The notes beneath the pieces are model-generated. The model was not told the DNA's origin. It saw only the letters and a program-made list of their open reading frames with translations, and did not search any database. The translations under genes and the position numbers were made by a program. From NCBI GenBank assembly GCA_950106755.1, contig OX467083.1, positions 50,668,555 to 50,732,554 of the forward strand: DNA of 64,000 nt, read 5' to 3'. Source of the DNA: Climacium dendroides (Eukaryota; Streptophyta; Bryopsida; Hypnales; Climaciaceae). Below are positions 1 to 64,000 of the stretch, in pieces (the stretch's first letter is position 1; the number at the start of each line of letters is the position of its first letter).

Positions 1-93
1 GAAATTCGATCTTCGTGGGAACGATACTCGAGTCACTTTAAGGCCTCTTTTAAGAAATATTGAGCCTTAGAGAAGGATTTTTGCTTTCCTGTG

Positions 94-909
94 CTACGAC
101 ACCCTAGCTTTCCGCTTTGGCCTTCGGATGCTTTCGGGAGCCTCCAAAGCATAATGAGATTTTGGACCTTTGAGGGGCGGCCTTGGTAGAACCGGTTTAG
201 GGTTTAGGTCTATAACTACAATCTCAGTAGATTTTGAGCCCATACTTTGTCTTTGCTCTCTGACAATTCTTTGTCGAAGAAGACTATCCGATGACGGCGT
301 TCGCCTTGCTCCCCGAGACTTCAAATGAGGTGATGGATTACCATCAAACGAAGTTTTACAAAACGAAACAGCCTTCCCGTGAAGTAAAATCTCCTTATCT
401 CCCTTTAGAAGTGGATTTGATTCCACTCCAACAATGGGGATAGATGCTAACGGAGTTGAAGTTTGAACATCATCCTCGAGCCGAGGATATCTCACAACGT
501 TGTCGACCGGGAGCTTTAGTTTCCGACTTGTGGGAGTGCCCATGCACGAAGTTGGTGATGCGGATCGTCCGTGGCTCGAGGACGTGCGCTTCAACGGCGA
601 CGGAGAACAGATTGGAGTCCTTCCGGGTCCATGACTCGGGGGGCTGTCCACAACGCCGTCCTCAATATCCTCCTTTGAATAGTTGATGGCAACCGACGCA
701 GCATCCGTAGCAGAGCGCAACATGTAGGGCTTAGAGAAGGGAGCCGTTTCACAGCTTCCACCATCGGATTTGGAGTCACTCGATAGTGTCTTTTCCGATC
801 CAGAGAGGAGGCTCCTTGTGATTTTTTGCTTCATAAGTGATCCCAAAAAGCGAACACCTTCGACCTGTACTAAATAATTATTAATAAGCTCAATTCTTGC
901 CTTCCGCAT
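94..909 (-). CDS. Hypothetical basic, disordered protein with DLNxxP motif
   Basis: I do not recognise this 271-residue open frame. The chosen start is the ATG at 909 (a TTG lies one codon before). A possible splice acceptor (TTTAGTACAG) falls about 50 bases in, so the true 5' end may be an exon starting near 861. The protein is rich in Ser, Pro, Lys and Arg, with no predicted globular fold visible by eye. Near residue 234 it carries DLNPKP, which fits the plant EAR repression motif DLNxxP, and it ends with the basic run RRPKRKARVS, which resembles a nuclear localisation signal. This would fit a nuclear regulator, but composition alone is weak evidence. It lies downstream of, and on the same strand as, the FCP1-like gene and could be a further part of the same transcription unit. 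Confidence 0.4.
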   Translation of the reverse strand: MRKARIELINNYLVQVEGVRFLGSLMKQKITRSLLSGSEKTLSSDSKSDGGSCETAPFSKPYMLRSATDAASVAINYSKEDIEDGVVDSPPSHGPGRTPICSPSPLKRTSSSHGRSASPTSCMGTPTSRKLKLPVDNVVRYPRLEDDVQTSTPLASIPIVGVESNPLLKGDKEILLHGKAVSFCKTSFDGNPSPHLKSRGARRTPSSDSLLRQRIVREQRQSMGSKSTEIVVIDLNPKPVLPRPPLKGPKSHYALEAPESIRRPKRKARVS

Positions 910-1076
910 CAACCAAATAGCACTTCGAGGGCATACAAATTCTTAAACATTGAGCCAGAAGATGATTTTTAAAAAAAGGGTTTCATATATTAATTACAAC
1001 GAATGGTCATTTACTTGAAATACATAGTACAAAATGCCTGGACCCCTGCATGTTCAATCACACGGAAGTGTAAACT

Positions 1077-2000
1077 CTAAGTCGAAGTGTAAACTCTATG
1101 GCGACGCGTCTCTACACGTAGACCTACTGCGGAAAGCTCGTATGAGCAATTCATGACCTTCGCGGACTCTTTCATGCCCTCAATGATATCTTGGAGGGCA
1201 TGGTCATTTGGACCGGGCGGGTCTAACCCGATCCAATTCTCATTGACGTATTGTTGCATCCCGTTGTCCGGACAGTTGGAATGCAACCTCCGGAGCCAAG
1301 GGAGCAGCTCGCCCATGAGCACGTCGTCCCTCCGCTTGGAATGACTCCAAGTCTCGAGGAACAAGGCATTCCCATTATCATTGCAAATACTCTTTTCAAG
1401 AGAATCATCAATGAGAAGGATATTCCGATCGTTAAAGTACGGGCCCTGACTATGAATGGTGAACATGCCATCCTCAATAATCTTCAAGCAGAACACTTTG
1501 TTTCTACGATGGAAGAACTTTCCAGGAGCGACTTCTACCTTCGAACACTGCTCCTGGCCTAGTATATCGAAGGGGGCCCTGCAATTGCTGAACAGGTGCC
1601 CAGCAATCGGTTCTGCATTATGCTTCATCATGGTGGACCACACAATGACCCTATGTGCAATTTTCGACACCTGCCGCAAGAATTCCCTGACATTCTGTCT
1701 AGCGAATACTGCTTTCGATCCGATGACAGTCCGGAAACGATGGCTAAGAACGTTGTCTTCAAGCCTATAAGACTTCAATTTATCAGCAAACGACCTCGGC
1801 ATGCTCTGGCAAAGTACGCTGTTCAGATCTAAGACAATATTCAGCCATTTTCTCCGCGGCGGAGGCATCAAAGGACGCAAGCTCGTTCGCAAGACCTCTC
1901 TTCGCCCCTCCGATGCTACCTGATCAAAGCAAAACAAATGAGAATTGGAGTTACCTGAATAAATGCAGAAGTGGGAGAGCCAGCAAGCGGACAGATGCAT
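1077..2000 (-). CDS. FCP1/SCP-like HAD phosphatase domain protein, altered active site
   Basis: A 307-residue open frame starting at an ATG. Residues 50-200 match the FCP1-homology (NLI-interacting factor, CTD phosphatase-like) HAD fold: the motif I strand is IVLDLNSVL (Asp58, Asn60), motif II is VIVWST (Trp121 to Thr123), and the late strand NILLIDDS carries Asp198-Asp199. Active family members use DxDx(T/V); here the second Asp is Asn, so phosphatase activity is doubtful. Plant genomes do contain families with DLN in this place. A 35-base stretch between residues 15 and 28 has splice-like ends, but the frame is open through it and removing it would shift the frame, so I treat it as coding. 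The gene lies 457 bp downstream of the ParB/methyltransferase-like gene on the same strand, suggesting it is cargo of the same repeat family. The family call is firm; the function is not. Confidence 0.62.
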   Translation of the reverse strand: MHLSACWLSHFCIYSGNSNSHLFCFDQVASEGRREVLRTSLRPLMPPPRRKWLNIVLDLNSVLCQSMPRSFADKLKSYRLEDNVLSHRFRTVIGSKAVFARQNVREFLRQVSKIAHRVIVWSTMMKHNAEPIAGHLFSNCRAPFDILGQEQCSKVEVAPGKFFHRRNKVFCLKIIEDGMFTIHSQGPYFNDRNILLIDDSLEKSICNDNGNALFLETWSHSKRRDDVLMGELLPWLRRLHSNCPDNGMQQYVNENWIGLDPPGPNDHALQDIIEGMKESAKVMNCSYELSAVGLRVETRRHRVYTST

Positions 2001-2457
2001 TTCATTCCACTAATTGACTAGGGACTTCTGCGAGGGAGTGCTTTCATTGGTACCGGACGTTGCACATTTCTATGTGTATTGAGCTGAGCATGAACACATG
2101 GATAGATCGGTTCAATTAGACGTCATTGTACACAATCTATTGAAACGCTTATATTTTATTTAAGGTAGATTATAAAATACATATCAAAATTTCATTTAAG
2201 TATAGGTCGTCAAGACTGCGCATTGAGGCCTACGCTATACTATTCTACACACATGTCGCCCACGGACACAGGTTCCATCCGCGCAATTCATTCAAGGATA
2301 GGCACACCATCCTGTCAAGCATCATGAATTCGAATAAGAGTCGACAGTTCATGCGCACCGCATTCCAAACATCCACACAATAACAAACTACTATCAGACT
2401 CTCCACCTTGGATTAATACTCTGGATTTGAGGAGTTTACCTGCGAAGATCCACCCGC

Positions 2458-5400
2458 CTAGGTGGCATCGTCTTCCCCCTCAGCGGGCTTAGAAGAAGGA
2501 CCATTCTCTTGAAGATCTTCGCCCTCGCCGTAGTCCACTTTCTCCTCCTCTTCATCAAAGGAGGGAGAATGGCGTTCCACAACAGCCTTCGCCGACTCAG
2601 GGACGGAGGTCATTTCAATCGGAGACGCCGGGACCTCTGCAACACGATCAGCATCGTCGACACGAGGATGATGTCCTGCATCTTGTAGGGCAATCTGTGG
2701 CTCCGGAACAACAACTTCAAATGCTGAAGGTATTGGCGAAGATATCCTTGGCACTTGCGAAGTTGGTGTGCAAACAACGACATCTTCCGGTGTCACTACA
2801 CGACCACCCTCATTATCATCGATACGAGGATGAGGGAGCCCAACAACCAGTTCCTGCACGATTGGTGATGTAGAGATAGGTAGTGGAGGATGTGAAGGCC
2901 CAGCTTGGGATACAACCAAGGGATTTCCAGGTTGTTGACTAGACTGGGATGACAGGAGCTGCTTGAGTTGCTCAAACTGGGACGATAGATCCGAGATTTG
3001 GGCTTGTGACTTCATCTACAACTCCATTATTTTTACATTCGCATCGGCCAACTCTTTGTCCCTTGCCGCCCTTGCTGCTATTCGTTCAATTCTTCTGGTC
3101 CTCTTCTCCTCTTCTAGCCTCCAAAAGTCCTTCTCCACCTTGATGATGGAACCCGGGGGCAAGAGCAGTGGCTTCATTTCCTTCTGTTTGGGAGCGCCAT
3201 CATCGTTTTCTTCATCGTCGTCAGATTCTCGAGGATGATCCGCAACATCATCATCACTGCCCAGGTCAATGAAGTTGGGCAAGTTGGAAACATGGGCATC
3301 AACTATGAGTTCATCATCCGCCCCAACATTCTCTTCCGCCCTTGCTCGGCCGACATCCCCAACATTTTCAGTCCTCTTTGCGTCGTCCTCCATCATCTTG
3401 TCAAATTCCGTGTCTGATTCAATATCCTCGACGATATGACACGCAATAGGATCCACACCCGCGAGTGCCTGTGATTCATTACAAGGAGGTTGGGTAGGTT
3501 CATTCTTGTCAGACACACCAAACACGTCTACCAATCCAAGAGAGGAAGGTTGGATGTTCAAATTCTCAGAGGTGATGGGATCATTAGTTGGATCCAGAGT
3601 TGGCATCGACACCGAGGACAACCACGCACGCATTTGGAACGTATTTGTTCCGAACTCGTTTATTCCGTCCAATCCCGGATCGGAGCTAACAAGGTCTTCA
3701 ATCTGCACTCGATTTTCCGTCACGGAGGTCCCAACAGGTGATTCCAGTGTCATGGGAGGCAACGGAGGCGAGTCAGACAACACCATGACGGGTCCACGAC
3801 GAGGGGGTTGGACATACGTGAGCGAGTACAGCGAGTTTGAATGCATGAAGTCATTCTTGTCGAGTTTATCTGCAAAGTATGATATACTTCTATATCCCTT
3901 TGCATCATACTTGTCGACGTAACCATAGAAGAATGCCCCAAACATCTGAATCAAGAGAAGAGGATATTAGTGAATCGTAGGGGAGCAACGAGAGGTTATC
4001 GTCGTGTCGAGGATAACAAGAGCATCCTACATCCTTTGTTTTATATGAAGAGCAAAGAGAAGAACATGATAGGAAAACAGACTATACAAGATAGCTAATT
4101 ATCGTTGAGTCAAGGGTAACTGTGACAATTGCTTAATAGATTTCATGAACTACACTAGCCTAACAAATCCACTCCGCAAATTGACCATTATCCTTGAGTC
4201 AATGATAGTAAATGACAATGTTAACGTGACATACCTTTGGAGCAAGCATGAGCTTGACTCTAGTATAAATTCCAAGCACGTTCTCGCCAGGGACTGCAAA
4301 TGCTTGAAGGATCTCAAAATAGAACTCCATTCGGAGTTCAGTGGGGTGAATTCTCCACTTGCATTCTGTGTTCCTGTGCGCATCCTTGTAATAAGGACAA
4401 GTTCCCGAAGGCGCTCGATACTCTAGCTTCATGAAATCCCGTACAGATGAAGCATATTCGTTCTCTTTCTTGAAGAGGAAGAGAAGAGGCACATTTGGGG
4501 CGGCGCCTCGGTTCGTCACGTTGTTGAGCATTTCCGCTTTGCATGGGATGTACTTGGACTTCAGTATGTCGTACTTCGCCATGTTCAAGTCAGCGAAGCT
4601 AACAGCCGCGCTCACATCCTCATTGTCACGTAATATGAAAAGCCAAACGTTGGCTGCACTCATACTTGGCTCCAGCTTGTCATCCAAGAAGTCCAGAAAT
4701 GGGTCTATGGTTGCCTCGTCTGCTGTGGGTTTTGATCGAGGGACTTCTCTAGTGTCAACCACTGCAAGATTCACCTCTCGACGACAGTAAGTGAATCGGT
4801 TAGTGGTGACAAGCGCCTTCACCGAGACATCCATTCCGCGCATCTCCACTCCACCGCTCAATTCAGGAAGACTGTATTTCAGCTTCATGAAGCGATTGTA
4901 CATGTGCAGAACGTCTGGGAATTCTTTTCCTAGGTCCGACACCCGCTTTAGCCATGCATCATTCCGTAAGCGCCTCTTGAAGTAGTCGGCCTTAATGTGT
5001 GAAAGGAGGAAATCCCATGTAGCAGATGAGAATTGATGGCGAGACTTCCAAGACCTCCACCGGTCATCAATTATGTCCTTCCGGCTATCTAGAAGCTTTA
5101 AGTCAAGTTTGATGCTCATCAAGTCCTGAATCACGATTTTTTTCCTTTTCCTTCGCTCAGTCCAGTCTGTACTTGTCATATTGTCCACTGCTAACACCCT
5201 CATTTTTGAAACTGAAAGCTTGGGATATAGTGCAGCCCGACCAGGAGTTATCCCAAGCAGATGTTGTGCCTGTTTTCCGAAATCCTGGTCAGAAAAATGG
5301 CCAGCATGTTTAAAGAATTCCCTTCGTAATCCAGCAGGCTTCAACTTGTATCCCTTATTTTCCTTATACATTTTAAGGGTAGCTGGGTCAATGACCTCGC

Positions 5401-7174
5401 CTTCACCATGCTTTGTTAGAAAGAGTTTCCAGTGATCCCACAACTCATTCGAGAGGGTTATTATCTGGATTTCGTTCTTGAGGTCCGACGGCCCTCTTAT
5501 TGTTGCACCGTCTCCTTTAGGATTAATATTCTGGAAACGATCTACAACTGCATCGATAAAGCTCTACAAAAGAGGTGACGGAGAAATAAAGGAAGAGAGA
5601 AAGAATGTTTAAATAAAAACATTGAATCCATGATGAAATTGAGTTCTAATTATAATTCCAAATGCTGACCAATGAATACAAGACTGAAAGAATTCAATGT
5701 AGTCGTGCAACAGGTATCGTCGAGTCGACGATGATGGTATATTCTCGCTCACCTTGTAGTTCAGTGGACTGTACACAGCCTTGTTCTGTTGCACCACATG
5801 ATCGGTCACTTCAAGAGTGGGACGCTTGCAAACAATCCAGATGTTCCTACAGCTGATTATCTGATTCCCCCACGTTGGCTGCGCATGATCTAGGTGGTTT
5901 GTTGCATTGTAGAAGCGCGAAATGTGTCGAAGTTTGTTTGGGTCCAACGTCCAAACAATGTATGCGTCCCACCTCTGTAGTTCCACACACCTGCTTTCAC
6001 CACATCCTTGCTTCTGAAGCTCCTTGGATGCTGTTTTACTGTGTTGGCCATTGATAATCATGAACTGGCCATTTTCAATGTCTTCCCACTTCTGGGGTTT
6101 CATTTTCAAGAGTTGTTTATTTTGGTCCACTGGTGTCAAGCATACTTTCTGGCGCTGCTTGATGTCGATGAGTTGGATGAGCTTCTCTTTCACAGACTTA
6201 ACCATGTCATCTTGTAGTGCACGAATTATGTATTGTTCTTTCGCAATTATGCATTGCTTTATGTCCACACTAACAGTGTTTTGATCAAAGAGAAAACACT
6301 GATTATGTTTTGCCCAGAACTCCCTTTGAATGATAGCGTGCCTCTGGAACTCTTCCATCGGTTCTTCTGATTGAGTTCCAACTGATGTCAATGCAGACCC
6401 CGAGCTACCTGCACCCGTGGCACCTTCCACTAAACTTTTCCTTCTTCTCTTACTTGGTGGTGTAGGGCTAGGATTAATGCAATTCTGAGTTTGAGTCTCG
6501 GGCAGGGGTTGACTAGGTTGTGTCCCCCTACTTCTTCCTCCTCCGCTTCCAGATGACATGGTCCGCTTTCCAATCGATTCGCATTGTTGAATATTACGTA
6601 TTTGACCTCCTACAGTCGGAGGAGCTTGAACGTTTGACAAAGTGTACCTATCCAATGTCTGGAAGATCAGGCTCAGCTTGGTTGCAGTAGCTTTGGCGGT
6701 CCCGGTTTTCCATGGAAGGTATCCACTATCTATAAACTGTTGATTGAGGGACTCCATTTCAGAGCCCTCCAATAAAGTCATGAGGTTTTCAAGGTCAAAC
6801 TCTGCCTGATTTGAGTTGACATTCAGCACTATTGAGTGACAATGTTTCCCAGCTTTTCCACCGTCATCTACCTCATGTAGAACGATTACAATATAGTTGT
6901 TGCGGTGAGCATCTATGAATATCACCTTTTCATTCAAATTCCACACAAGGTAACCCGGTTGCCCGGAGACTTTGTACTGGAGAAAGACGTAGTCTTTCCA
7001 TCGGTTCACACCAAAACTCCAGCTTGCAATATGCGATTTAAGTTGGAATAGTTTTCCGTAGCTATCCTCCATTTCCGAAATGAAGGGTCCATCTTCGACA
7101 GGATTGACGAAGGGTTCTAGGTGGTGCTTTGTCACTGAATAGTCGTATGCGTCCTCCGAATCCATTCTCAAGTC
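2458..7174 (-). CDS. ParB-like domain plus degraded permuted DNA methyltransferase, 3 exons
   Basis: Three exons join in phase 0: 7174-5753, 5563-4235 and 3945-2458, with donors GTGAGC and GTATGT and acceptors TTGTAG and TTCAG. The first in-frame ATG is four codons into the first exon; an upstream exon is likely but not found. Around residue 374 the stretch MIINGQHSKTAS resembles the ParB/Srx-type motif DGxHR, followed by the usual beta strand and helix (WDAYIVWTLDPNKL...FYNAT). The second exon contains a methyltransferase-like region in permuted order: VNLAVVDTREVP at the place of motif IV (DPPY), then HPTELRMEFYFEILQAF and PGENVLGIYT at the place of the HPTEKP and motif I segments. Both catalytic motifs are lost. 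The third exon is acidic with a coiled coil and holds an in-frame TAG at 3018-3016 where the coiled coil otherwise continues. Phage and bacterial ParB-methylase fusions share this order. Likely non-catalytic. Confidence 0.6.
3946..4234. repeat. Intron carrying three GGATAA-type palindromes
   Basis: This intron of the minus-strand ParB/methyltransferase-like gene holds three imperfect palindromes of the family found upstream of the gene: 3995-4017 (GTTATCGTCG...GGATAAC), 4099-4120 (TTATCGTTGAG...GGTAAC) and 4187-4209 (TTATCCTTGAG...ATGATA). They fall in the intron and not in the flanking exons. Confidence 0.7.
5564..5752. repeat. Intron carrying one GGATAA-type palindrome
   Basis: The other intron of the same gene holds TATCGTCGAGTCGACGATGA at 5715-5734, a near-perfect palindrome of the same family as those in the 3946-4234 intron and upstream of the gene. 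Confidence 0.65.
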
Positions 7175-7509
7175 CTGTCAGAAGATGTGCATGATTGGCA
7201 TTTAGTTTCAGGTATCTACACTCAATTTCCAAAGGACGTCCTATTTATGTGTTGTAGTAAAAATCGCATAATTGGACATAGCATCGTCGACTCTACGATA
7301 ACTGGCGTATGGGGAATCTTAGCACTAGCTATGAATTTCAATGGTCATTTCATGTGAATGGCACATTGAGGACGTACGGGGCTACTAGAGAATGTTGTTT
7401 TTATGTTCTGTGTGTTGTATCAATGGTTTGATGATACAATCGTTTTTTTATGTTTTTTTCTTTTTTGATGAATAATGGTTCCTTTTGGAAAATAATGTTC
7501 TTTACCTCA

Positions 7510-8060
7510 ATTTCAGTTCAGTTTTTTTCTGGCAACGATTTGATGATCGTCTTCTATAAATGATTGTTTTCTTCCTAGTAGGTAACATCGATTACTTCCA
7601 AGTTATCCTCGACTCGAGGATAATCAGAGATACTTCACAAGTACCTATGATGTCGAGATAGCGTTGAAGTATCCCAGGTTATCCTCCATTGCATTTCAGT
7701 TTTGTTTTTTAGAGACGATCTGATGATCGTCTTCTATGAAGGATTGATTGCTTCCCTCTAGAAGCATCAATTACTTCCAAGTTATCCTCGAGTCAAGGAT
7801 AAACAGGGATACTTCACAGGTACCTATGATGTCGTGGTAGCGTTCAAGTATCTCAGGTTATCTTTTATTTGAGTTCAGTTTTGTTTTTTTAGAGACAAGA
7901 TGATGATCGTCTTCTATGAACGATTGTTTGCTTCCCTCTAGAGAACATCAATTACTTCCAAGTTATCCTCGAGTCGAGGATAACCAGGGATACTTCACAG
8001 GTACCTATGAAGTCTGGATAGTGGTGAAGTATTCCAAGTTATCCTCGACTCGAGGATAAC
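7510..8060. repeat. Three tandem units of about 180 bp with paired palindromes
   Basis: Three similar units begin near 7510, 7691 and 7871. Each contains GATGATCGTCTTCTAT, then a palindrome with arms GTTATCCTCGA and TCGAGGATAAC around one central base (7602-7624, 7781-7803, 7962-7984). About 76 bp later comes a second site, which is only a half-site in units 1 and 2 (near 7677 and 7857) and a perfect 23-bp palindrome in unit 3 (8038-8060). A further palindrome lies at 7281-7302. The block is just upstream of the minus-strand ParB/methyltransferase-like gene, where a promoter would be. The core GGATAA resembles GATA/MYB-type plant sites, but protein binding is not shown. Confidence 0.85.
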
Positions 8061-8775
8061 CCTGACTTTTCCCGTGAACTTGAGTGGGCCATTGTGTGGA
8101 AACCCTAATTGCCGCATCTAAACCCTAAATGCTTGCATGATGGAATGAATTAGCTTTTTGTTTCTGTACTTCAGTGGACAAACCTGGGAGTTGGAAGGCT
8201 CCTCCTGTGTCAACTTTAAACTTCAGATGCTCAACGTACCCTTGAAATTCTGAAAATGCCATGTACAGTGCAATTTCATTAGAGAAATGTAAGGTGCACA
8301 ACATGGAAACGATGTGAATATGTAGAATTCAAGTGGCAAATCGTGCAAGACACTACGAACTACAACCTGGAATCCAAAACGGGTACTAAAGGTCTTACAC
8401 TGCTTACAGAGGTATCCTCACATCTCTATAAATTTAAATTCAAATTAAAACAAGTGAAACTACAAAATTGAACACCCTCAAGTCCTCAACCACAATTGGA
8501 AGGGTTCACAAACTGAATTTACCTGTACTAGAAGGAGAGATTGGGAGCAGCTATCGCAAACTCCTGGCTTGACGCTGCTTCAAGAACAGGTGATGGCGCT
8601 TCTGAATTTCAACAATCTTGTGCCCCTCCCTTCCAGACAGTGGCACCAAAACCTTGAACATGATCAGTCCGCAACAATGAATAAAGCAAACAATCGGTCG
8701 AAACAACAAGCGTTCACAAACTAGACAAACTAGACATGTGACCCCCAAAAAGAGCCATCAAAGGTAAACCACTCC

Positions 8776-9010
8776 GCTGGAACCACTGTGGCACGCAGAA
8801 GCAGAAGCCCACAAAATCATCAGCGCTCATAAATACAAACAAAAGCGTTGGAAAACAATTGCTCCCAAATACAGACCTAAACCATTCTACCGAGACCAGT
8901 GTGGCACACAGAAGCTGGAGCCCACAACAGCATGAGCGCTCAGAAAAACAAACAGAAGAGCTGGAAAAACAATCGCTACGAAACAAAAGCAGAAGCCCGC
9001 AAAAACAAGC
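8776..9010. repeat. Tandem repeat, about 119-bp unit, two copies and a part
   Basis: The segment around 8777 (CACTGTGGCACGCAGAAGC) recurs near 8896 (CAGTGTGGCACACAGAAGC), each followed by a similar AAGCCCACAA...CAGCGCTCA...TGGAAAACAAT stretch; a partial third copy (AAGCAGAAGCCCGCAAAAAC) follows. The surrounding 8262-9660 has no convincing gene. It is A/C-rich, with three short GAACTCGCGGAAT-type words near 9250-9370 and AAACCCTAA words. Confidence 0.6.
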
Positions 9011-9784
9011 ACGCACAAAAATATAAGCGCTTTCTAATACACTCACAAGCACTAGCCTTCAAAGACAAGCGTGCACAGATTGATAAACATTAATCCTTGA
9101 ACTTGTGGAAGCACTCGATCACTCACTGTACACCCTAAATCAACTTGTAGGATGGAGTTCACAAGTCACAACATCAACCTCATACCTTGCAAAGCACCGG
9201 AAAACCAGATTGAAATCACAAAACAGATTGTTGCTGCTCCCAATTGAACTCGCGGTTCCTAGCAGCTCCCGATAGAACTCGCGGAATAAAGCTCAACCTA
9301 AACCCTGAAACTCGCGGAATGGAGCTCAGCTTCCTCACCCTAAACCCTCAATGCACTTGCGAAATGGAGCTCACACAACTCACACATCCCTTGCAAACCT
9401 CTATGCACCGATTGAAAACGAAATCGCTCACAATTTCAGCAACCATAAAACGCAATTGTGCACACAATTCACGCAAATAGAAGTCGAGAGACACATCGCA
9501 GAAGTCGCAGCATTTGGAAACCTGCGCCACCCAAGGAGGTCAACGATGACTCCACGAACCTTGCGCTCGGCATACCCGAACGTAGTCCTGCATTCCCGAA
9601 CCTCCTACGGTAGTATCCAAACCTCCCCTTACAACACCCGAACTTGCCCATGATTTATCTAAGGTAGAAGGTCCTGAAAGCGTTGACCTAAAGGAAATTA
9701 GGCCATTTGGAGATCTTGGAGGACTTTAATATATTTTGCCCTTTTTTGTAGTGGAAGAGAATTTAAAGATTTATTTATTTCATG

Positions 9785-10261
9785 TAAGGTAGAACAGCCC
9801 ATTACGGGCCAAATGGGGCGTTTGTCCTTAGTTCATTACTGAAATTTTTTACTTTTTTTCTCACATAAAGACAAGCGATAGAAATGGCGAGAGCAATTGA
9901 AAATATATTTTTTCAACAAACTAAGTGTGAATTTCTTATGAATTTTTGAAGTGCTCAGCCCATCATGGCCTAAAAGACCCTAAACCCTCCATAACCAACA
10001 AAAACTATACCCATAATACTCATCTTACTCACGTAATGCAATCAAAATATTTTCTAACATGGAAGGTCTGAAAAAGTCACTTTTCACAGTGAATTAACCC
10101 TAAAATGCTGGAAGTTCCTATTGCAGTCCCTAATCACCCCATTCCAGTTAGCTAAGACATTGATTGCAGTCAGAATCTAAAAATCTGGAAGAAAACTGTA
10201 ATGGGCTCGTTCCTAGGGGTCCGTAATGGGTAAAAGGTCCATAATGGGTTGTTCTACCTTA
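9785..10261. mobile_element. MITE with about 26-bp terminal inverted repeats
   Basis: The left end TAAGGTAGAACAGCCCATTA and the inverse of the right end, TAAGGTAGAACAACCCATTA, match over about 26 bp with three differences. The 477-bp interior has no coding frame. If the TA at each end is counted as target duplication, this would be a Tc1/mariner-like non-autonomous element, but the duplication is too short to be sure. A related start (CTAAGGTAGAAGGTCC) lies just to the left near 9659. Confidence 0.7.
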
Positions 10262-12179
10262 TATGCTTGCTCAAAAAAATAGCAGATGTAACCAATGAAC
10301 GAATGAAACGACAAGCCACTCTAGACAAGGCGGATTTTTCCTAAATTAAACATTTATTAAAAATTTATCACTCGTACTCATTTGGTCTACATGGGTGGAA
10401 TGCTAAAAATGTGCTCTCTGTACCGAGAGGTACTTAGTGTGAAAAATACTCATGCATTTCTAAACCTTAAATTCTTTTTTATAGCTAAATTTTTTTCATT
10501 TCCAGTTTTTTTTTCATTTTCTTTAATATTTCATTTGCTATTCATCATCTTATTTCAATCATTTGGACATTTTTAAGCCATTTTGTAGACCTTACCAAAT
10601 TTTGGTTCTTAATGTGAGTAAAATCGATCATGATAGTGAACCATCTCACTTGTTCAATAGCCTAAAATCATCCACATGGGATGTTAGTTCCTCATCACAA
10701 AAAGTTAATTCCATTTCAACACCCATGTGCAGTGCTTAAGAGCCTTTTGTAGGGGTGGTTCTTAATGCCTGAACCATTTTAGAGCCTCCCCCTATAAGCC
10801 TGGCCCAGAAGTTAAGTAGCCACTACAATGGATTATTGCATCCAAGATGGCCATCATAAAACCTTAAACGGTGATTTCAAGAACTAAAGCACTTATAAAA
10901 TTACTATTAATACACAATTTAGGAAGTTATAAATGAATTTAACCACTTAGAAGAGACCATTCTATTTTGCGTAGTACACTATTTCGACTACCATTCTATC
11001 TTTGTAAATGACTACACCACTTTGGAATTGAAATGTTTCATTCTAAAAACGAAATCAATTTTAGTAGTATATTTTGGACTTATTATTTAAGATGCTAGTA
11101 CGCTTAAGTCTTTAATTCTTGTTAATTAGCCCCTAACCATGTTATGAATTAGGTGGGTATTAAGAGAACTATGGATCTACTACTACTTTAGGTTGCATCT
11201 CATAACTCACAAGTCTTCAAATTTTGCAATTAATTCTGGTTTTTGTTGCTGTGGTCCACTTTTGAATCATACCCAAATAAATGATTATGACACGTTAAGT
11301 CATGTTAAGCACTGAACCAAAAATATTATCAATGAGGAGGAGCTCATTTTTACGCTATGCTTACATGATTCATAATGACCTATTTAATTTTGGTGTTTTT
11401 GGTTATTATTCTGGTTATTATATATTTAAGAAAATGAAAAATTTAGAAGTGAAATATCTTATTTACACCACATTTTTTGGGTTTAAATGCCCACAATGTA
11501 GAACATACCCCTAATTATATTATATTATCCAAAGCATGAACCCTTATCTTTAACCCAAGACTCCAGCTCTTCCCTAAAAAAATGGCAAATGAATTGAGCA
11601 ATACTATCTCCCCATTTCTTTTCATCGCTATGGTATTCCAACACACTTACATAAAGAAAATAATGGGAGAGTAATTGAACAACATTATCTCCCCATTTTT
11701 CTTCATTCCTTTGGTATTTCATCACACGTATATCACAAAATGGCAACGACGCTAGCATGCGAGCCCTGAGCGGTGAGCTTGTGAGCTGCGAGCGTAGGCC
11801 TTGCGAGCGTGGAGCCCTAAAAATTAGAAAAAAAAACAGAAAAAACTCCCCAATTTTTTTTTTTTTTTAAATTCTAAAAAAAGACTTGTACTTACTATTT
11901 TTAGTAAAATTTGGGACCTATGACCAAGCCACCTATAACCGTGAATTTTTTAAAAACAAGTTGTTTCAATAATGACCATTTGAAATGTGAAAATTTCCTT
12001 GAACATTAGTATATAGTTAGGCCTGTACTTCCAACTCTATAATGCAACTATGTATGCAATGACCAATCATTTATAGGAAAAAATATAATTAGTTCAGCAA
12101 AGAATACTATAAAAAATATTTGATGGACATTACCTATCCTCCACTATAGCTACGCTACAAGCACTCTTAAGACTTAGTT
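10262..12179. other. AT-rich stretch without a recognisable gene
   Basis: No frame here resembles a known protein. The DNA is AT-rich with scattered homopolymers. A short degenerate direct repeat occurs near 11600 and 11680 (ATCTCCCCATTT with CATT...GGTATT), and related copies of this phrase reappear at 28240-28420, so it is a dispersed repeat. Confidence 0.5.
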
Positions 12180-12295
12180 CAATATAGGGATTGCGCCGAA
12201 CGGCATAATTTTGGGCCTCACGGGATTCGAACCCGGGCCATCACATTATAGTCTCATAGACCTCTCGCTAATATACTCCAACTTAATGGAGTGAT
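12180..12295 (-). mobile_element. tRNA-derived SINE-like head
   Basis: Read on the minus strand, this contains a perfect RNA polymerase III B box (GGTTCGAATCC inside CCCGGGTTCGAATCCCG) preceded about 36 nt upstream by an A-box-like TTAGCGAGAGG. The T-arm stem is present, but no 5' acceptor strand pairs with GAGGCCC, so it is not an intact tRNA gene. A tRNA-related SINE or a degraded tRNA fits best. Confidence 0.45.
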
Positions 12296-12819
12296 TGCTC
12301 AATTGAAAAAAATAAATATAAAGCATAGAAGACGTCTTCCTAGAAAATGGGAAAGCAACCAAGAAAAAGAAATGACATGGAAAAGAAAAGAAAAACGAAA
12401 GGAAAAAAAGGGAAGTAAAGTGTAAGAAGGAGGGTACTAAATGACAGAAAATAGAAAAGTAAAAGGGTTTACAAGTAACAGTGGAGGAAAAAAAATTAGT
12501 ATGGACTTAGGGCACGGAAAAAATTAAAAAACATACAAGTGCATGACGAAACATAAGAAAGTCAATTTCAAGAAGAATGAAATACTAATGGATAACCAAG
12601 GGAAAAAAAGGGGAAAGACTAGAAAAATACAATTCAAAAAAAAAAAAAACACAAAAGAAGGAAAAGAAAATGTCATTCATGTTCATATTTTTATAACTAC
12701 ATTCTCGCTTTCAATTGCAATTTTCAAGCTTCCATTTTTTTTAAGTTTCCATCAATTAAATAGTATTTTAAATATATTAATAAAATACCACTGAAATACA
12801 TATGAAGTCTACTACATGC
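12296..12819. other. A-rich spacer downstream of the MULE gene
   Basis: Purine-rich, poly-A-like DNA with only a lysine-rich chance frame. It lies 3' of the minus-strand MULE gene and could hold its 3' end. Nothing else is seen. Confidence 0.4.
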
Positions 12820-15800
12820 CTATTCTGGCATAGTGATTATTCCTGCTCGAAGTAAAAGAAGTTTCAACTCATTGAAACTATAACTCGGTGCATGAATGAA
12901 TTTGTCGTCATGGATGTCCATCTTGCAGAAATATCGATACAAGTAGTACAGGTGCTTGCAATTCACATACTGTTGACGTCCTCCAATAGCTGAAGTAGAC
13001 ATGTTCACAAAGTCTGGGCATGTGCAAGAAGGGAACATACCCACTGTTACTCGATACACATTTGTGTTCTGATCTATCCCAGTCTCCAGAGATATGATTG
13101 CACCTAGTCCCGGGAAAGGAAGCAAGGTCACTTCCAGAATTTGACCTCTAACATTGCCTGCACTCTCCCACTTATTGCGTTGTTCTGCAGTTGGTGCATT
13201 TGCTATTCGATGTATGGTTCGATTGTTCCTCACTATGGGGTACACATCTGCATTTGTTGGCGGGACTTCATTATACACAACACTTTCAAATATCTTTAAC
13301 ATACTGAACAAGCGATGTGGTGACAATGTCGGTTGTTCTTGTAGCCGAAAGCCAGCATGTTGCAACAGCAAAGTCTCATCTCGACTGAGGTTTGTCCCTA
13401 TCAAAATAGGCCAAATTTCTGGGACATCTGGCCAATCTATTACCCACTTACGCTTTGTACCCTTCACACATCGTTCAATATCATCTGCACAAAACCAGAA
13501 GTCTGCAAATACTTCTCATTTAGTTCCATAATCTTCTTTTCTACCACGATAAGTTGGAGCTAGTGTTCCCTTTCGTCCTCTTGCAATTCGAGCAATGCAC
13601 TTCATATTTGACCCTCGTTGCTGAGCTTGACACTTAGCATTAGATTTGTGGCTGATCCTTGCAATGTGCCATTTTGATGTGTCACAATCGCTTTTAAATG
13701 CAATTGTGACATGGTTATACCTATTTGACTCTGGTTCTTTTCCTTTGCCCTCTAAAGAGTTTGTAGGAGGAATAGCGGAGCTTGTTCAGACACGAGGTTG
13801 AGAGAAATTCACTTTGTCTGGTCGATGTGAGTCTCCTGCGTCGCCAATCGGGACGTCCAATTTCCTCTTTGTGCTTCCAAAGATCTCTTCTCCTTCCAAA
13901 TGTGGTATACGACTTCCAATTCCTTCAGACCCGGGTAAGGAATTCAACGCTTCGGCCATTATTTTAGGGTCTCCACTTCGTCTTGCAGCTCTCAACTTCA
14001 ACTCCCCCTTTGACGGACCGGAACCAGAGGCATGGCCTCTCAAATATGCACGATAGTTTGTCATTTGCATCCATGCACGGATGCTATCATCACATGTGGC
14101 ATCAAACAAATTGTTTCCTCGGTTGCCAGACATTTGAAGCCACTTATTATGAACCGTCTCTGATAGATTGCATGAAGGCATGTCTGCCATTTCCTCCAAA
14201 TTCAAATCCTAGACATACACCCAATAATCAAAATTACTTCTCATAATTACTTTTATTCATTAAAGCTACAGAAAATTGTGAACACCATCAACTATGTGCA
14301 TGTATAGTTCATATGGGATGAAAGGCATTCCTAGTGAATGAACTACAAAAAGAATACTATTTGTGTTCAAACAAGTACGTCAAGAAGTAAATTATTTCAC
14401 AACGACAATAGAATCCTGTATCCAAACCCCTCTTCACAATTACCTCTGTCACTAAAATTGAATGTACCGTGAATTATCATGGAAACACCCATCAAATCCG
14501 ACAAGTGTTTCAAGGTCCACAACAATACCCCTAGTTCGGGTTTTAGGTACAATTTCCATTTTCTTACAAATATGCATACACATGGCTATTCATTAATCAC
14601 TAAACTTAATTACAATTTGCATTTTCCAAGTCGAACATGACTACAACTTCCTTGTATGCTCACAAATTGACATACACAAAAGTAAATATTTACTTACCAT
14701 TTGCATGAAGCCCCCACACTGTCGATATCTGAAATGCCAAAATGCCAACCAATGCTCCAAGTAATGAAGCGCATCTTCCGTAGTAGCACCTGATGATAAC
14801 CACCATGAACGAATTGCTAGGTAACGTGTCTCTACCTCTTCTATAGTTTTCGCATCTTTATACTGTTTGCACAGTGTATTGTGCTGTTGTTGAAATGCTT
14901 CCTTTATGTATTTCTGAGTATGTTTTTGGAGAGAAGTACTCCAATGCAATAAGCATGTCCTCTCCCGATTCTCCATTTTGTCATTGGCACATCCACTTCC
15001 GTAAACAATTCGAACTGCGTTCCAATTGGCCATAGCACTATCTGCCATGAACCCTTTGAAGTTTGGTTGATCCAGTCCATGTCTTGACATTACAACATTC
15101 AATGACCTCCAGAATTGCACTTGAATTTTTGTGTCTTCGGACTGCATATCACATGTTGCAATGGTCATTACCTTTTTGTACTCAGAATCGTACACGTGGC
15201 AAGCCATTGTGGTCCAATCTTTCACACGCTTCACATGGTCAAACATCATCCATGCATTCTGCAGATTTCCCCCTGGTTGCATGCACTTCACCAAGTCTAC
15301 TCCACTACCAGGTCCTTCGGTGAGCATCTTGAAAAGGTATACCTTCTCCTTTCCTTGTCCAGGAAAAATGCTATTATGAATGTACTCAAACTTTGAGTCT
15401 CTCTTTATGGTCATAATGTTGTCTATGACTCCTCCTCTATTGTTTGAGCGAAATGAAGAAATCACATTCCGAATGTTGGGACTACTCAAATACTGGAAAC
15501 GATCCATTACTTCTTCCAATTCCTTCCCTTCCAACATCTTCTTCTCTCCATTTCCGTTGTGGAATAGATAGTTTGTAAGGAAGTCTTTGCTTGCCGATAG
15601 AGCAATGGCGGAGTTCGTCGCCGTTGGTGTTCGGGCCACTTGTTCTGCAATCAATTCACTAATCTTCTCTGCAGAATCTCTATACATGCCTTTAGCAATA
15701 GGGTGAGCATGATCTCCAAAATGAATAGCGGCCCTAGTCATTTTTGGATTCTCACTATAGCAGTAGTACATCCTAGCATCACAGGTGCTTAGACACGTAG

Positions 15801-16698
15801 GAGTTTTTTTACAAAGTTTGCAAACTAGAGTACAATCTCTGGGAGGAGTATCCCCTACTGTGAAAGCGAAGGTTGTTGAACCACTCCACTCAGTTTCGTT
15901 GTGCTTTGAAGCCCTCTTCAGATAGTCACACTCTACATTTAGACAAATAAGATGACCAGCGCAGTATGACTTACAGAACTTCAACTTATCAGAGTTGTGG
16001 ATGTTTGTGGTCACCAACTTGCACCATGGGTGTCCATCATATCTCTTGTCCATTCCCTCCAAGTTCTTGGCCGCTAATGAAGAAGAAGATGAACGACATG
16101 GAGGCAACTCAAATATGACATTTCCATTGAAGACGGGTGGAAGAAACTGTACGCGATGGTGCTTCATGCTGTTCAAGTCCGTCATCGACAACTCATTCCG
16201 TGAACGATGCATTTTCCCTAATCCCCTCAAAGACTCCATTATACTCACTCGATTCCCTACATCTGGATGCAATGGAGGACGGGACACTTGAGTTCGACCT
16301 CCACTGTTTGATGGGGTGCTTGACAGTGGCTTCACCAAAGTATTTTCTTGCCATGCAACTTTGATATTGCACGCATTTTTGTGAACTGTTAAGTCAGGGG
16401 ACTCTCCTTCTAATTCACTAGACAACTCTATGATGGCATCTAACTTCTCAATTTTCACTGGGCGGAGAGTAGAATTATCAAGAAGGATTGGAAGAGCTTC
16501 ACGACTAGGACTGGGTGAAACCATATGAGCAACATATGGCATATCTACAGAAGAGTTATCTAACTGCCGACTTCGAATTTCTGTTGATGCACCTACCATA
16601 GACAGTGGCAGTCCATACGCTCTATAGTTTCCAATAGGAAGATACCAACACTGACTTCCTTCCTCTGTAGACTTCAATATTGGAATTGATTGCTGCAC
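12820..16698 (-). CDS. Mutator-like (MULE) transposase with SWIM zinc finger, decayed
   Basis: Two exons join in phase 0: about 16698-14698 (donor GTAAGT) and 14208-12820 (acceptor TCTAG). The first exon has a Cys-rich N-terminal part and then the MULE catalytic core: the first Asp region at MMFDHVKRVKDW (about residue 486), an E...W/F helix (SEDTKIQVQFWRSL), the second Asp region GFMADSAMANWNAV (about residue 551), and the conserved C-x-x-H as TCLLHW. The second exon ends with a SWIM zinc finger, CTCPDF...VNCKH, the usual partner of MULE cores. It would act in the nucleus on the element's terminal repeats. There are two in-frame TGA codons, near 13797 and 13516, where the frame otherwise stays open, each one step from CGA. 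No clean ATG opens the first exon. This copy is probably inactive. Confidence 0.72.
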
Positions 16699-16707
16699 TT
16701 CTCCTCA

Positions 16708-19700
16708 TTCAGACATTCTCTCTTCTTCGACATAGATGGAAGACTCTACAAATCTAAAGCGGACGTGCAATAGATGGCTTAGAACTCTAGCATGTCCACC
16801 TTCATCTACTGGAAACACTAGGGGAATGTCATGGCCATCTACACGAATACAAGCCATGATTCAAACTTTGCTCTTGGAGAACAATATGGATCAAAGAAGG
16901 CAGTCTTTGATCTCTTGTCAATGAATATTTGCTTTCTTATAGTGTATGGATTTGTTACTGTGGAACTAGTGAAAATAAAGGAGGATGGAAGTTACTAAGT
17001 AAACTGGAAGTGTATGGAAAAATAACAGTTGGAAAATAACTTTAAAAAAATTCCAATCATAGTGCCATACAGTGAAGCATTTATTGTTGTTGGCGGCTTT
17101 AATCAACACATTCAATGCATCCACAATAGAAGTACTTGCACGCCAATCATACAAAATAAAATGACATGACTTAGACTAAGCTACTGAGACAAACATAAGT
17201 CCAAATTCTTTCAATACATTTGGTCATGACATGTCTTGTAAGAGTGTAATAGGTTTGAAACATCCTTTGCTATAAATTCGTACGTGTATTCCATATGATT
17301 GATGTACTTGGATGCACGGTCTAAATGCAATGTTTGAAGCAATGCACTTCTGATGTTCATGGGAAAAAATCTCTAAATGCAACTAAGTATGGGAAAATCA
17401 ACTCTTCATATAGGACAAGAAAACAGTACAATACCATAGAATAACCTATTCTTTGTGTACGACAAGAAGCCTATAGAATCAAATACTATCTAGAAGAATG
17501 AGAATCAAAATTCAAAATGTCACTAACATCATGGCTTTTTCCAAATTAGAATAAAAATCTTTACAGATCAGAATCCAATGTCTTCTCCAACTTCATGGTT
17601 GCTTTCTTAATCCATGATGCTCCTTTTGGTTTTTTAAAGCATTATTAATAAAATAATTTGCATAGAATCCGCCTTTTACTCGGAGTTCACTTATAATTAT
17701 TATTAGAGGCAAAAATAGAACCAAAGGAATGAACTTGAGCTTGGATTATTCTTCCACAATCTAGAGAGCCCCTTCAATGAAAACATTCTATTTCCTAAAT
17801 CATAGCTGCAGGTAGTACCATGGAGACACAACCAAGAGGAATCGAGTGGGTATTAAGGTTGTAATGCAGAAAGGCAAGACCTGGTAAGTCCAGTTGTTTA
17901 CTTGCACTTCCTTTGTACTAGAGGGCAAGTCCTCTATGCGGAGTCCATATTGAATCCCTCCTTCCTCATTTTCAAGAAATGATTCGTTTCCCTACATTCC
18001 TATAGTATTCTAGTTCCAACTTATATAGTTGAATTTTAAGAAAAACAATATTTTCTTTAATTTTTTGCTCACTACACAAAAATGTCACATTTTTTTACAA
18101 TTTCTTCCCAAAACATGCCTTGGGACTTTAGAGGTTAATTCAATTGCTAGATGTTTTATTTTATTTTATATTGCGTGTTTTCCTTGTAAAAAATTCCAGA
18201 ATGCTCATGACTTAAGGGCAAAGACAAGACTTCCTTATTATCCAAGTAGCCACTAAATAGTTGAAAATAAAATTGTTTCTACTAGAAAAATGTAGCAAAA
18301 AATGTATCTTGCATTGTTTGAATTAACTTGAGTTATGATTTGATATACAAATGTTACCTAGCAGTAAGACATGTACATCCATGAGCACCCTACTAAGGAT
18401 TTGATCATAGTTCCTATTATTACTCTAACTTCAATTTTGTTGAATCTTGTTGGTAATCGAAAGAAGATCCCAACACAACTGAGCATGTATTTTGGTGCGC
18501 TATATTGAAAGTAAAAAACTTTGGAGTGTTGCTCGTAGGTGTTCTCAATTGTCTTTGGGCTTCTTTAGATTGCAAAGGTAAAAGAAACAAGCTCAAATTT
18601 TTAATCAGTATCATGCGTTCATGATATTCAACTTATAAGACCAGTCCCATGGGCGCAGGGAGAATTGGCCCCTTCATTGGCCCGGTCAACTTTGATTTGA
18701 CAGAAAAAAAATTATGTTGTGCCATTTTTTTGAGAATTCTTGCATCTCCTCCGAGGTAATTTGGGGCCTCTGATTGCAAAAATAAATTCAGAATTTAAAA
18801 AAAAATTAAACCTTGCAAATAGAAAATTCCACGGGTTGCAAGGTAGGGGCAAGGACGGGGGTCAATTCACCCTGGCCATCCCATGGCTCACTTGGACTTC
18901 TCCGAAACCATGCAGTGCGAGAAGAATCTTCTCAGTAGTGCGCAGTGAGAATGTCTCATCGACATTCTCGGACCAAATCAAGGAACCCACCTACTTCCCT
19001 ATTGAAGGAGTCGCCAGGCTTTGACAGCATTTTACTCCTTGCAACAGTGCTCCCTTAAGACGTGGTGCGAACCAGCCTTAACTCATGTACCATCTCCTTT
19101 TATATTTTGGGCACATCATGATTCAAAGTACCCTTGAATACCTCGCTCAAGAATTTGAACGCCTCGCCTTTACAGATGGGTGGTTATTGTGGGATAGGAA
19201 GCCGCCAGTGAATGAACCTGGATTGCCGGCGTCCATGAAAGCTCCTCTGCACATGGTTGCGGTTGAGGGTCCACATGTAATTCTCGAAGTCCTTCTGAAT
19301 TTTAGATTATGACAACCTGTGGTATAAATCTTGGCTTGAACTCGTCGGTTTCTCACATCTGGTGGTCTTTGCAATCTACTCCGTGGTGCCTTCAATTCTA
19401 AAGCACTTCGGTTCTTGTTCTTGTTATTCACGATTTGGCAGCAAGAGCACCGTTACTTCACAATGAGGAATACGAGGAGGCGTGGAAGACTGGGAAGTGA
19501 AGATTCGCAAACAAGGTTGGCGGCACGCATCGAAGACATGGAGCAGGTAATCACCGACCTCATCTTATATTTTTTTTTGTTTTCATGCAGTCCGGTTGAT
19601 ACATGTAGTTTTTTTTTCAAGGGAGATTGACCGTAAACCTCCAGTACACACTTCCATGTATGAACCCGTTAAATTCACCAACTATGATGCTTAAAGGTTG

Positions 19701-20320
19701 ATCATTGTATATAAACCTGCCCATTCTATGGATCTGTATCGCTTTCATTGTCCGCTTCTAGTTTATTAAGCTCATTCACATGAACACTGGATTGCCACTT
19801 TCTTTTGCTCGGTGCAATCATGATGGACAGCACTTGTACAAGATGTTCTTGATTAAGAGCCGGCCTCATTCTCGTTGTTTCAAGTCTGCAGATATTGAGC
19901 TAGTGTACAAATCCAATCTTTGTCTTAAGTAATTTTGAAACCTACTGGCCTCGAAGCGACTGGCTACAGGTGCTATTAATTTCTAGACACACATGAACAT
20001 AGAAATCTTGTGAACTGAGTATTCTGTACTTGAGGTATTCCTGTTGAAGTTCCATCTGGAGATGATTTCTTGGTTCTGAATAATTATTAGGCAAGCAATC
20101 AAAGCCTCGGTTGAACTCCAAATGCATACAAGTTAAGATCCATGGACGCATAGCCAGATGCTTTTGTCAAGTTCAGAGGATCGAACTGCTTCTCAGGTCG
20201 GAATGTTTAGGTGTAAGCCAGTTCAGCCAGTAGGACTCCTTTACATTCTGCCATTCGATTTCGATCATTCTTACCAAGGCCAGATCACGCATGTGGTAGT
20301 CGTTTCCACCACGTAAATTC
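16708..20320. other. AT-rich intergenic stretch, no supported gene
   Basis: No frame resembles a known protein. Two short stretches are less AT-rich: 18830-19030, and 19400-19550. The second encodes an Arg-rich peptide ending in RLAARIEDMEQ just before a GTAATC donor-like site and might be an exon of a lost retroelement gene. Neither is strong enough to call. Confidence 0.4.
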
Positions 20321-20325
20321 TGTCC

Positions 20326-21050
20326 CCATGCACATCGTCCTGCTGATCACCCTGATGTTTGTCGAATCTTATTTCGAAGGTGCAGCTCCTTCCAAGTTTC
20401 AATCGTAGATTCCATTGCAGATTCTCTACACAGTTAAGTAATTCTACATTTGCCAGCAGTTGAATGACATAGGTTTTGGGTATTTTAAAAATACCCGGAC
20501 TGTCCTAACGCCTGATCGATTGGTCTTCCTGCTTTGGTCGTACCAGAGATCGATGTGGAAAATATCTAGTAGTCGGAGTTGAGAGGACCCCAGTACATGT
20601 CTGCAGCCTACACCCCCCCTAAACCGCAAAACCGTAAGTTCATAATTCTATCTTCGAAGTCCGCAAACGGGGGTAGCAGTTCCGAGTTTTTCAATTTGTC
20701 CGCTTTCCAGTTGTGTTCCCCATGCACATCGATCATCATTGATGTTCGTCAAATTCTGTTTGGAAGGTGCAGCTCCTTACTAGTCTGAAGCGTAGATCCG
20801 ATTGCAGATTGTAGTTCAGTGAATTATGATTTGCGGGAATCGTTTCTTGTATAGTAAAAAAAAGGACCGTCTTACACTGTGATCGATGGGTCTTTCCCTG
20901 CTTCGGTCGTACCGGGGATCGACGTAGGAAATGTGGTTCAATCGAAGTTGGAAGGACCCTAGTGCATCTCTGGAGCCTACACCTTCGCTCCCCGGAATAC
21001 TCAGAAGATTAATGGTTTCACTTCCAAGTCCAGAAAGAGGGGTAGCGCTA
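20326..21050. repeat. Two direct copies of a 340-390 bp unit
   Basis: The segment from 20330 (CCCCATGCACATCG, then GGTGCAGCTCCTT, GATCGATTGGTCTTCCTGCT, GGTCGTACC) is repeated from 20719 with the same order of words and about 75-80% identity by eye. Each copy ends in a related phrase (AAGTCCGCAAACGGGGGTAGC-like near 20657, AAGTCCAGAAAGAGGGGTAGC-like at 21026), which is also the arm of the following foldbacks. Confidence 0.7.
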
Positions 21051-21124
21051 GGGACCCCAGGGACCCCAGTCAGACCCGACGGGGTTGTCAGGGGTACCTC
21101 GTGCTACCCCCCTTTCTGGACTTG
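21025..21124. repeat. 100-bp foldback, GGGGTAGC arms
   Basis: The arm CAAGTCCAGAAAGAGGGG with TAGC is inverted at the other end as GCTACCCCCC with TTTCTGGACTTG, one mismatch in 22 bp. The loop holds two tandem GGGACCCCA words. Confidence 0.75.
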
Positions 21125-21623
21125 CTGGCCCCATTGGATTCTCTTGAATCGAACAGATGCTTCCTACCCTAACCAACTGTTGCTTGTAGGGTTAAATTTT
21201 CTTTCGATCCTCCCCTTAAATAGATGCTTCGTACTCTTAACCCTAAATAGCAGTGCAGCTCGTCCCGTGTTTTCCTCAATTCGATCTTACCACCGCCTCA
21301 GACGTCAATGCAACTGGGCAAAGCAATAGTCTTGAAAAAATTCTCGCATGTTCTCTTTCCAAAAATTTGAGAATGATGAAGTTCTGTAAAATATCTAATG
21401 CTAGTGTTCTTTGATTCTTTGATCGGTAGGTAGATGCAAGTGTGAGGGGTACCACATTTGTAATGGATATTATCGGTACAAATATTATCTAGTAATTTGT
21501 TTTTAAAATAAAATATTTTTTTTAATAAAAAAATAATTTTATTTAGTTGATTAACATTACTTAAATTATTTAACTAGAGATTTTTCCAAGATCTTTGAAG
21601 GGCCAGCAAGTCAACCGGGCAGG

Positions 21624-21670
21624 AGGACCAGAAACGGGGGTAGCTCCGGCTACCCCCATTTTTGGTCTTG
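21624..21670. repeat. Short foldback of the same GGGGGTAGC family
   Basis: GGACCAGAAACGGGGGTAGC is followed after four bases by GCTACCCCCATTTTTGGTCT, so the two arms form an almost continuous hairpin. The outer words match the 100-bp foldbacks on both sides. Confidence 0.7.
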
Positions 21671-22175
21671 GAAGAAGGTGTACGGATGATGAGGCGACCA
21701 ACCAATCCAATGTCTTTTAGGAAAATAATTCTTTTTTGTCTTGTGGAAGTGACTGTAGGGCTTTTTAAACCTCCTTGAAGTTGTCCTAAGTTTTCTCTCT
21801 TTCCATGTTGAATGTTTTAATTAGTTTAATACTTCAACATCAATGGTCCTTGTCAGCGTTAGTGGCATGCCACGTGGAGGGAGATGCCAATTTCAATCAC
21901 TTGGTTTTGGTAGAACATTTTCTCTTGGACTGACTATGACAGTGTTTGCTCGTTTAACCATATATTCGAAGAAAATGTTTGAAATATTAATATAAATGCC
22001 TGTTATTTGTTCGTGGAAGCTGAAATGTGAGGAGATAAATATTTATGTTGTCTATAATCTTGCTGTATTCATACATTAATGTTAGTCTTAGTTGTGTCTA
22101 TGTGAGAGTTTCACGGGGATGTGAATTTCATGTTGTAATGTAAATAAATCCAAATTGACAGTCATGTTCTGTCAG

Positions 22176-22275
22176 CAAGACCAATAATGGGTGTATGGCT
22201 AGATAACCCCAGGAAGGCCGTCGGATCCGACGACATTCCTAGGAGTATCTTAATGTACCCCCATATCTGGTCTTG
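22176..22275. repeat. 100-bp foldback, third member of the family
   Basis: CAAGACCAATAATGGGTGTA at the left matches the inverse of the right end, CAAGACCAGATATGGGGGTA, with four mismatches in these 20 bases. Its length equals that of the 21025 copy. It lies 335 bp before the first plus-strand ATG of the next gene cluster. Confidence 0.65.
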
Positions 22276-22610
22276 CAAACCAAAGAAAGACTTGTAGAAT
22301 TATGATATTCTCATTTTTAGTGTTGAATAAGAATATGTCATGAGAAATAGGAGGAATTGAGAGGGGTAATTTAGAGTTTCCACTTTTTTAGTGTTTTCTT
22401 GCATAAGGGAAGTTCTACAAAGCAATTATGGAGTTCAATTTAAGTTGTATACATTTATGAAGTCAATAGAATTTACAATAATATAGCAACGTTTTGATAT
22501 TTATTTTATCTTCCCATTTGTCATTTGGTTTTTCTTCCTATTTGTTATAAAAGTTTGTTTGTTTGTTTTGATTGTCATTGGCCTACCTCATTCTTATAAT
22601 GCTTGTGCAG

Positions 22611-23063
22611 ATGGATACAGATGAGAGTCTGAACGAGCATGCACCTTTACCATTGCCAAGCAATGTGGCAACCCATATTGTAGATGTTGCGCGTACTTCG
22701 GAACTTACAACTCTAGAAGACAGGATTGTCAACATAGGTAGCCAATCATTGCCTCATAAAGACACTGACTTGGTAAGCCTTGGAGACATTCTTGATGCTT
22801 GTGACCGAGCCGTTGATGAATTAGATGAACCTCGTTGCAGTAGGTTCAACGACCCCAACAGACGAAAACGAAAACAACAAGTGTTTTCTCCTGAGAGTTC
22901 TGAGACTGAGTATAGTAGCTCGAATTCTGAAACATCAATCTCAATTTCTAGTCCAATAATAGAGGATATTAGAGATTGTGCTTGCAGCTCTGGTTTGGGC
23001 AAGCATGAAATTGTCCTCATCCACTTAAGCTCCGACTTAGATGGTACTATAGAAATTGATTGA
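22611..23063 (+). CDS. Small Ser/Asp-rich ORF just upstream of the ParB gene
   Basis: A 150-residue open frame whose ATG directly follows a good splice acceptor (CTTGTGCAG). It is acidic and Ser-rich, with a basic patch NRRKRKQQ in the middle that could be a nuclear signal. It ends 220 bp before the ParB/methyltransferase-like gene, whose ATG also directly follows an acceptor (GATATTGCAG). I do not recognise it. It may be a separate small gene or a decayed leading exon; the donor-like GTAAGC at about 22771 would not join to the next exon in frame. Confidence 0.35.
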   Translation: MDTDESLNEHAPLPLPSNVATHIVDVARTSELTTLEDRIVNIGSQSLPHKDTDLVSLGDILDACDRAVDELDEPRCSRFNDPNRRKRKQQVFSPESSETEYSSSNSETSISISSPIIEDIRDCACSSGLGKHEIVLIHLSSDLDGTIEID

Positions 23064-23283
23064 GTTTGGAAGGAGTAGACACCATTCCATTGCTTCAACA
23101 TTTGTATTACTTAACCATTGGTGTTATCATATTTCTTTCCATTACGTATTACTTTTACAATTTTTTGTAATGAGACACTTTTTACCATCATAGTAAAGAT
23201 TTGTTGTATAAATTTAAATTGTAATTTCATGAAGACATATTCATACTTCCCGATTGACTTAAAAAATGTACATGATATTGCAG

Positions 23284-26200
23284 ATGGAGGAGTCACCAAT
23301 TAATCTATCACAGCTAGAGGAAGTTCTATCAACTCCACCTACCAATGAAAGAAGTCAGCCAGAAATTGGCACTCAGGAAGAAAGAAATGCAGAGGTGAAT
23401 GTTGAGGAGGAGGAGGAGACGGAGTTGCTGGAAGATGAACTTCGACGGTTGCAGAAGGTGGACTCTGTGGCCACTATTGAGAGTTTGAGGATGAGGCCTC
23501 AAAAACACTCACGAATGCACATACCTTTGTGTAGATTGGTACCTATGCTAATGGTTAGACCCACCCTCTCTTGTGATCTTGTTAAACTTGAGCAAGAGTT
23601 TGTTCATGGATATTGGGATGGAGCCGCAGTTTTCTATGTGTCCACAACTAATGAGGCTGGGGAGTCCTCGGAATTCTCAGCAGCTGACATGGAGGCTTGG
23701 GGCCCTATATGGAAGGCAGAAAATGAAATCTTCAATGATTTTCTTAATTCTGTCCCGGAGCTGAGTCACTTAAAGAACTCCAAGTTCTTTATCTGCGATG
23801 GAAATCACCGTCGCTTGGTTTGGATGAATCATATTTCTAGGTTGCATGTTGCGGACCAGTCTTGGCACATTTCGGTGGACACCATAATTTTGGATACAAA
23901 GAGCAAAATAGAGTTGGTCATGCAAATTATGTATGACATCAACAAGTAAGTAAAATGACATCATAATTTATTAATTTATTGTTTCTGAGCTTTGACATTC
24001 AAAATTCCTAGGTTGAATTTGTATATGTCTCAGAAAAATACTTATTGTATTGTATGAATTGTAGGTCGACGGAGGATTCCCATGTGAAGACCAATTTGGT
24101 TCACACTCTGTACCGTGTTCAAAAATATGGACTTCTGCCTTTTGAAAAGTTCAATGAAATGTTGAGACCTTCTAAGAGGAAACGTTGTGGTATGCAAGGA
24201 GTGAGGAAAACATGGTATTCCATGCCAATTGAGGTCTTCACAGCATTTGTTTTTCGGGTGAGAGTTTCAATGTTCTGACAATGTTATATATCTTTCAGTA
24301 TTTATCATTATTGGATAGCAAGGGCTAAAACATTAACAAAATTGATGTAACTGAAATGATACTGATGATATTTTGTAGCAAGAGATAGCACAAGGAGCGG
24401 ATGCTGCAGTACGAAAGTACAATGAAGTGACAGCAATGGATGATAAAAGCGATGAGGGAGTGGCTAATGCCATGAGGACAGGAGCTAAAGAGAGGGCAGC
24501 TAAGTTATACGTGAAAATGGGGAAATTGCTTGCAGTGGCAAACCCTGCTCATGGTCCAGGATTTCTGGAAGAGGTGCTGAATGCATTTGAAGCATGAATT
24601 TGTTGTTGCATGTTTTATTTGAATTGTTAATTTGATGTTGATAAAATCTTATGTGACTTTGAAGGTTGAAAAGCATTGGACCACAAATGAAGTTCCGGAA
24701 ATGACTTTGGAAAAGCTCCAGATGATAGCCACTTGCAATACCTTTGCAACTCAGAAGATAAAGTTGTTGAAGTAGTGGAACTCATCCGTACCTTCACGGG
24801 ATGCTAGACGCTTCCCTCCAAAGCCAGTTTCCGAAGAGAAGTTGGGTCCCTTCCTCAATAAATGGGTCTGGTGGACAGGGGTAAGTGATTTTTTTCATGT
24901 GAAATAGCTTTATGTCTGTAATGTCATTTTCTTGAAGTGGTGCATTTTATTAATGTTTGACAACAATGAAAATTATTTAACAAGAACATCTTGTAGATTG
25001 AGGATTGCGCAGTGGAATACTTTGACAATGTGGTCAAGAAAGATGGCCTCACAATCAATATGGCAGTCCCTCTTCAACCGGAGTATCTTTCAGAGTATAT
25101 AGAGGGATGGAGGAGGAAGATTTGGGATCAAGGTTTCGGCCCAACTTTGAAGGGATCGAATCCTTTCAAGAAGTCCGAAACCTTCTTAAATTATGATGGC
25201 TCAAATGACACTGTTCGTAGAGTTATTTTTCGGTATGTTTAAGTGAATTTGGATTTTATGTTTCATCAATTTCTTAGAAGATTAGTATATGTGGTTATTT
25301 GTTTTGAGTGTTTGAGTTTTTTAAATGAAGTGAATTAGTTTCTAAAATACAATGACAACATTGAAGGCTACGGTACGATGAAACCCCCCCCAAACCTGCA
25401 TTAGGTCCAACAGGGGGAGTCGTAAACCTTCATTGTACCCTCACTATAGCATTATTTTATAGAATAGTCGTGCATAGTAGAACTTCTTTGGATGCCTAGA
25501 ATACTTTTGTGGTGAACAACTGTTTCTGATTCGTTTTTTGAAGTTGAAGTGGTCAGTTGTGTGAAATAACCCTAAACATTGATATTTTAATGAGTATTCA
25601 AATTTTGATATGTCATTATTATTAAATTTTTTATGTTCTTATCATAGGTACTTCAAGTATGAGCTCTTACAAAAGAACGCCATCTCTAGGGAGGATCTTC
25701 CTCCATTTCTGACCACATGGTTGGATCGGAGTTCTGAAGAATGCATGTATACATCCAGCCAACTGAAGACATTCACCACAGTTCATCTTAGTGGTGGTGC
25801 ATGGTATTTAGATTGTCCATTGACATTCACTCATCCATCAGAGGTGGAACTTCGAAAATCATTAGATGGTCTCGGCGTCATTGATGTGGAGGTTCCCGAA
25901 TTCAACAACTACACTGATCAACAAAAGAAGAGAGCAATTGCAAGGAGGATGGTTGCTGACAAGAAGAAAGAAAACAAAGAGCAGGAGATTCGTGAGAACA
26001 AGGAGAAAAAAAAAGCAGAGCGTCTTGCGAAGTTGGTAGAGAAGGAGAAGGAAAAAGAGGAGGGCAAGGGAAAAAACAAAGGCAAGAAGAAGGAAGAAGG
26101 GAACAAACAAGTACCAACCTCTTCAACGGTTGATCAAAACTCGCACATGCAAAGTGGATCGCAAAGTGGAATGAAAAGAAAGGCAGTACTTCCAGATTTC

Positions 26201-27858
26201 ACAGAGGATATGGTGACACAAGGTACTGAGGTCATAGTTGTTAGTGATGATGCAGACGTTACTTCAGAGGAATTGATCTTGAACGTCTCTATTGCTGATA
26301 TTATGGATAACATGGAGTCTGAGGGACCTACATGCTATAGTGAAGTTGAGACCTTTCTAAACAAGGTAAGCATTGTTTTTTTCCTAAAACTTTGAATCTT
26401 TTTGGGGGGGATTTTTAAAATTTTCAATTGCTATATGAAATATTGATTATTTCAATTAATTTGTTTCTGCAGTTCGCATCAGGGGAGCCCCGTATGTATG
26501 GAGGTAAAGTGAGCCGAGCACCCTTAGTGGACCTCATCTTTTTTGACTGCCAAGAGAATTTACCTGTTCCAGAGGTATCTGCTTCAGAGAATGCAATACC
26601 TTCATGGAATTCAGACCCAGAGTATGAGGCCATTCAATCGGCCTTCCTCTTTGCAGATATGCACTTACAAGACCATGGTTGCATGATAGTATTTCAGTCA
26701 TGGTGTGCCGATTCAAAGGGCATTATTGCAGGATTGTGCGAGTCTTATCCTTCATTGGTGAAGAAGAAGGAATGGTTGGGCATCAATCGTATGCACTTAA
26801 CCTCAGCTGTGGATGACTCCGAAACGGTTAGTGTTTTCAAATGTTTTTATGATTTTAATGGAAATTGGCATTCTGAAATTGTTGTATTCAATTCTAATAT
26901 ATATATTTTTTTATGACTCCAGACTTTGAAGTTTGGAATCACTCTTCTGGTGAAGGACCTTGGTGATAAAGAGAAGTCGAAGTTCTTTTTGAAGCGGTCA
27001 CAAGCAATGCAGAAGGCGAAAGTAGACCTCCGCAAGGATGACACATTAATTAACTACACAACTGAAGATATCATGTTGATCAATCCAGAAACCAAAATTC
27101 CATGGCGAGGCCCTCGCGAAAAAGATAGTAGGCTCTTCCAATTTCTTATAGAAGGGACAACTGAAGAAGGAGACTTGGTTTTGGACTGCACAGCATCTAC
27201 TGGTTAGTTTTCATTTCAATAATTGATTTTTTATATATCTATTGACATAGTGATTCATTCATATCATGAATTGCATTTTGTAAATTGTAGGTGCATCGAT
27301 TACAGTATGTCGCGGTACGGGACGACATATAGTGGCTTTGGAAGAGGACAATAATGTCTTTAATGGTGTCCTTAGACCCATGAAGAAAACCACTGAAGTA
27401 GATGTGATAATAACTGAAACACAACCACCACCACCAATTACATCTTCACAAGATCCAGACGCCATGACTATAGTGCCTCGAAAATTTCCTCGCCGAACTA
27501 AACCTAGTAAGTAAGTTTTTCATATTTTTGGAGTCTCCCTTTACATACTACTTCTTCTATTTTGTAATTCTAATATTCTATCTGTTCTTTTTGCAGGCGT
27601 CAAAAACTGATGTCCGCTAATGCATTGAGGAAGAGACGCAAACTTGTTCTAAGTCCGGAAAAGTCTTTTGATCTCCCAATTTATGCAGAGCAATTAGCAT
27701 CAGCGTTTGCAAACTTTGGTAGCTTAGAACCAAAACGTATAAAAGATACATATGCTCTTAATGTTTTGCAATTCATAGATGGATCAGCATCAGAGGGAAA
27801 AGAGACTTCAGAGTCTGAGAGTAGCTTGGCATCTGCAACTGAGTCCATTGCAACTTAG
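23284..27858 (+). CDS. ParB-like domain plus degraded permuted DNA methyltransferase, 10 exons
   Basis: Exons 23284-23945, 24065-24257, 24379-24573, 24665-24880, 24997-25232, 25648-26365, 26473-26826, 26923-27202, 27291-27510 and 27597-27858 all have GT-AG borders and join in one frame of 1112 codons. Residues 167-178 (FFICDGNHRRLV) match the ParB/Srx motif DGxHR, followed by the expected strand and helix ending in DINK. Residues 591-655 are a Lys/Glu-rich coiled coil. A methyltransferase fold follows in beta-class order: LVDLIFFDCQE (Asp765 to Glu768) at the DPPY place, then PWRGPREKDSRLFQFLIE and GDLVLDCTASTG (Asp946 to Gly952) at the DPFAGSG place, then GRHIVALEED. The C-terminus has basic nuclear-signal-like runs. 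The DPPY motif is lost, so methylation is unlikely, but the SAM-binding loop is only partly eroded. One in-frame TAG (24773-24775, codon 387) interrupts it. Confidence 0.68.
25372..25437. repeat. Inverted repeat inside a ParB-gene intron
   Basis: In the intron 25233-25647, GGTACGATGAA...CCCCCCC is mirrored by GGGGG...TTCATTGTACC. The arms are imperfect, but the C-run/G-run and the GGTAC words are clear. It resembles the upstream foldbacks only in having G-rich arms. Confidence 0.45.
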
Positions 27859-29530
27859 ATTCATGAGATCGACATATCTCATGAGTCAAATAGTTACGTA
27901 TTCATTTTCAATATGATTTGATTTCATTGTGTGTTTTATGGCTACATCTTTAGTATGATTTATTTCCCTTCACAATTTTGCATTCTATATTTTCTATAAA
28001 AATTAATCACAATTGATTGTTGCAATTTTTTATTTCATTTAAGTTTGTAAGTAAGTTAAATTTTTTAATAATGAACTCATATTTTTTTTTTAAAAAGACA
28101 CCTACATCCACGGTCATAGGTCCCTCACATTTTTTTAATAAAAAAAATTTCCCGCTCACAGGCTCACAGGCTCATGGGCTCACGCTCACAAGCTCGCCTG
28201 CTAGCAACCCTGCACAAAATGGCAAATACATTGAGGAACACTATTTCCCCATTTTTTTCATTGCTACATTATTCCACCACACTTGCATGAAGAAATGGGA
28301 GAGTAATTGAGCAATACTATCTCCCCATCTTTTTCCATTCCTCAAGTATTCCACCACACATATGTGAATAAATGGCAAATAAATTGAGCAACAATATTTC
28401 CTCTTTGTTTTTCATTGCTTTGTTATTCCACCACCCTTGCATGAAAAAATGGGAGAATAATTGACAAACGTGCATTTCAAGTATTACACCAAACATGCAT
28501 GTATAAATAGCAAATAAATTCAACAATACTATTTTTTTTTTCTTCATTGCTACGTTATTCCACCAAACCTACATAAAGAAATAAAAGAGTCTCTCCATTT
28601 TTTATCATCATTGCGACATTCTCCCATATTTGCATGAAGAAATGACAGAAGCATACCCCTTGAACCCTAAAACCTTCAAAATATTGAAAACCCATTTGTC
28701 ATACCCTAAACCCTAAACCCTAAACCCTAACCCTCTAAAAATTCATAGCCTCAAAACCTTGAATCCTAGAACCCAAAAATGGACTTGACAGAAAATAAGC
28801 CAACAAAAAAGGCCTAAAAATACTGAGCAATCGATGGGCACACGACCTGAGAAGTCAACCTACCGGAACTATAGCAGACAATTATGTGTATGGACAAGTT
28901 TTTTTTGGAAAATGCATTGGTGGAGGCACATCTTTCTTGTAGAAAGCTGGCAAAAGCGCCTTCAAGCGAATGATTGAACACCCAAGAATCAAGGAGTTTG
29001 CAGAAAATTTGAAATTTGGAATTGCTCGCTAAAATGTTCCCGCTTTTTCCAACTTTTTGCCCATCTCCTGCCACGTGCATGTTCACTTGACAGAACTTGC
29101 CTTCCTCCACAAATACGCTGAGGTGACTCTTTTGTTGTTGCTATTCTCTTGCGCTTCAAGTGTATCCGCATAGCACATTGACAAGTTCAAGTCTACAATG
29201 ATTTTTCTTCTTGTTTGTGAGTTCTTAGAAAGAAGGTGTACATTTGTATTTAAATTAGTTGCCATTGACCTCGTTTTCTAGTGAGTTTGTTTTGCACATA
29301 TTGATGTCAGGAAGTACGTGGTGCTAATCGTTGAAGGTCTATGTTTGTGACATCTCAATGTATGAAGACGTTATTTTTCTCGAGTAAGCTTGGAGACTAG
29401 GAAATTGGTTACTCGTGCTGTTAGTGAAGAGAGTTGTAACACAACGTTGTTTGCAATGCCCATTTTTTGTGGCGTGAATTTCGGAGCATTTCATGGATAA
29501 TTCCATCACCTCAAAACTGTCATTGAGGGT
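27859..29530. other. Spacer with dispersed repeats and a short telomere-like run
   Basis: No gene is supported. From 28200 to 28640 there are four to five degenerate copies of a phrase like TTGAGCAACACTATTTCCCCATTTTT...CATTGCTACATTATTCCACCA, related to the one at 11600-11740. At 28704-28731 lies a run of telomere-type CCCTAAA units. Confidence 0.5.
28704..28731. repeat. Short interstitial telomere-like repeat
   Basis: About four CCCTAAA units in a row, the plant telomere word. It is far too short for a telomere and is probably a repair scar or chance expansion. Confidence 0.7.
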
Positions 29531-30434
29531 ACTTATCGTTGAGTCGACAATAACAATGACCTCTTTGACTTCTGATTATCGTCGAGTCGATGATAACGTA
29601 GTCAGATTTTTTCAATCGGCATTCCTAGTAAATGTGTAGCTACTTCAATTTCTTCTGATTTCAAAGGAGAATGTGCATCGGGTTGAATTATTTCTTCTTC
29701 ACATCCAACGAATCATGAAAGGAATTTCATTGAGGGTAGTTATCGTTGAGTCAACGATAACTCTGAGTTCTTTGGCTTCTGATTATCGTCGAGTCGATGA
29801 TAAAGTAGTCGAATTTTTGCAATCGGCGTTCTTAGCAAATGTGTAGCTACTTTAATTTCCTATGATCTCAAAGGAGAATGTGCATTGGCTTGAATTATTT
29901 CTTCGTCACATCCAACGAATCATGAAAGGAGTTTCCTTGTTGGTACATATCGTTGAGTCAACGATAACTCTGAGTTCTTTGACCTCCGGATATCGTCGAG
30001 TCAATAAACCGTAGTCGAATATTTGCAATTAGCATTCTCAGCAAATGTGTAGCTACCTCAATTTCTTATGATTGCAAAGAAGAATTTACATTGGCTTGAA
30101 TTATTTCTTTGTCACATCCAATGAATCAAGAAAAAAGTTTCATTGAGGGTGGTTATCGTTGAGTCAACGATAACTCTAAGTTACTTGACTTCTGGTTATC
30201 ATCGAGTCGATGATAACGTAGTTGAATTTTTGAATTTTTGCAATTAGCATTCTCAGCAAATCTGTAGCTACTTCAATTTCTTTTGATTTCAAAGGAGAAT
30301 GTGCATCGGGTTGAATTATTTCTTCGTCACATCCAACAAATCATGAAACGAGTTTCATTGAGGGTACTTATCGTTGGGTCGTTGATAAATCTGAGTTTTT
30401 TGACTTGTGAATATCGTCGAACCAATGATAATGT
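29523..30434. repeat. Five tandem units of about 207 bp with paired palindromes
   Basis: Unit starts recur near 29531, 29739, 29945, 30151 and 30366. Each has a first palindrome of the type TTATCGTTGAGTCAACGATAA and, about 44 bp later, a second such as TTATCGTCGAGTCGATGATAA (29573-29598, 29781-29803, 30195-30217). Between pairs lie shared phrases (AGCAAATGTGTAGCTACTT, GAATTATTTCTTCGTCACAT). Units 3 and 5 carry broken second palindromes. The array ends 220 bp before the ATG of the DUF7869 gene and its first palindrome variant belongs to the same family as those at 7.3-8.1 kb. Confidence 0.88.
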
Positions 30435-30653
30435 CAACTATAAAAACAGTATTTGCAACTTTGCATTGAAAGGTACTTACTTAGATGAAGATGAATGACT
30501 GAATCATAGCACAAATCATTGTATCATCGATTCAACAATGTTGTATTTGTAGGAAATTATGGACACTTGATGCTATTGGTAAATATAGAGTATGTTTAGT
30601 TTCTAGTATACTATAAGTTGCTGTAGTAGAATATCTTTATCTTTGACTCAACA

Positions 30654-33539
30654 ATGAATCTAAGGAGTGATCTTCGTGCTTGCAGAATGGATTTCCATGG
30701 GTTTGATGAGTTTGCAAATCCAGTTCCCCCATTTCCACCTGATGTTCAAGTGTGTGAAGGAATTCCTCGTGCAAAATGGGTCTCACAGTTCGTCACTCTT
30801 CAAAACGAAGATGGGGTAGACCTTGCAAGGGGGGTTTGCCAGAACGTTGACCCAGAGTTAATCATTGACCAGGATGGAAAGCCTCTCGGCGATGACCGGG
30901 TTGCCATTCAAATTGCTGAGTCTCTGAATGAGGAACTCTTTTCCTCTGAGAATGTTTGGTCGCTTCGTTCTTGGGACATCAAGAGAGTTTTTTTAGATGA
31001 CGATGTTAGCTTATATGACCATGACCAGACCCATGTATATAACGCAGCCATGAACCCCTCAAGCAGAAGAATTCGTAAGGGGGTTCGATCGTATGAAACA
31101 ACTCGTGAAAGGATTGATCCTCAGATTCCTCCCAAGAAAGAACTTCTCCTCTCTATGGAATCGATCACATTAGTGTCCACAAAATCATGTTGTGAGAAAA
31201 TTTGTGTTCAACCTTTTCCGCATGGGCAAATCCAAGCGATAAGGACTGAACTATATTCGGGTGAGGACTTCAAGGCGCGTAGCAAGACACTTTTGGAGGT
31301 GCATAGGCAAATCCATAAAGACAGTGGTGGCAAAGAGTGGATTACCTTGAAAGGCAGAGAAGTGTGCCCCACTGCGTGGTGGATCATTCATGAGATTGCA
31401 AGAGCTACGTTCTATAGGTACAAAGAGAAGGCTAGAATTGGGAAGCAAGCTCAAGTGCATGGAAATGTGGAATCCAAAAAACCCCGCATTCATACTCTTC
31501 AAGCTACTGCCACGCTTCGAACTCTTATTGAGTCTGATGCCGATCGAATGCCACACAAAACAAGGACAATAGAGTCTGGAGAGAAAGTTGCAGCGATGGA
31601 TCTACCCTCCGCTTTTCGTTGGAGTGACCAATTGCCTAAAATCAATGAGTCCAATGCAGAGTTCAATTTGCAGCCGATTTCTTCCAGTGGCTTGAGCAAC
31701 ATTCGCCGTCAGAATTTCCCTGAATTTGTTGCCAAGGCTCGTGGGGATAGTTTTGCTAGGTGTGGCTTGTGCGATGAGTATAAGCAATTGAAGAGTGCTT
31801 GTTGGAAATCAGAGTCGTTTGATAAATATACCAACATTTTGAATACCCATGTTGCAGGTCAGAAGGCTCATAGAGAGTACTACTATAGAAATTGGGAATT
31901 TTCCGTGAGATGCCCGGACAAAATGTTGTGCATCATTCATGATAAAATGGATCACTCAAAAACGACTTCTCCACACTTTTCTCACAAGAACAAATCGACG
32001 GAATCCTTCATGAAAATGCGTGTTGCTGTTACAGGTATGATTGCTCATGGTCATGGCGATGTACAATATGCACACTATGGTGTGGGCATTTTTCCAACAG
32101 ATTTGAATCATACCATTGGATTCATTGCAAGGTTGTTGCGGAATTTGGAAGGGCCGCCTAAGAATTCATCAAGGGCATTATTTTCTATTGAGGGGGGGCA
32201 ATCCACATTGATAAAGGCGCTTTTAAATGGAGCAGAAAATTGCTTGGACTCCCTCCTTCCACCTCCAGAACAGCCACTTCCAGCTCAACCTCTCCCACCA
32301 ATATTAATATTGCAATTGGACAATGCGTCAGGGGACAACAAGAATCGATATGTTTTTGCTTTCTGCTCTTTGCTTGTATACAAAGGTATTTTTCGTGAGG
32401 TATACATCAACTTCCTTATTGTGGGACACACTCACGAAGACATTGATGTTCTTTTTGGTCGATGGAGCTCAAGATTGAAGACGAATGACTACCCAACACT
32501 TCCAAAGCTCATGAAGTCCTTTATGGATTGTGAAACGCACCCTGTGATTCCTCATCTCATTGAGGAGCTCCCTGATTTCAAGAAATTTGTGGAGGGTTAT
32601 TTGGGCACTGGTGGTGATGAATTAGGGGGGCATTCAAAAAGTCAACAATTCAAGTTTTTTATGGATTCTTTAGGATGGCCTTTGATGGAGTATAAGAATT
32701 TGTGTACTGACCCAAAGTGGTTGCCAGAGCACGGCAATGGGATAAGAATGTGGTCAGAGACTGAGGATGGACTTCCTAAAGTACCAAGTGGTAGCCCTAA
32801 ACCTTTGGCTCCAGTTCCAATGAAAGCTCTTGAAGACATAAAGAAAGGTTTGAATGGCTATGTTAGGCATTGGAATAAAATGGCAAACAATGATCATAGT
32901 GGAGAGTACAAGCGGAAGAATGGTCCACTAGAAGAGTATTGGAAAGGCATCAGAGCTGCTCTAGATGCACCTCTTCAGGTGCAGGAGGCATTACTTGATG
33001 GATTTTGGCCAGCTTCAAGGATTGCCAATGATGAAACAAATCAAATGCAAAGAAATGGCACATTGCGTGAAGAAAATGCGGAGGATGCCAAATTTGTTGG
33101 ACGTAAGCGTGATCGTCCACGTTCTTCGTTTCGTGTTGCTCGTGATACACACGCAGGTTCTTTTGTTGCAGTGCGTCCTGCTGATGGTGATCCAAAACCA
33201 TTTTGGCTTGCTAGGGCTATTACGGCTCCGAGTCTCGATCCAAGGCATATGCATATGATCAAAATCCAATATTGGAGGCCTACTTCGGATCGGCACATTA
33301 ATATGGAGACATATGAAGGTTGGGACACCAAACAAGGGAATGTGTGGCGTAAAGATAGCGTTATACCTTCAACATGGTCAAGTACAGATTGTATCATGAC
33401 AGCTTGGAAGCCACGGTTTCGTGACGGAACTAAAAATCCAAAGGTGACGGTTCCAAGCTTGCAAATTCAAATCATCAAGGCATCAGTGGCAGCCTTCACG
33501 ACTGATGCAAATATCGATGGTTCTATGGTTGAAGAATGA
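30654..33539 (+). CDS. Intact intronless DUF7869-type transposase-like protein
   Basis: An uninterrupted 961-residue frame from ATG to TGA. The middle part has a Cys-containing module (GREVCPTAWWIIHEIARATFYRY; then ARCGLCDEYK), followed by a core typical of DUF7869 proteins: CIIHDKMDHSKT (Asp430, Asp433), LQLDNASGDNKNRYVF (Asp556, Asp561) and VGHTHEDIDVLFGRWSSRL (His592, Glu595, Asp598). The spacing of acidic residues on beta-strand ends looks like an RNase H-fold DDE/D nuclease, so a transposase is the natural reading; the catalytic triad assignment is mine. Near residues 835-870, SFVAVRPADGDPKPFWLARAI...IKIQYWRP resembles a small Tudor/BAH-like chromatin module. It differs from its neighbours in having no introns and no nonsense mutations. 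A tandem palindrome array lies upstream and a terminal inverted repeat 420 bp downstream. Confidence 0.7.
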   Translation: MNLRSDLRACRMDFHGFDEFANPVPPFPPDVQVCEGIPRAKWVSQFVTLQNEDGVDLARGVCQNVDPELIIDQDGKPLGDDRVAIQIAESLNEELFSSENVWSLRSWDIKRVFLDDDVSLYDHDQTHVYNAAMNPSSRRIRKGVRSYETTRERIDPQIPPKKELLLSMESITLVSTKSCCEKICVQPFPHGQIQAIRTELYSGEDFKARSKTLLEVHRQIHKDSGGKEWITLKGREVCPTAWWIIHEIARATFYRYKEKARIGKQAQVHGNVESKKPRIHTLQATATLRTLIESDADRMPHKTRTIESGEKVAAMDLPSAFRWSDQLPKINESNAEFNLQPISSSGLSNIRRQNFPEFVAKARGDSFARCGLCDEYKQLKSACWKSESFDKYTNILNTHVAGQKAHREYYYRNWEFSVRCPDKMLCIIHDKMDHSKTTSPHFSHKNKSTESFMKMRVAVTGMIAHGHGDVQYAHYGVGIFPTDLNHTIGFIARLLRNLEGPPKNSSRALFSIEGGQSTLIKALLNGAENCLDSLLPPPEQPLPAQPLPPILILQLDNASGDNKNRYVFAFCSLLVYKGIFREVYINFLIVGHTHEDIDVLFGRWSSRLKTNDYPTLPKLMKSFMDCETHPVIPHLIEELPDFKKFVEGYLGTGGDELGGHSKSQQFKFFMDSLGWPLMEYKNLCTDPKWLPEHGNGIRMWSETEDGLPKVPSGSPKPLAPVPMKALEDIKKGLNGYVRHWNKMANNDHSGEYKRKNGPLEEYWKGIRAALDAPLQVQEALLDGFWPASRIANDETNQMQRNGTLREENAEDAKFVGRKRDRPRSSFRVARDTHAGSFVAVRPADGDPKPFWLARAITAPSLDPRHMHMIKIQYWRPTSDRHINMETYEGWDTKQGNVWRKDSVIPSTWSSTDCIMTAWKPRFRDGTKNPKVTVPSLQIQIIKASVAAFTTDANIDGSMVEE

Positions 33540-33940
33540 CTTATAGTTCATAATTATATTAGTCAAATGTTGTTTTGGTAGTTCAATTAGAGTGCTCAAT
33601 GTAATTATTAACAAGTTTTGAGATGTTTACATTCATATATGTATTGGTTACTTTTATTATGGTAGTGTGCCTATGTATGAGAAATAGATCTCTATTAATA
33701 GTAAATTTATTTATTACTATTGTGTCTCCAAGTATTGCATTCTAAATGTTTTTGGTGAATTTTTGGTAATTTATATGTTTAATTTCATGTTAAACTTTGC
33801 TATCCTCCATGTATAGATTACTTCTTTGACATTTGGAAGTTTTGATTTGTGAGAAAAATCATATTTGACGTTTCTAGGTCTCAATTTAATAAAGAGTCTC
33901 AAATTAATGAACCCTTTTTCCACCTTACATGTATGAAAAA
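33540..33940. other. 3' flank of the DUF7869 gene
   Basis: AT-rich, no gene. Two GTCTCAA/ATTAA words near 33878-33905 echo the terminal repeat that follows. Confidence 0.5.
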
Positions 33941-33983
33941 TTAAAATGAGACTGCAACTTGTCTCATTTTAACGAATAAGGCC
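33941..33983. mobile_element. Right terminal inverted repeat of the DUF7869 element
   Basis: The outermost 23 bp (33961-33983) read GTCTCATTTTAACG with AATAAGGCC and match the right end of the MITE at 49884-50101. Just inside, TTAAAATGAGAC and GTCTCATTTTAA form a perfect 12-bp-arm hairpin with an 8-base loop (33941-33972). I could not find the matching left end (GGCCTTATTCG...) in the window, so the size of the element is unknown. Confidence 0.6.
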
Positions 33984-34149
33984 TTCTATATATTTGCATG
34001 CATATAATACCAAAAAAATATATATACAGAACATGTTGCAACTAAAAGACTTGCTGGTAGAGGATTTTGGCTAACAAACAATAGTCTATGCAACCATGCT
34101 TTCAATTTGAATACTAAGTATCAAAAAAAATAATTAGTTTTTCCATTAG

Positions 34150-34990
34150 CCATGGTGAATCCAAATCTTGAAAGGACCATAACTTTGCGAGAAGTTTCCA
34201 AATGGGACAAGCAAGCAGTCTATCGGCATCTACTCATTGCGTAGATGTCTAAAATGGGCTCACATGTCGGATTTGGAGCTCTGAGCACAAAATTACATCG
34301 GTTGGAAGTTCGAAAGGCTAAACGGTAACGTAACTTGGCGATTTGGATTGGAAGTGAGTGATCTTCTACAACCCAAAGTTATCCAAGGACTTCCTTCCAC
34401 TTAGGACGGGTGGTCTGTCGAATACCACAGAGAGTACTATAGGAGGGGTTGGTCTCCCTCTTCTCTCCCTCTTAAAGCCTTGGTGAGTCCCGGTGACTTA
34501 TGGGTGATGGTGGTGACTTCACCACCACTTCAAGGCACCATGAGACACTTGTGTATGTCCCGTGGCATCGGTTGGGTGGAGTCCTACTCCTTGCTAAGCC
34601 TCCTTGGATGTGTTCCGAGTTGTGAGTGTTGGTTACCTCTAGTGGATGAGTAGCAAATGTAAAAAAGGCTAGTATGGAGTGGAGTGACACTCAAGGGCGG
34701 TTAGGACCATGGTGAGTAGTGCCACTATGGGTCCTTGCACATTGAGGGAGAAGTCCCACCCTATGTTACTAAGTGACATACCCGATGTCACGATGGGAGT
34801 GTGTGCTAGTAGTTTTAGTGACTGAAACTTGACAAAATGAGTTGGAAATGTAGACTAACACTGTATGTGCTTGGCATGTGCAATAATAGGCAGTTTGTGA
34901 CCAAGTGATGCTATAAGTAAGTTGTGGTGAATCCAGTGAGCTGCTGAAAGTTGTAAAATGTCATTTGGGTCGCGACAAACTAGGATGTCA
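34150..34990. mobile_element. LTR-like fragment, direct copy of part of 53517-54808
   Basis: About 840 bp align with 53985-54808 in the same orientation at about 80-85% by eye, sharing GCGTAGATGTCTAAAATGGG, GGTCTGTCGAATACC and GTCATTTGGGTCGC. It ends in GGGTCGCGACA, a typical LTR end, but lacks the left TGTCACACCC end. The reverse strand has a short chance frame only. Confidence 0.65.
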
Positions 34991-36430
34991 CTATGAACAA
35001 CTTTGTGACTTTAATGTATTGCTTTTGAGAACATGTTTAAGCTCATTACATTTGAAAAAGAATGAGGCCTCACCAAATTTTAAAGACCTCATGTTTTTCT
35101 ACGCCTCATTATTTTTCTAATAAATCCTAAACTAGGGGCAAAAATGAAAAGAAGAATTTTTGTGTCAATATTTCATATCATGAAGAAAATATAATACAAA
35201 TGTGTGCAATTTGTGCATTTGCATTTTTTTTCTTATTTCTTCATTGGCAATTCTTTAAAGTAGGAAGAAAATGTTTTATAGAAAAATTGATCTGATATTT
35301 AATTTACATAATTTGTTATTGGTTATTTAAATTTGGTATTGAAACTATTGTTGTTTAGATTGTATTTTTGCTTTGTTTTGAGTTGTTATAATGTTGTTCT
35401 TAATTATTAATGATTTTATGTAGCTTATCTAAATGTATGGTTTCTTGTTTTAGACCAATGTAGAGTAACATTGGATGGAATTTAGAAGCTTGAGCAACTT
35501 TTTGATGATTTTTGCCCAAGGATTGTTTGTTGTCTATTATAATAACTGGAAATATTCAAGGGATGTTTTTGAAGGGACTATAAATAATACTCTTTAAATA
35601 TAATATACAAAACTATTTGGCAAATATTATGAACATATATTCGAATTTGATTTTTGAAGCCCACACATTGGTTATAAAATTTTAAAACTTTATTTCCCAA
35701 TATATAGAAAAACCTATATTAGGATTCTACCCACTTTCTAAGACAACCAATAGTGATATGCTTGATGATCTTTGCCAATATTTCATTGGTTAATTGAATG
35801 GAATGGATAAAATGAGCTTAGATGATACATGTAAGCTTGAAAGAACATCAATCCATTTGTAGAACCAGAAGTCTAAATTCAAATCTGCATGAAAAAAAAT
35901 TATGAAATACAATATTTTCCAAGTAACCGCGCGGAGTTACATGACCGTGAGCGTGAGAGACCGAATGCATTAGACAAAGTGGGCGTGAATTCGCTTGCCA
36001 AATTGACACGAGGACAGGGCAGGGTTCAACCCCTGAACTTGCCTATTCGGTGAGAGATGCGAGTTCCAGAGAGCACTCTTGTCAACGCACTTTTTAACTT
36101 GAAAACTTCAGAAAAAGTTCCTCCCAATCGGAACAAATCTCCCCAATCCCCCTATTGCATCCAACCCAAGATGGGTTGATGATACCGTCGATTCGAAAAA
36201 AAATGGAGTGTACAGCCATCCCCTATTGCATCCAACCCAAATCACCACAAGCAACTTCAGATTCATCTTCCAAATGGGAGACTCGTATACAACCACGAGC
36301 ATCATAACACATCGTACAAAACCACAGGCGGCGACAAATGCCGAGGTCTCGCATGAGCACTGGCCCATGAACCCTTGCAATTACACCATCCGCACGCCCC
36401 CGTCACAGGCCCAGATCTCCAGGAGGTGCA
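34991..36430. other. AT-rich spacer, no gene
   Basis: Nothing recognisable. A 20-bp direct repeat CCCTATTGCATCCAACCCAA occurs at about 36150 and 36222. Confidence 0.45.
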
Positions 36431-36433
36431 CAT

Positions 36434-36522
36434 TGGAAAATTCGTGTAGCGCTACACTGCATGCTTACAGTTCAACCTTGACATTCACGTTGCACCTACA
36501 GACCAGAAACTAATCGAATCAC
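36434..36522. repeat. Downstream copy of the CP29 3' UTR segment
   Basis: About 89 bp match 36712-36800, the segment from the CP29 stop codon into its 3' UTR on the minus strand. Shared words are GGAAAATTCGTGTA/GGAAAATTTGTGTA, GCATGCTTACA and AGAAACTAATC. The two copies are 278 bp apart in direct orientation. Confidence 0.7.
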
Positions 36523-36797
36523 GGACATGTCACCGGTCATCCCAATTGTCCAAGAGGCCCCTCCAAGCATTTGAATGACTACCAGAATCAAGGGCGCGCA
36601 CAACCGAAACAGTCGAGGACGCGAGGACGCGCAAGCAGTCGCAAACAACCCACACCAACGCCCTCGGATACATGCCCACAGCATCATACCCATGAACCCC
36701 AGCACTTGACTCGGAAAATTTGTGTAATATTACATTGCATGCTTACAATAAAACCCTGGGCATTGGTGCTGCAGCTACAGACAAGAAACTAATCAAA

Positions 36798-38054
36798 TCA
36801 CTTCGAGAACGTGTCGAAGATGGTGGTGTGCAGGGGATCCGCAAGGTGGGTGGCCCAGTTGTCCAGGGGTCCCTTGCCCGTGGCGGCGGCCTGGACGGCG
36901 AACCCGAAGGCGGCAACCATGGCCAACCTTGCGTGCTTAATTTCGGCTAATTTCAGAACCTCCTTCTTCTCGGGATCGTCGGCCAACTTCAGTGGGTCGA
37001 AGTACTTGCCACCCGGGTACAGACGCTTCTCGGGGTTCAACTCCCCGTTCCTGTAGAACTCGATCAGGCCCACCAGAAGGACTTCGATGTAAACCAGGCT
37101 CGTGATGCTGAACGGCAGGGGCAGACCGAAGTACGAAGCACCGTCCACCAGCTCCACCTGACAACACACGGAGCAACGCAATCCCACACTCCTGTGTCAC
37201 AACTCCAATGCAATCTTACAAGCCTCAACTACAGCACCCACACCATCCATTCCTTTCAGGAAGAAGAGGCAGCTTCGTGACCACGACCCACTAACATTCT
37301 TTAATGCTTCCTGCACCGTACTGGCGGATAGCGATCGTCACCAGAAAAACTCCGAGAACCACCAAGAACGACTCCGAGCCCCACGAAAGCGCAGGATACA
37401 CATCGCATTGCTACACCGAGCGGAAAACCTTCGCATTCAATCGAACGCAAACACCGCAGGCGGGGCATACTCCACGCAATTTAGCAATACAATCACCAGC
37501 AGATAAAACCTCACCTTTCCGGCGTCTTGCCAAGTGACCCCCGTGAGCGCCTCCACGGACAGAGCTCCCAAAATGGCCAGCATCGCCCACCGGCCGTGGA
37601 TGAGCTCGCATTCCCTGAACCTCTGGAGCCCGAACACCTCGCTGTAGGGCTGGAACGGGGTCGGGTTGATGTCCGCCTTCTTCGACACTCGGCTCCCGAT
37701 CACGTCGCCGGCCAGGTTCTTTGCCAGGTTCTGGTTCAGCGAGTCCAACTCTACCTGCAAGTACTCGGGGCTCTTGCCCAGCGCCAGCGGGTCGAATCCA
37801 TAGTCGCCCACCAGAGACCCGTCCAGCCACTCCGGCGCCTTCGCCCCTGGAAACCACAGCGGCCTGTCGGCGCCGGAGCCCGAGAACTTCTTCTGCGCGC
37901 TCCTCGCCGCCTGCTTCACCTTCTTCGTGCCGGCCGCGAACCTGGCCACCACGCGGGCGCCATTCGACCTCCCCAGGCGCTCCACGGAGCCCACGAACTC
38001 GCTCGTTCCGCAGAACGACGACGCGATGCTGGCGCTCCTCAACGCTTGAGCCAT
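36798..38054 (-). CDS. LHCB4: Chlorophyll a/b-binding protein CP29 (Lhcb4)
   Basis: Two exons, 38054-37515 and 37157-36798, join after GVTWQDAGK in phase 0 (donor GTGAGG, acceptor TTGTCAG) to give 299 residues, close to the usual 285-290. CP29 is a minor antenna of photosystem II in the thylakoid membrane that passes energy from LHCII to the core. The first 55 or so residues are a Ser/Arg-rich chloroplast transit peptide. The mature part has the Lhcb4 signature [20 protein letters not shown], the helix B region [16 protein letters not shown] (Glu148, Glu150, His153, Arg155) and the helix C/A region [20 protein letters not shown] (Glu252, His255, Arg257), ending in [12 protein letters not shown]. 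The coding sequence is markedly GC-rich against AT-rich flanks, as for a highly expressed gene. All ligand residues I can check are intact. Start chosen at the ATG before the transit peptide. Confidence 0.96.
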
Positions 38055-38359
38055 GGCTGCAGCCGCGGTGGGGGCGAGTCGGACTCGAAGCTTATCTCAC
38101 GACGCGATCGCTCTCGCTCGCTGCCCGGTGATTCCCACGCTCAGACTCGGACTACACTGGCTGGCTGGCTGCCTGCTGGTCCTTCCTTCCCCTCTCAAGG
38201 TGGCGCGCCTGTGCTTTGAGGGTGCTGCTGCTGCCGGGATGAAGTGGAGGCCAGGCGGATATCTGCAGCAGCCACGCGAGTGGAGGAGACGCGCCCGTCG
38301 CGCTGCGATGAGCCCTCATCCACCCTCGATCCCGGCCCGTTCCGGATGAAAAGCTTCCC

Positions 38360-38490
38360 ACTCGCGAAGATAAAGCGGACGATCCCGGTGGCCACACGGC
38401 GCCTGCCATTGGCCCATCCGTGCATGCCCCCCCGCCAGGATTATCCACTAGGACGCCTCCCTAGGCCCTGGCCCCTTTCGGATAATGAAA
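38360..38490 (-). promoter_or_regulatory. Possible light-responsive promoter region of CP29
   Basis: The GC-rich 400 bp upstream of the CP29 ATG hold three GATAA-type words (about 38367, 38436 and 38477), like the I-box elements of plant LHC promoters. I see no clear TATA box or CACGTG G-box, so this is a weak call. Confidence 0.25.
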
Positions 38491-38639
38491 ATCCCGGCAC
38501 CATTCCGGCGCACCAAGGTCCCACCGGACGCATGTGGAGAGCCAGCCACATCGATGGCTTTCTTTTTGGTATCATCGGAATTCTCTCTACCATTCTGCTG
38601 CGGTGCACATAAAACGGCATTGTGAGGCAAAATTTGCTT

Positions 38640-40730
38640 GATGCATATTCTTTACAAAGTTTTTTTTAACGTCTATTCTGTTCACAGTAGGAAGAGAATT
38701 CTGAGTATGGAATAGGACTCAGTCACGGCAGCAGGATGCTACACTATAATGAAATTTTGTGTCGTAGAACATCTCCTATAACTCACTCTAATTCTCATTT
38801 AGAACCTGATAATTAGTGTTCATGATGACAATGGGTGTTCATATTGGATACTGATTTAGTAAAGATGAACTATCATGGTCCTAATTTAAACTTTTTCTAT
38901 GGCAACTTTAGTCAACAATTAGTGTTCATGTGGACATTTAGTGTTGTTTACATGAGCAGCGTTGGTGCCTTTTATTGTTAGAATTTTACTGTTTGAGTTT
39001 GTAATTAGCATTGCAAGCACTAAATTTCATTATTAGTGACAATAGTGTGATTAATCAACGGACCCACCTGCAACTTGGTGGCAAGAGCTTTGGCATTTAA
39101 GTCTAAGCAGAATTGCACACTACTTGGACTCATTGATATCTTGGTCTACTGCAATTCTGTTCGTAGACAGAGAATTCTGAGAGACAATGATATGCCCATC
39201 TTTCTTTCTTTTCTCCATTTTCGTTCTTCAACCACCAAATTCAGTCGACGCTACAAATTCTTGGAAAACTTGGGCACATTTCAACACATTTGCAGCAATA
39301 TTTGTCTATTGCAATGCGTTTTCCTCAAACTTCCTGTAGACAACTAACCGACCACCCAATTGTTTGGTGATATGTGGGATATATGACCCATAAAATTCCA
39401 ATTGGATGGCTATGTCCAATTGGGATCTTCAAATTATGTCCAACAATAATCCTAGGCGAGAAATATTTCGTGTGCTCATTACAAGCGAGACAGTGTGGAA
39501 GACATACGTAGTACGTAGAAGTCCGCTTTCTAGGGGCCAATGATCCGCTGGATGAAGAGCTTCACTTTGGCATCTTTATGTTGAGGTACTCAGCACGTAT
39601 ATCAATGATTATCAGCAGCACATTCTAAACCTTTGAGGTAATTTGCTCGTTAGGCACTATTTAGCCAAGTCCCTGTAGAAAATACTTTGCATTATAGGCC
39701 ACAAAGACTTGATAATGAAGATTGGCACTGGTTACGATGCCTAGCACTATAATTTGGAAAATATCGTATCTAGTACAATATTTTCAAAATTATAGTGCCT
39801 AGCACGATGTTTTACGAGCAGGGAAATTTTTCAGGCAGGGCCGGCTACCCGTGTACTTAACGTAGTGGGAGTTCTCCCCCTTGAGCCTCCCATTATGTAA
39901 AGGCCCCGCACCTCAGGCTTGGACTTCTGCCCTCGCCTTCAAGGCAGGGCCCTCACATGATGTGAGTGTTTTGATCTCCACCCTTGAGACCAAACATGCA
40001 CAACTAGGTTCTAAATAAATTAGTAAATTCTTCATAAATGATGGAAGTTTATTCTATTCTAACTATTGGAATTGACTTTGTATTTTTGTATTATTTTCTA
40101 TTCTTTAGCTTCTACCTCAATTCTAACTTAGACTTTAATTGGTTAACTTGGTTGACTTAAATCTTCAATTTGTTTTAGATATTTCACTATCCATCCGATT
40201 TAGAGGAAAGTTAGTTTCGATATATTCCTTAGAAGATTCCAACCCTAACTTATTCTTTAGCTATTATTTGACCTAATGGATAAATTTTAAAGCATTCCTT
40301 ACTACTTTGGGTAATTTTGGATTTTATTTCTTCTTCCAAGGTTAATTAATTTTATCTTTGAGGTTCTACTTTTATCTTCCTACAAGATAGAGAACTTCTT
40401 ACTTTTGACCGTTTGGATAGAAATTGTTTACGGTCGAAGTTTGACCATTGTCCTGTTACCAACTTTCCTCATTGATTTTCTTTCACCTTTGAATGTCTAA
40501 ATTACTTCAATCTTTTATTTTTAACTCCTACTTTAATCTAGATTCTAAATTTTTTTCAGATTCTTTTGGAAGACCTTTAATCTTTTATCTATTTTTACTA
40601 TGATTTTTCATTCAAGGCAATTTTATTTTAATTCTAATTTTACTTTTATCGTTAAATCATTTTACCTTCAAGATTTTGATTTCTCTTTGGATAAAAGTCA
40701 ATTTTTCTATTTCAAGATTCCTAGTAAAAA
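38640..40730. other. AT-rich intergenic DNA without a gene
   Basis: No supported coding frame. A short inverted word pair is seen near 39744-39800 (GCCTAGCACTATAATTTGGAAAATAT and its inverse), which may be a small hairpin. Confidence 0.4.
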
Positions 40731-40856
40731 GTTAATTTTTAAAAGTTAAAAAGTTAATTTTTAAAAGTTAAAAAGTTAATTTTTAAAAGTTAAAAAGTTA
40801 ATTTTTAAAAGTTAAAAAGTTAATTTTTAAAAGTTAAAAAGTTAATTTTTAAAAGT
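40731..40856. repeat. 22-bp AT-rich tandem repeat, about 5.7 copies
   Basis: The unit is GTTAATTTTT followed by AAAAGTTAAAAA, repeated with no mismatch from 40731 to the last partial copy. Perfect identity of all units points to recent expansion. Confidence 0.95.
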
Positions 40857-42240
40857 AAATTTTAACCGTTAACTGGTTCATCAAAATTTACCACTAATTC
40901 TTTTTACTTGTCCACTTGAGATTACTTTAATCTCCCTTCACTTCTGTCTTTTACTTTTGATAGAATAAAATCCTATTGTTCTTTAGCTTTTATGTTAATT
41001 GATTGTGAAATAAATTTTGACCGCTAATGGTTCTTAAGTATTTACCTATTAATTCCTTCTATCCTTGGTTTAATTATTCTTCTACTTTCTCAATTTTATT
41101 CTATGCTAATTTTATAGTTCCTTCCTTATTCTTTTGGTGCTTTTGAGGTAACTCTAAGTTTTCATCCAAATTTAAATTAAACTTCTTTCTAGCATAACTT
41201 TTGGGATTTTAGCTGGATTTTGAAGTGTAATATAAATTTGGAAAGATGATGGAATTTTCTATGCAGTTCTAAATTTTAATTCTACTCTTTGAGTAATTTT
41301 AACGGTCTGAATTTAAATTTTACCTACGGCCCTAATTGCTAAGCCAAATCAAAATTATAATTGAAATCAAAACATAATTAAGGGGTTCTGTTTAAGCACT
41401 AACCTCAATGTTGTTGATCTTCTCTTCACTAGTTTGAACTTTAAATTCCATCACTTGAGTGTATGCTCCTTCCATCTCCTGCTATATTTTCGATTTGTGT
41501 AGTTGAGAAATTCGTGAATTTTTTGGTCTTGTAATTTTCTTGTCTTTTTGCTCCTATTTTCTTTTTTTCACTTTTCCTTTATCTTTCTAATTTTCTTCTT
41601 CTTCTTTTTCAATTGGCTTTGAAAGACAAAACATAAAAAATTTAATCTACTCAAATTTCAATTATTAGCTAAATGGCTTTAAAAGTCAATCAAGCTCCAA
41701 CTAAGCTTCTTTAACCTTTTCTATATTATAGCTAGTCTCTAGGCTTCTCCCAAAGTCAAACTATTCTTTATTGTCTTTTCAATTTATCTTTTAATCCAAA
41801 ACAAAATGTGGTTATAAAAGTCAACTATTTTCTATTTTTGTTTTTTTCTATTTATCTTATAACAAAACTCCAACCTTGTTTAATGGATAAATATTCTCTA
41901 AGGAATTAGTACGTGTAATTTGAAGTCCTTCCTTCTCTTGAATCTCCTACTTGAGCACTTGATTGCTTCACTTGTATTTTGTTTTGTGAACTTTGTGGTT
42001 GCTTAAGTTATGGCTTTGTCTCCAAATCAAGTTCTGTCAATGTTGGAATGTAAGTAATGAGCAACAAATAGAGATTTTTAGTGCATCTAGTATGTAATTG
42101 CAACACATCACCGCTCTTGTGGAATACGTGAAATTCAAGTAAGTAGGAAATAGGAGTGGAGAGGAGTAAGGTAGTGTAGAATTTTTTCTTAAATATGGAA
42201 GAAATAGAAGAAATAAGTATCAAACTTTAGATAGCTAGTA
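40857..42240. other. T-rich spacer, no gene
   Basis: Pyrimidine-rich with many TTCTT and TTTTCTATT words. Nothing recognisable. Confidence 0.4.
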
Positions 42241-42784
42241 TCTGGAACTAGATCGTACCAGAACTAGATGGAATCGGGGATGGAAACCGGAACTATCGGA
42301 TCCCGAGAACTTGCAATTTTTAGGTTCTGGCCTAGAGGGACTAAAGAACCATTATGGAAACAGTTTGGAATCCATTTATCTTGGGAACGTTGGAGAACCG
42401 TGAGGTACTTAAGCCCACCACCACACTAATTTTTTTTTTTTTTTTTTTTATACGTTTTCGCACGTGGTTAGCTAAGTGAAAGAATGGTGAGTTAGGATCC
42501 AGTTTAGGAAGAGCGAAGTAAGGTTGGTGCCGATTACACCAGATTAGACATAGCTATTAGGTTACGGAAGTCTACAATCGCAGCCTAGATGGTCATTTCA
42601 GCCATTCTGTCTGCTCCAAATAATAAAAAAATTCTAGATAAGGATTTGATTAGGATGGGATGTCTAGGGTTGATCTAGAGGCCATGGAGTCTTAAGAGTG
42701 AGGTAATGATTCAAGAACTCACCGAGAGGGTTCCGAATCAATACGAGAGTAGTGACTCATAATTTGGACCATGGATATGTAGAC

Positions 42785-43908
42785 AGAGATTTATGGATTT
42801 GCCAAAACAGGATATGAATTTGCTTCTTTAGTAGATAAGTATGCCACCGAAAAGTTCTGGAATCTAGCTCATCCAAAGGAAGGATACGCCATTAGTGACT
42901 ATAGGGATGTTAGATAGAGGCAGGTGTTGGAATTCCTAATCCTACTCTTGTATTCGAAAAAGCCTACTTGGATTACGGTCACAATGGCCAATACCCTCTT
43001 CAAAACTTTGGAGGATCAATTGGAGTCAAATAATCAGGATAGTAATGGCTAAGCTAGCAGATACTATCTCGCATAGTAAATCTAGTCCAATCAATCCCTA
43101 CCTCTTCTATCTCTACCATTATAACGAGGTGCTGAATGATTTAGAGATGGTAGCGTACCAGACCGGAGTCGCGATCCTACAATACAAGCTCATAGAAGAA
43201 TACGGATCAGAGCATCCGCAGTCAAATTCAGAGGAGTAAGTTCCGGAAGTCAGGGAGGAACCCGCCAAACATCGAAGGAAGTCAATAGATCTGGCTTCAC
43301 AAAGAAAGTTGCTGCTATTGGAGGGAGTAGAGCCTAGCCAAGTTCCGATACAACATTGGAAGCTAGATCCTTTCGAGAACGGGATTCAATGGCTACACCA
43401 CACCAAAGAAACATATGACGAAATGGCAGCCGACATCTTCAAAGGTTTCTAGGCACTAGGTGGCATAGAGTCGGATCGCATCATCGAAGAGATCATGCAA
43501 AGATCAGGACCGGAAGTTCTACACAAAGACAAAAGAATCCAAAGTTTGGAGAAGGAACGCAATGACCTCAAGGCGTAGTTGACTTTGTTGAAGAAGGAAT
43601 TGAATACGGCATGGTAGAAGAAGTTGGAAGCTCTTCGGATCGTCCGGAACCTCACGGATACAATTCCGTTTGCAGTAGATGTGATGTTGAAAGTCAAACT
43701 CTTCAACGCTAAACTAATTGTGGACGGACATATAATTGGATTGAAGGTATTGAAGATCTTAGTCGACTTCGAAACACAGGTGGAGGCAATACTAAGGGAG
43801 CTACGATCATTGTCGCAGAACATCAATCATAACTGGGTCTTGGACCCATCCTTGTTTCCACAAGTACTTGTCGCTCTGTTTCCGGGTCTACAAAATCTGA
43901 ATCTATAG
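42785..43908 (+). pseudogene. Gag-like coiled-coil gene, decayed plus-strand copy
   Basis: The translation runs through several stops but aligns along its length with the minus-strand gene at 50649-52211. For example KFWNLAHPKEGYAI matches KFKGAANAKDGFAI there, VLEFLILLLYSKKPTW matches LLEFLVPILHPENPTR, and DVMLKVKLFN matches DVMAKAKLFD. The stops are four TAG (near 42914, 43451, 43577 and 43616) plus two TAA (about 43049 and 43238); a frameshift lies near 43045. Shape and context suggest an ORF-1/gag-like structural protein of a plant LTR element, but I see no protease, reverse transcriptase or zinc knuckle. Confidence 0.5.
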
Positions 43909-45366
43909 GAACCAGCTTAGTAGGTGTCAACATCGCCGATTCCTATCTAATAAGCTTCCATCTCTTTGCTGTCACTGCATTAAGATCAACCGGGGAACCC
44001 TTCTGCGAGCCAAACACCGATTTCAGAAGACAAAGAGGAGACACCATCTAAATCAATTAAGACCTTGACTCTGAAGCCTAGTCCAGCAAAGACGAAGACC
44101 TTTGATCCATTAGGTATTTAGGGTTTACAAGCGCCTTTCAAAACGCCACTTATTTCGATTTGCACTAACTTGGCTGGCCGGATAGGGGCTATAACGAATC
44201 CAATGTGGTCCTTTCCGGAAAGCTTTAGCCACATGGTCCAAGCAGCTGCAGCCTTGATGCCAAAGAAGGACAACACCGTGGTGAATTTAGCTAATTACTC
44301 ACCAAGAAATGATGACGTGGAGATTCTAAACTAGTGAGGAAGAATCTAGATCGGCCAAAACTGCTCAATCCGATCCTACAATCAAAACTCGGTCGGTAGT
44401 AAAGGCAACTCCACCCCTGAAGTCTTCTTCCTGGAGACTATCCATGCTAACGGTGAAGGATGGAGGTAGTTCAAAGAAGACACAGAAGGGTAGGTAGTTA
44501 AGAAATTTTAAGTTAGTGACTTTTTCAGAACGGGTTTCCGTGTGTGGACCTGAATTTTGATTTTCAAAGGACAACTGGCCAATGGCTTTTCGATTAATCC
44601 GGAATGGTCGATTGTGCTGTTGCCCTATTTTATTAATGATTGTTGAACTTTTTTGTTGTGGTTTTAAGAATGGGCATGTTTGTTGCCCTTCCATTCCACC
44701 TTAATTTGTTTCTGCTCCAACTCTTGTCATCTGAGCTGATTCCACTATGTTTGTTTTCTGACTTTAATTTGAGCAACTAGGCTTCCGCCCTAAGTATTTT
44801 CTTCATATAATGTTTTCCTTTCTTGTTCATTTGAATGTTGGAGTAGAAGAGGGAACGAGTAAAGAGGAGTTCGAATCTCTACCAACTAGATCTTAGTTGA
44901 AGAAGACAACTAGTCGAAGAATTTAGACTTGTGATTGAGGACTTGTATGTGGTGCCTTTAAATGATTGGAACGGTAATCCAGTAAGAACCTGGGAGGGAT
45001 GTAAATGCGAGTCCGGAAGTCCAAGACAATTTTCTTGTAGAGATAATCAACTGCTAGAGGAAAATTCCAACCTACTGGAAGGTCTGCCAACTACATAAGC
45101 AAGTTTAGAAACTGAATTCCAGAAACCTTCTTAGTTCCGGGTGTATTTAGATCCATTGTTGTAGTAAAAGGGGACCTAACGCAACCCTGTATGACCTACT
45201 AACCGATCCAAAATGTTGTGAGGGAGCCACCCCCTTGAATCATCGTGTGTTCTTGTTGTTTGTGTGTGTTTTGAGAGTGTGGAGAGTGTGTGAGGATTAT
45301 AAGTGGTGAAGTCTCTGCCCCTCTAAAGACCAACAATGGACCCTTTGAAGATAAAACAGAGGCATA
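43909..45366. other. Decayed element interior, no gene
   Basis: Follows the gag-like pseudogene with the same base composition. Short frames near 44050 and 44200 look like further decayed coding sequence, but nothing can be named. Confidence 0.35.
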
Positions 45367-45516
45367 CACTACTAGAAAATTTCGTTTTTATGTTGTTTTG
45401 GTCACGTTAATCCGGTCAAAATCTGACAAAAATCTGTTGGTTTCAACAGATTTCTGTCAGATTTTGACCGGATCAACGCGACCAAAACAACAGAAAAATG
45501 AAATTTTCTAGTAGTG
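45367..45516. mobile_element. 150-bp CACTA-type MITE, almost perfect hairpin
   Basis: It starts CACTACTAGAAAATTTC and ends with the inverse GAAATTTTCTAGTAGTG, and the two halves pair along nearly the whole length. A 3-bp target duplication ATA flanks it (45364-45366 and 45517-45519). CACTA ends with a 3-bp duplication are the mark of the CACTA/EnSpm superfamily. Confidence 0.92.
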
Positions 45517-45727
45517 ATATAAAACCAATACGGAGTAGCTTTATTTCCGGTGTCCAGAATAGGTCAGATTTGGATTGTATTCCCGATAGTGTTAAGATTT
45601 AGAAAAAAGTGAGGATTGAGGACGAATTGATGTTTGAGTAAATAGCTCCTAGAACCAAGTAAATTCGAATACCTAGGCTTAAAACAACATACTAAAATTC
45701 TCTGGAACGATATTTCATGTCATCTTA

Positions 45728-46850
45728 TGTCGTAGCACAGGGTGAACAATTTCCCTGTTATACTTTCAAAATCCCTCTAGAACATAACAAAAATGACCCT
45801 AAAGATCAAACCCGCGGGATTCTGTGAAGTAACTAGCTTTATCATACCATTAAGACTTCATCAACATAACAAATCTTGTTTCCTGTTTCAGATCTACCTA
45901 CCGGGAATACCAAAAACCACCCGAAAGCTACCAACCGGATTTCTCAACTTCCTATCCTGCTAGTATTCCAGACCGCTAATACACATTCAAATCAAAGATA
46001 GGACCAATCCGGTCCAGTTGGTAACCCTAACCAATCCGTTCCGGTCAGTCCTTTCCTCTCTTACACTCACATCCGATTTGATTTAGCCTCTGTTTAACCA
46101 TCAGAGGGGTCGCCTCTTATACTTGAGAGTGGTAGGCCCACCACTCCTTCCGTGACTTATAGTGGCTAAAGACCCACTTTCCTATTCTAACAATTTCCTA
46201 CTCTTTCTCGGATCCAGTTTGATCCCTCACAGTAGCACAGGCAAGAATCCGGCTACAGGTCACACAGAGATCCCCCGTACGATCCACTCATACTACAACG
46301 ACCTCGGAGTATATTCTTTTACCCGTACGAAGCTAAGCGAACTTAAGTACACACGTCCGTACCAGCACTAGCTCAAGTGATTCCGTTTATCCAACATGAT
46401 AGTGAGACCTCACAGGAGATCGGACATTCAACCGGATTTTCCACCCAGGAGTTCTAGCGCAGCTAAGGAATCCCTCCCTATCCGCCTAGCCTAACAACGT
46501 CTTTCTCACTCGGAACTTAGTAAACTCAAGAAATGCTGAGGAACTGTAACATACTCAAACTCTTCAACTCTCCGCTCACATGTAAAGATAGAGAACACAA
46601 CACTCAAGGGGAGAATTCACTCCTCAATCTACTCGCGCCTTCCTAACTCCTCAACATTCCGCTCTGCCAACCTCAGGAAATACAAAACAATGAAAGAGCA
46701 CAATAGAAAACACAAGAAAATTGGAAGAAGAAGACTCTCAGCTCACCTCGCGGTGGCTGATTTTATACTTAGAAAGAATTTACAACTAAAGCCGGAGATC
46801 ACGAAAAAGTGCTTGCGCGCCGAGCGAAAAATCCGGATCTGATCCATAAG
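45728..46850. repeat. Direct repeat A, left copy (paired with 49163-50520)
   Basis: It begins TGTCGTAGCACAGGGTGAAC and aligns with 49163 onward (TGTCACAGCACAGGGTAAGT). Shared phrases include AGAGGGGTC, GTAGGCCC, TTCCTATTCTAACAA, GGTCACACA and TACGATCC. About 75% identity by eye. It could be an LTR, since it starts TG, but its orientation relative to the two gag-like genes is inconsistent. Confidence 0.6.
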
Positions 46851-46950
46851 ACTAATTTAGGTTCCAGTTCCAGTCCTAACTAACTTACTAACCAATTTCC
46901 TATCCACACAAAAGCTGAAACTAATCATATCCTAACTATTCTCTAGCAGC

Positions 46951-48060
46951 TTAATCATACCATCGGGGAGCCGAGAGTTAGACTAGGATTGAGATCTTCA
47001 AAGACTTCCAAGAGGTTCCGGTTCCGGTCCTAACTTTCTTACTGACCGGATTGCTATTATCTGGTTTGAGATGATAACATCCGGTTTTCCGTTACATCCG
47101 GGTAGGACTTGACACCTTAAAGTTGATTTTTGCGAAAAATACTTAGGTAAACTAAAAAAAATCACTGGATTGCCTTGCCACATCTTACTACGTTTGATGT
47201 GGTAAGGATATTTATGCCTAGACTACACATATGATAGCTTTGTAAGGCCTCAACCTCTTTAATTGAGCCTTTGTTGATTTGATTTGTGATCTCTGCAACT
47301 CTAAATACAGCCTAGTCACTCCAGGTCACTCTCTAATTCAAGGTCACTCCAGGTCACTTTCAGTTTTGGTTGAAAGAGCACTTTGAACATATATACTTTC
47401 AGATGCATTGACATGTGAATGTAAACAGTAAGCACACTTCAACACCAATTAGCATGAATGAATCAAATACATAACATTAGAATTGAAAGTCATACTTTGA
47501 ATTAGAGGCCATATGAAGAATGTGTTTAAAAACACAAAGCCAAAGTGAATCAAAGTACGGAATGTGCAAAGTACTGAAAATGTGCCTCAATGTCAAAATG
47601 TGAACAAGAAGAAATGACTGCCAACAACGAAAAAACTACGGCCGCAACACCCTGCTACATTTCTGATACACTTACGCATCTAAAAAAACACATTTAGTGT
47701 AACATTCGCCACACAAAATTCCTGCATCCATTCGCATTCTGGGGTCATTTTTAGAGTGAAGATATGCTCTTAAGGCATCTTGTTATGCAAAGAATGATTG
47801 CATAAATTTCCCTTGAGCCAAGGCTATTTCTAACGTGCATAAACTTCACTTCAAACGACTTTGAAGTACCCATGCAATCTGTTAAGGAGTAGAGAAAGTG
47901 GTACCTTCAGAAATGCACCCCAACCTGCCACATTTGATTGGACTAGTAGCACCTACAAATCATTACGCAAGAAATACAAAATGAGAAAAGTATTGAAGCT
48001 CCGAATCTCCCAAACTGGCGTTGGCCACTTCCATGATTGAAATCCCTTCTTGTATCAACT
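46951..48060. other. Spacer with short CAGGTCACTC repeats
   Basis: No gene. CCAGGTCACT occurs several times between 47315 and 47365 in a short tandem pattern. Confidence 0.4.
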
Positions 48061-48502
48061 CTCGTGCATCTTGGGAGTCAATGGAGCGACCCTACCCTTC
48101 GGAGCAAAGGATTGAGGATGATCAACATATTGCACATCGTTATGTCTGTACCAATTCTTCACATGGCTGTTGCTAACCAAGTGCTTCCATCTGAAATTGT
48201 TGTGCTGGTGGCGTAGCTTCATCATGTAGTCGGCGACTTTTACACGCTGTTTCTTCTTCCTTGGAATGCAATGGTAAAATATAAATGTCTACAACAATGT
48301 CATTCAATGATTCCATTTTCTGTCATTTTCTGCACCGCTCCTCGTTCTTCCAGAACTGAAATGGCCACTCTAATGCTGCTTTCTCCTCCAAACGCAGCCT
48401 AAGTGATGCATAGGTTTCATCTTCAAATACTTTGACCTTGCTGTAAAACGTTGGAATACCAAAATCGGCCTCCATTGTCCACATCTTCACCGAAGTCGCC
48501 AT
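48060..48502 (-). pseudogene. Broken small gene, unrecognised
   Basis: From the ATG at 48502 the frame MATSVKMWTMEADFGIPTF continues to KNEERCRK and a TGA, after which the same frame goes on for about 15 codons to a possible splice donor region. A second segment (about 48276-48067) reads IPRKKKQRVKVADY...KWYRH-like and ends HES. The first part has a ubiquitin-like feel (strand, VFEDETYASLRLRLEEKA helix), but I cannot name a family. The TGA is one step from CGA. An AAACCCTAA-rich leader and a tandem repeat lie just upstream, so it looks like another repeat-borne gene. Confidence 0.35.
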
Positions 48503-48837
48503 GACTTGATTTCCCAATCCTAAACCCTATCCCAATCCAACTCTAAGCATGTAAGTAGTGCTTTGATATGATGAGCAACTTGGCAGAAGGAGTGATTCTA
48601 AAACCCTAAACCATCACAGAATTTCATGAAAAGTTGAAAACGTCTAAATCGGTAGGCCTAAAGCTGCAGAATGGAAAGAACAGAGCACTTGAAGCTTACT
48701 TAAAACCTCGCAGAATTCGCCCCAGCCCCAAGCACCTCGAAGTCTTCAAACTCCGTTCGAAGAATTACCGGGACAGCTTCTACTCCAAAACCGCTTCACA
48801 CATCGCACGCACACACACCTCCGATAAGCAACTAAAC

Positions 48838-49160
48838 CCTAAAATACACAAGTACGCCTCCAACAAAAGAAACTGAAAATACACAATTGGACCTCTATTC
48901 AAGCAGTAGAACTCACCGGCTATCCTAAAATCCTAAGTCTCTGGATCTCAAATCGCACCTTCATCTACTGAATTGGAGATAGGCATAAGCAATCCGACAA
49001 GCAATACAATTCTAAAATGCACAAGTACGTCTTTGACAACACAAACTCAAAACGCACAATTGGACCTCCGTTCGAGCAGCAGAACTCAACCGCTGATACT
49101 CCAAAATCCTAGGTCTGGATATCAAATCGCACCTTCATCCACTGATTTGGAAAGACTACA
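48838..49160. repeat. Two tandem copies of about 174 bp
   Basis: CTAAAATACACAAGTACG (48838) and CTAAAATGCACAAGTACG (49012) start two units that share ACACAATTGGACCTC, AGCAGTAGAACTCA/AGCAGCAGAACTCA, AAATCGCACCTTCATC and CTGATTTGG-type ends. They sit upstream of the minus-strand broken gene at 48060-48502. Confidence 0.75.
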
Positions 49161-49162
49161 GT

Positions 49163-50520
49163 TGTCACAGCACAGGGTAAGTGAAATTCCCTATTATGCT
49201 CACAAAAACCTCTTTAAAGCATAACAAAGTGACTCTAAAGATCGAACTCAAGAGACTTTGTGAAGTGTTTCGTGTTACTAGGTGGTTTGGGGGAAATTCT
49301 CAATTCAAGTACTCTTCTTTCTCACTGTTAACCCTTTTCTCCCAAAACCCGAACAATTCCTTTTTATTACTGTCTGCTAATCCGGTCTATATTACTACCC
49401 GATCCAAATTAGAATCCATTCACACCACCAACTAAAACCCAACCGGAACTCACACTCCCGACCGGATCTTTATTACTACATCCGAGAACCTCATTCTTCT
49501 CGATTTCAGTTCCGGTTTCGCTTAACCTCTATTGGCACTTCAGAGGGGTCTGCCACTTGTCCTCAGAGAGGTAGGCCCTCCTTTCCTTCCGGTCTTTATA
49601 GTGATGGAAGATTCACTCAGCTAATCTATCTTCCTATTCTAACAAGATCCGGTTTGATCTTTTACATCAAACTAGGAATGATTCTAGTTTGTAGGTCACA
49701 CAAAAATCCCTCATACGATCCTTACTAACTACAACGACCTTAATGTTTTCTCAGATCCGTATGAAACTAAGGTGGCTACAAGTGTGTCCGCCCATACCAG
49801 TGCAATCTAGAGTTCTTCTGTTTACTATTTCAGATGGCGAGACCTCTTAAGTGATCAGAGGCTAATCCAAATATCCCATCTAAGGCCATATTTGTTACAT
49901 TGAGACTTTTGGTAGTCTCATTTTATCCTCGACTCGAAGATATGATAAGTTGAGATTTCAATGTATTAATATATATAAAAACCTTTGATTTCCCAAAGGT
50001 TCCAAGCTCATCTTATCCTTGACTCGAGGATAAATTACTATAATTATTTTAGGCTTGTAGTCTCAAAATGTGCAGATTGTCTCATTTTAACGAATAAGGC
50101 CATATCTAGTAGCTCTAGCGCAGTTTGAGAATCCTCTTTCTTACTACCTAGCCTAACATTGGCTATCTCACCCGGAATAATGAACTCTAAATCTACTGAG
50201 GTGTCTTGACTCACTCCCAACGCTTACAACCTGTCCATATGCACATGCAATCACAAGAAGACACCAAGGGGAGAAGCTTCTCTACAATCCACTCATCTAT
50301 ACTCAATCTCTCCCTCCCTCATCCGGCCAGTCCTTGGGAAGACAAGGAAAAACAATAGAAAATACAAAGGAGACAGCATGTGCAAGAAAAAGAACTCCTC
50401 GTCTCAGTCTTCAGACTTAAATTATATACAGAATTTACAGAAAGTGTCCCCGGAAATCCGGCACTGATCCGGCCGAGATTTTCGGATCTGAACTTTTCCT
50501 ATCTTTCTGGGATAAAGTCT
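49163..50520. repeat. Direct repeat A, right copy, split by a MITE
   Basis: Homologous to 45728-46850 in the same orientation. Relative to that copy it holds an extra 218-bp insertion (the MITE at 49884-50101). Removing the insertion restores an alignable site, which reads CCATCTAGTAGCTCTAG here and CCACCCAGGAGTTCTAG in the other copy. Confidence 0.6.
49884..50101. mobile_element. MITE carrying two GGATAA palindromes
   Basis: The terminal repeats are GGCCATATTTGTTACATTGA at the left and, inverted, GGCCTTATTCGTTAAAATGA at the right, both then GAC: 23 bp with four or five differences. Inside are two palindromes of the 7.3-8.1 kb family (TTATCCTCGACTCGAAGATA at about 49923 and CTTATCCTTGACTCGAGGAT at 50012). 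The right end equals that at 33961-33983. The GGCCTTRTTYG-like ends recall Tourist/PIF-Harbinger MITEs, but the target duplication is ambiguous (CTA or TCTA fit best), so the superfamily is open. Confidence 0.8.
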
Positions 50521-50648
50521 GATCTAACAAAATTTCCTATCTCTAAACTCCTAACTACCTACTCATTCTAAGAGGGTCTACCACTATCTGGAGTAGCTAT
50601 AGGTGAGAGATCACTCAAGTTCTTACTCTTATCTCCCCCTTTTGGAAC

Positions 50649-52211
50649 TCATTCTGGTTCTACAGGAGAAATCATCCATGTCATCGTCCGCGGAGCCACT
50701 GAAGTGGAAGTTCTTCCTCCCTCCTTCTCCTTTGAGACTGGAGTCTCAAACTTCCCATTTAGGATCTCCACATCATCGAACTCATCTGGGATCGAAATCC
50801 CAGATAGAGAGACCAATCCACTCTGGAACTTCCGGATGTTTTTCGCCAACTCTTTTGCGTCTTTCCGGAATTCCTTCATGGTTTCCTCTACCTCTCTAGC
50901 AAAGTTAGCTAAGATGCGGCCAATTTGGGTACTAGAAGGTTTCTGGTCCTTGTGCGTTCCCTCATCGAAAAGCTTAGCCTTTGCCATCACGTCACTAGAT
51001 GCCCCTACTACTGCGGTCATCCGGTCGATTGCCTCCCTCGTCTCCTCTTGCAGAGACATCGCAATCTTTACCTCCTCGCGATTGGTCTCCAAGTCTTTCC
51101 GGAAGACTTGGATCTCCCCTCGCAGCCGGATCACCAACTCATCCATCTCCCGTTGGTTAATGTTTTGCTTTAGCAACCTTTCTTCTAATTCTCGAACATC
51201 GTTAGGGTTGTTGATGCAGTTCGCCACTGCTTCCGGTAGCGCACTAGTTGGAGTACTTCCCACCAAGTCCGCCACTTCACGAAGAGTGGTGGTCTTGATT
51301 TCCCAATCCGCTCTCACTGCACTAAGAATCCGGATTAGGTCGTTATACGGACCCGTCAGGTCCATCATCTGAGACATTGGAGTGGGTCTTTGCTTGACCA
51401 CCTCCACTGGCTCCTGCTTCTTCGGGACGATCGGCTCCATTAGTTCCGGTCCTTTGTCCTTGTGAGGCACTGAAGGAGAGCCCCTTAGATTGGGCGTCCA
51501 CTTGATCCTCCTCCGGTTGAGAGGAGCTTCCTCTTCCTCCTCTTCCTCTTCCTCTAACCAAGCCGTCTTCTTAGGGTTTTCATCCTTATCTTCTAGTTCC
51601 GGGCTATCCGGTTCTGTCTTGGATTCTTCATCCGATCCACCGCACGTCCGAAGAGCCATTTGAGCTCTCCACTCCTTGTTCTCCTCTGAAGTTAGGAGAC
51701 TCTAGTTCTTATACAAGTGGAAAAAGTAGTGGCATACCGAAGTAGCCCTATTCTTTCCCACATTTGAAACCAGAACATTCACCAGCGTGTGAATGTAGCC
51801 CGCCTAATCCATCTTCTTTTCCTCGCTCAGGGCTCCGAAAATGGCGTTCCCGATCGTAGAGGTCACCCGGGTGGGGTTTTCCGGATGCAGGATGGGCACC
51901 AAGAATTCGAGCAACCGCCGGTGTCGTGTGTTGAGACAATCTTCAATGGCAAACCCGTCCTTGGCGTTGGCCGCTCCCTTGAACTTCCCGCGCACGAAGT
52001 CTCCCTTCTGGCTGGCCTGCGCTGTATCGCCTTCCTCGAATTCATAAACTCTCCTCCAAATCTCCCGTGTCCACATGGGCGGAGCCGATCGAAGGGAGTT
52101 ATCAAACTGGTTAGGGGCTCCTTCTATGAGCTCCCTAACTATGGCTTCACTCCGGAAGCCCTAGGGTTTCCCAAAGAAACCTGCACATCCCATGGCGGAG
52201 AGGTCTTCCAT
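50649..52211 (-). pseudogene. Gag-like coiled-coil gene, minus-strand copy with three TAG stops
   Basis: One frame of 521 codons runs from an ATG at 52211 to a TAA or TAG at 50649 with only three internal stops, all TAG (near 52163, 51808 and 51716). The part after the last stop is open for 336 codons from an ATG at 51659. It contains an acidic run (51530-51560), a Pro-rich part and a long coiled coil (about residues 150-290 of that open part). The N-terminal region has helices ending LEFLVPILHP...NAIFGAL, recalling 'putative plant transposon protein' ORFs. It aligns with the plus-strand copy at 42785-43908. No enzyme domain is seen. Likely an LTR-element structural protein. Confidence 0.55.
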
Positions 52212-53006
52212 TAACTCTGCTCTCTCCCACTCGTTACTGGGTTCTAAAGGCGCCACCTTTCTCACCCTGATTTCTATCTTGTATACACTCGTCTGTCCCT
52301 AATTCCTAGTGTGCTTTAACTGTGGCATCCGTCTCCTCACCAAATGACTACCTCACTTCTCTCTTGGTTGCACGTCCCGTTCTCTTACAGTTCACTCCTC
52401 GGTCTCAACTGAGTTATCTCCTGTGCCAATCCTCACACAGACTTTCACGACGCTCACTCGTCCTCAATCGGCCGCTCTCAAAGATACGCAACCAAATCCT
52501 CTCTACTATCAGTGCAAAGGAAACTCAATCACCCTCGCAGAAGAAAACAGATTTATAGAAGCTCACACACTCACAGACACCTTCACCCTTGCAAATACAA
52601 AAATTCACAACACGCTCGTGCACTCTCACAGACAAAAATAACAGAAAGCGTGGCAAGTACGCGAGCGCTCCCAAGTGCAAATGATAGTCCAAACCCTAAA
52701 GCAGTCTCTTTTGTACCCTAGAAACCTAATCATTACTTTTTTTCCGATTTTCAGGGCGCAGATTCCAGATTCGTTCCTCTGGTCATGGGACTAGACCGGA
52801 TTCGTTTTCGATATCCGTTTACTCCATATTCCAGTTCGTTTAAGGCTTGTTTTCATAGTCTTCCTAACTTTTAGCTTTTCTTTTCTTTCTGTACCAATCC
52901 AGGTATACTTTTTCCGGATTCCGTGTTTCAAAACACAATAGAGAGAAAAAATCAAAAAGTTAGGTTGCGACAACAGTATACTCTTGTAATGCCCCACCGA
53001 GGTCTC
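52212..53006. other. Leader-like spacer upstream of the gag-like gene
   Basis: C/T-rich DNA with TCTCTT and CACTC words, as in transcribed leaders read from the minus strand. No gene and no matching LTR pair found. Confidence 0.35.
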
Positions 53007-53067
53007 CTCTGACGTAGTACTGTATTGTAGCTCTGGCGTAGTACTATACTGTAATTCTGACGTAGTA
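53007..53067. repeat. Short tandem repeat, three units of about 22 bp
   Basis: Three units of the form CTGACGTAGTACTGTATTGTA, CTGGCGTAGTACTATACTGT and CTGACGTAGTAC (first unit abbreviated by one base in the count) follow each other with one or two differences. Confidence 0.7.
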
Positions 53068-53516
53068 CAAACAGACCCTACTAAATACAATTCCTTGGAT
53101 CCAATTCTCTTGCCCCTAAATTACATGTACCTAAAAATGAATGGATCATATTTTTTGGGTACCTACATTTCCTATAAAGAACTTGTCACTTTACATGTCC
53201 CCTACTTTATATGTAATTTTTTTATAAATATTTATAAATATTACCCCAAATGAAATAAATCCACCCTATGTTCCGTCGCACGTGTGTTTCTAAAATGCAG
53301 GAAGTGTCCCTCCCAAGACTTTGGCTAAATTTTGATAATATAAAGGCTAATTAAACCTTCACAATCTATATTTTTTTCTTTTTGGCTTGGGAACACCTTC
53401 AATTTCTATCTAATTAAGTATTGACAGTGATATAAATTCTATGCCTTGCCTCTATTTTTCCCAAGCATATATAATTTGAAATTTCGGTGAAAATTACTCT
53501 TCCTCTCTAGAATTTG

Positions 53517-54808
53517 TGTCACACCCTTATCTTCTTCGGGTGCCCAATGAACCTTAGTACACAAGGGAGGACCTTGGGGTGACTTTCCCAAGCCTTGCAA
53601 TAGACTAGAAAGGGAGATTAGAGAGACTCCCGATCAAACAGGGCGCAATGATGTCCTGGTTTTGAAGTAGAAGGTAGAGTGTAATACATGCTTGAAAATC
53701 TCTTGACAACATTCTTCTAATGGCGCAAATAACGCGTGATTCAAAGTTGTGAGCTAAAAGTTATGGCCGTTCAAAGTTGACTAGGTCCTTGTGGCGCCAG
53801 GACACTTGAGGGCTAGGTGTGAGGGGTTCTTAATGAATTCCATAAGAAAGTATGGCATGCAGCATATCATTAGAAAGATATAAATACAAGGAACTTAGAA
53901 TGACAAGCATTATGAGGTTTTAAGACATGAGTTAAAAATTATAGCCAATAGAAAAGCCGTGGTGAAAGCGTGACGCCTCCCCTAGTGAATCCGAATCTTT
54001 AGAGGGCTATAACTTTGCAAGAACTTGTCCGAATGGGATGAGTGAGCAGTCCATCGGCATTTGCTTGTTGCGTAGATGTCTAAAATGGGATTGCGTATTG
54101 GATTTGGTACTTTGAGCGCGAAGTTACCTCGATTGAAAGTTCAGGAGTCCAAACGGTGACGTAACTTGGCGATTTGAGTTGAATTGGGTGGTCTTTCACA
54201 ACCCAAGGTTATCCAAGGACTCCCTTTGATCTAGGACGGGGGGGTCTGTCGAATACCGCAGAGAGTACTATAGGAGGGGTTGGTCTCCTTTTTTTCTCCC
54301 TCTTGAAACCTTAATAAGTCTTGCTGACTCATAATTGGTGGTGGTGACTTCACCACCACTTCAAGGCACCATGGGACACTTGTGTGTATCTTATAGTATC
54401 GATTGGGTGGAGTCCTGTTTCTTGCTAAGCCTCTTTGGATGTGTCCTGAGTTATGAGTGCCGATTACCTTTAGTGGATGAGTAGCAAATGCAAAAAAGGT
54501 TAACATGGTGTGGTGTGACACTCAAGGGCGGTTAGAACCATGGTGAGTAGTGTCACCATGGGTCCTTGTACATTAAGGTGGAAGTTCCGCCCCATGTTAC
54601 TAAGTGACATGCCCGGTGTCACGATGGGAGTGTGTGCTAGTAGTCCCGGTAACTGGGATTTGATAGAATGAGTTGGAAATGTGAACTAACATTGTATTTG
54701 CTTGGCATGTGTAGTATTAGGCAATTTGTGACCAAGTGATGCTGTAAGCGGGTTGTGGTGAACCTAGTGAACTGTTGGAAGCTATAAAGTGTCATTTGGG
54801 TCGCAATA
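53517..54808. mobile_element. Solo-LTR-like element, 1.29 kb
   Basis: It starts TGTCACACCC and ends GGGTCGCAATA, which is one or two changes from the GGGTCGCGACA end of its relative at 34150-34990. ATTTG before and GTTTG after may be a worn 5-bp target duplication. No internal coding region or second LTR is present, so a solo LTR fits. There is no ORF of interest. Confidence 0.6.
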
Positions 54809-57210
54809 GTTTGCTAGCAATCTCTTGCTCTTTCAATGGTTCCAATTTTAAAATAAAAACTCAAAATTGGGGCCCTTAGACATCATCCCAGAGTTTTGAA
54901 TTTTGTGAACCAGATGGTATGTTGATACATAAATTAACTAGTCAATCAAGCAACCCGCCTAATCTAGATGCCCACTATACCAATCTTACAGGCCCTGGAG
55001 GCCTTCCGACCTAGCTGGTCAGCAGTGGTTTCTGGTTGGCGGGGTTCGAGCTAACTGGCCTTTGTTCAAATTTCTATTCCTTTGTTTTGGACTCCAAAAT
55101 CCTTAGCCGTTGCCTGCCAATTTTTGTTTTTTTAATTCCTAAAATTTGAGATTAAAACCAACGCCAAGGTCTTCTATTGGGGATCCTTTTAAACAAAACA
55201 AAGATGGAAAATTCTAACTAAAGACGAAGCTTCGTTGTCCAAGGGGTTTAGGCCCAAATTTTAAAACACAAGGAAAAATGTTTTGTTTCAAAAGGAATTT
55301 GGAAAATTCTAACTAGGGTGAAAGTTTTGCCGTATTAAAGGGATTAACCTCAATTTTCCAACACTCTAGAGAATGATGTTGGTATAAAACTTTAAAATTT
55401 TGGCGATAACTTTGTCGTATTAGAGGGGTTATCCTCAAATTTTTAAAGGAAGATGGTAGATGAACACAAATGGGATTTTGAGAACTTTGAATCCCTCTCA
55501 AAGTTTTTCTAAAAATCTATTAAGACTCCACTTGGACCACGTATTCTTCCACGTCTAGATTCCAGGGGGATTTTCTACAACAAGGTTGTGAAATCCCACA
55601 CAAAGAACTTGGTAGAGAATTTTTAGTGTATAGACTCCACTTAAACCACAACCAAGCAAGCTCCAAGGTATTCAAACTAACAACATCGCCAGAATTTAGC
55701 TTAAATATCCTTGGAATTATTACAAAAGACTCAAAAATAAGCAAAGACCTCAAGAATGACTTAAAAAACACAATGGTTAGCAAGCGTTTCAAAGGGACCC
55801 CACGTTCTTTGAAATAGGCTCAAAAGGTGAACAAGAACTTCAAAACAATAATTAGAAGCAAGGCTTCCGCGAGTGGTTCAAAACAAGAGTTTTTTTTGGC
55901 CAAATGGCCAAAATTCCAACAACGTGGCCATGCTTTGCCCAAAGCTTACGAAAAGAAAAGAGGTGCAAAGAGAGAGGAGAAGAGGCCTTTTATATGTTTC
56001 TAAGGCCTCCACCTCTTCCCAATTTACTCTAAACTACCTAAGCAAAATGAAAATGAACTAAATCTAACTATTACTATGCCCAATTCTACCCTATTACTGA
56101 TGTCACTATAACTTTTGGAGAAAAAGTCCAATTGGCAAACAAATTGCGCCATTGGCTTTAGAAGACCCAAAATAGTCTAGGGGACCTCCTACCCCCTTGT
56201 TCAAGCCCAATTTGTGACCAAAAGATAGTGATTTGTAAAGTAGTGAAAAAGGTAGAAAATCTAACTTTTTGGAGTTTAGTTTTTCCAAAAGTTTTGATTG
56301 TTTAGGATTGTTGGAGAGGTACAAGTAAGAAAAGAGTCTAAGTTGACTCCAATTGGACACCATACGCTCCTTGTACACCGGACAACTTGCTCAATATTTG
56401 GTAAAACTGTTAAAAGTCGTTGTCGATGCTGATTTTGGTACTATGGGAGTTGGAATGTTTTGAAATTTGGCGAGGCACTTATTTAAGCTAAAACTAACTA
56501 TCCTAATTTTTAGTGAGATTTTACCAACACCTTGGTAATTTATATGATTTTTTTATTTTTCAATGCCAATAAACACGGTTGACTTCCTAGGTAGTCATCT
56601 TTTGCAATTTAGGAAATTATGAAACTTTTCATGTAGCTTTTAGGAAGCTTCCAAAGGCTAAGTACAAATGCCCGTGTCTACTTTGCAGTCTTCCATATAG
56701 GTATTACATAAATTCTTATCAACTTAATTCCTTTGGAGAGGAATCATTTTTGTGCTAGGAAATCTCTATGAACCAACTTTGTCGATGCGCTCTTGGCATG
56801 CTTTTATATTAGGAATACCTATCTCCACCCTTCAATTGCATGCTTCATATGACTTGTGGATTTTACCTACAAAGGACAATTGGATTTTTTTCCATCTTTT
56901 ACCTATTTGGCAAAAACTCTATGAAAATCTTTTCATAGACATTCCTAACACTTACCAAGCCTTATGTCAACCCATACTACTACTCTCTAGGCCTGGAACA
57001 TGTCATGGGCTTTTTAGGAAAAATTTCAATAAAAAACCAAGTTTGGTGTTTTCCTACTATTGGGCCCAATAAGGCTAAATCCTATTTTAGGGCTTCGTCG
57101 GTGGAGGCTCCCCTGCGCACATGTTCAATTCCGCCACAACCTGCCATGCCAGGAGTAATTCATAGGACGTCCAAAGCCCACAAATTTTACAAATTGTTTA
57201 AGATCAACTT
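54809..57210. other. Repeat-derived spacer, no gene
   Basis: Three worn copies of a phrase of about 95 bp (GGAAAATTCTAACTA...AAGGGGTTTAG...AAATTTTAAAACA) occur between 55206 and 55450. Purine-rich words with AGGTGCAAAGAGAG lie near 55960. No frame resembles a protein. Confidence 0.4.
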
Positions 57211-57216
57211 CATCTT

Positions 57217-57350
57217 CTCATGAGTTTTTATTTTATTTTTAGGTGTTCTTTCAAATTGTGGTCAAGATATTTGTACTTCTCATGAGTTTGTTTTTTTCTC
57301 TTATAGGTGTTCTTTTAAATTGTAGCCAAGAGATTGCACTTCTCATGAGC
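57217..57350. repeat. Tandem repeat, unit of about 62 bp, two copies and a part
   Basis: CTCATGAGTTTTT...TAGGTGTTCTTTCAAATTG begins near 57217 and repeats near 57279 and 57342 (partial), with similar ends (TTTGTACTT, ATTGCACTT). Confidence 0.65.
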
Positions 57351-60300
57351 TTGAATTTGTATGGTTATGGTAAAGAAAAATTGAGAATCTTTATTTTAAA
57401 ATTAGGTTTATGTTTGTTTTGTTTTGTTTTATACGTTTAGACGTCCAATAGCTTTGTTTTGTGGCATTTAGACCTACAATATGAAAGTTATTGAATTTCA
57501 AAGTTTTTATGAATCAAGAAACTAAATTAAATTATCTTATAGTTTGGAAAATTCACAATTTTTGTATTGTATGTCCAAACGCCACAAAACACAATCCTTA
57601 CATTCTTTAGTGCATAAAGCTTTGTATTTGCACCAAGAATGCAACCTCTCACACTACAATGTGAAAGTTATTGAATTTCAATGTTTTAAATAATTAAAAA
57701 ATGAGAAAATTACTTTTTATTTTTACATTGATTGTAGCAACAGCACAAGGCACCTTTGTGATCATCCATCCCTTGGTTGGATTTTTATACAATCGAAAAG
57801 CTCTTTGTAAGGAGGTGTACAAGGGCTTTGTTTCATGGTGTTGGAAACTTGGGTGTGAAAAATATTGAATTTCAAAGTTTTTTTAAATTAAAAAAATTAG
57901 GATTTTTGTTTTATTTTATTTTGGTTGGGACAACGGCACAAGGCACACTAGTGGAGGTGAAAATGTTGGCTTTGTGTTCAATTTAGAGCACATTCTTTAT
58001 GATCAAAATTGACCTTACACATTAAGGGATTAAATGACTACTACTTTTCAACTTCAAAAATTTATAACTAATTCCATAAAGGTCCAAGAAAATATGAAAC
58101 GATTTGGTAGAGATGCCAATTCCATTTTGTTTCTTAAAAAAAATTACTAAAAATTGTTTCAAGGAGTTTAACTTCTCTAAAAAGGCAATCAATTTTTAAG
58201 TCGGTACTTCACTCAAAAGGTAAGTAAATTAATCTTCAATTTATTTCCTAACCATTCTACAATATAAAAGAGCATAGAGAAGAAACAACATTTCACACCA
58301 ACTTTAGTAATTCCCTAACATCAACTATAGATATTAGTTTTTCAATCACATCAAAGCTTTCTTTCAAAACAACATGGAATTACAGCAATTCTGGTAAAAA
58401 ATTTGAAGTGGCCCCACCCGCCGTTACATACGGGGGGGTGGCATACGGTGGCGCTGCATAACATTGTATACCAGACTGGGGGACTTCCCTTTTGCTTCCG
58501 TAGGGAGTGGGAGCCCCCAGCAAGGAAGCTTCTTGAAAGAGCTACGTGGTGAGAGTTGATGTGTACTACAAGCCAACACTGTTCCGTAAGCCAATCTACC
58601 TTCTACATTTTAATTAAATTCAACCCCCAGGCATCTTGGGGGAATTATACCTCATGTGTCAGGGAGGTAGGGAGCCCAGTTAGCAATGTTATGTGGCGGG
58701 CTCAAATCCGCCAGGCCGAGTTTCGGCACCCCATGCCGGCACGGCGCGGCACCCGCCATTTTGCTGCGCATGTGCGCGGGGTGAATAACTTAAATCACAG
58801 GCGGCAATAAGGAATCACAGGGTAGTCGTAGTTTGCTGTTCCCCTGTTCTGCCAGGAGCAGCGTTACATCTACTCTACATTACAGTGCATGTTTTCATTT
58901 GATGTACGGCAACCGAAGAGCAGTTCAGAAAACTAACCTACCAGGCCACCAGGCTCGTCTACGAGCATCGTCACTTTGAATGGAGTCGAAAGGTTCTCCA
59001 TTCTTGCATACAAAGCTCACAGACGTACAGTACTACACGAGCATCACATATACGAAAATTGGGAAAAGGAAACCTCATGTCCGTGACTGTGCACGGCTTG
59101 AACGCGCACAATGCGAATAAGTTGGAATCCTGCACCGGTCGATGACAAGTTGAGTGTCCAAAACTTTCTCTCAAAACTGCACGTCACGACCTAATTTGAA
59201 CTGTCATGAGGAATTCCCCCAAATACGTCAGAAATCATCACAGAGGCCGATTTGCACCTAAAGCTTTACCAAACTCTCCTTCGCCGTCTCCATATCCTCG
59301 AATTCTGCTGCAGCAAGAGCAAACCACGCCTCAATTGAATATGCTGTGCTAAAATTCACGAGAATGCGGTCATATGAACCACAAGCAAAGATTCCATCTT
59401 TCATTCGTCCATAGAACATTCACACAACATTCATGTACTACTAAGTAATGATGAATCCAAGGATGATTCGAAGATGAATGAAACTTATAATCGAAGGATG
59501 GATGATAAAGAGATGAATGCAACACGGAAGTATATCATTATACATGATCCTTTGTGTCTCTTCTGAAGTCGAGTTTTGTTGTGTTCATTGGACGTTGCTG
59601 ATGTTGAGGTTGGGTTGGTGAACCAAACTAGAATTTCTCTTCCTGCCTGGAGGTTTAGCAATTTGATAACTTCTTATATGGTGAATGCATCTTACATGTG
59701 TTATATGTATTGATTGATATATTTTATTGAATTTTTATTAAAATAATGAATAATAAAGGATATTGAAATGTCACAAGAAGATTGGAAGCTTCTATTATTG
59801 CAGTATTGCATTAGTATTGTTATGTAACTATTCTTATGTTTTTTTTTAATCAAAGATGATTACAAATATCATATTTTACAATCAATTTATTTTATTTTAG
59901 CAGTATTGCAAATGAGTATATTTGAAATAACTAAATTATCTAATTAATGTACAAAAATGCAAGGACTTATTAATATAATATACATATGTTATATATATAT
60001 ACTGTAAATTTAGTTGATAATGTTAGTATTATATTTTACTAATACCAGTGTACTATATTATGATAAATGTTGTACTGTTAATATACATATCTTTACTCTT
60101 TAATGCAGTACAACGTGAGTATAAGTATAATATTGTGTAAACATAGTATTGCAATAGTATAAAATAGATACTATACTGTTAAGCTACACTATTTCTATTG
60201 ATGTAGTACTGCAAAAATATTGAAAAAGTGGGTGCCATTTTCGTGATGATGTATAAGTTATAAGTTCGATTCATCATCTTTATCATCCATGTGTGTTGTG

Positions 60301-60360
60301 TATGTAAGTTAACTTACGCGTTGCGTTGCTTGCCGTGCTTGTGTTTTGAATTGTCACTAC
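57351..60360. other. AT-rich upstream region of the PDIL gene
   Basis: No gene. Two G-rich islands lie at 58405-58530 and 58680-58760; the first contains a hairpin (CTGGGGG...CCCCCAG, 58475-58520). The 59700-60230 stretch is extremely AT-rich, with ATATAT runs and many TATTGCAGTATT words. Confidence 0.4.
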
Positions 60361-60367
60361 TGCAGCG

Positions 60368-61325
60368 ATGGCTAGCCGTGGGAAGCTGCTTGCAGTACTT
60401 CTGCTGCTTCACAGCGCTACCTTGCCTACGGGGTTGCCGTTGGATGATTTAGAGGAGCCTTCTGACTTGGGGACCGTTGTGGAACTTACCGATGCGACAA
60501 TTGAGGCCGCCTTGAGCCGACATGACCATCTTTTGGTTGATTTTTATGCTCCGTGGTGCAAACATTGCCAAAGCTTGTCCCCCGAGGTGCCTCTTCTGTC
60601 CCTTGCTCACCGTCCTTCTGTATTTTCATTCACTGGATGCTACGGAGTTTTACTTTTAGGTCTGCGTATTCTGGGAATATATTTTTTCTCTTGTTCAATT
60701 ATGTTTTCCATGTGTTGAGCTGGAAGTGTTTCTAACGAACGAGAGAGGGATATTTATGTGCAGTTGGACCAAGCAGCTCCCATGCTAGCAGATGGTGAAC
60801 CCCCGATCATGGTGGCGAAGATCAACGCCGACAAGTACCGAAGTGCCGCTGCAAAATACGATATAAGGTCCATTCTTCTCTTCATTTTCTAATATCTCGA
60901 GCATAGCTCACTGTGATTTGTCCGATTTCTAGTCAAAACATTATTCGCATGTCCGAATCAGCTCTTGTCTTGCAAGTCTCCTTTGTTTGACGTCACCAGC
61001 ATCTTAAGTTTCGTCTCTGACGTTCGATCTGGTCTAGTTGGCATGCGTTCCTTGAATGAAATTAGGTGTGTCGTGATGTCACGCCTCATGTCGCAGAGCT
61101 ATTCTGGAAAGGGTCTGGACGAGAGATCTTGGGGATCATTGAATCGGGGTAGTCACTCTGTTGTGTGTATGTGATTCCATGTGTTGACAGTTTCTACCCG
61201 ACGCTGAAGTTTTTCGCCAATGGATATCCTACAGATTACGACGGTCCCCACAACGCCCACGCGTTAGTCACACATGTCAGACGTTTAACAGCTCCGGCCA
61301 TTGAAGTTTACACCTCCGATCGGAG
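60368..61325 (+). CDS. PDIL5-type protein disulfide isomerase, first three exons (partial)
   Basis: Exons 60368-60586, 60764-60867 and 61191-61325 join in frame (borders GAG|gtgcct, ag|gtccat, ag|gtactt). The protein starts with a Leu-rich signal peptide (about residues 1-22) and then a thioredoxin domain: VDFYAPWCKHCQSLSPE (Cys64, Cys67), PIMVAKINADKYRSAAAKYDI, and SFYPTLKFFANGYPTDYDGP with the cis-Pro. The order and wording match the plant PDIL5-2/5-3 family, which act in the ER lumen or membrane and continue for about 280 more residues with a C-terminal membrane segment. Those exons are not in the window, so the gene runs on past 64000 or is broken. The active site reads CKHC, where CGHC is usual. 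The ATG is the only one near the signal peptide. Confidence 0.85.
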
Positions 61326-61339
61326 GTACTTTGAATCGT

Positions 61340-61371
61340 CTGGCCCCCTGGGCTAGACCAGACTGGGGGGC
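61340..61371. repeat. Small GC-rich hairpin just inside PDIL intron 3
   Basis: GGCCCCC...GGGGGGCC with a 17-base loop lies 15 bp after the exon 3 donor site. A related phrase, TACCAGACTGGGGGAC, occurs at 58468. Confidence 0.5.
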
Positions 61372-64000
61372 CAAACTCAGAACTCTAGCCCTGGCCGGGC
61401 CTGGGTGACCTTCTGAGAAAGTACGCCAAGTCGAAGAGCTGCCTAGGTGGACCGCCATGACACGTTTCTCCAGGTGCAGGCCTCGTTGAACCCTCTGGAC
61501 TTGGGAAGCCCTGAGGGCCGGGGTGAACTGAACGACCCCCTTCTCAGCCACTTGGGAAAATGCTGAAATTTCTTATTTTCTAGACATGATAAAATTCGTA
61601 AATTTTGAATTCATAGTTGCAATCAAAGGTCCCCAAGGATGGCACTATCCATCACTCTATTTCTTGTATTTTTATAGGTACATGTGAATGAAAAAAATTT
61701 CGATTATTTTTCAAAGATGAAGTCAGATGTATACTACAAATCATATGATTTTGTGATTGGGGGAGTAAAATCATAAATTTATTGTGAATATCTTCAAAAG
61801 AAAAATTAAGAGAACTCACATCAAATATTCAATACCCCCCAAAAAAATTCATGACACAAAAATATTGTATTGTAAAATATCATAGTTGAGACAAAAATTT
61901 CTACGCCAATTCAAAATTAGGAAATCAACAATCCATGGTTAACCCCTAGAGGACCAAGGCCATTTTTCTGTCAAAAACTACTCACAACTGTCAGTTTTGC
62001 TGCATTCACCTAAAACAACCAAAAAAGTGAACATTTTTAGAATCTAACTATAGGATCTTGTACTATACTTGTTTGAGATCATGTGGTAAAAATTCATGAA
62101 GTTTGACCATATGGATTAGAAGATATTAGCATTTAAAGTTGAAAGAAAAAAAAATTTGAATAAAGACATGCAATTTTAGTTGACTTTGACTACCATTTGT
62201 GGAAATTTTTTGCACTAAATAATTTTAATTCGAATTTTCTTATGTTGAAGAATAAATCTGAAAGTCCCAGAAAAAAAATTCAAAACCCTCCCACATGATT
62301 ATCATTTTTTTTAATTATTAAATAAGAGTAATTCAAAAATTGAAAGAAAACTTAAATCATCTAAGATGGGATTGAAACACAATAACCTCAATGGTGAACT
62401 TCTTCTATCAAGCAAAATTAACCTTGTCCAACAATTTTTTTTTTAAAACTGTGAAAATTGCATTCAAAATTGATTCTTATAAGTAATTTTTGCAAGAAGG
62501 GTCTTACATTGCCTGAAATACAAGATTGTTCATAGCTATCACATCATTAATCCAAATGGGATGAATCAAAGCTTCAAATGTAGATAAAGCTTGAACCTTT
62601 AAGGGCAAAAAAATTCAAATTCAATTTCAAGTTTTTGTGGATTTTTTTTTGCCACCGACTTGAAAATTATGTTTAAGATAGCATAATTTTTGCTTTGGGG
62701 TACTGATTGAAATAAAAATTGGATTCCCACGAAGCTGATAAGTTTTTCTATCTTATGAGAAAGTTTTTTAAAAAATCAGCAAAGAAGGAGGTCATGGGAA
62801 CCTACCCAAAATCTTAAAAATACCCTCGAGGGACTCTTGGTCCTTTAGCGGTTAAAGGCTCTAAGTTTGTATTGTCATGAAATATTAAAGTTTAGCAATT
62901 TTGAAAATGCAATGCATTGTAGGTACAAGTATATTAGGTAAGGACCTCTTCATTTGTTGGCCTTGAATTCAAATAAACATCATCATTATGGTGGTAACTA
63001 AAATAACATATATGGTAAGAACATAAAACGGCTATAATACATTGTTGATGTGATCCATAGATTAATTCCTACATATTTAGAACTGTGCTTTCACCGAAAA
63101 CACTCTAAACTACCATTTCTATTATCTGTACCAAATTTGTTGAAACAAAAGTTTAGGACACATATAATTATATGATGTTCTAGTGTGATGGTTTGAGAAC
63201 ATGTGAAACAAAAATCAATAATTTCATCAACGTACATTGCAAAGTACTAGCACTTGTATTGCAAAATTTGTTTTCCCGGCCCATGAAAAAAACTTCCTAC
63301 GTCATTAAACTTGACAAGAGTCCAATTGTATGTAAAAATTTTCAAAATGGTTGTATTTTTTTGGAATTCATTCATCGATGAAAGGAAGACGGCAACATGC
63401 TCAAGAATTTCAAATCATTTGGAAAATTCTAAATACATAATGACTCAAAGTACCAAATTGTTAAGAATTCAATGCATTGTTTTTGAATAATGCCAATTCC
63501 TATGGCTTTAATCTTGTGGTAAGCAATGTACATCCTAAAATTTTATTTCTTTCAAAAATATTGTTATTGGAATTCAAGAAAACATTCTGACATTTATTTT
63601 AGAGTATTAGATCCATTATTGCTCCAATCTACATGTCCTCATAATTTTTGCCTCACTACTCAAAATAAATTGATTTAAAGCTTTGAATATAATAATATAC
63701 AAGTCTATGATGCTAAATTTTAAAAAGTATTTTTTTTTAAAAGTATTTAAAAAAAAATTTGAATTGCCCAAAAACCAAATAAAACTACAGTCTTCTTCTA
63801 TCTTGAAAGGATCTTCTTGTTGTCTTCGGCCACATCACTAATTTATCAACTTTAGCTTCCAATAGGTATTTGGAAACAAAAAATCAATCATAGTAGTTCC
63901 TCTTGCATCCATGCCATTATGAACAGAAGAAAAGTGAAATGACTAAAGGAGTCAATCAACACTTCCTATTATTTTTTTTTCCAAAATCTCCAAAACACTA
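61372..64000. other. AT-rich DNA, probably within a PDIL intron
   Basis: No exon with PDIL5-like coding was found here. The stretch is AT-rich with many poly-T and poly-A runs and no recognisable element. Confidence 0.4.

Follow-up and report, generated by a model that had tools for sequence, protein, structure and literature searches.

A ParB-fold, methylase-like protein encoded by a probable Mutator-like DNA transposon of the moss Climacium dendroides

The window analysed here, a stretch of 64,000 nucleotides from the moss Climacium dendroides, contains at 11744-28212 one member of a family of 16.5-kb DNA transposons with two divergent genes (Table 1). Four other copies share both of its boundaries, their aligned blocks being 94.8-98.8% identical to it. 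All five of these two-ended copies are flanked by exact target duplications of 10 bp, the other four with a different sequence. A paralogous empty site (C38) carries the target sequence of the window once only; a further copy, C3, is without the right end and was omitted from the duplication, stop and divergence counts. The terminal inverted repeats are imperfect, the left end aligning with the reverse-complemented right end over ~44 bp. Each terminal 100 bp holds six [TC]GAGC motifs, all on the top strand at the left and all on the bottom strand at the right, and the density of this motif in the interior of the element is ~0.2 per 100 bp.

Table 1. Positions of the transposon copy, its ends, its genes and their parts within the window
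Feature	Position	Strand	Basis or remark
Whole transposon copy, 16,469 bp	11744..28212	.	Boundaries at both ends shared with four other copies
Left 10-bp target site duplication, CACAAAATGG	11734..11743	.	Exact duplication
Right 10-bp target site duplication, CACAAAATGG	28213..28222	.	Exact duplication
Left terminal inverted repeat, GAGC-rich	11744..11793	+	Matches reverse complement of right end
Right terminal inverted repeat, GAGC-rich	28163..28212	-	GAGC cluster and alignment with left end
C-terminal ORF of minus-strand gene, SWIM-like zinc finger	12820..13467	-	Weak SWIM match
Further ORF of minus-strand gene	13786..14205	-	Also in copies
Transposase-like ORF	14641..16858	-	Most close copies have a frame of 738-739 codons
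Small acidic ORF, 149 aa, between the two genes	22614..23063	+	N/S 0.40, five close copies
Exon 1: acidic N-terminus and ParB fold (residues ~75-220)	23284..23945	+	Gene model, AlphaFold2
DGNHRR, ParB box II position	23797..23814	+	Sequence and alignments A1, A3
Exon 2	24065..24257	+	Gene model, spliced alignment
Exon 3	24379..24573	+	Gene model, spliced alignment
Exon 4, with in-frame TAG at 24773-24775	24665..24880	+	Gene model, copy comparison
Exon 5	24997..25232	+	Gene model, spliced alignment
Exon 6, charged linker at its end	25648..26365	+	Gene model, genome DNA matches
Exon 7: methylase-like region, with DCQE (26545-26556) in the place of motif IV	26473..26826	+	
Exon 8: DCTASTG in the place of motif I, its final codon divided between exons 8 and 9	26923..27202	+	
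Exon 9: motif II/III region (GRHIVALEED)	27291..27510	+	
Exon 10: C-terminal tail and stop codon	27597..27858	+	Gene model, spliced alignment

The minus-strand gene includes a transposase-like ORF that finds no Pfam match as a protein of 685-687 aa and that is interrupted in the window by an in-frame stop at 16705-16707, absent from all four close copies. A further ORF of this gene is 88% identical in a diverged copy (L039) and 95-99% identical in five close copies, among which N/S is 1.56. The C-terminal ORF is 81% identical in L039, with N/S of 1.37 among close copies, and its match to the SWIM zinc finger fails the Pfam cut-off both in the window (E 0.04) and in L039 (E 0.28). The small acidic ORF between the two genes might be either a third gene or an exon lying upstream.

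The two genes recur in the genome and mostly stay paired. Exon 1 of the plus-strand gene has at least 150 matches (all those scored, out of 1,029 candidates), exon 6 at least 40 DNA matches (all those scored, the window's own included) and the transposase-like ORF at least 65 (all those scored, out of 1,372 candidates). A divergent ParB exon lies no more than 40 kb from 55 of the 65 scored transposase matches, 51 of them at 4.0-9.1 kb, in a count that drew on 78 of the 150 exon-1 matches (~79% identity or above). The same pair occurs in a copy whose plus-strand protein is 56% identical to that of the window and whose transposase is 71% identical (L036 with L039).

The ten exons of the plus-strand gene join into a single frame of 1,111 codons and a stop, with GT-AG at all nine introns, and spliced alignment of this protein to the window finds these exons again. 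The same ten-exon GT-AG layout is found in six of the ten diverged copies that were fetched, of which L036, L037 and L038 have no stops, and L029, L034 and L031 have one, two and five, respectively. Spliced alignment gives L030 two additional small introns and two stops; L032 has a long insertion that breaks the gene and is cut off where the fetched sequence ends, and in L033 and L035 the match is lost, so that these last three did not enter the gene alignment. The model of L037 has no ATG at the aligned first codon, with an in-frame ATG a few codons upstream. Between the window and L029, exons are 87.6% identical and introns 73.8%, as expected for coding sequence. A sequence-only reading of this locus had proposed a ten-exon gene in one frame with the motifs DGNHRR, DCQE and DCTASTG (the last encoded by 27184-27202 plus 27291-27292); the exons, the splice sites and all three motifs are present as it placed them, but it had missed the in-frame TAG at codon 387, as well as the repetitive nature of the gene and its place within a transposon. 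This TAG occurs in none of the four near-identical copies compared and would deprive the window copy of a full protein, barring a skip of exon 4 (216 nt, in phase). Since both main genes carry private stops, the window copy is probably defective. Recent close copies of the element are drifting, and several fetched copies contain stops.

The N-terminal region has a predicted ParB fold, the AlphaFold2 model of exon 1 finding its best matches among ParB, Noc, KorB and sulfiredoxin structures, in agreement with the earlier assignment of a ParB domain. Exon 1 differs from these proteins in sharing 12% identity with the matched chain and in that none of ten exon-1 proteins matches Pfam ParBc (PF02195), so the protein is classed by its ParB fold only and not as a ParB protein. 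Weak Pfam matches of the same ten are DUF1015 in three (best 0.024), DUF6551 in one (0.16) and unrelated families, among them Actin_micro in one (0.014). The N-terminal part alone returned no Pfam matches, no PHROGs and one chance-level NCBIfam match, and a PDB sequence search with the ParB part returned nothing meaningful. Within the DGNHRR motif, D, G and N are invariant in the ten rows of alignment A1, and in the 79 rows of alignment A3 (the window and 78 of 120 listed exon-1-profile proteins) N and H are invariant while D, G and R exceed 90%.

By profile comparison, the C-terminal part is related to the permuted N6/N4 DNA methylases, as had also been suggested beforehand: it matches PHROG methyltransferases at E 1.9e-8 and, less strongly, PF01555 at E 0.0081, and a PDB search with the family profile finds M1.HpyAVI (5hfj), an adenine methylase, with E 0.0011. 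The best PF01555 match is that of L037 (E 1.1e-5, profile positions 29-217 of 221), at 25.9 bits just below the 26.7-bit cut-off, with weaker ones in L029 (0.014) and L036 (0.093). M1.HpyAVI, CcrM and MboIIA, beta-class N6-adenine methylases that belong to the top matches in PDB profile and fold comparisons, share the motif order IV then I. The moss protein departs from these enzymes in the motifs themselves, having D-x-P/Q-E for DPPY and DCTASTG for DPFxGSG. The match to 5hfj comprises two aligned stretches, the weaker of which pairs DCQEN with DPPYN. Motif IV, (D/N/S)PP(Y/F/W), is absent, with D-x-x-E at the DPPY position in all eight models, and the fourth place is E (19) or K (2) in all 21 relatives that cover it (of 28 aligned, seven have no coverage there); the search pattern itself requires D and N/K-L-P, and alignment was used to confirm the fit of the 21. 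None of these 29 sequences retains the first proline of DPPY. A tally of the ParB-box pattern in the same relatives is omitted, as the pattern often caught another stretch. The FxGxG-type SAM loop of motif I is likewise absent, replaced by DCTASTG (DCTAATG in L037); the alignment row of L034 is without motif I, its border having been misplaced by the spliced aligner, and tblastn finds DCTASTG there.

Between subfamilies, the ParB/methylase-like protein is under purifying selection, with whole-gene dN/dS of 0.14 (window and L029) and 0.15 (L036 and L038), and of 0.18 and 0.21 for the methylase region. The claim that the catalytic motif had decayed is misleading: the canonical motif is indeed missing, but the altered one is shared across subfamilies under purifying selection, and decay confined to the window copy is rejected by its occurrence in all eight models and all 21 relatives.

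With the whole 1,111-residue protein as query, none of 7,989 scored candidates reached E<=0.001, the length limits of the search probably excluding single-exon ORFs, while an exon-1 profile gave 712 matches at E<=1. Scans with the exon-1 alignment produced 142 pattern matches in IMG/VR and 61 in GTDB, none of them confirmed, and hence no viral or prokaryotic carrier in either collection. A tblastn search of phages with the methylase part returned 475 records at E<=10 and no close relative; the best E among the matches listed was 5e-3, all were below 60% identity, and they represent methylases in general. In phages and prophages, a ParB-CTPase fold joined to an N6/N4 methylase domain has been described (PMC12704722), in the same order as in the moss protein, which differs in being encoded by a eukaryotic gene of ten exons, in the ~500 residues (a long middle region and the charged linker) between its two domains, and in its replaced catalytic motif.

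The element is probably Mutator-like (MULE). Its 10-bp duplication falls within the 8-11 bp given for MULEs, including MuDR and VANDAL, and it likewise has terminal inverted repeats (usual but not universal in MULEs), a gene other than the transposase, and a putative SWIM-like finger, its match below the cut-off, following the transposase-like region (PMC6446971). Extra genes and domains tabulated there include PMD, FAR1, SET, an ovarian tumour gene, MutB and DUF; the present element differs in that it carries a 1,111-codon ParB/methylase-like protein as its extra gene, and the word stem "methyl" does not occur in the main text of that source (PMC6446971). No published description of the element was recognised among titles and abstract openings in the literature. 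A MULE-encoded factor that directs hypomethylation, as reported in PMC13317346, offers a precedent.

We favour, with moderate confidence, the reading of the plus-strand protein as an accessory DNA-binding or anti-silencing factor of this probably Mutator-like transposon, for which DNA binding rather than methylation is a plausible prediction. Bacterial ParB spreads from parS; the ParB part here would load on, or spread along, the DNA of the element, possibly starting at the terminal inverted GAGC repeats, and the altered methylase domain would recognise DNA, and possibly bind SAM, without methylating it. The likely benefit would be that the element is shielded from host silencing, or that transposition is aided. 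VANC proteins protect Arabidopsis VANDAL MULEs from host silencing and are also MULE-encoded; a similar action of the moss protein on its own DNA is a proposal. A more specific picture is put forward tentatively: a large and long-lived lineage of plant cut-and-paste transposons would carry its own ParB-type clamp with a pseudo-methylase, which would load at the GAGC ends, spread as bacterial ParB does, and either shield the element from host DNA methylation or recruit the transposase, and so form a ParB-like self-marking system within a eukaryotic element.

It is possible, if doubtful, that the protein instead belongs to the transposition machinery, as an end-binding or synapsis cofactor rather than an anti-silencing factor. 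It is paired with the transposase-like gene even where the transposase is only 71% identical, and it could bind at the GAGC clusters placed symmetrically at the two ends; these clusters may, however, be transposase sites, and the present data do not separate the two roles. An active methyltransferase, employing the non-canonical D-x-P/Q-E to mark element DNA (4mC/6mA) and so protect it or guide the transposase, is unlikely given the replacement of the DPPY aromatic by E or K and the loss of the first proline throughout, even though the first D of motif IV and the following N are invariant in all eight models, most of the motif I region (D, TG) and of the HIVALE stretch is conserved, and the methylase region is under purifying selection. 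Reports of bacterial-type 4mC enzymes from Marchantia and from a bdelloid rotifer (PMC12344493) would also be in keeping with such an activity.

A passenger gene acquired in the manner of Pack-MULEs, with no role for the element, is highly improbable. MULEs, including Pack-MULEs, capture genes, and the drift and stops noted among copies would fit, but a passenger would decay, whereas the ten-exon layout lasts in copies 56-58% identical to the window protein, three of them without stops; a dead passenger is rejected on the whole-gene dN/dS between subfamily pairs. The same layout and domain order in those copies bear out the view that the acquisition is old. The accompanying proposal of an ancient single-copy host gene, of phage or bacterial origin and put to new use in chromatin binding, has in its favour the domain order of the phage fusions (PMC12704722). 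It is refuted for this locus by the many genome matches to exons 1 and 6 and by the position of the gene within an element with target duplications, where it is accessory to a DNA transposon present in many copies; a domesticated single-copy relative may still exist elsewhere.

If the protein is such an accessory DNA-binding or anti-silencing factor, a prokaryote-type module of ParB and methylase would serve a eukaryotic DNA transposon as its second gene, there to be selected and amplified many times with the catalytic motif of the enzyme replaced. The family would then offer a plant system in which the idea of a DNA clamp or anti-silencing factor encoded by a transposon can be tested, and it cautions that plant gene predictions of ParB-methylase architecture may be transposon genes rather than host epigenetic regulators.

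The ParB gene, with its predicted ParB-fold N-terminal and methylase-like C-terminal parts, is indeed the ten-exon eukaryotic gene proposed from the sequence alone: all nine introns are GT-AG and the exons join in one frame of 1,111 codons. A spliced protein-to-DNA aligner reproduced the window exons and recovered ten exons in six of ten diverged copies. Three of these (L036, L037 and L038) carry no stops across 1,105-1,113 aa at 56-58% identity, with the ATG absent at the aligned first codon of L037, and the remaining three carry one (L029), five (L031) and two (L034). Exon 4 of the window copy contains an in-frame TAG (codon 387) that was overlooked in the sequence-only reading and is private to this copy in an alignment of five near-identical ones; the exon is 216 nt long and in phase 0, and thus the frame would survive its skipping. 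Between the window and L029, exon identity (87.6%) exceeds intron identity (73.8%).

The ParB gene belongs to a transposon. When part of exon 6 (651 bases) was searched as DNA against the genome from which the window comes (412.6 Mb in 123 contigs), at least 40 matches were returned (all scored among 270 candidates). Of these, 25, including the window, reach 97-100% across 634-651 bases of the query; a further match has 98% across 506 bases, and another 14 stand at 89-91%. The exon 1 protein gave at least 150 matches in the same genome (all scored among 1,029 candidates), the weakest among those listed having an E-value of 9.5e-73 and 59% identity. When the window was aligned with five further copies, each with its surrounding 40 kb, the left edge of the element fell at the same position in all five and the right edge in four, the copy in region C3 being without its right end. 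Each of the five two-ended copies, window counted, is flanked by an exact 10-bp duplication that differs from copy to copy, and region C38 holds a second, empty copy of the repeat hosting the window's element, with the target present once. The window flanks join directly in C38, which shows an older and larger repeat with the insertion site empty. The two termini of the element match each other imperfectly in inverted orientation over about 44 bp, and [TC]GAGC occurs 5-6 times per terminal 100 bp, always on the inward-pointing strand, compared to 0.2 per 100 bp in the interior. Across the whole element, five copies differ by 1.2-2.6% (K2P), and transitions are over-represented, indicating recent movement and later decay. 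An old capture put to host use is not borne out by a multi-copy gene inside an element with target duplications and an empty site; the initial observation was largely right and its interpretation half right, in that the domains were correct and the kind of gene was wrong.

Features of the window and their coordinates
Feature	Position	Strand	Remark
ParB transposon	11744-28212		16,469 bp
Flanks joined in C38	5396-11745; 28213-33985
Transposase-like gene, ORFs	14641-16858; 13786-14205; 12820-13467	-	divergent from ParB gene
In-frame stop, large transposase-like ORF	16705-16707	-
Small acidic ORF	22614-23063	+	149 aa; within ParB transposon
ParB gene	23284-27858	+	ten exons
In-frame TAG, exon 4	24773-24775	+	codon 387
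CCCTAAA run	28704-28739		short; plant telomere type
Head-to-tail repeats	29513-30434		period ~207 bp
DUF7869 ORF	30654-33539	+	intronless; 961 aa; E 3.4e-44
Direct repeat	34155-34973; 53985-54804		~820 bp; 83% identical
Two ORFs, chlorophyll a/b-binding	36798-38054	-	PF00504; E 1.1e-18, 8.8e-20

The surroundings of the DUF7869 ORF, which lies directly downstream of the head-to-tail repeats, match the C38 region, placing it within the repeat that received the ParB transposon, an arrangement of nested elements. The direct repeat is partly found in the C3 region too. The CCCTAAA run near the transposon's right flank and the light-harvesting gene, whose two ORFs jointly span the profile, are consistent with a green-plant host.

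The large ORF of the minus-strand, transposase-like gene has at least 65 genome matches (all scored among 1,372 candidates), and its in-frame stop occurs in the window copy alone of five near-identical copies. A divergent exon-1 match lies within 40 kb of 55 of the 65, at a spacing of 4.0-9.1 kb in 51 of those, while ten have no such partner within 40 kb among the 78 exon-1 matches taken into the count. All three minus-strand ORFs accompany the diverged copy L036 (71%, 88% and 81% identity), the large one being interrupted by a stop. A Pfam search of this gene matched no transposase domain; a SWIM-like finger under the cut-off (E 0.04), together with the 10-bp duplication, suggests a Mutator-like element. 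Beside the C1 copy, a second transposase-like ORF (L017, at 834-3026 in the 40-kb region of that copy), about 71% identical, belongs to an adjoining element of a different subfamily. The small acidic ORF (N/S 0.40 among five close copies) is a possible third gene.

The sequence-only reading had also proposed a DNA methylase that is permuted and whose motifs have decayed. The methylase similarity stands, the window domain matching PHROG methyltransferase families (E 1.9e-8), the CcrM profile (7.2e-5, far under its cut-off) and, weakly, PF01555 (E 0.0081), which L037 matches over nearly its full length (E 1.1e-5). Against the PDB, the family profile finds M1.HpyAVI (5hfj; E 0.0011), pairing DCQEN with DPPYN within a weak stretch of the alignment. 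The altered motif, however, is common to relatives. DPPY and DPFxGSG are the classical methylase motifs; motif IV reads FDCQE in six of eight gene models, the other two, L036 and L038, having IDCPE or IDIPE. A profile search gave 28 relatives, and in the 21 that cover motif IV the fourth residue is E (19) or K (2), DPPY occurring in none. DCTASTG replaces DPFxGSG at motif I, with DCTAATG in L037. In P0145, a jgi-sourced relative of 249 aa and about 35% identity with motif IV as ADIPENLP, the regions of exons 7 and 8 are continuous; either the intron is absent there or the sequence derives from a spliced form. Its poor predicted structure (pLDDT 53) matches M1.HpyAVI, CcrM, MboIIA and also METTL3; these matches are supportive only.

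Nei-Gojobori dN/dS was compared for the two closest pairs, window-L029 and L036-L038, dS being saturated or near saturation in wider pairs. Over the whole gene the respective ratios are 0.14 and 0.15. The ParB part has 0.10 in both pairs, the methylase part 0.18 and 0.21, and the C-terminal tail 0.21 and 0.30. Recent copies reach 0.47, and 0.62 in exons 7-9, a rise expected if selection acts on the lineage and single insertions drift. Among 5.8 billion proteins, the exon-1 profile had 712 matches at E<=1 from 7,989 candidates scored (best 4.6e-112); scans of viral and prokaryotic contigs for exon-1 relatives confirmed none.

PMC12704722 describes bacterial ParB as a CTP-dependent DNA clamp, loading at one site and then spreading, and its section 7 describes ParB-N6/N4 methylase fusions as enriched in phages. 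VANC, an anti-silencing protein encoded by a MULE, brings about hypomethylation of related elements through its recognition of short motifs, according to PMC13317346. The ParB-methylase-like protein may likewise be an element-encoded DNA-binding factor, one that would protect or mark the element's own DNA, and such a self-protecting or self-marking factor would be the simplest joint reading of the ParB clamp, the phage fusions and VANC.
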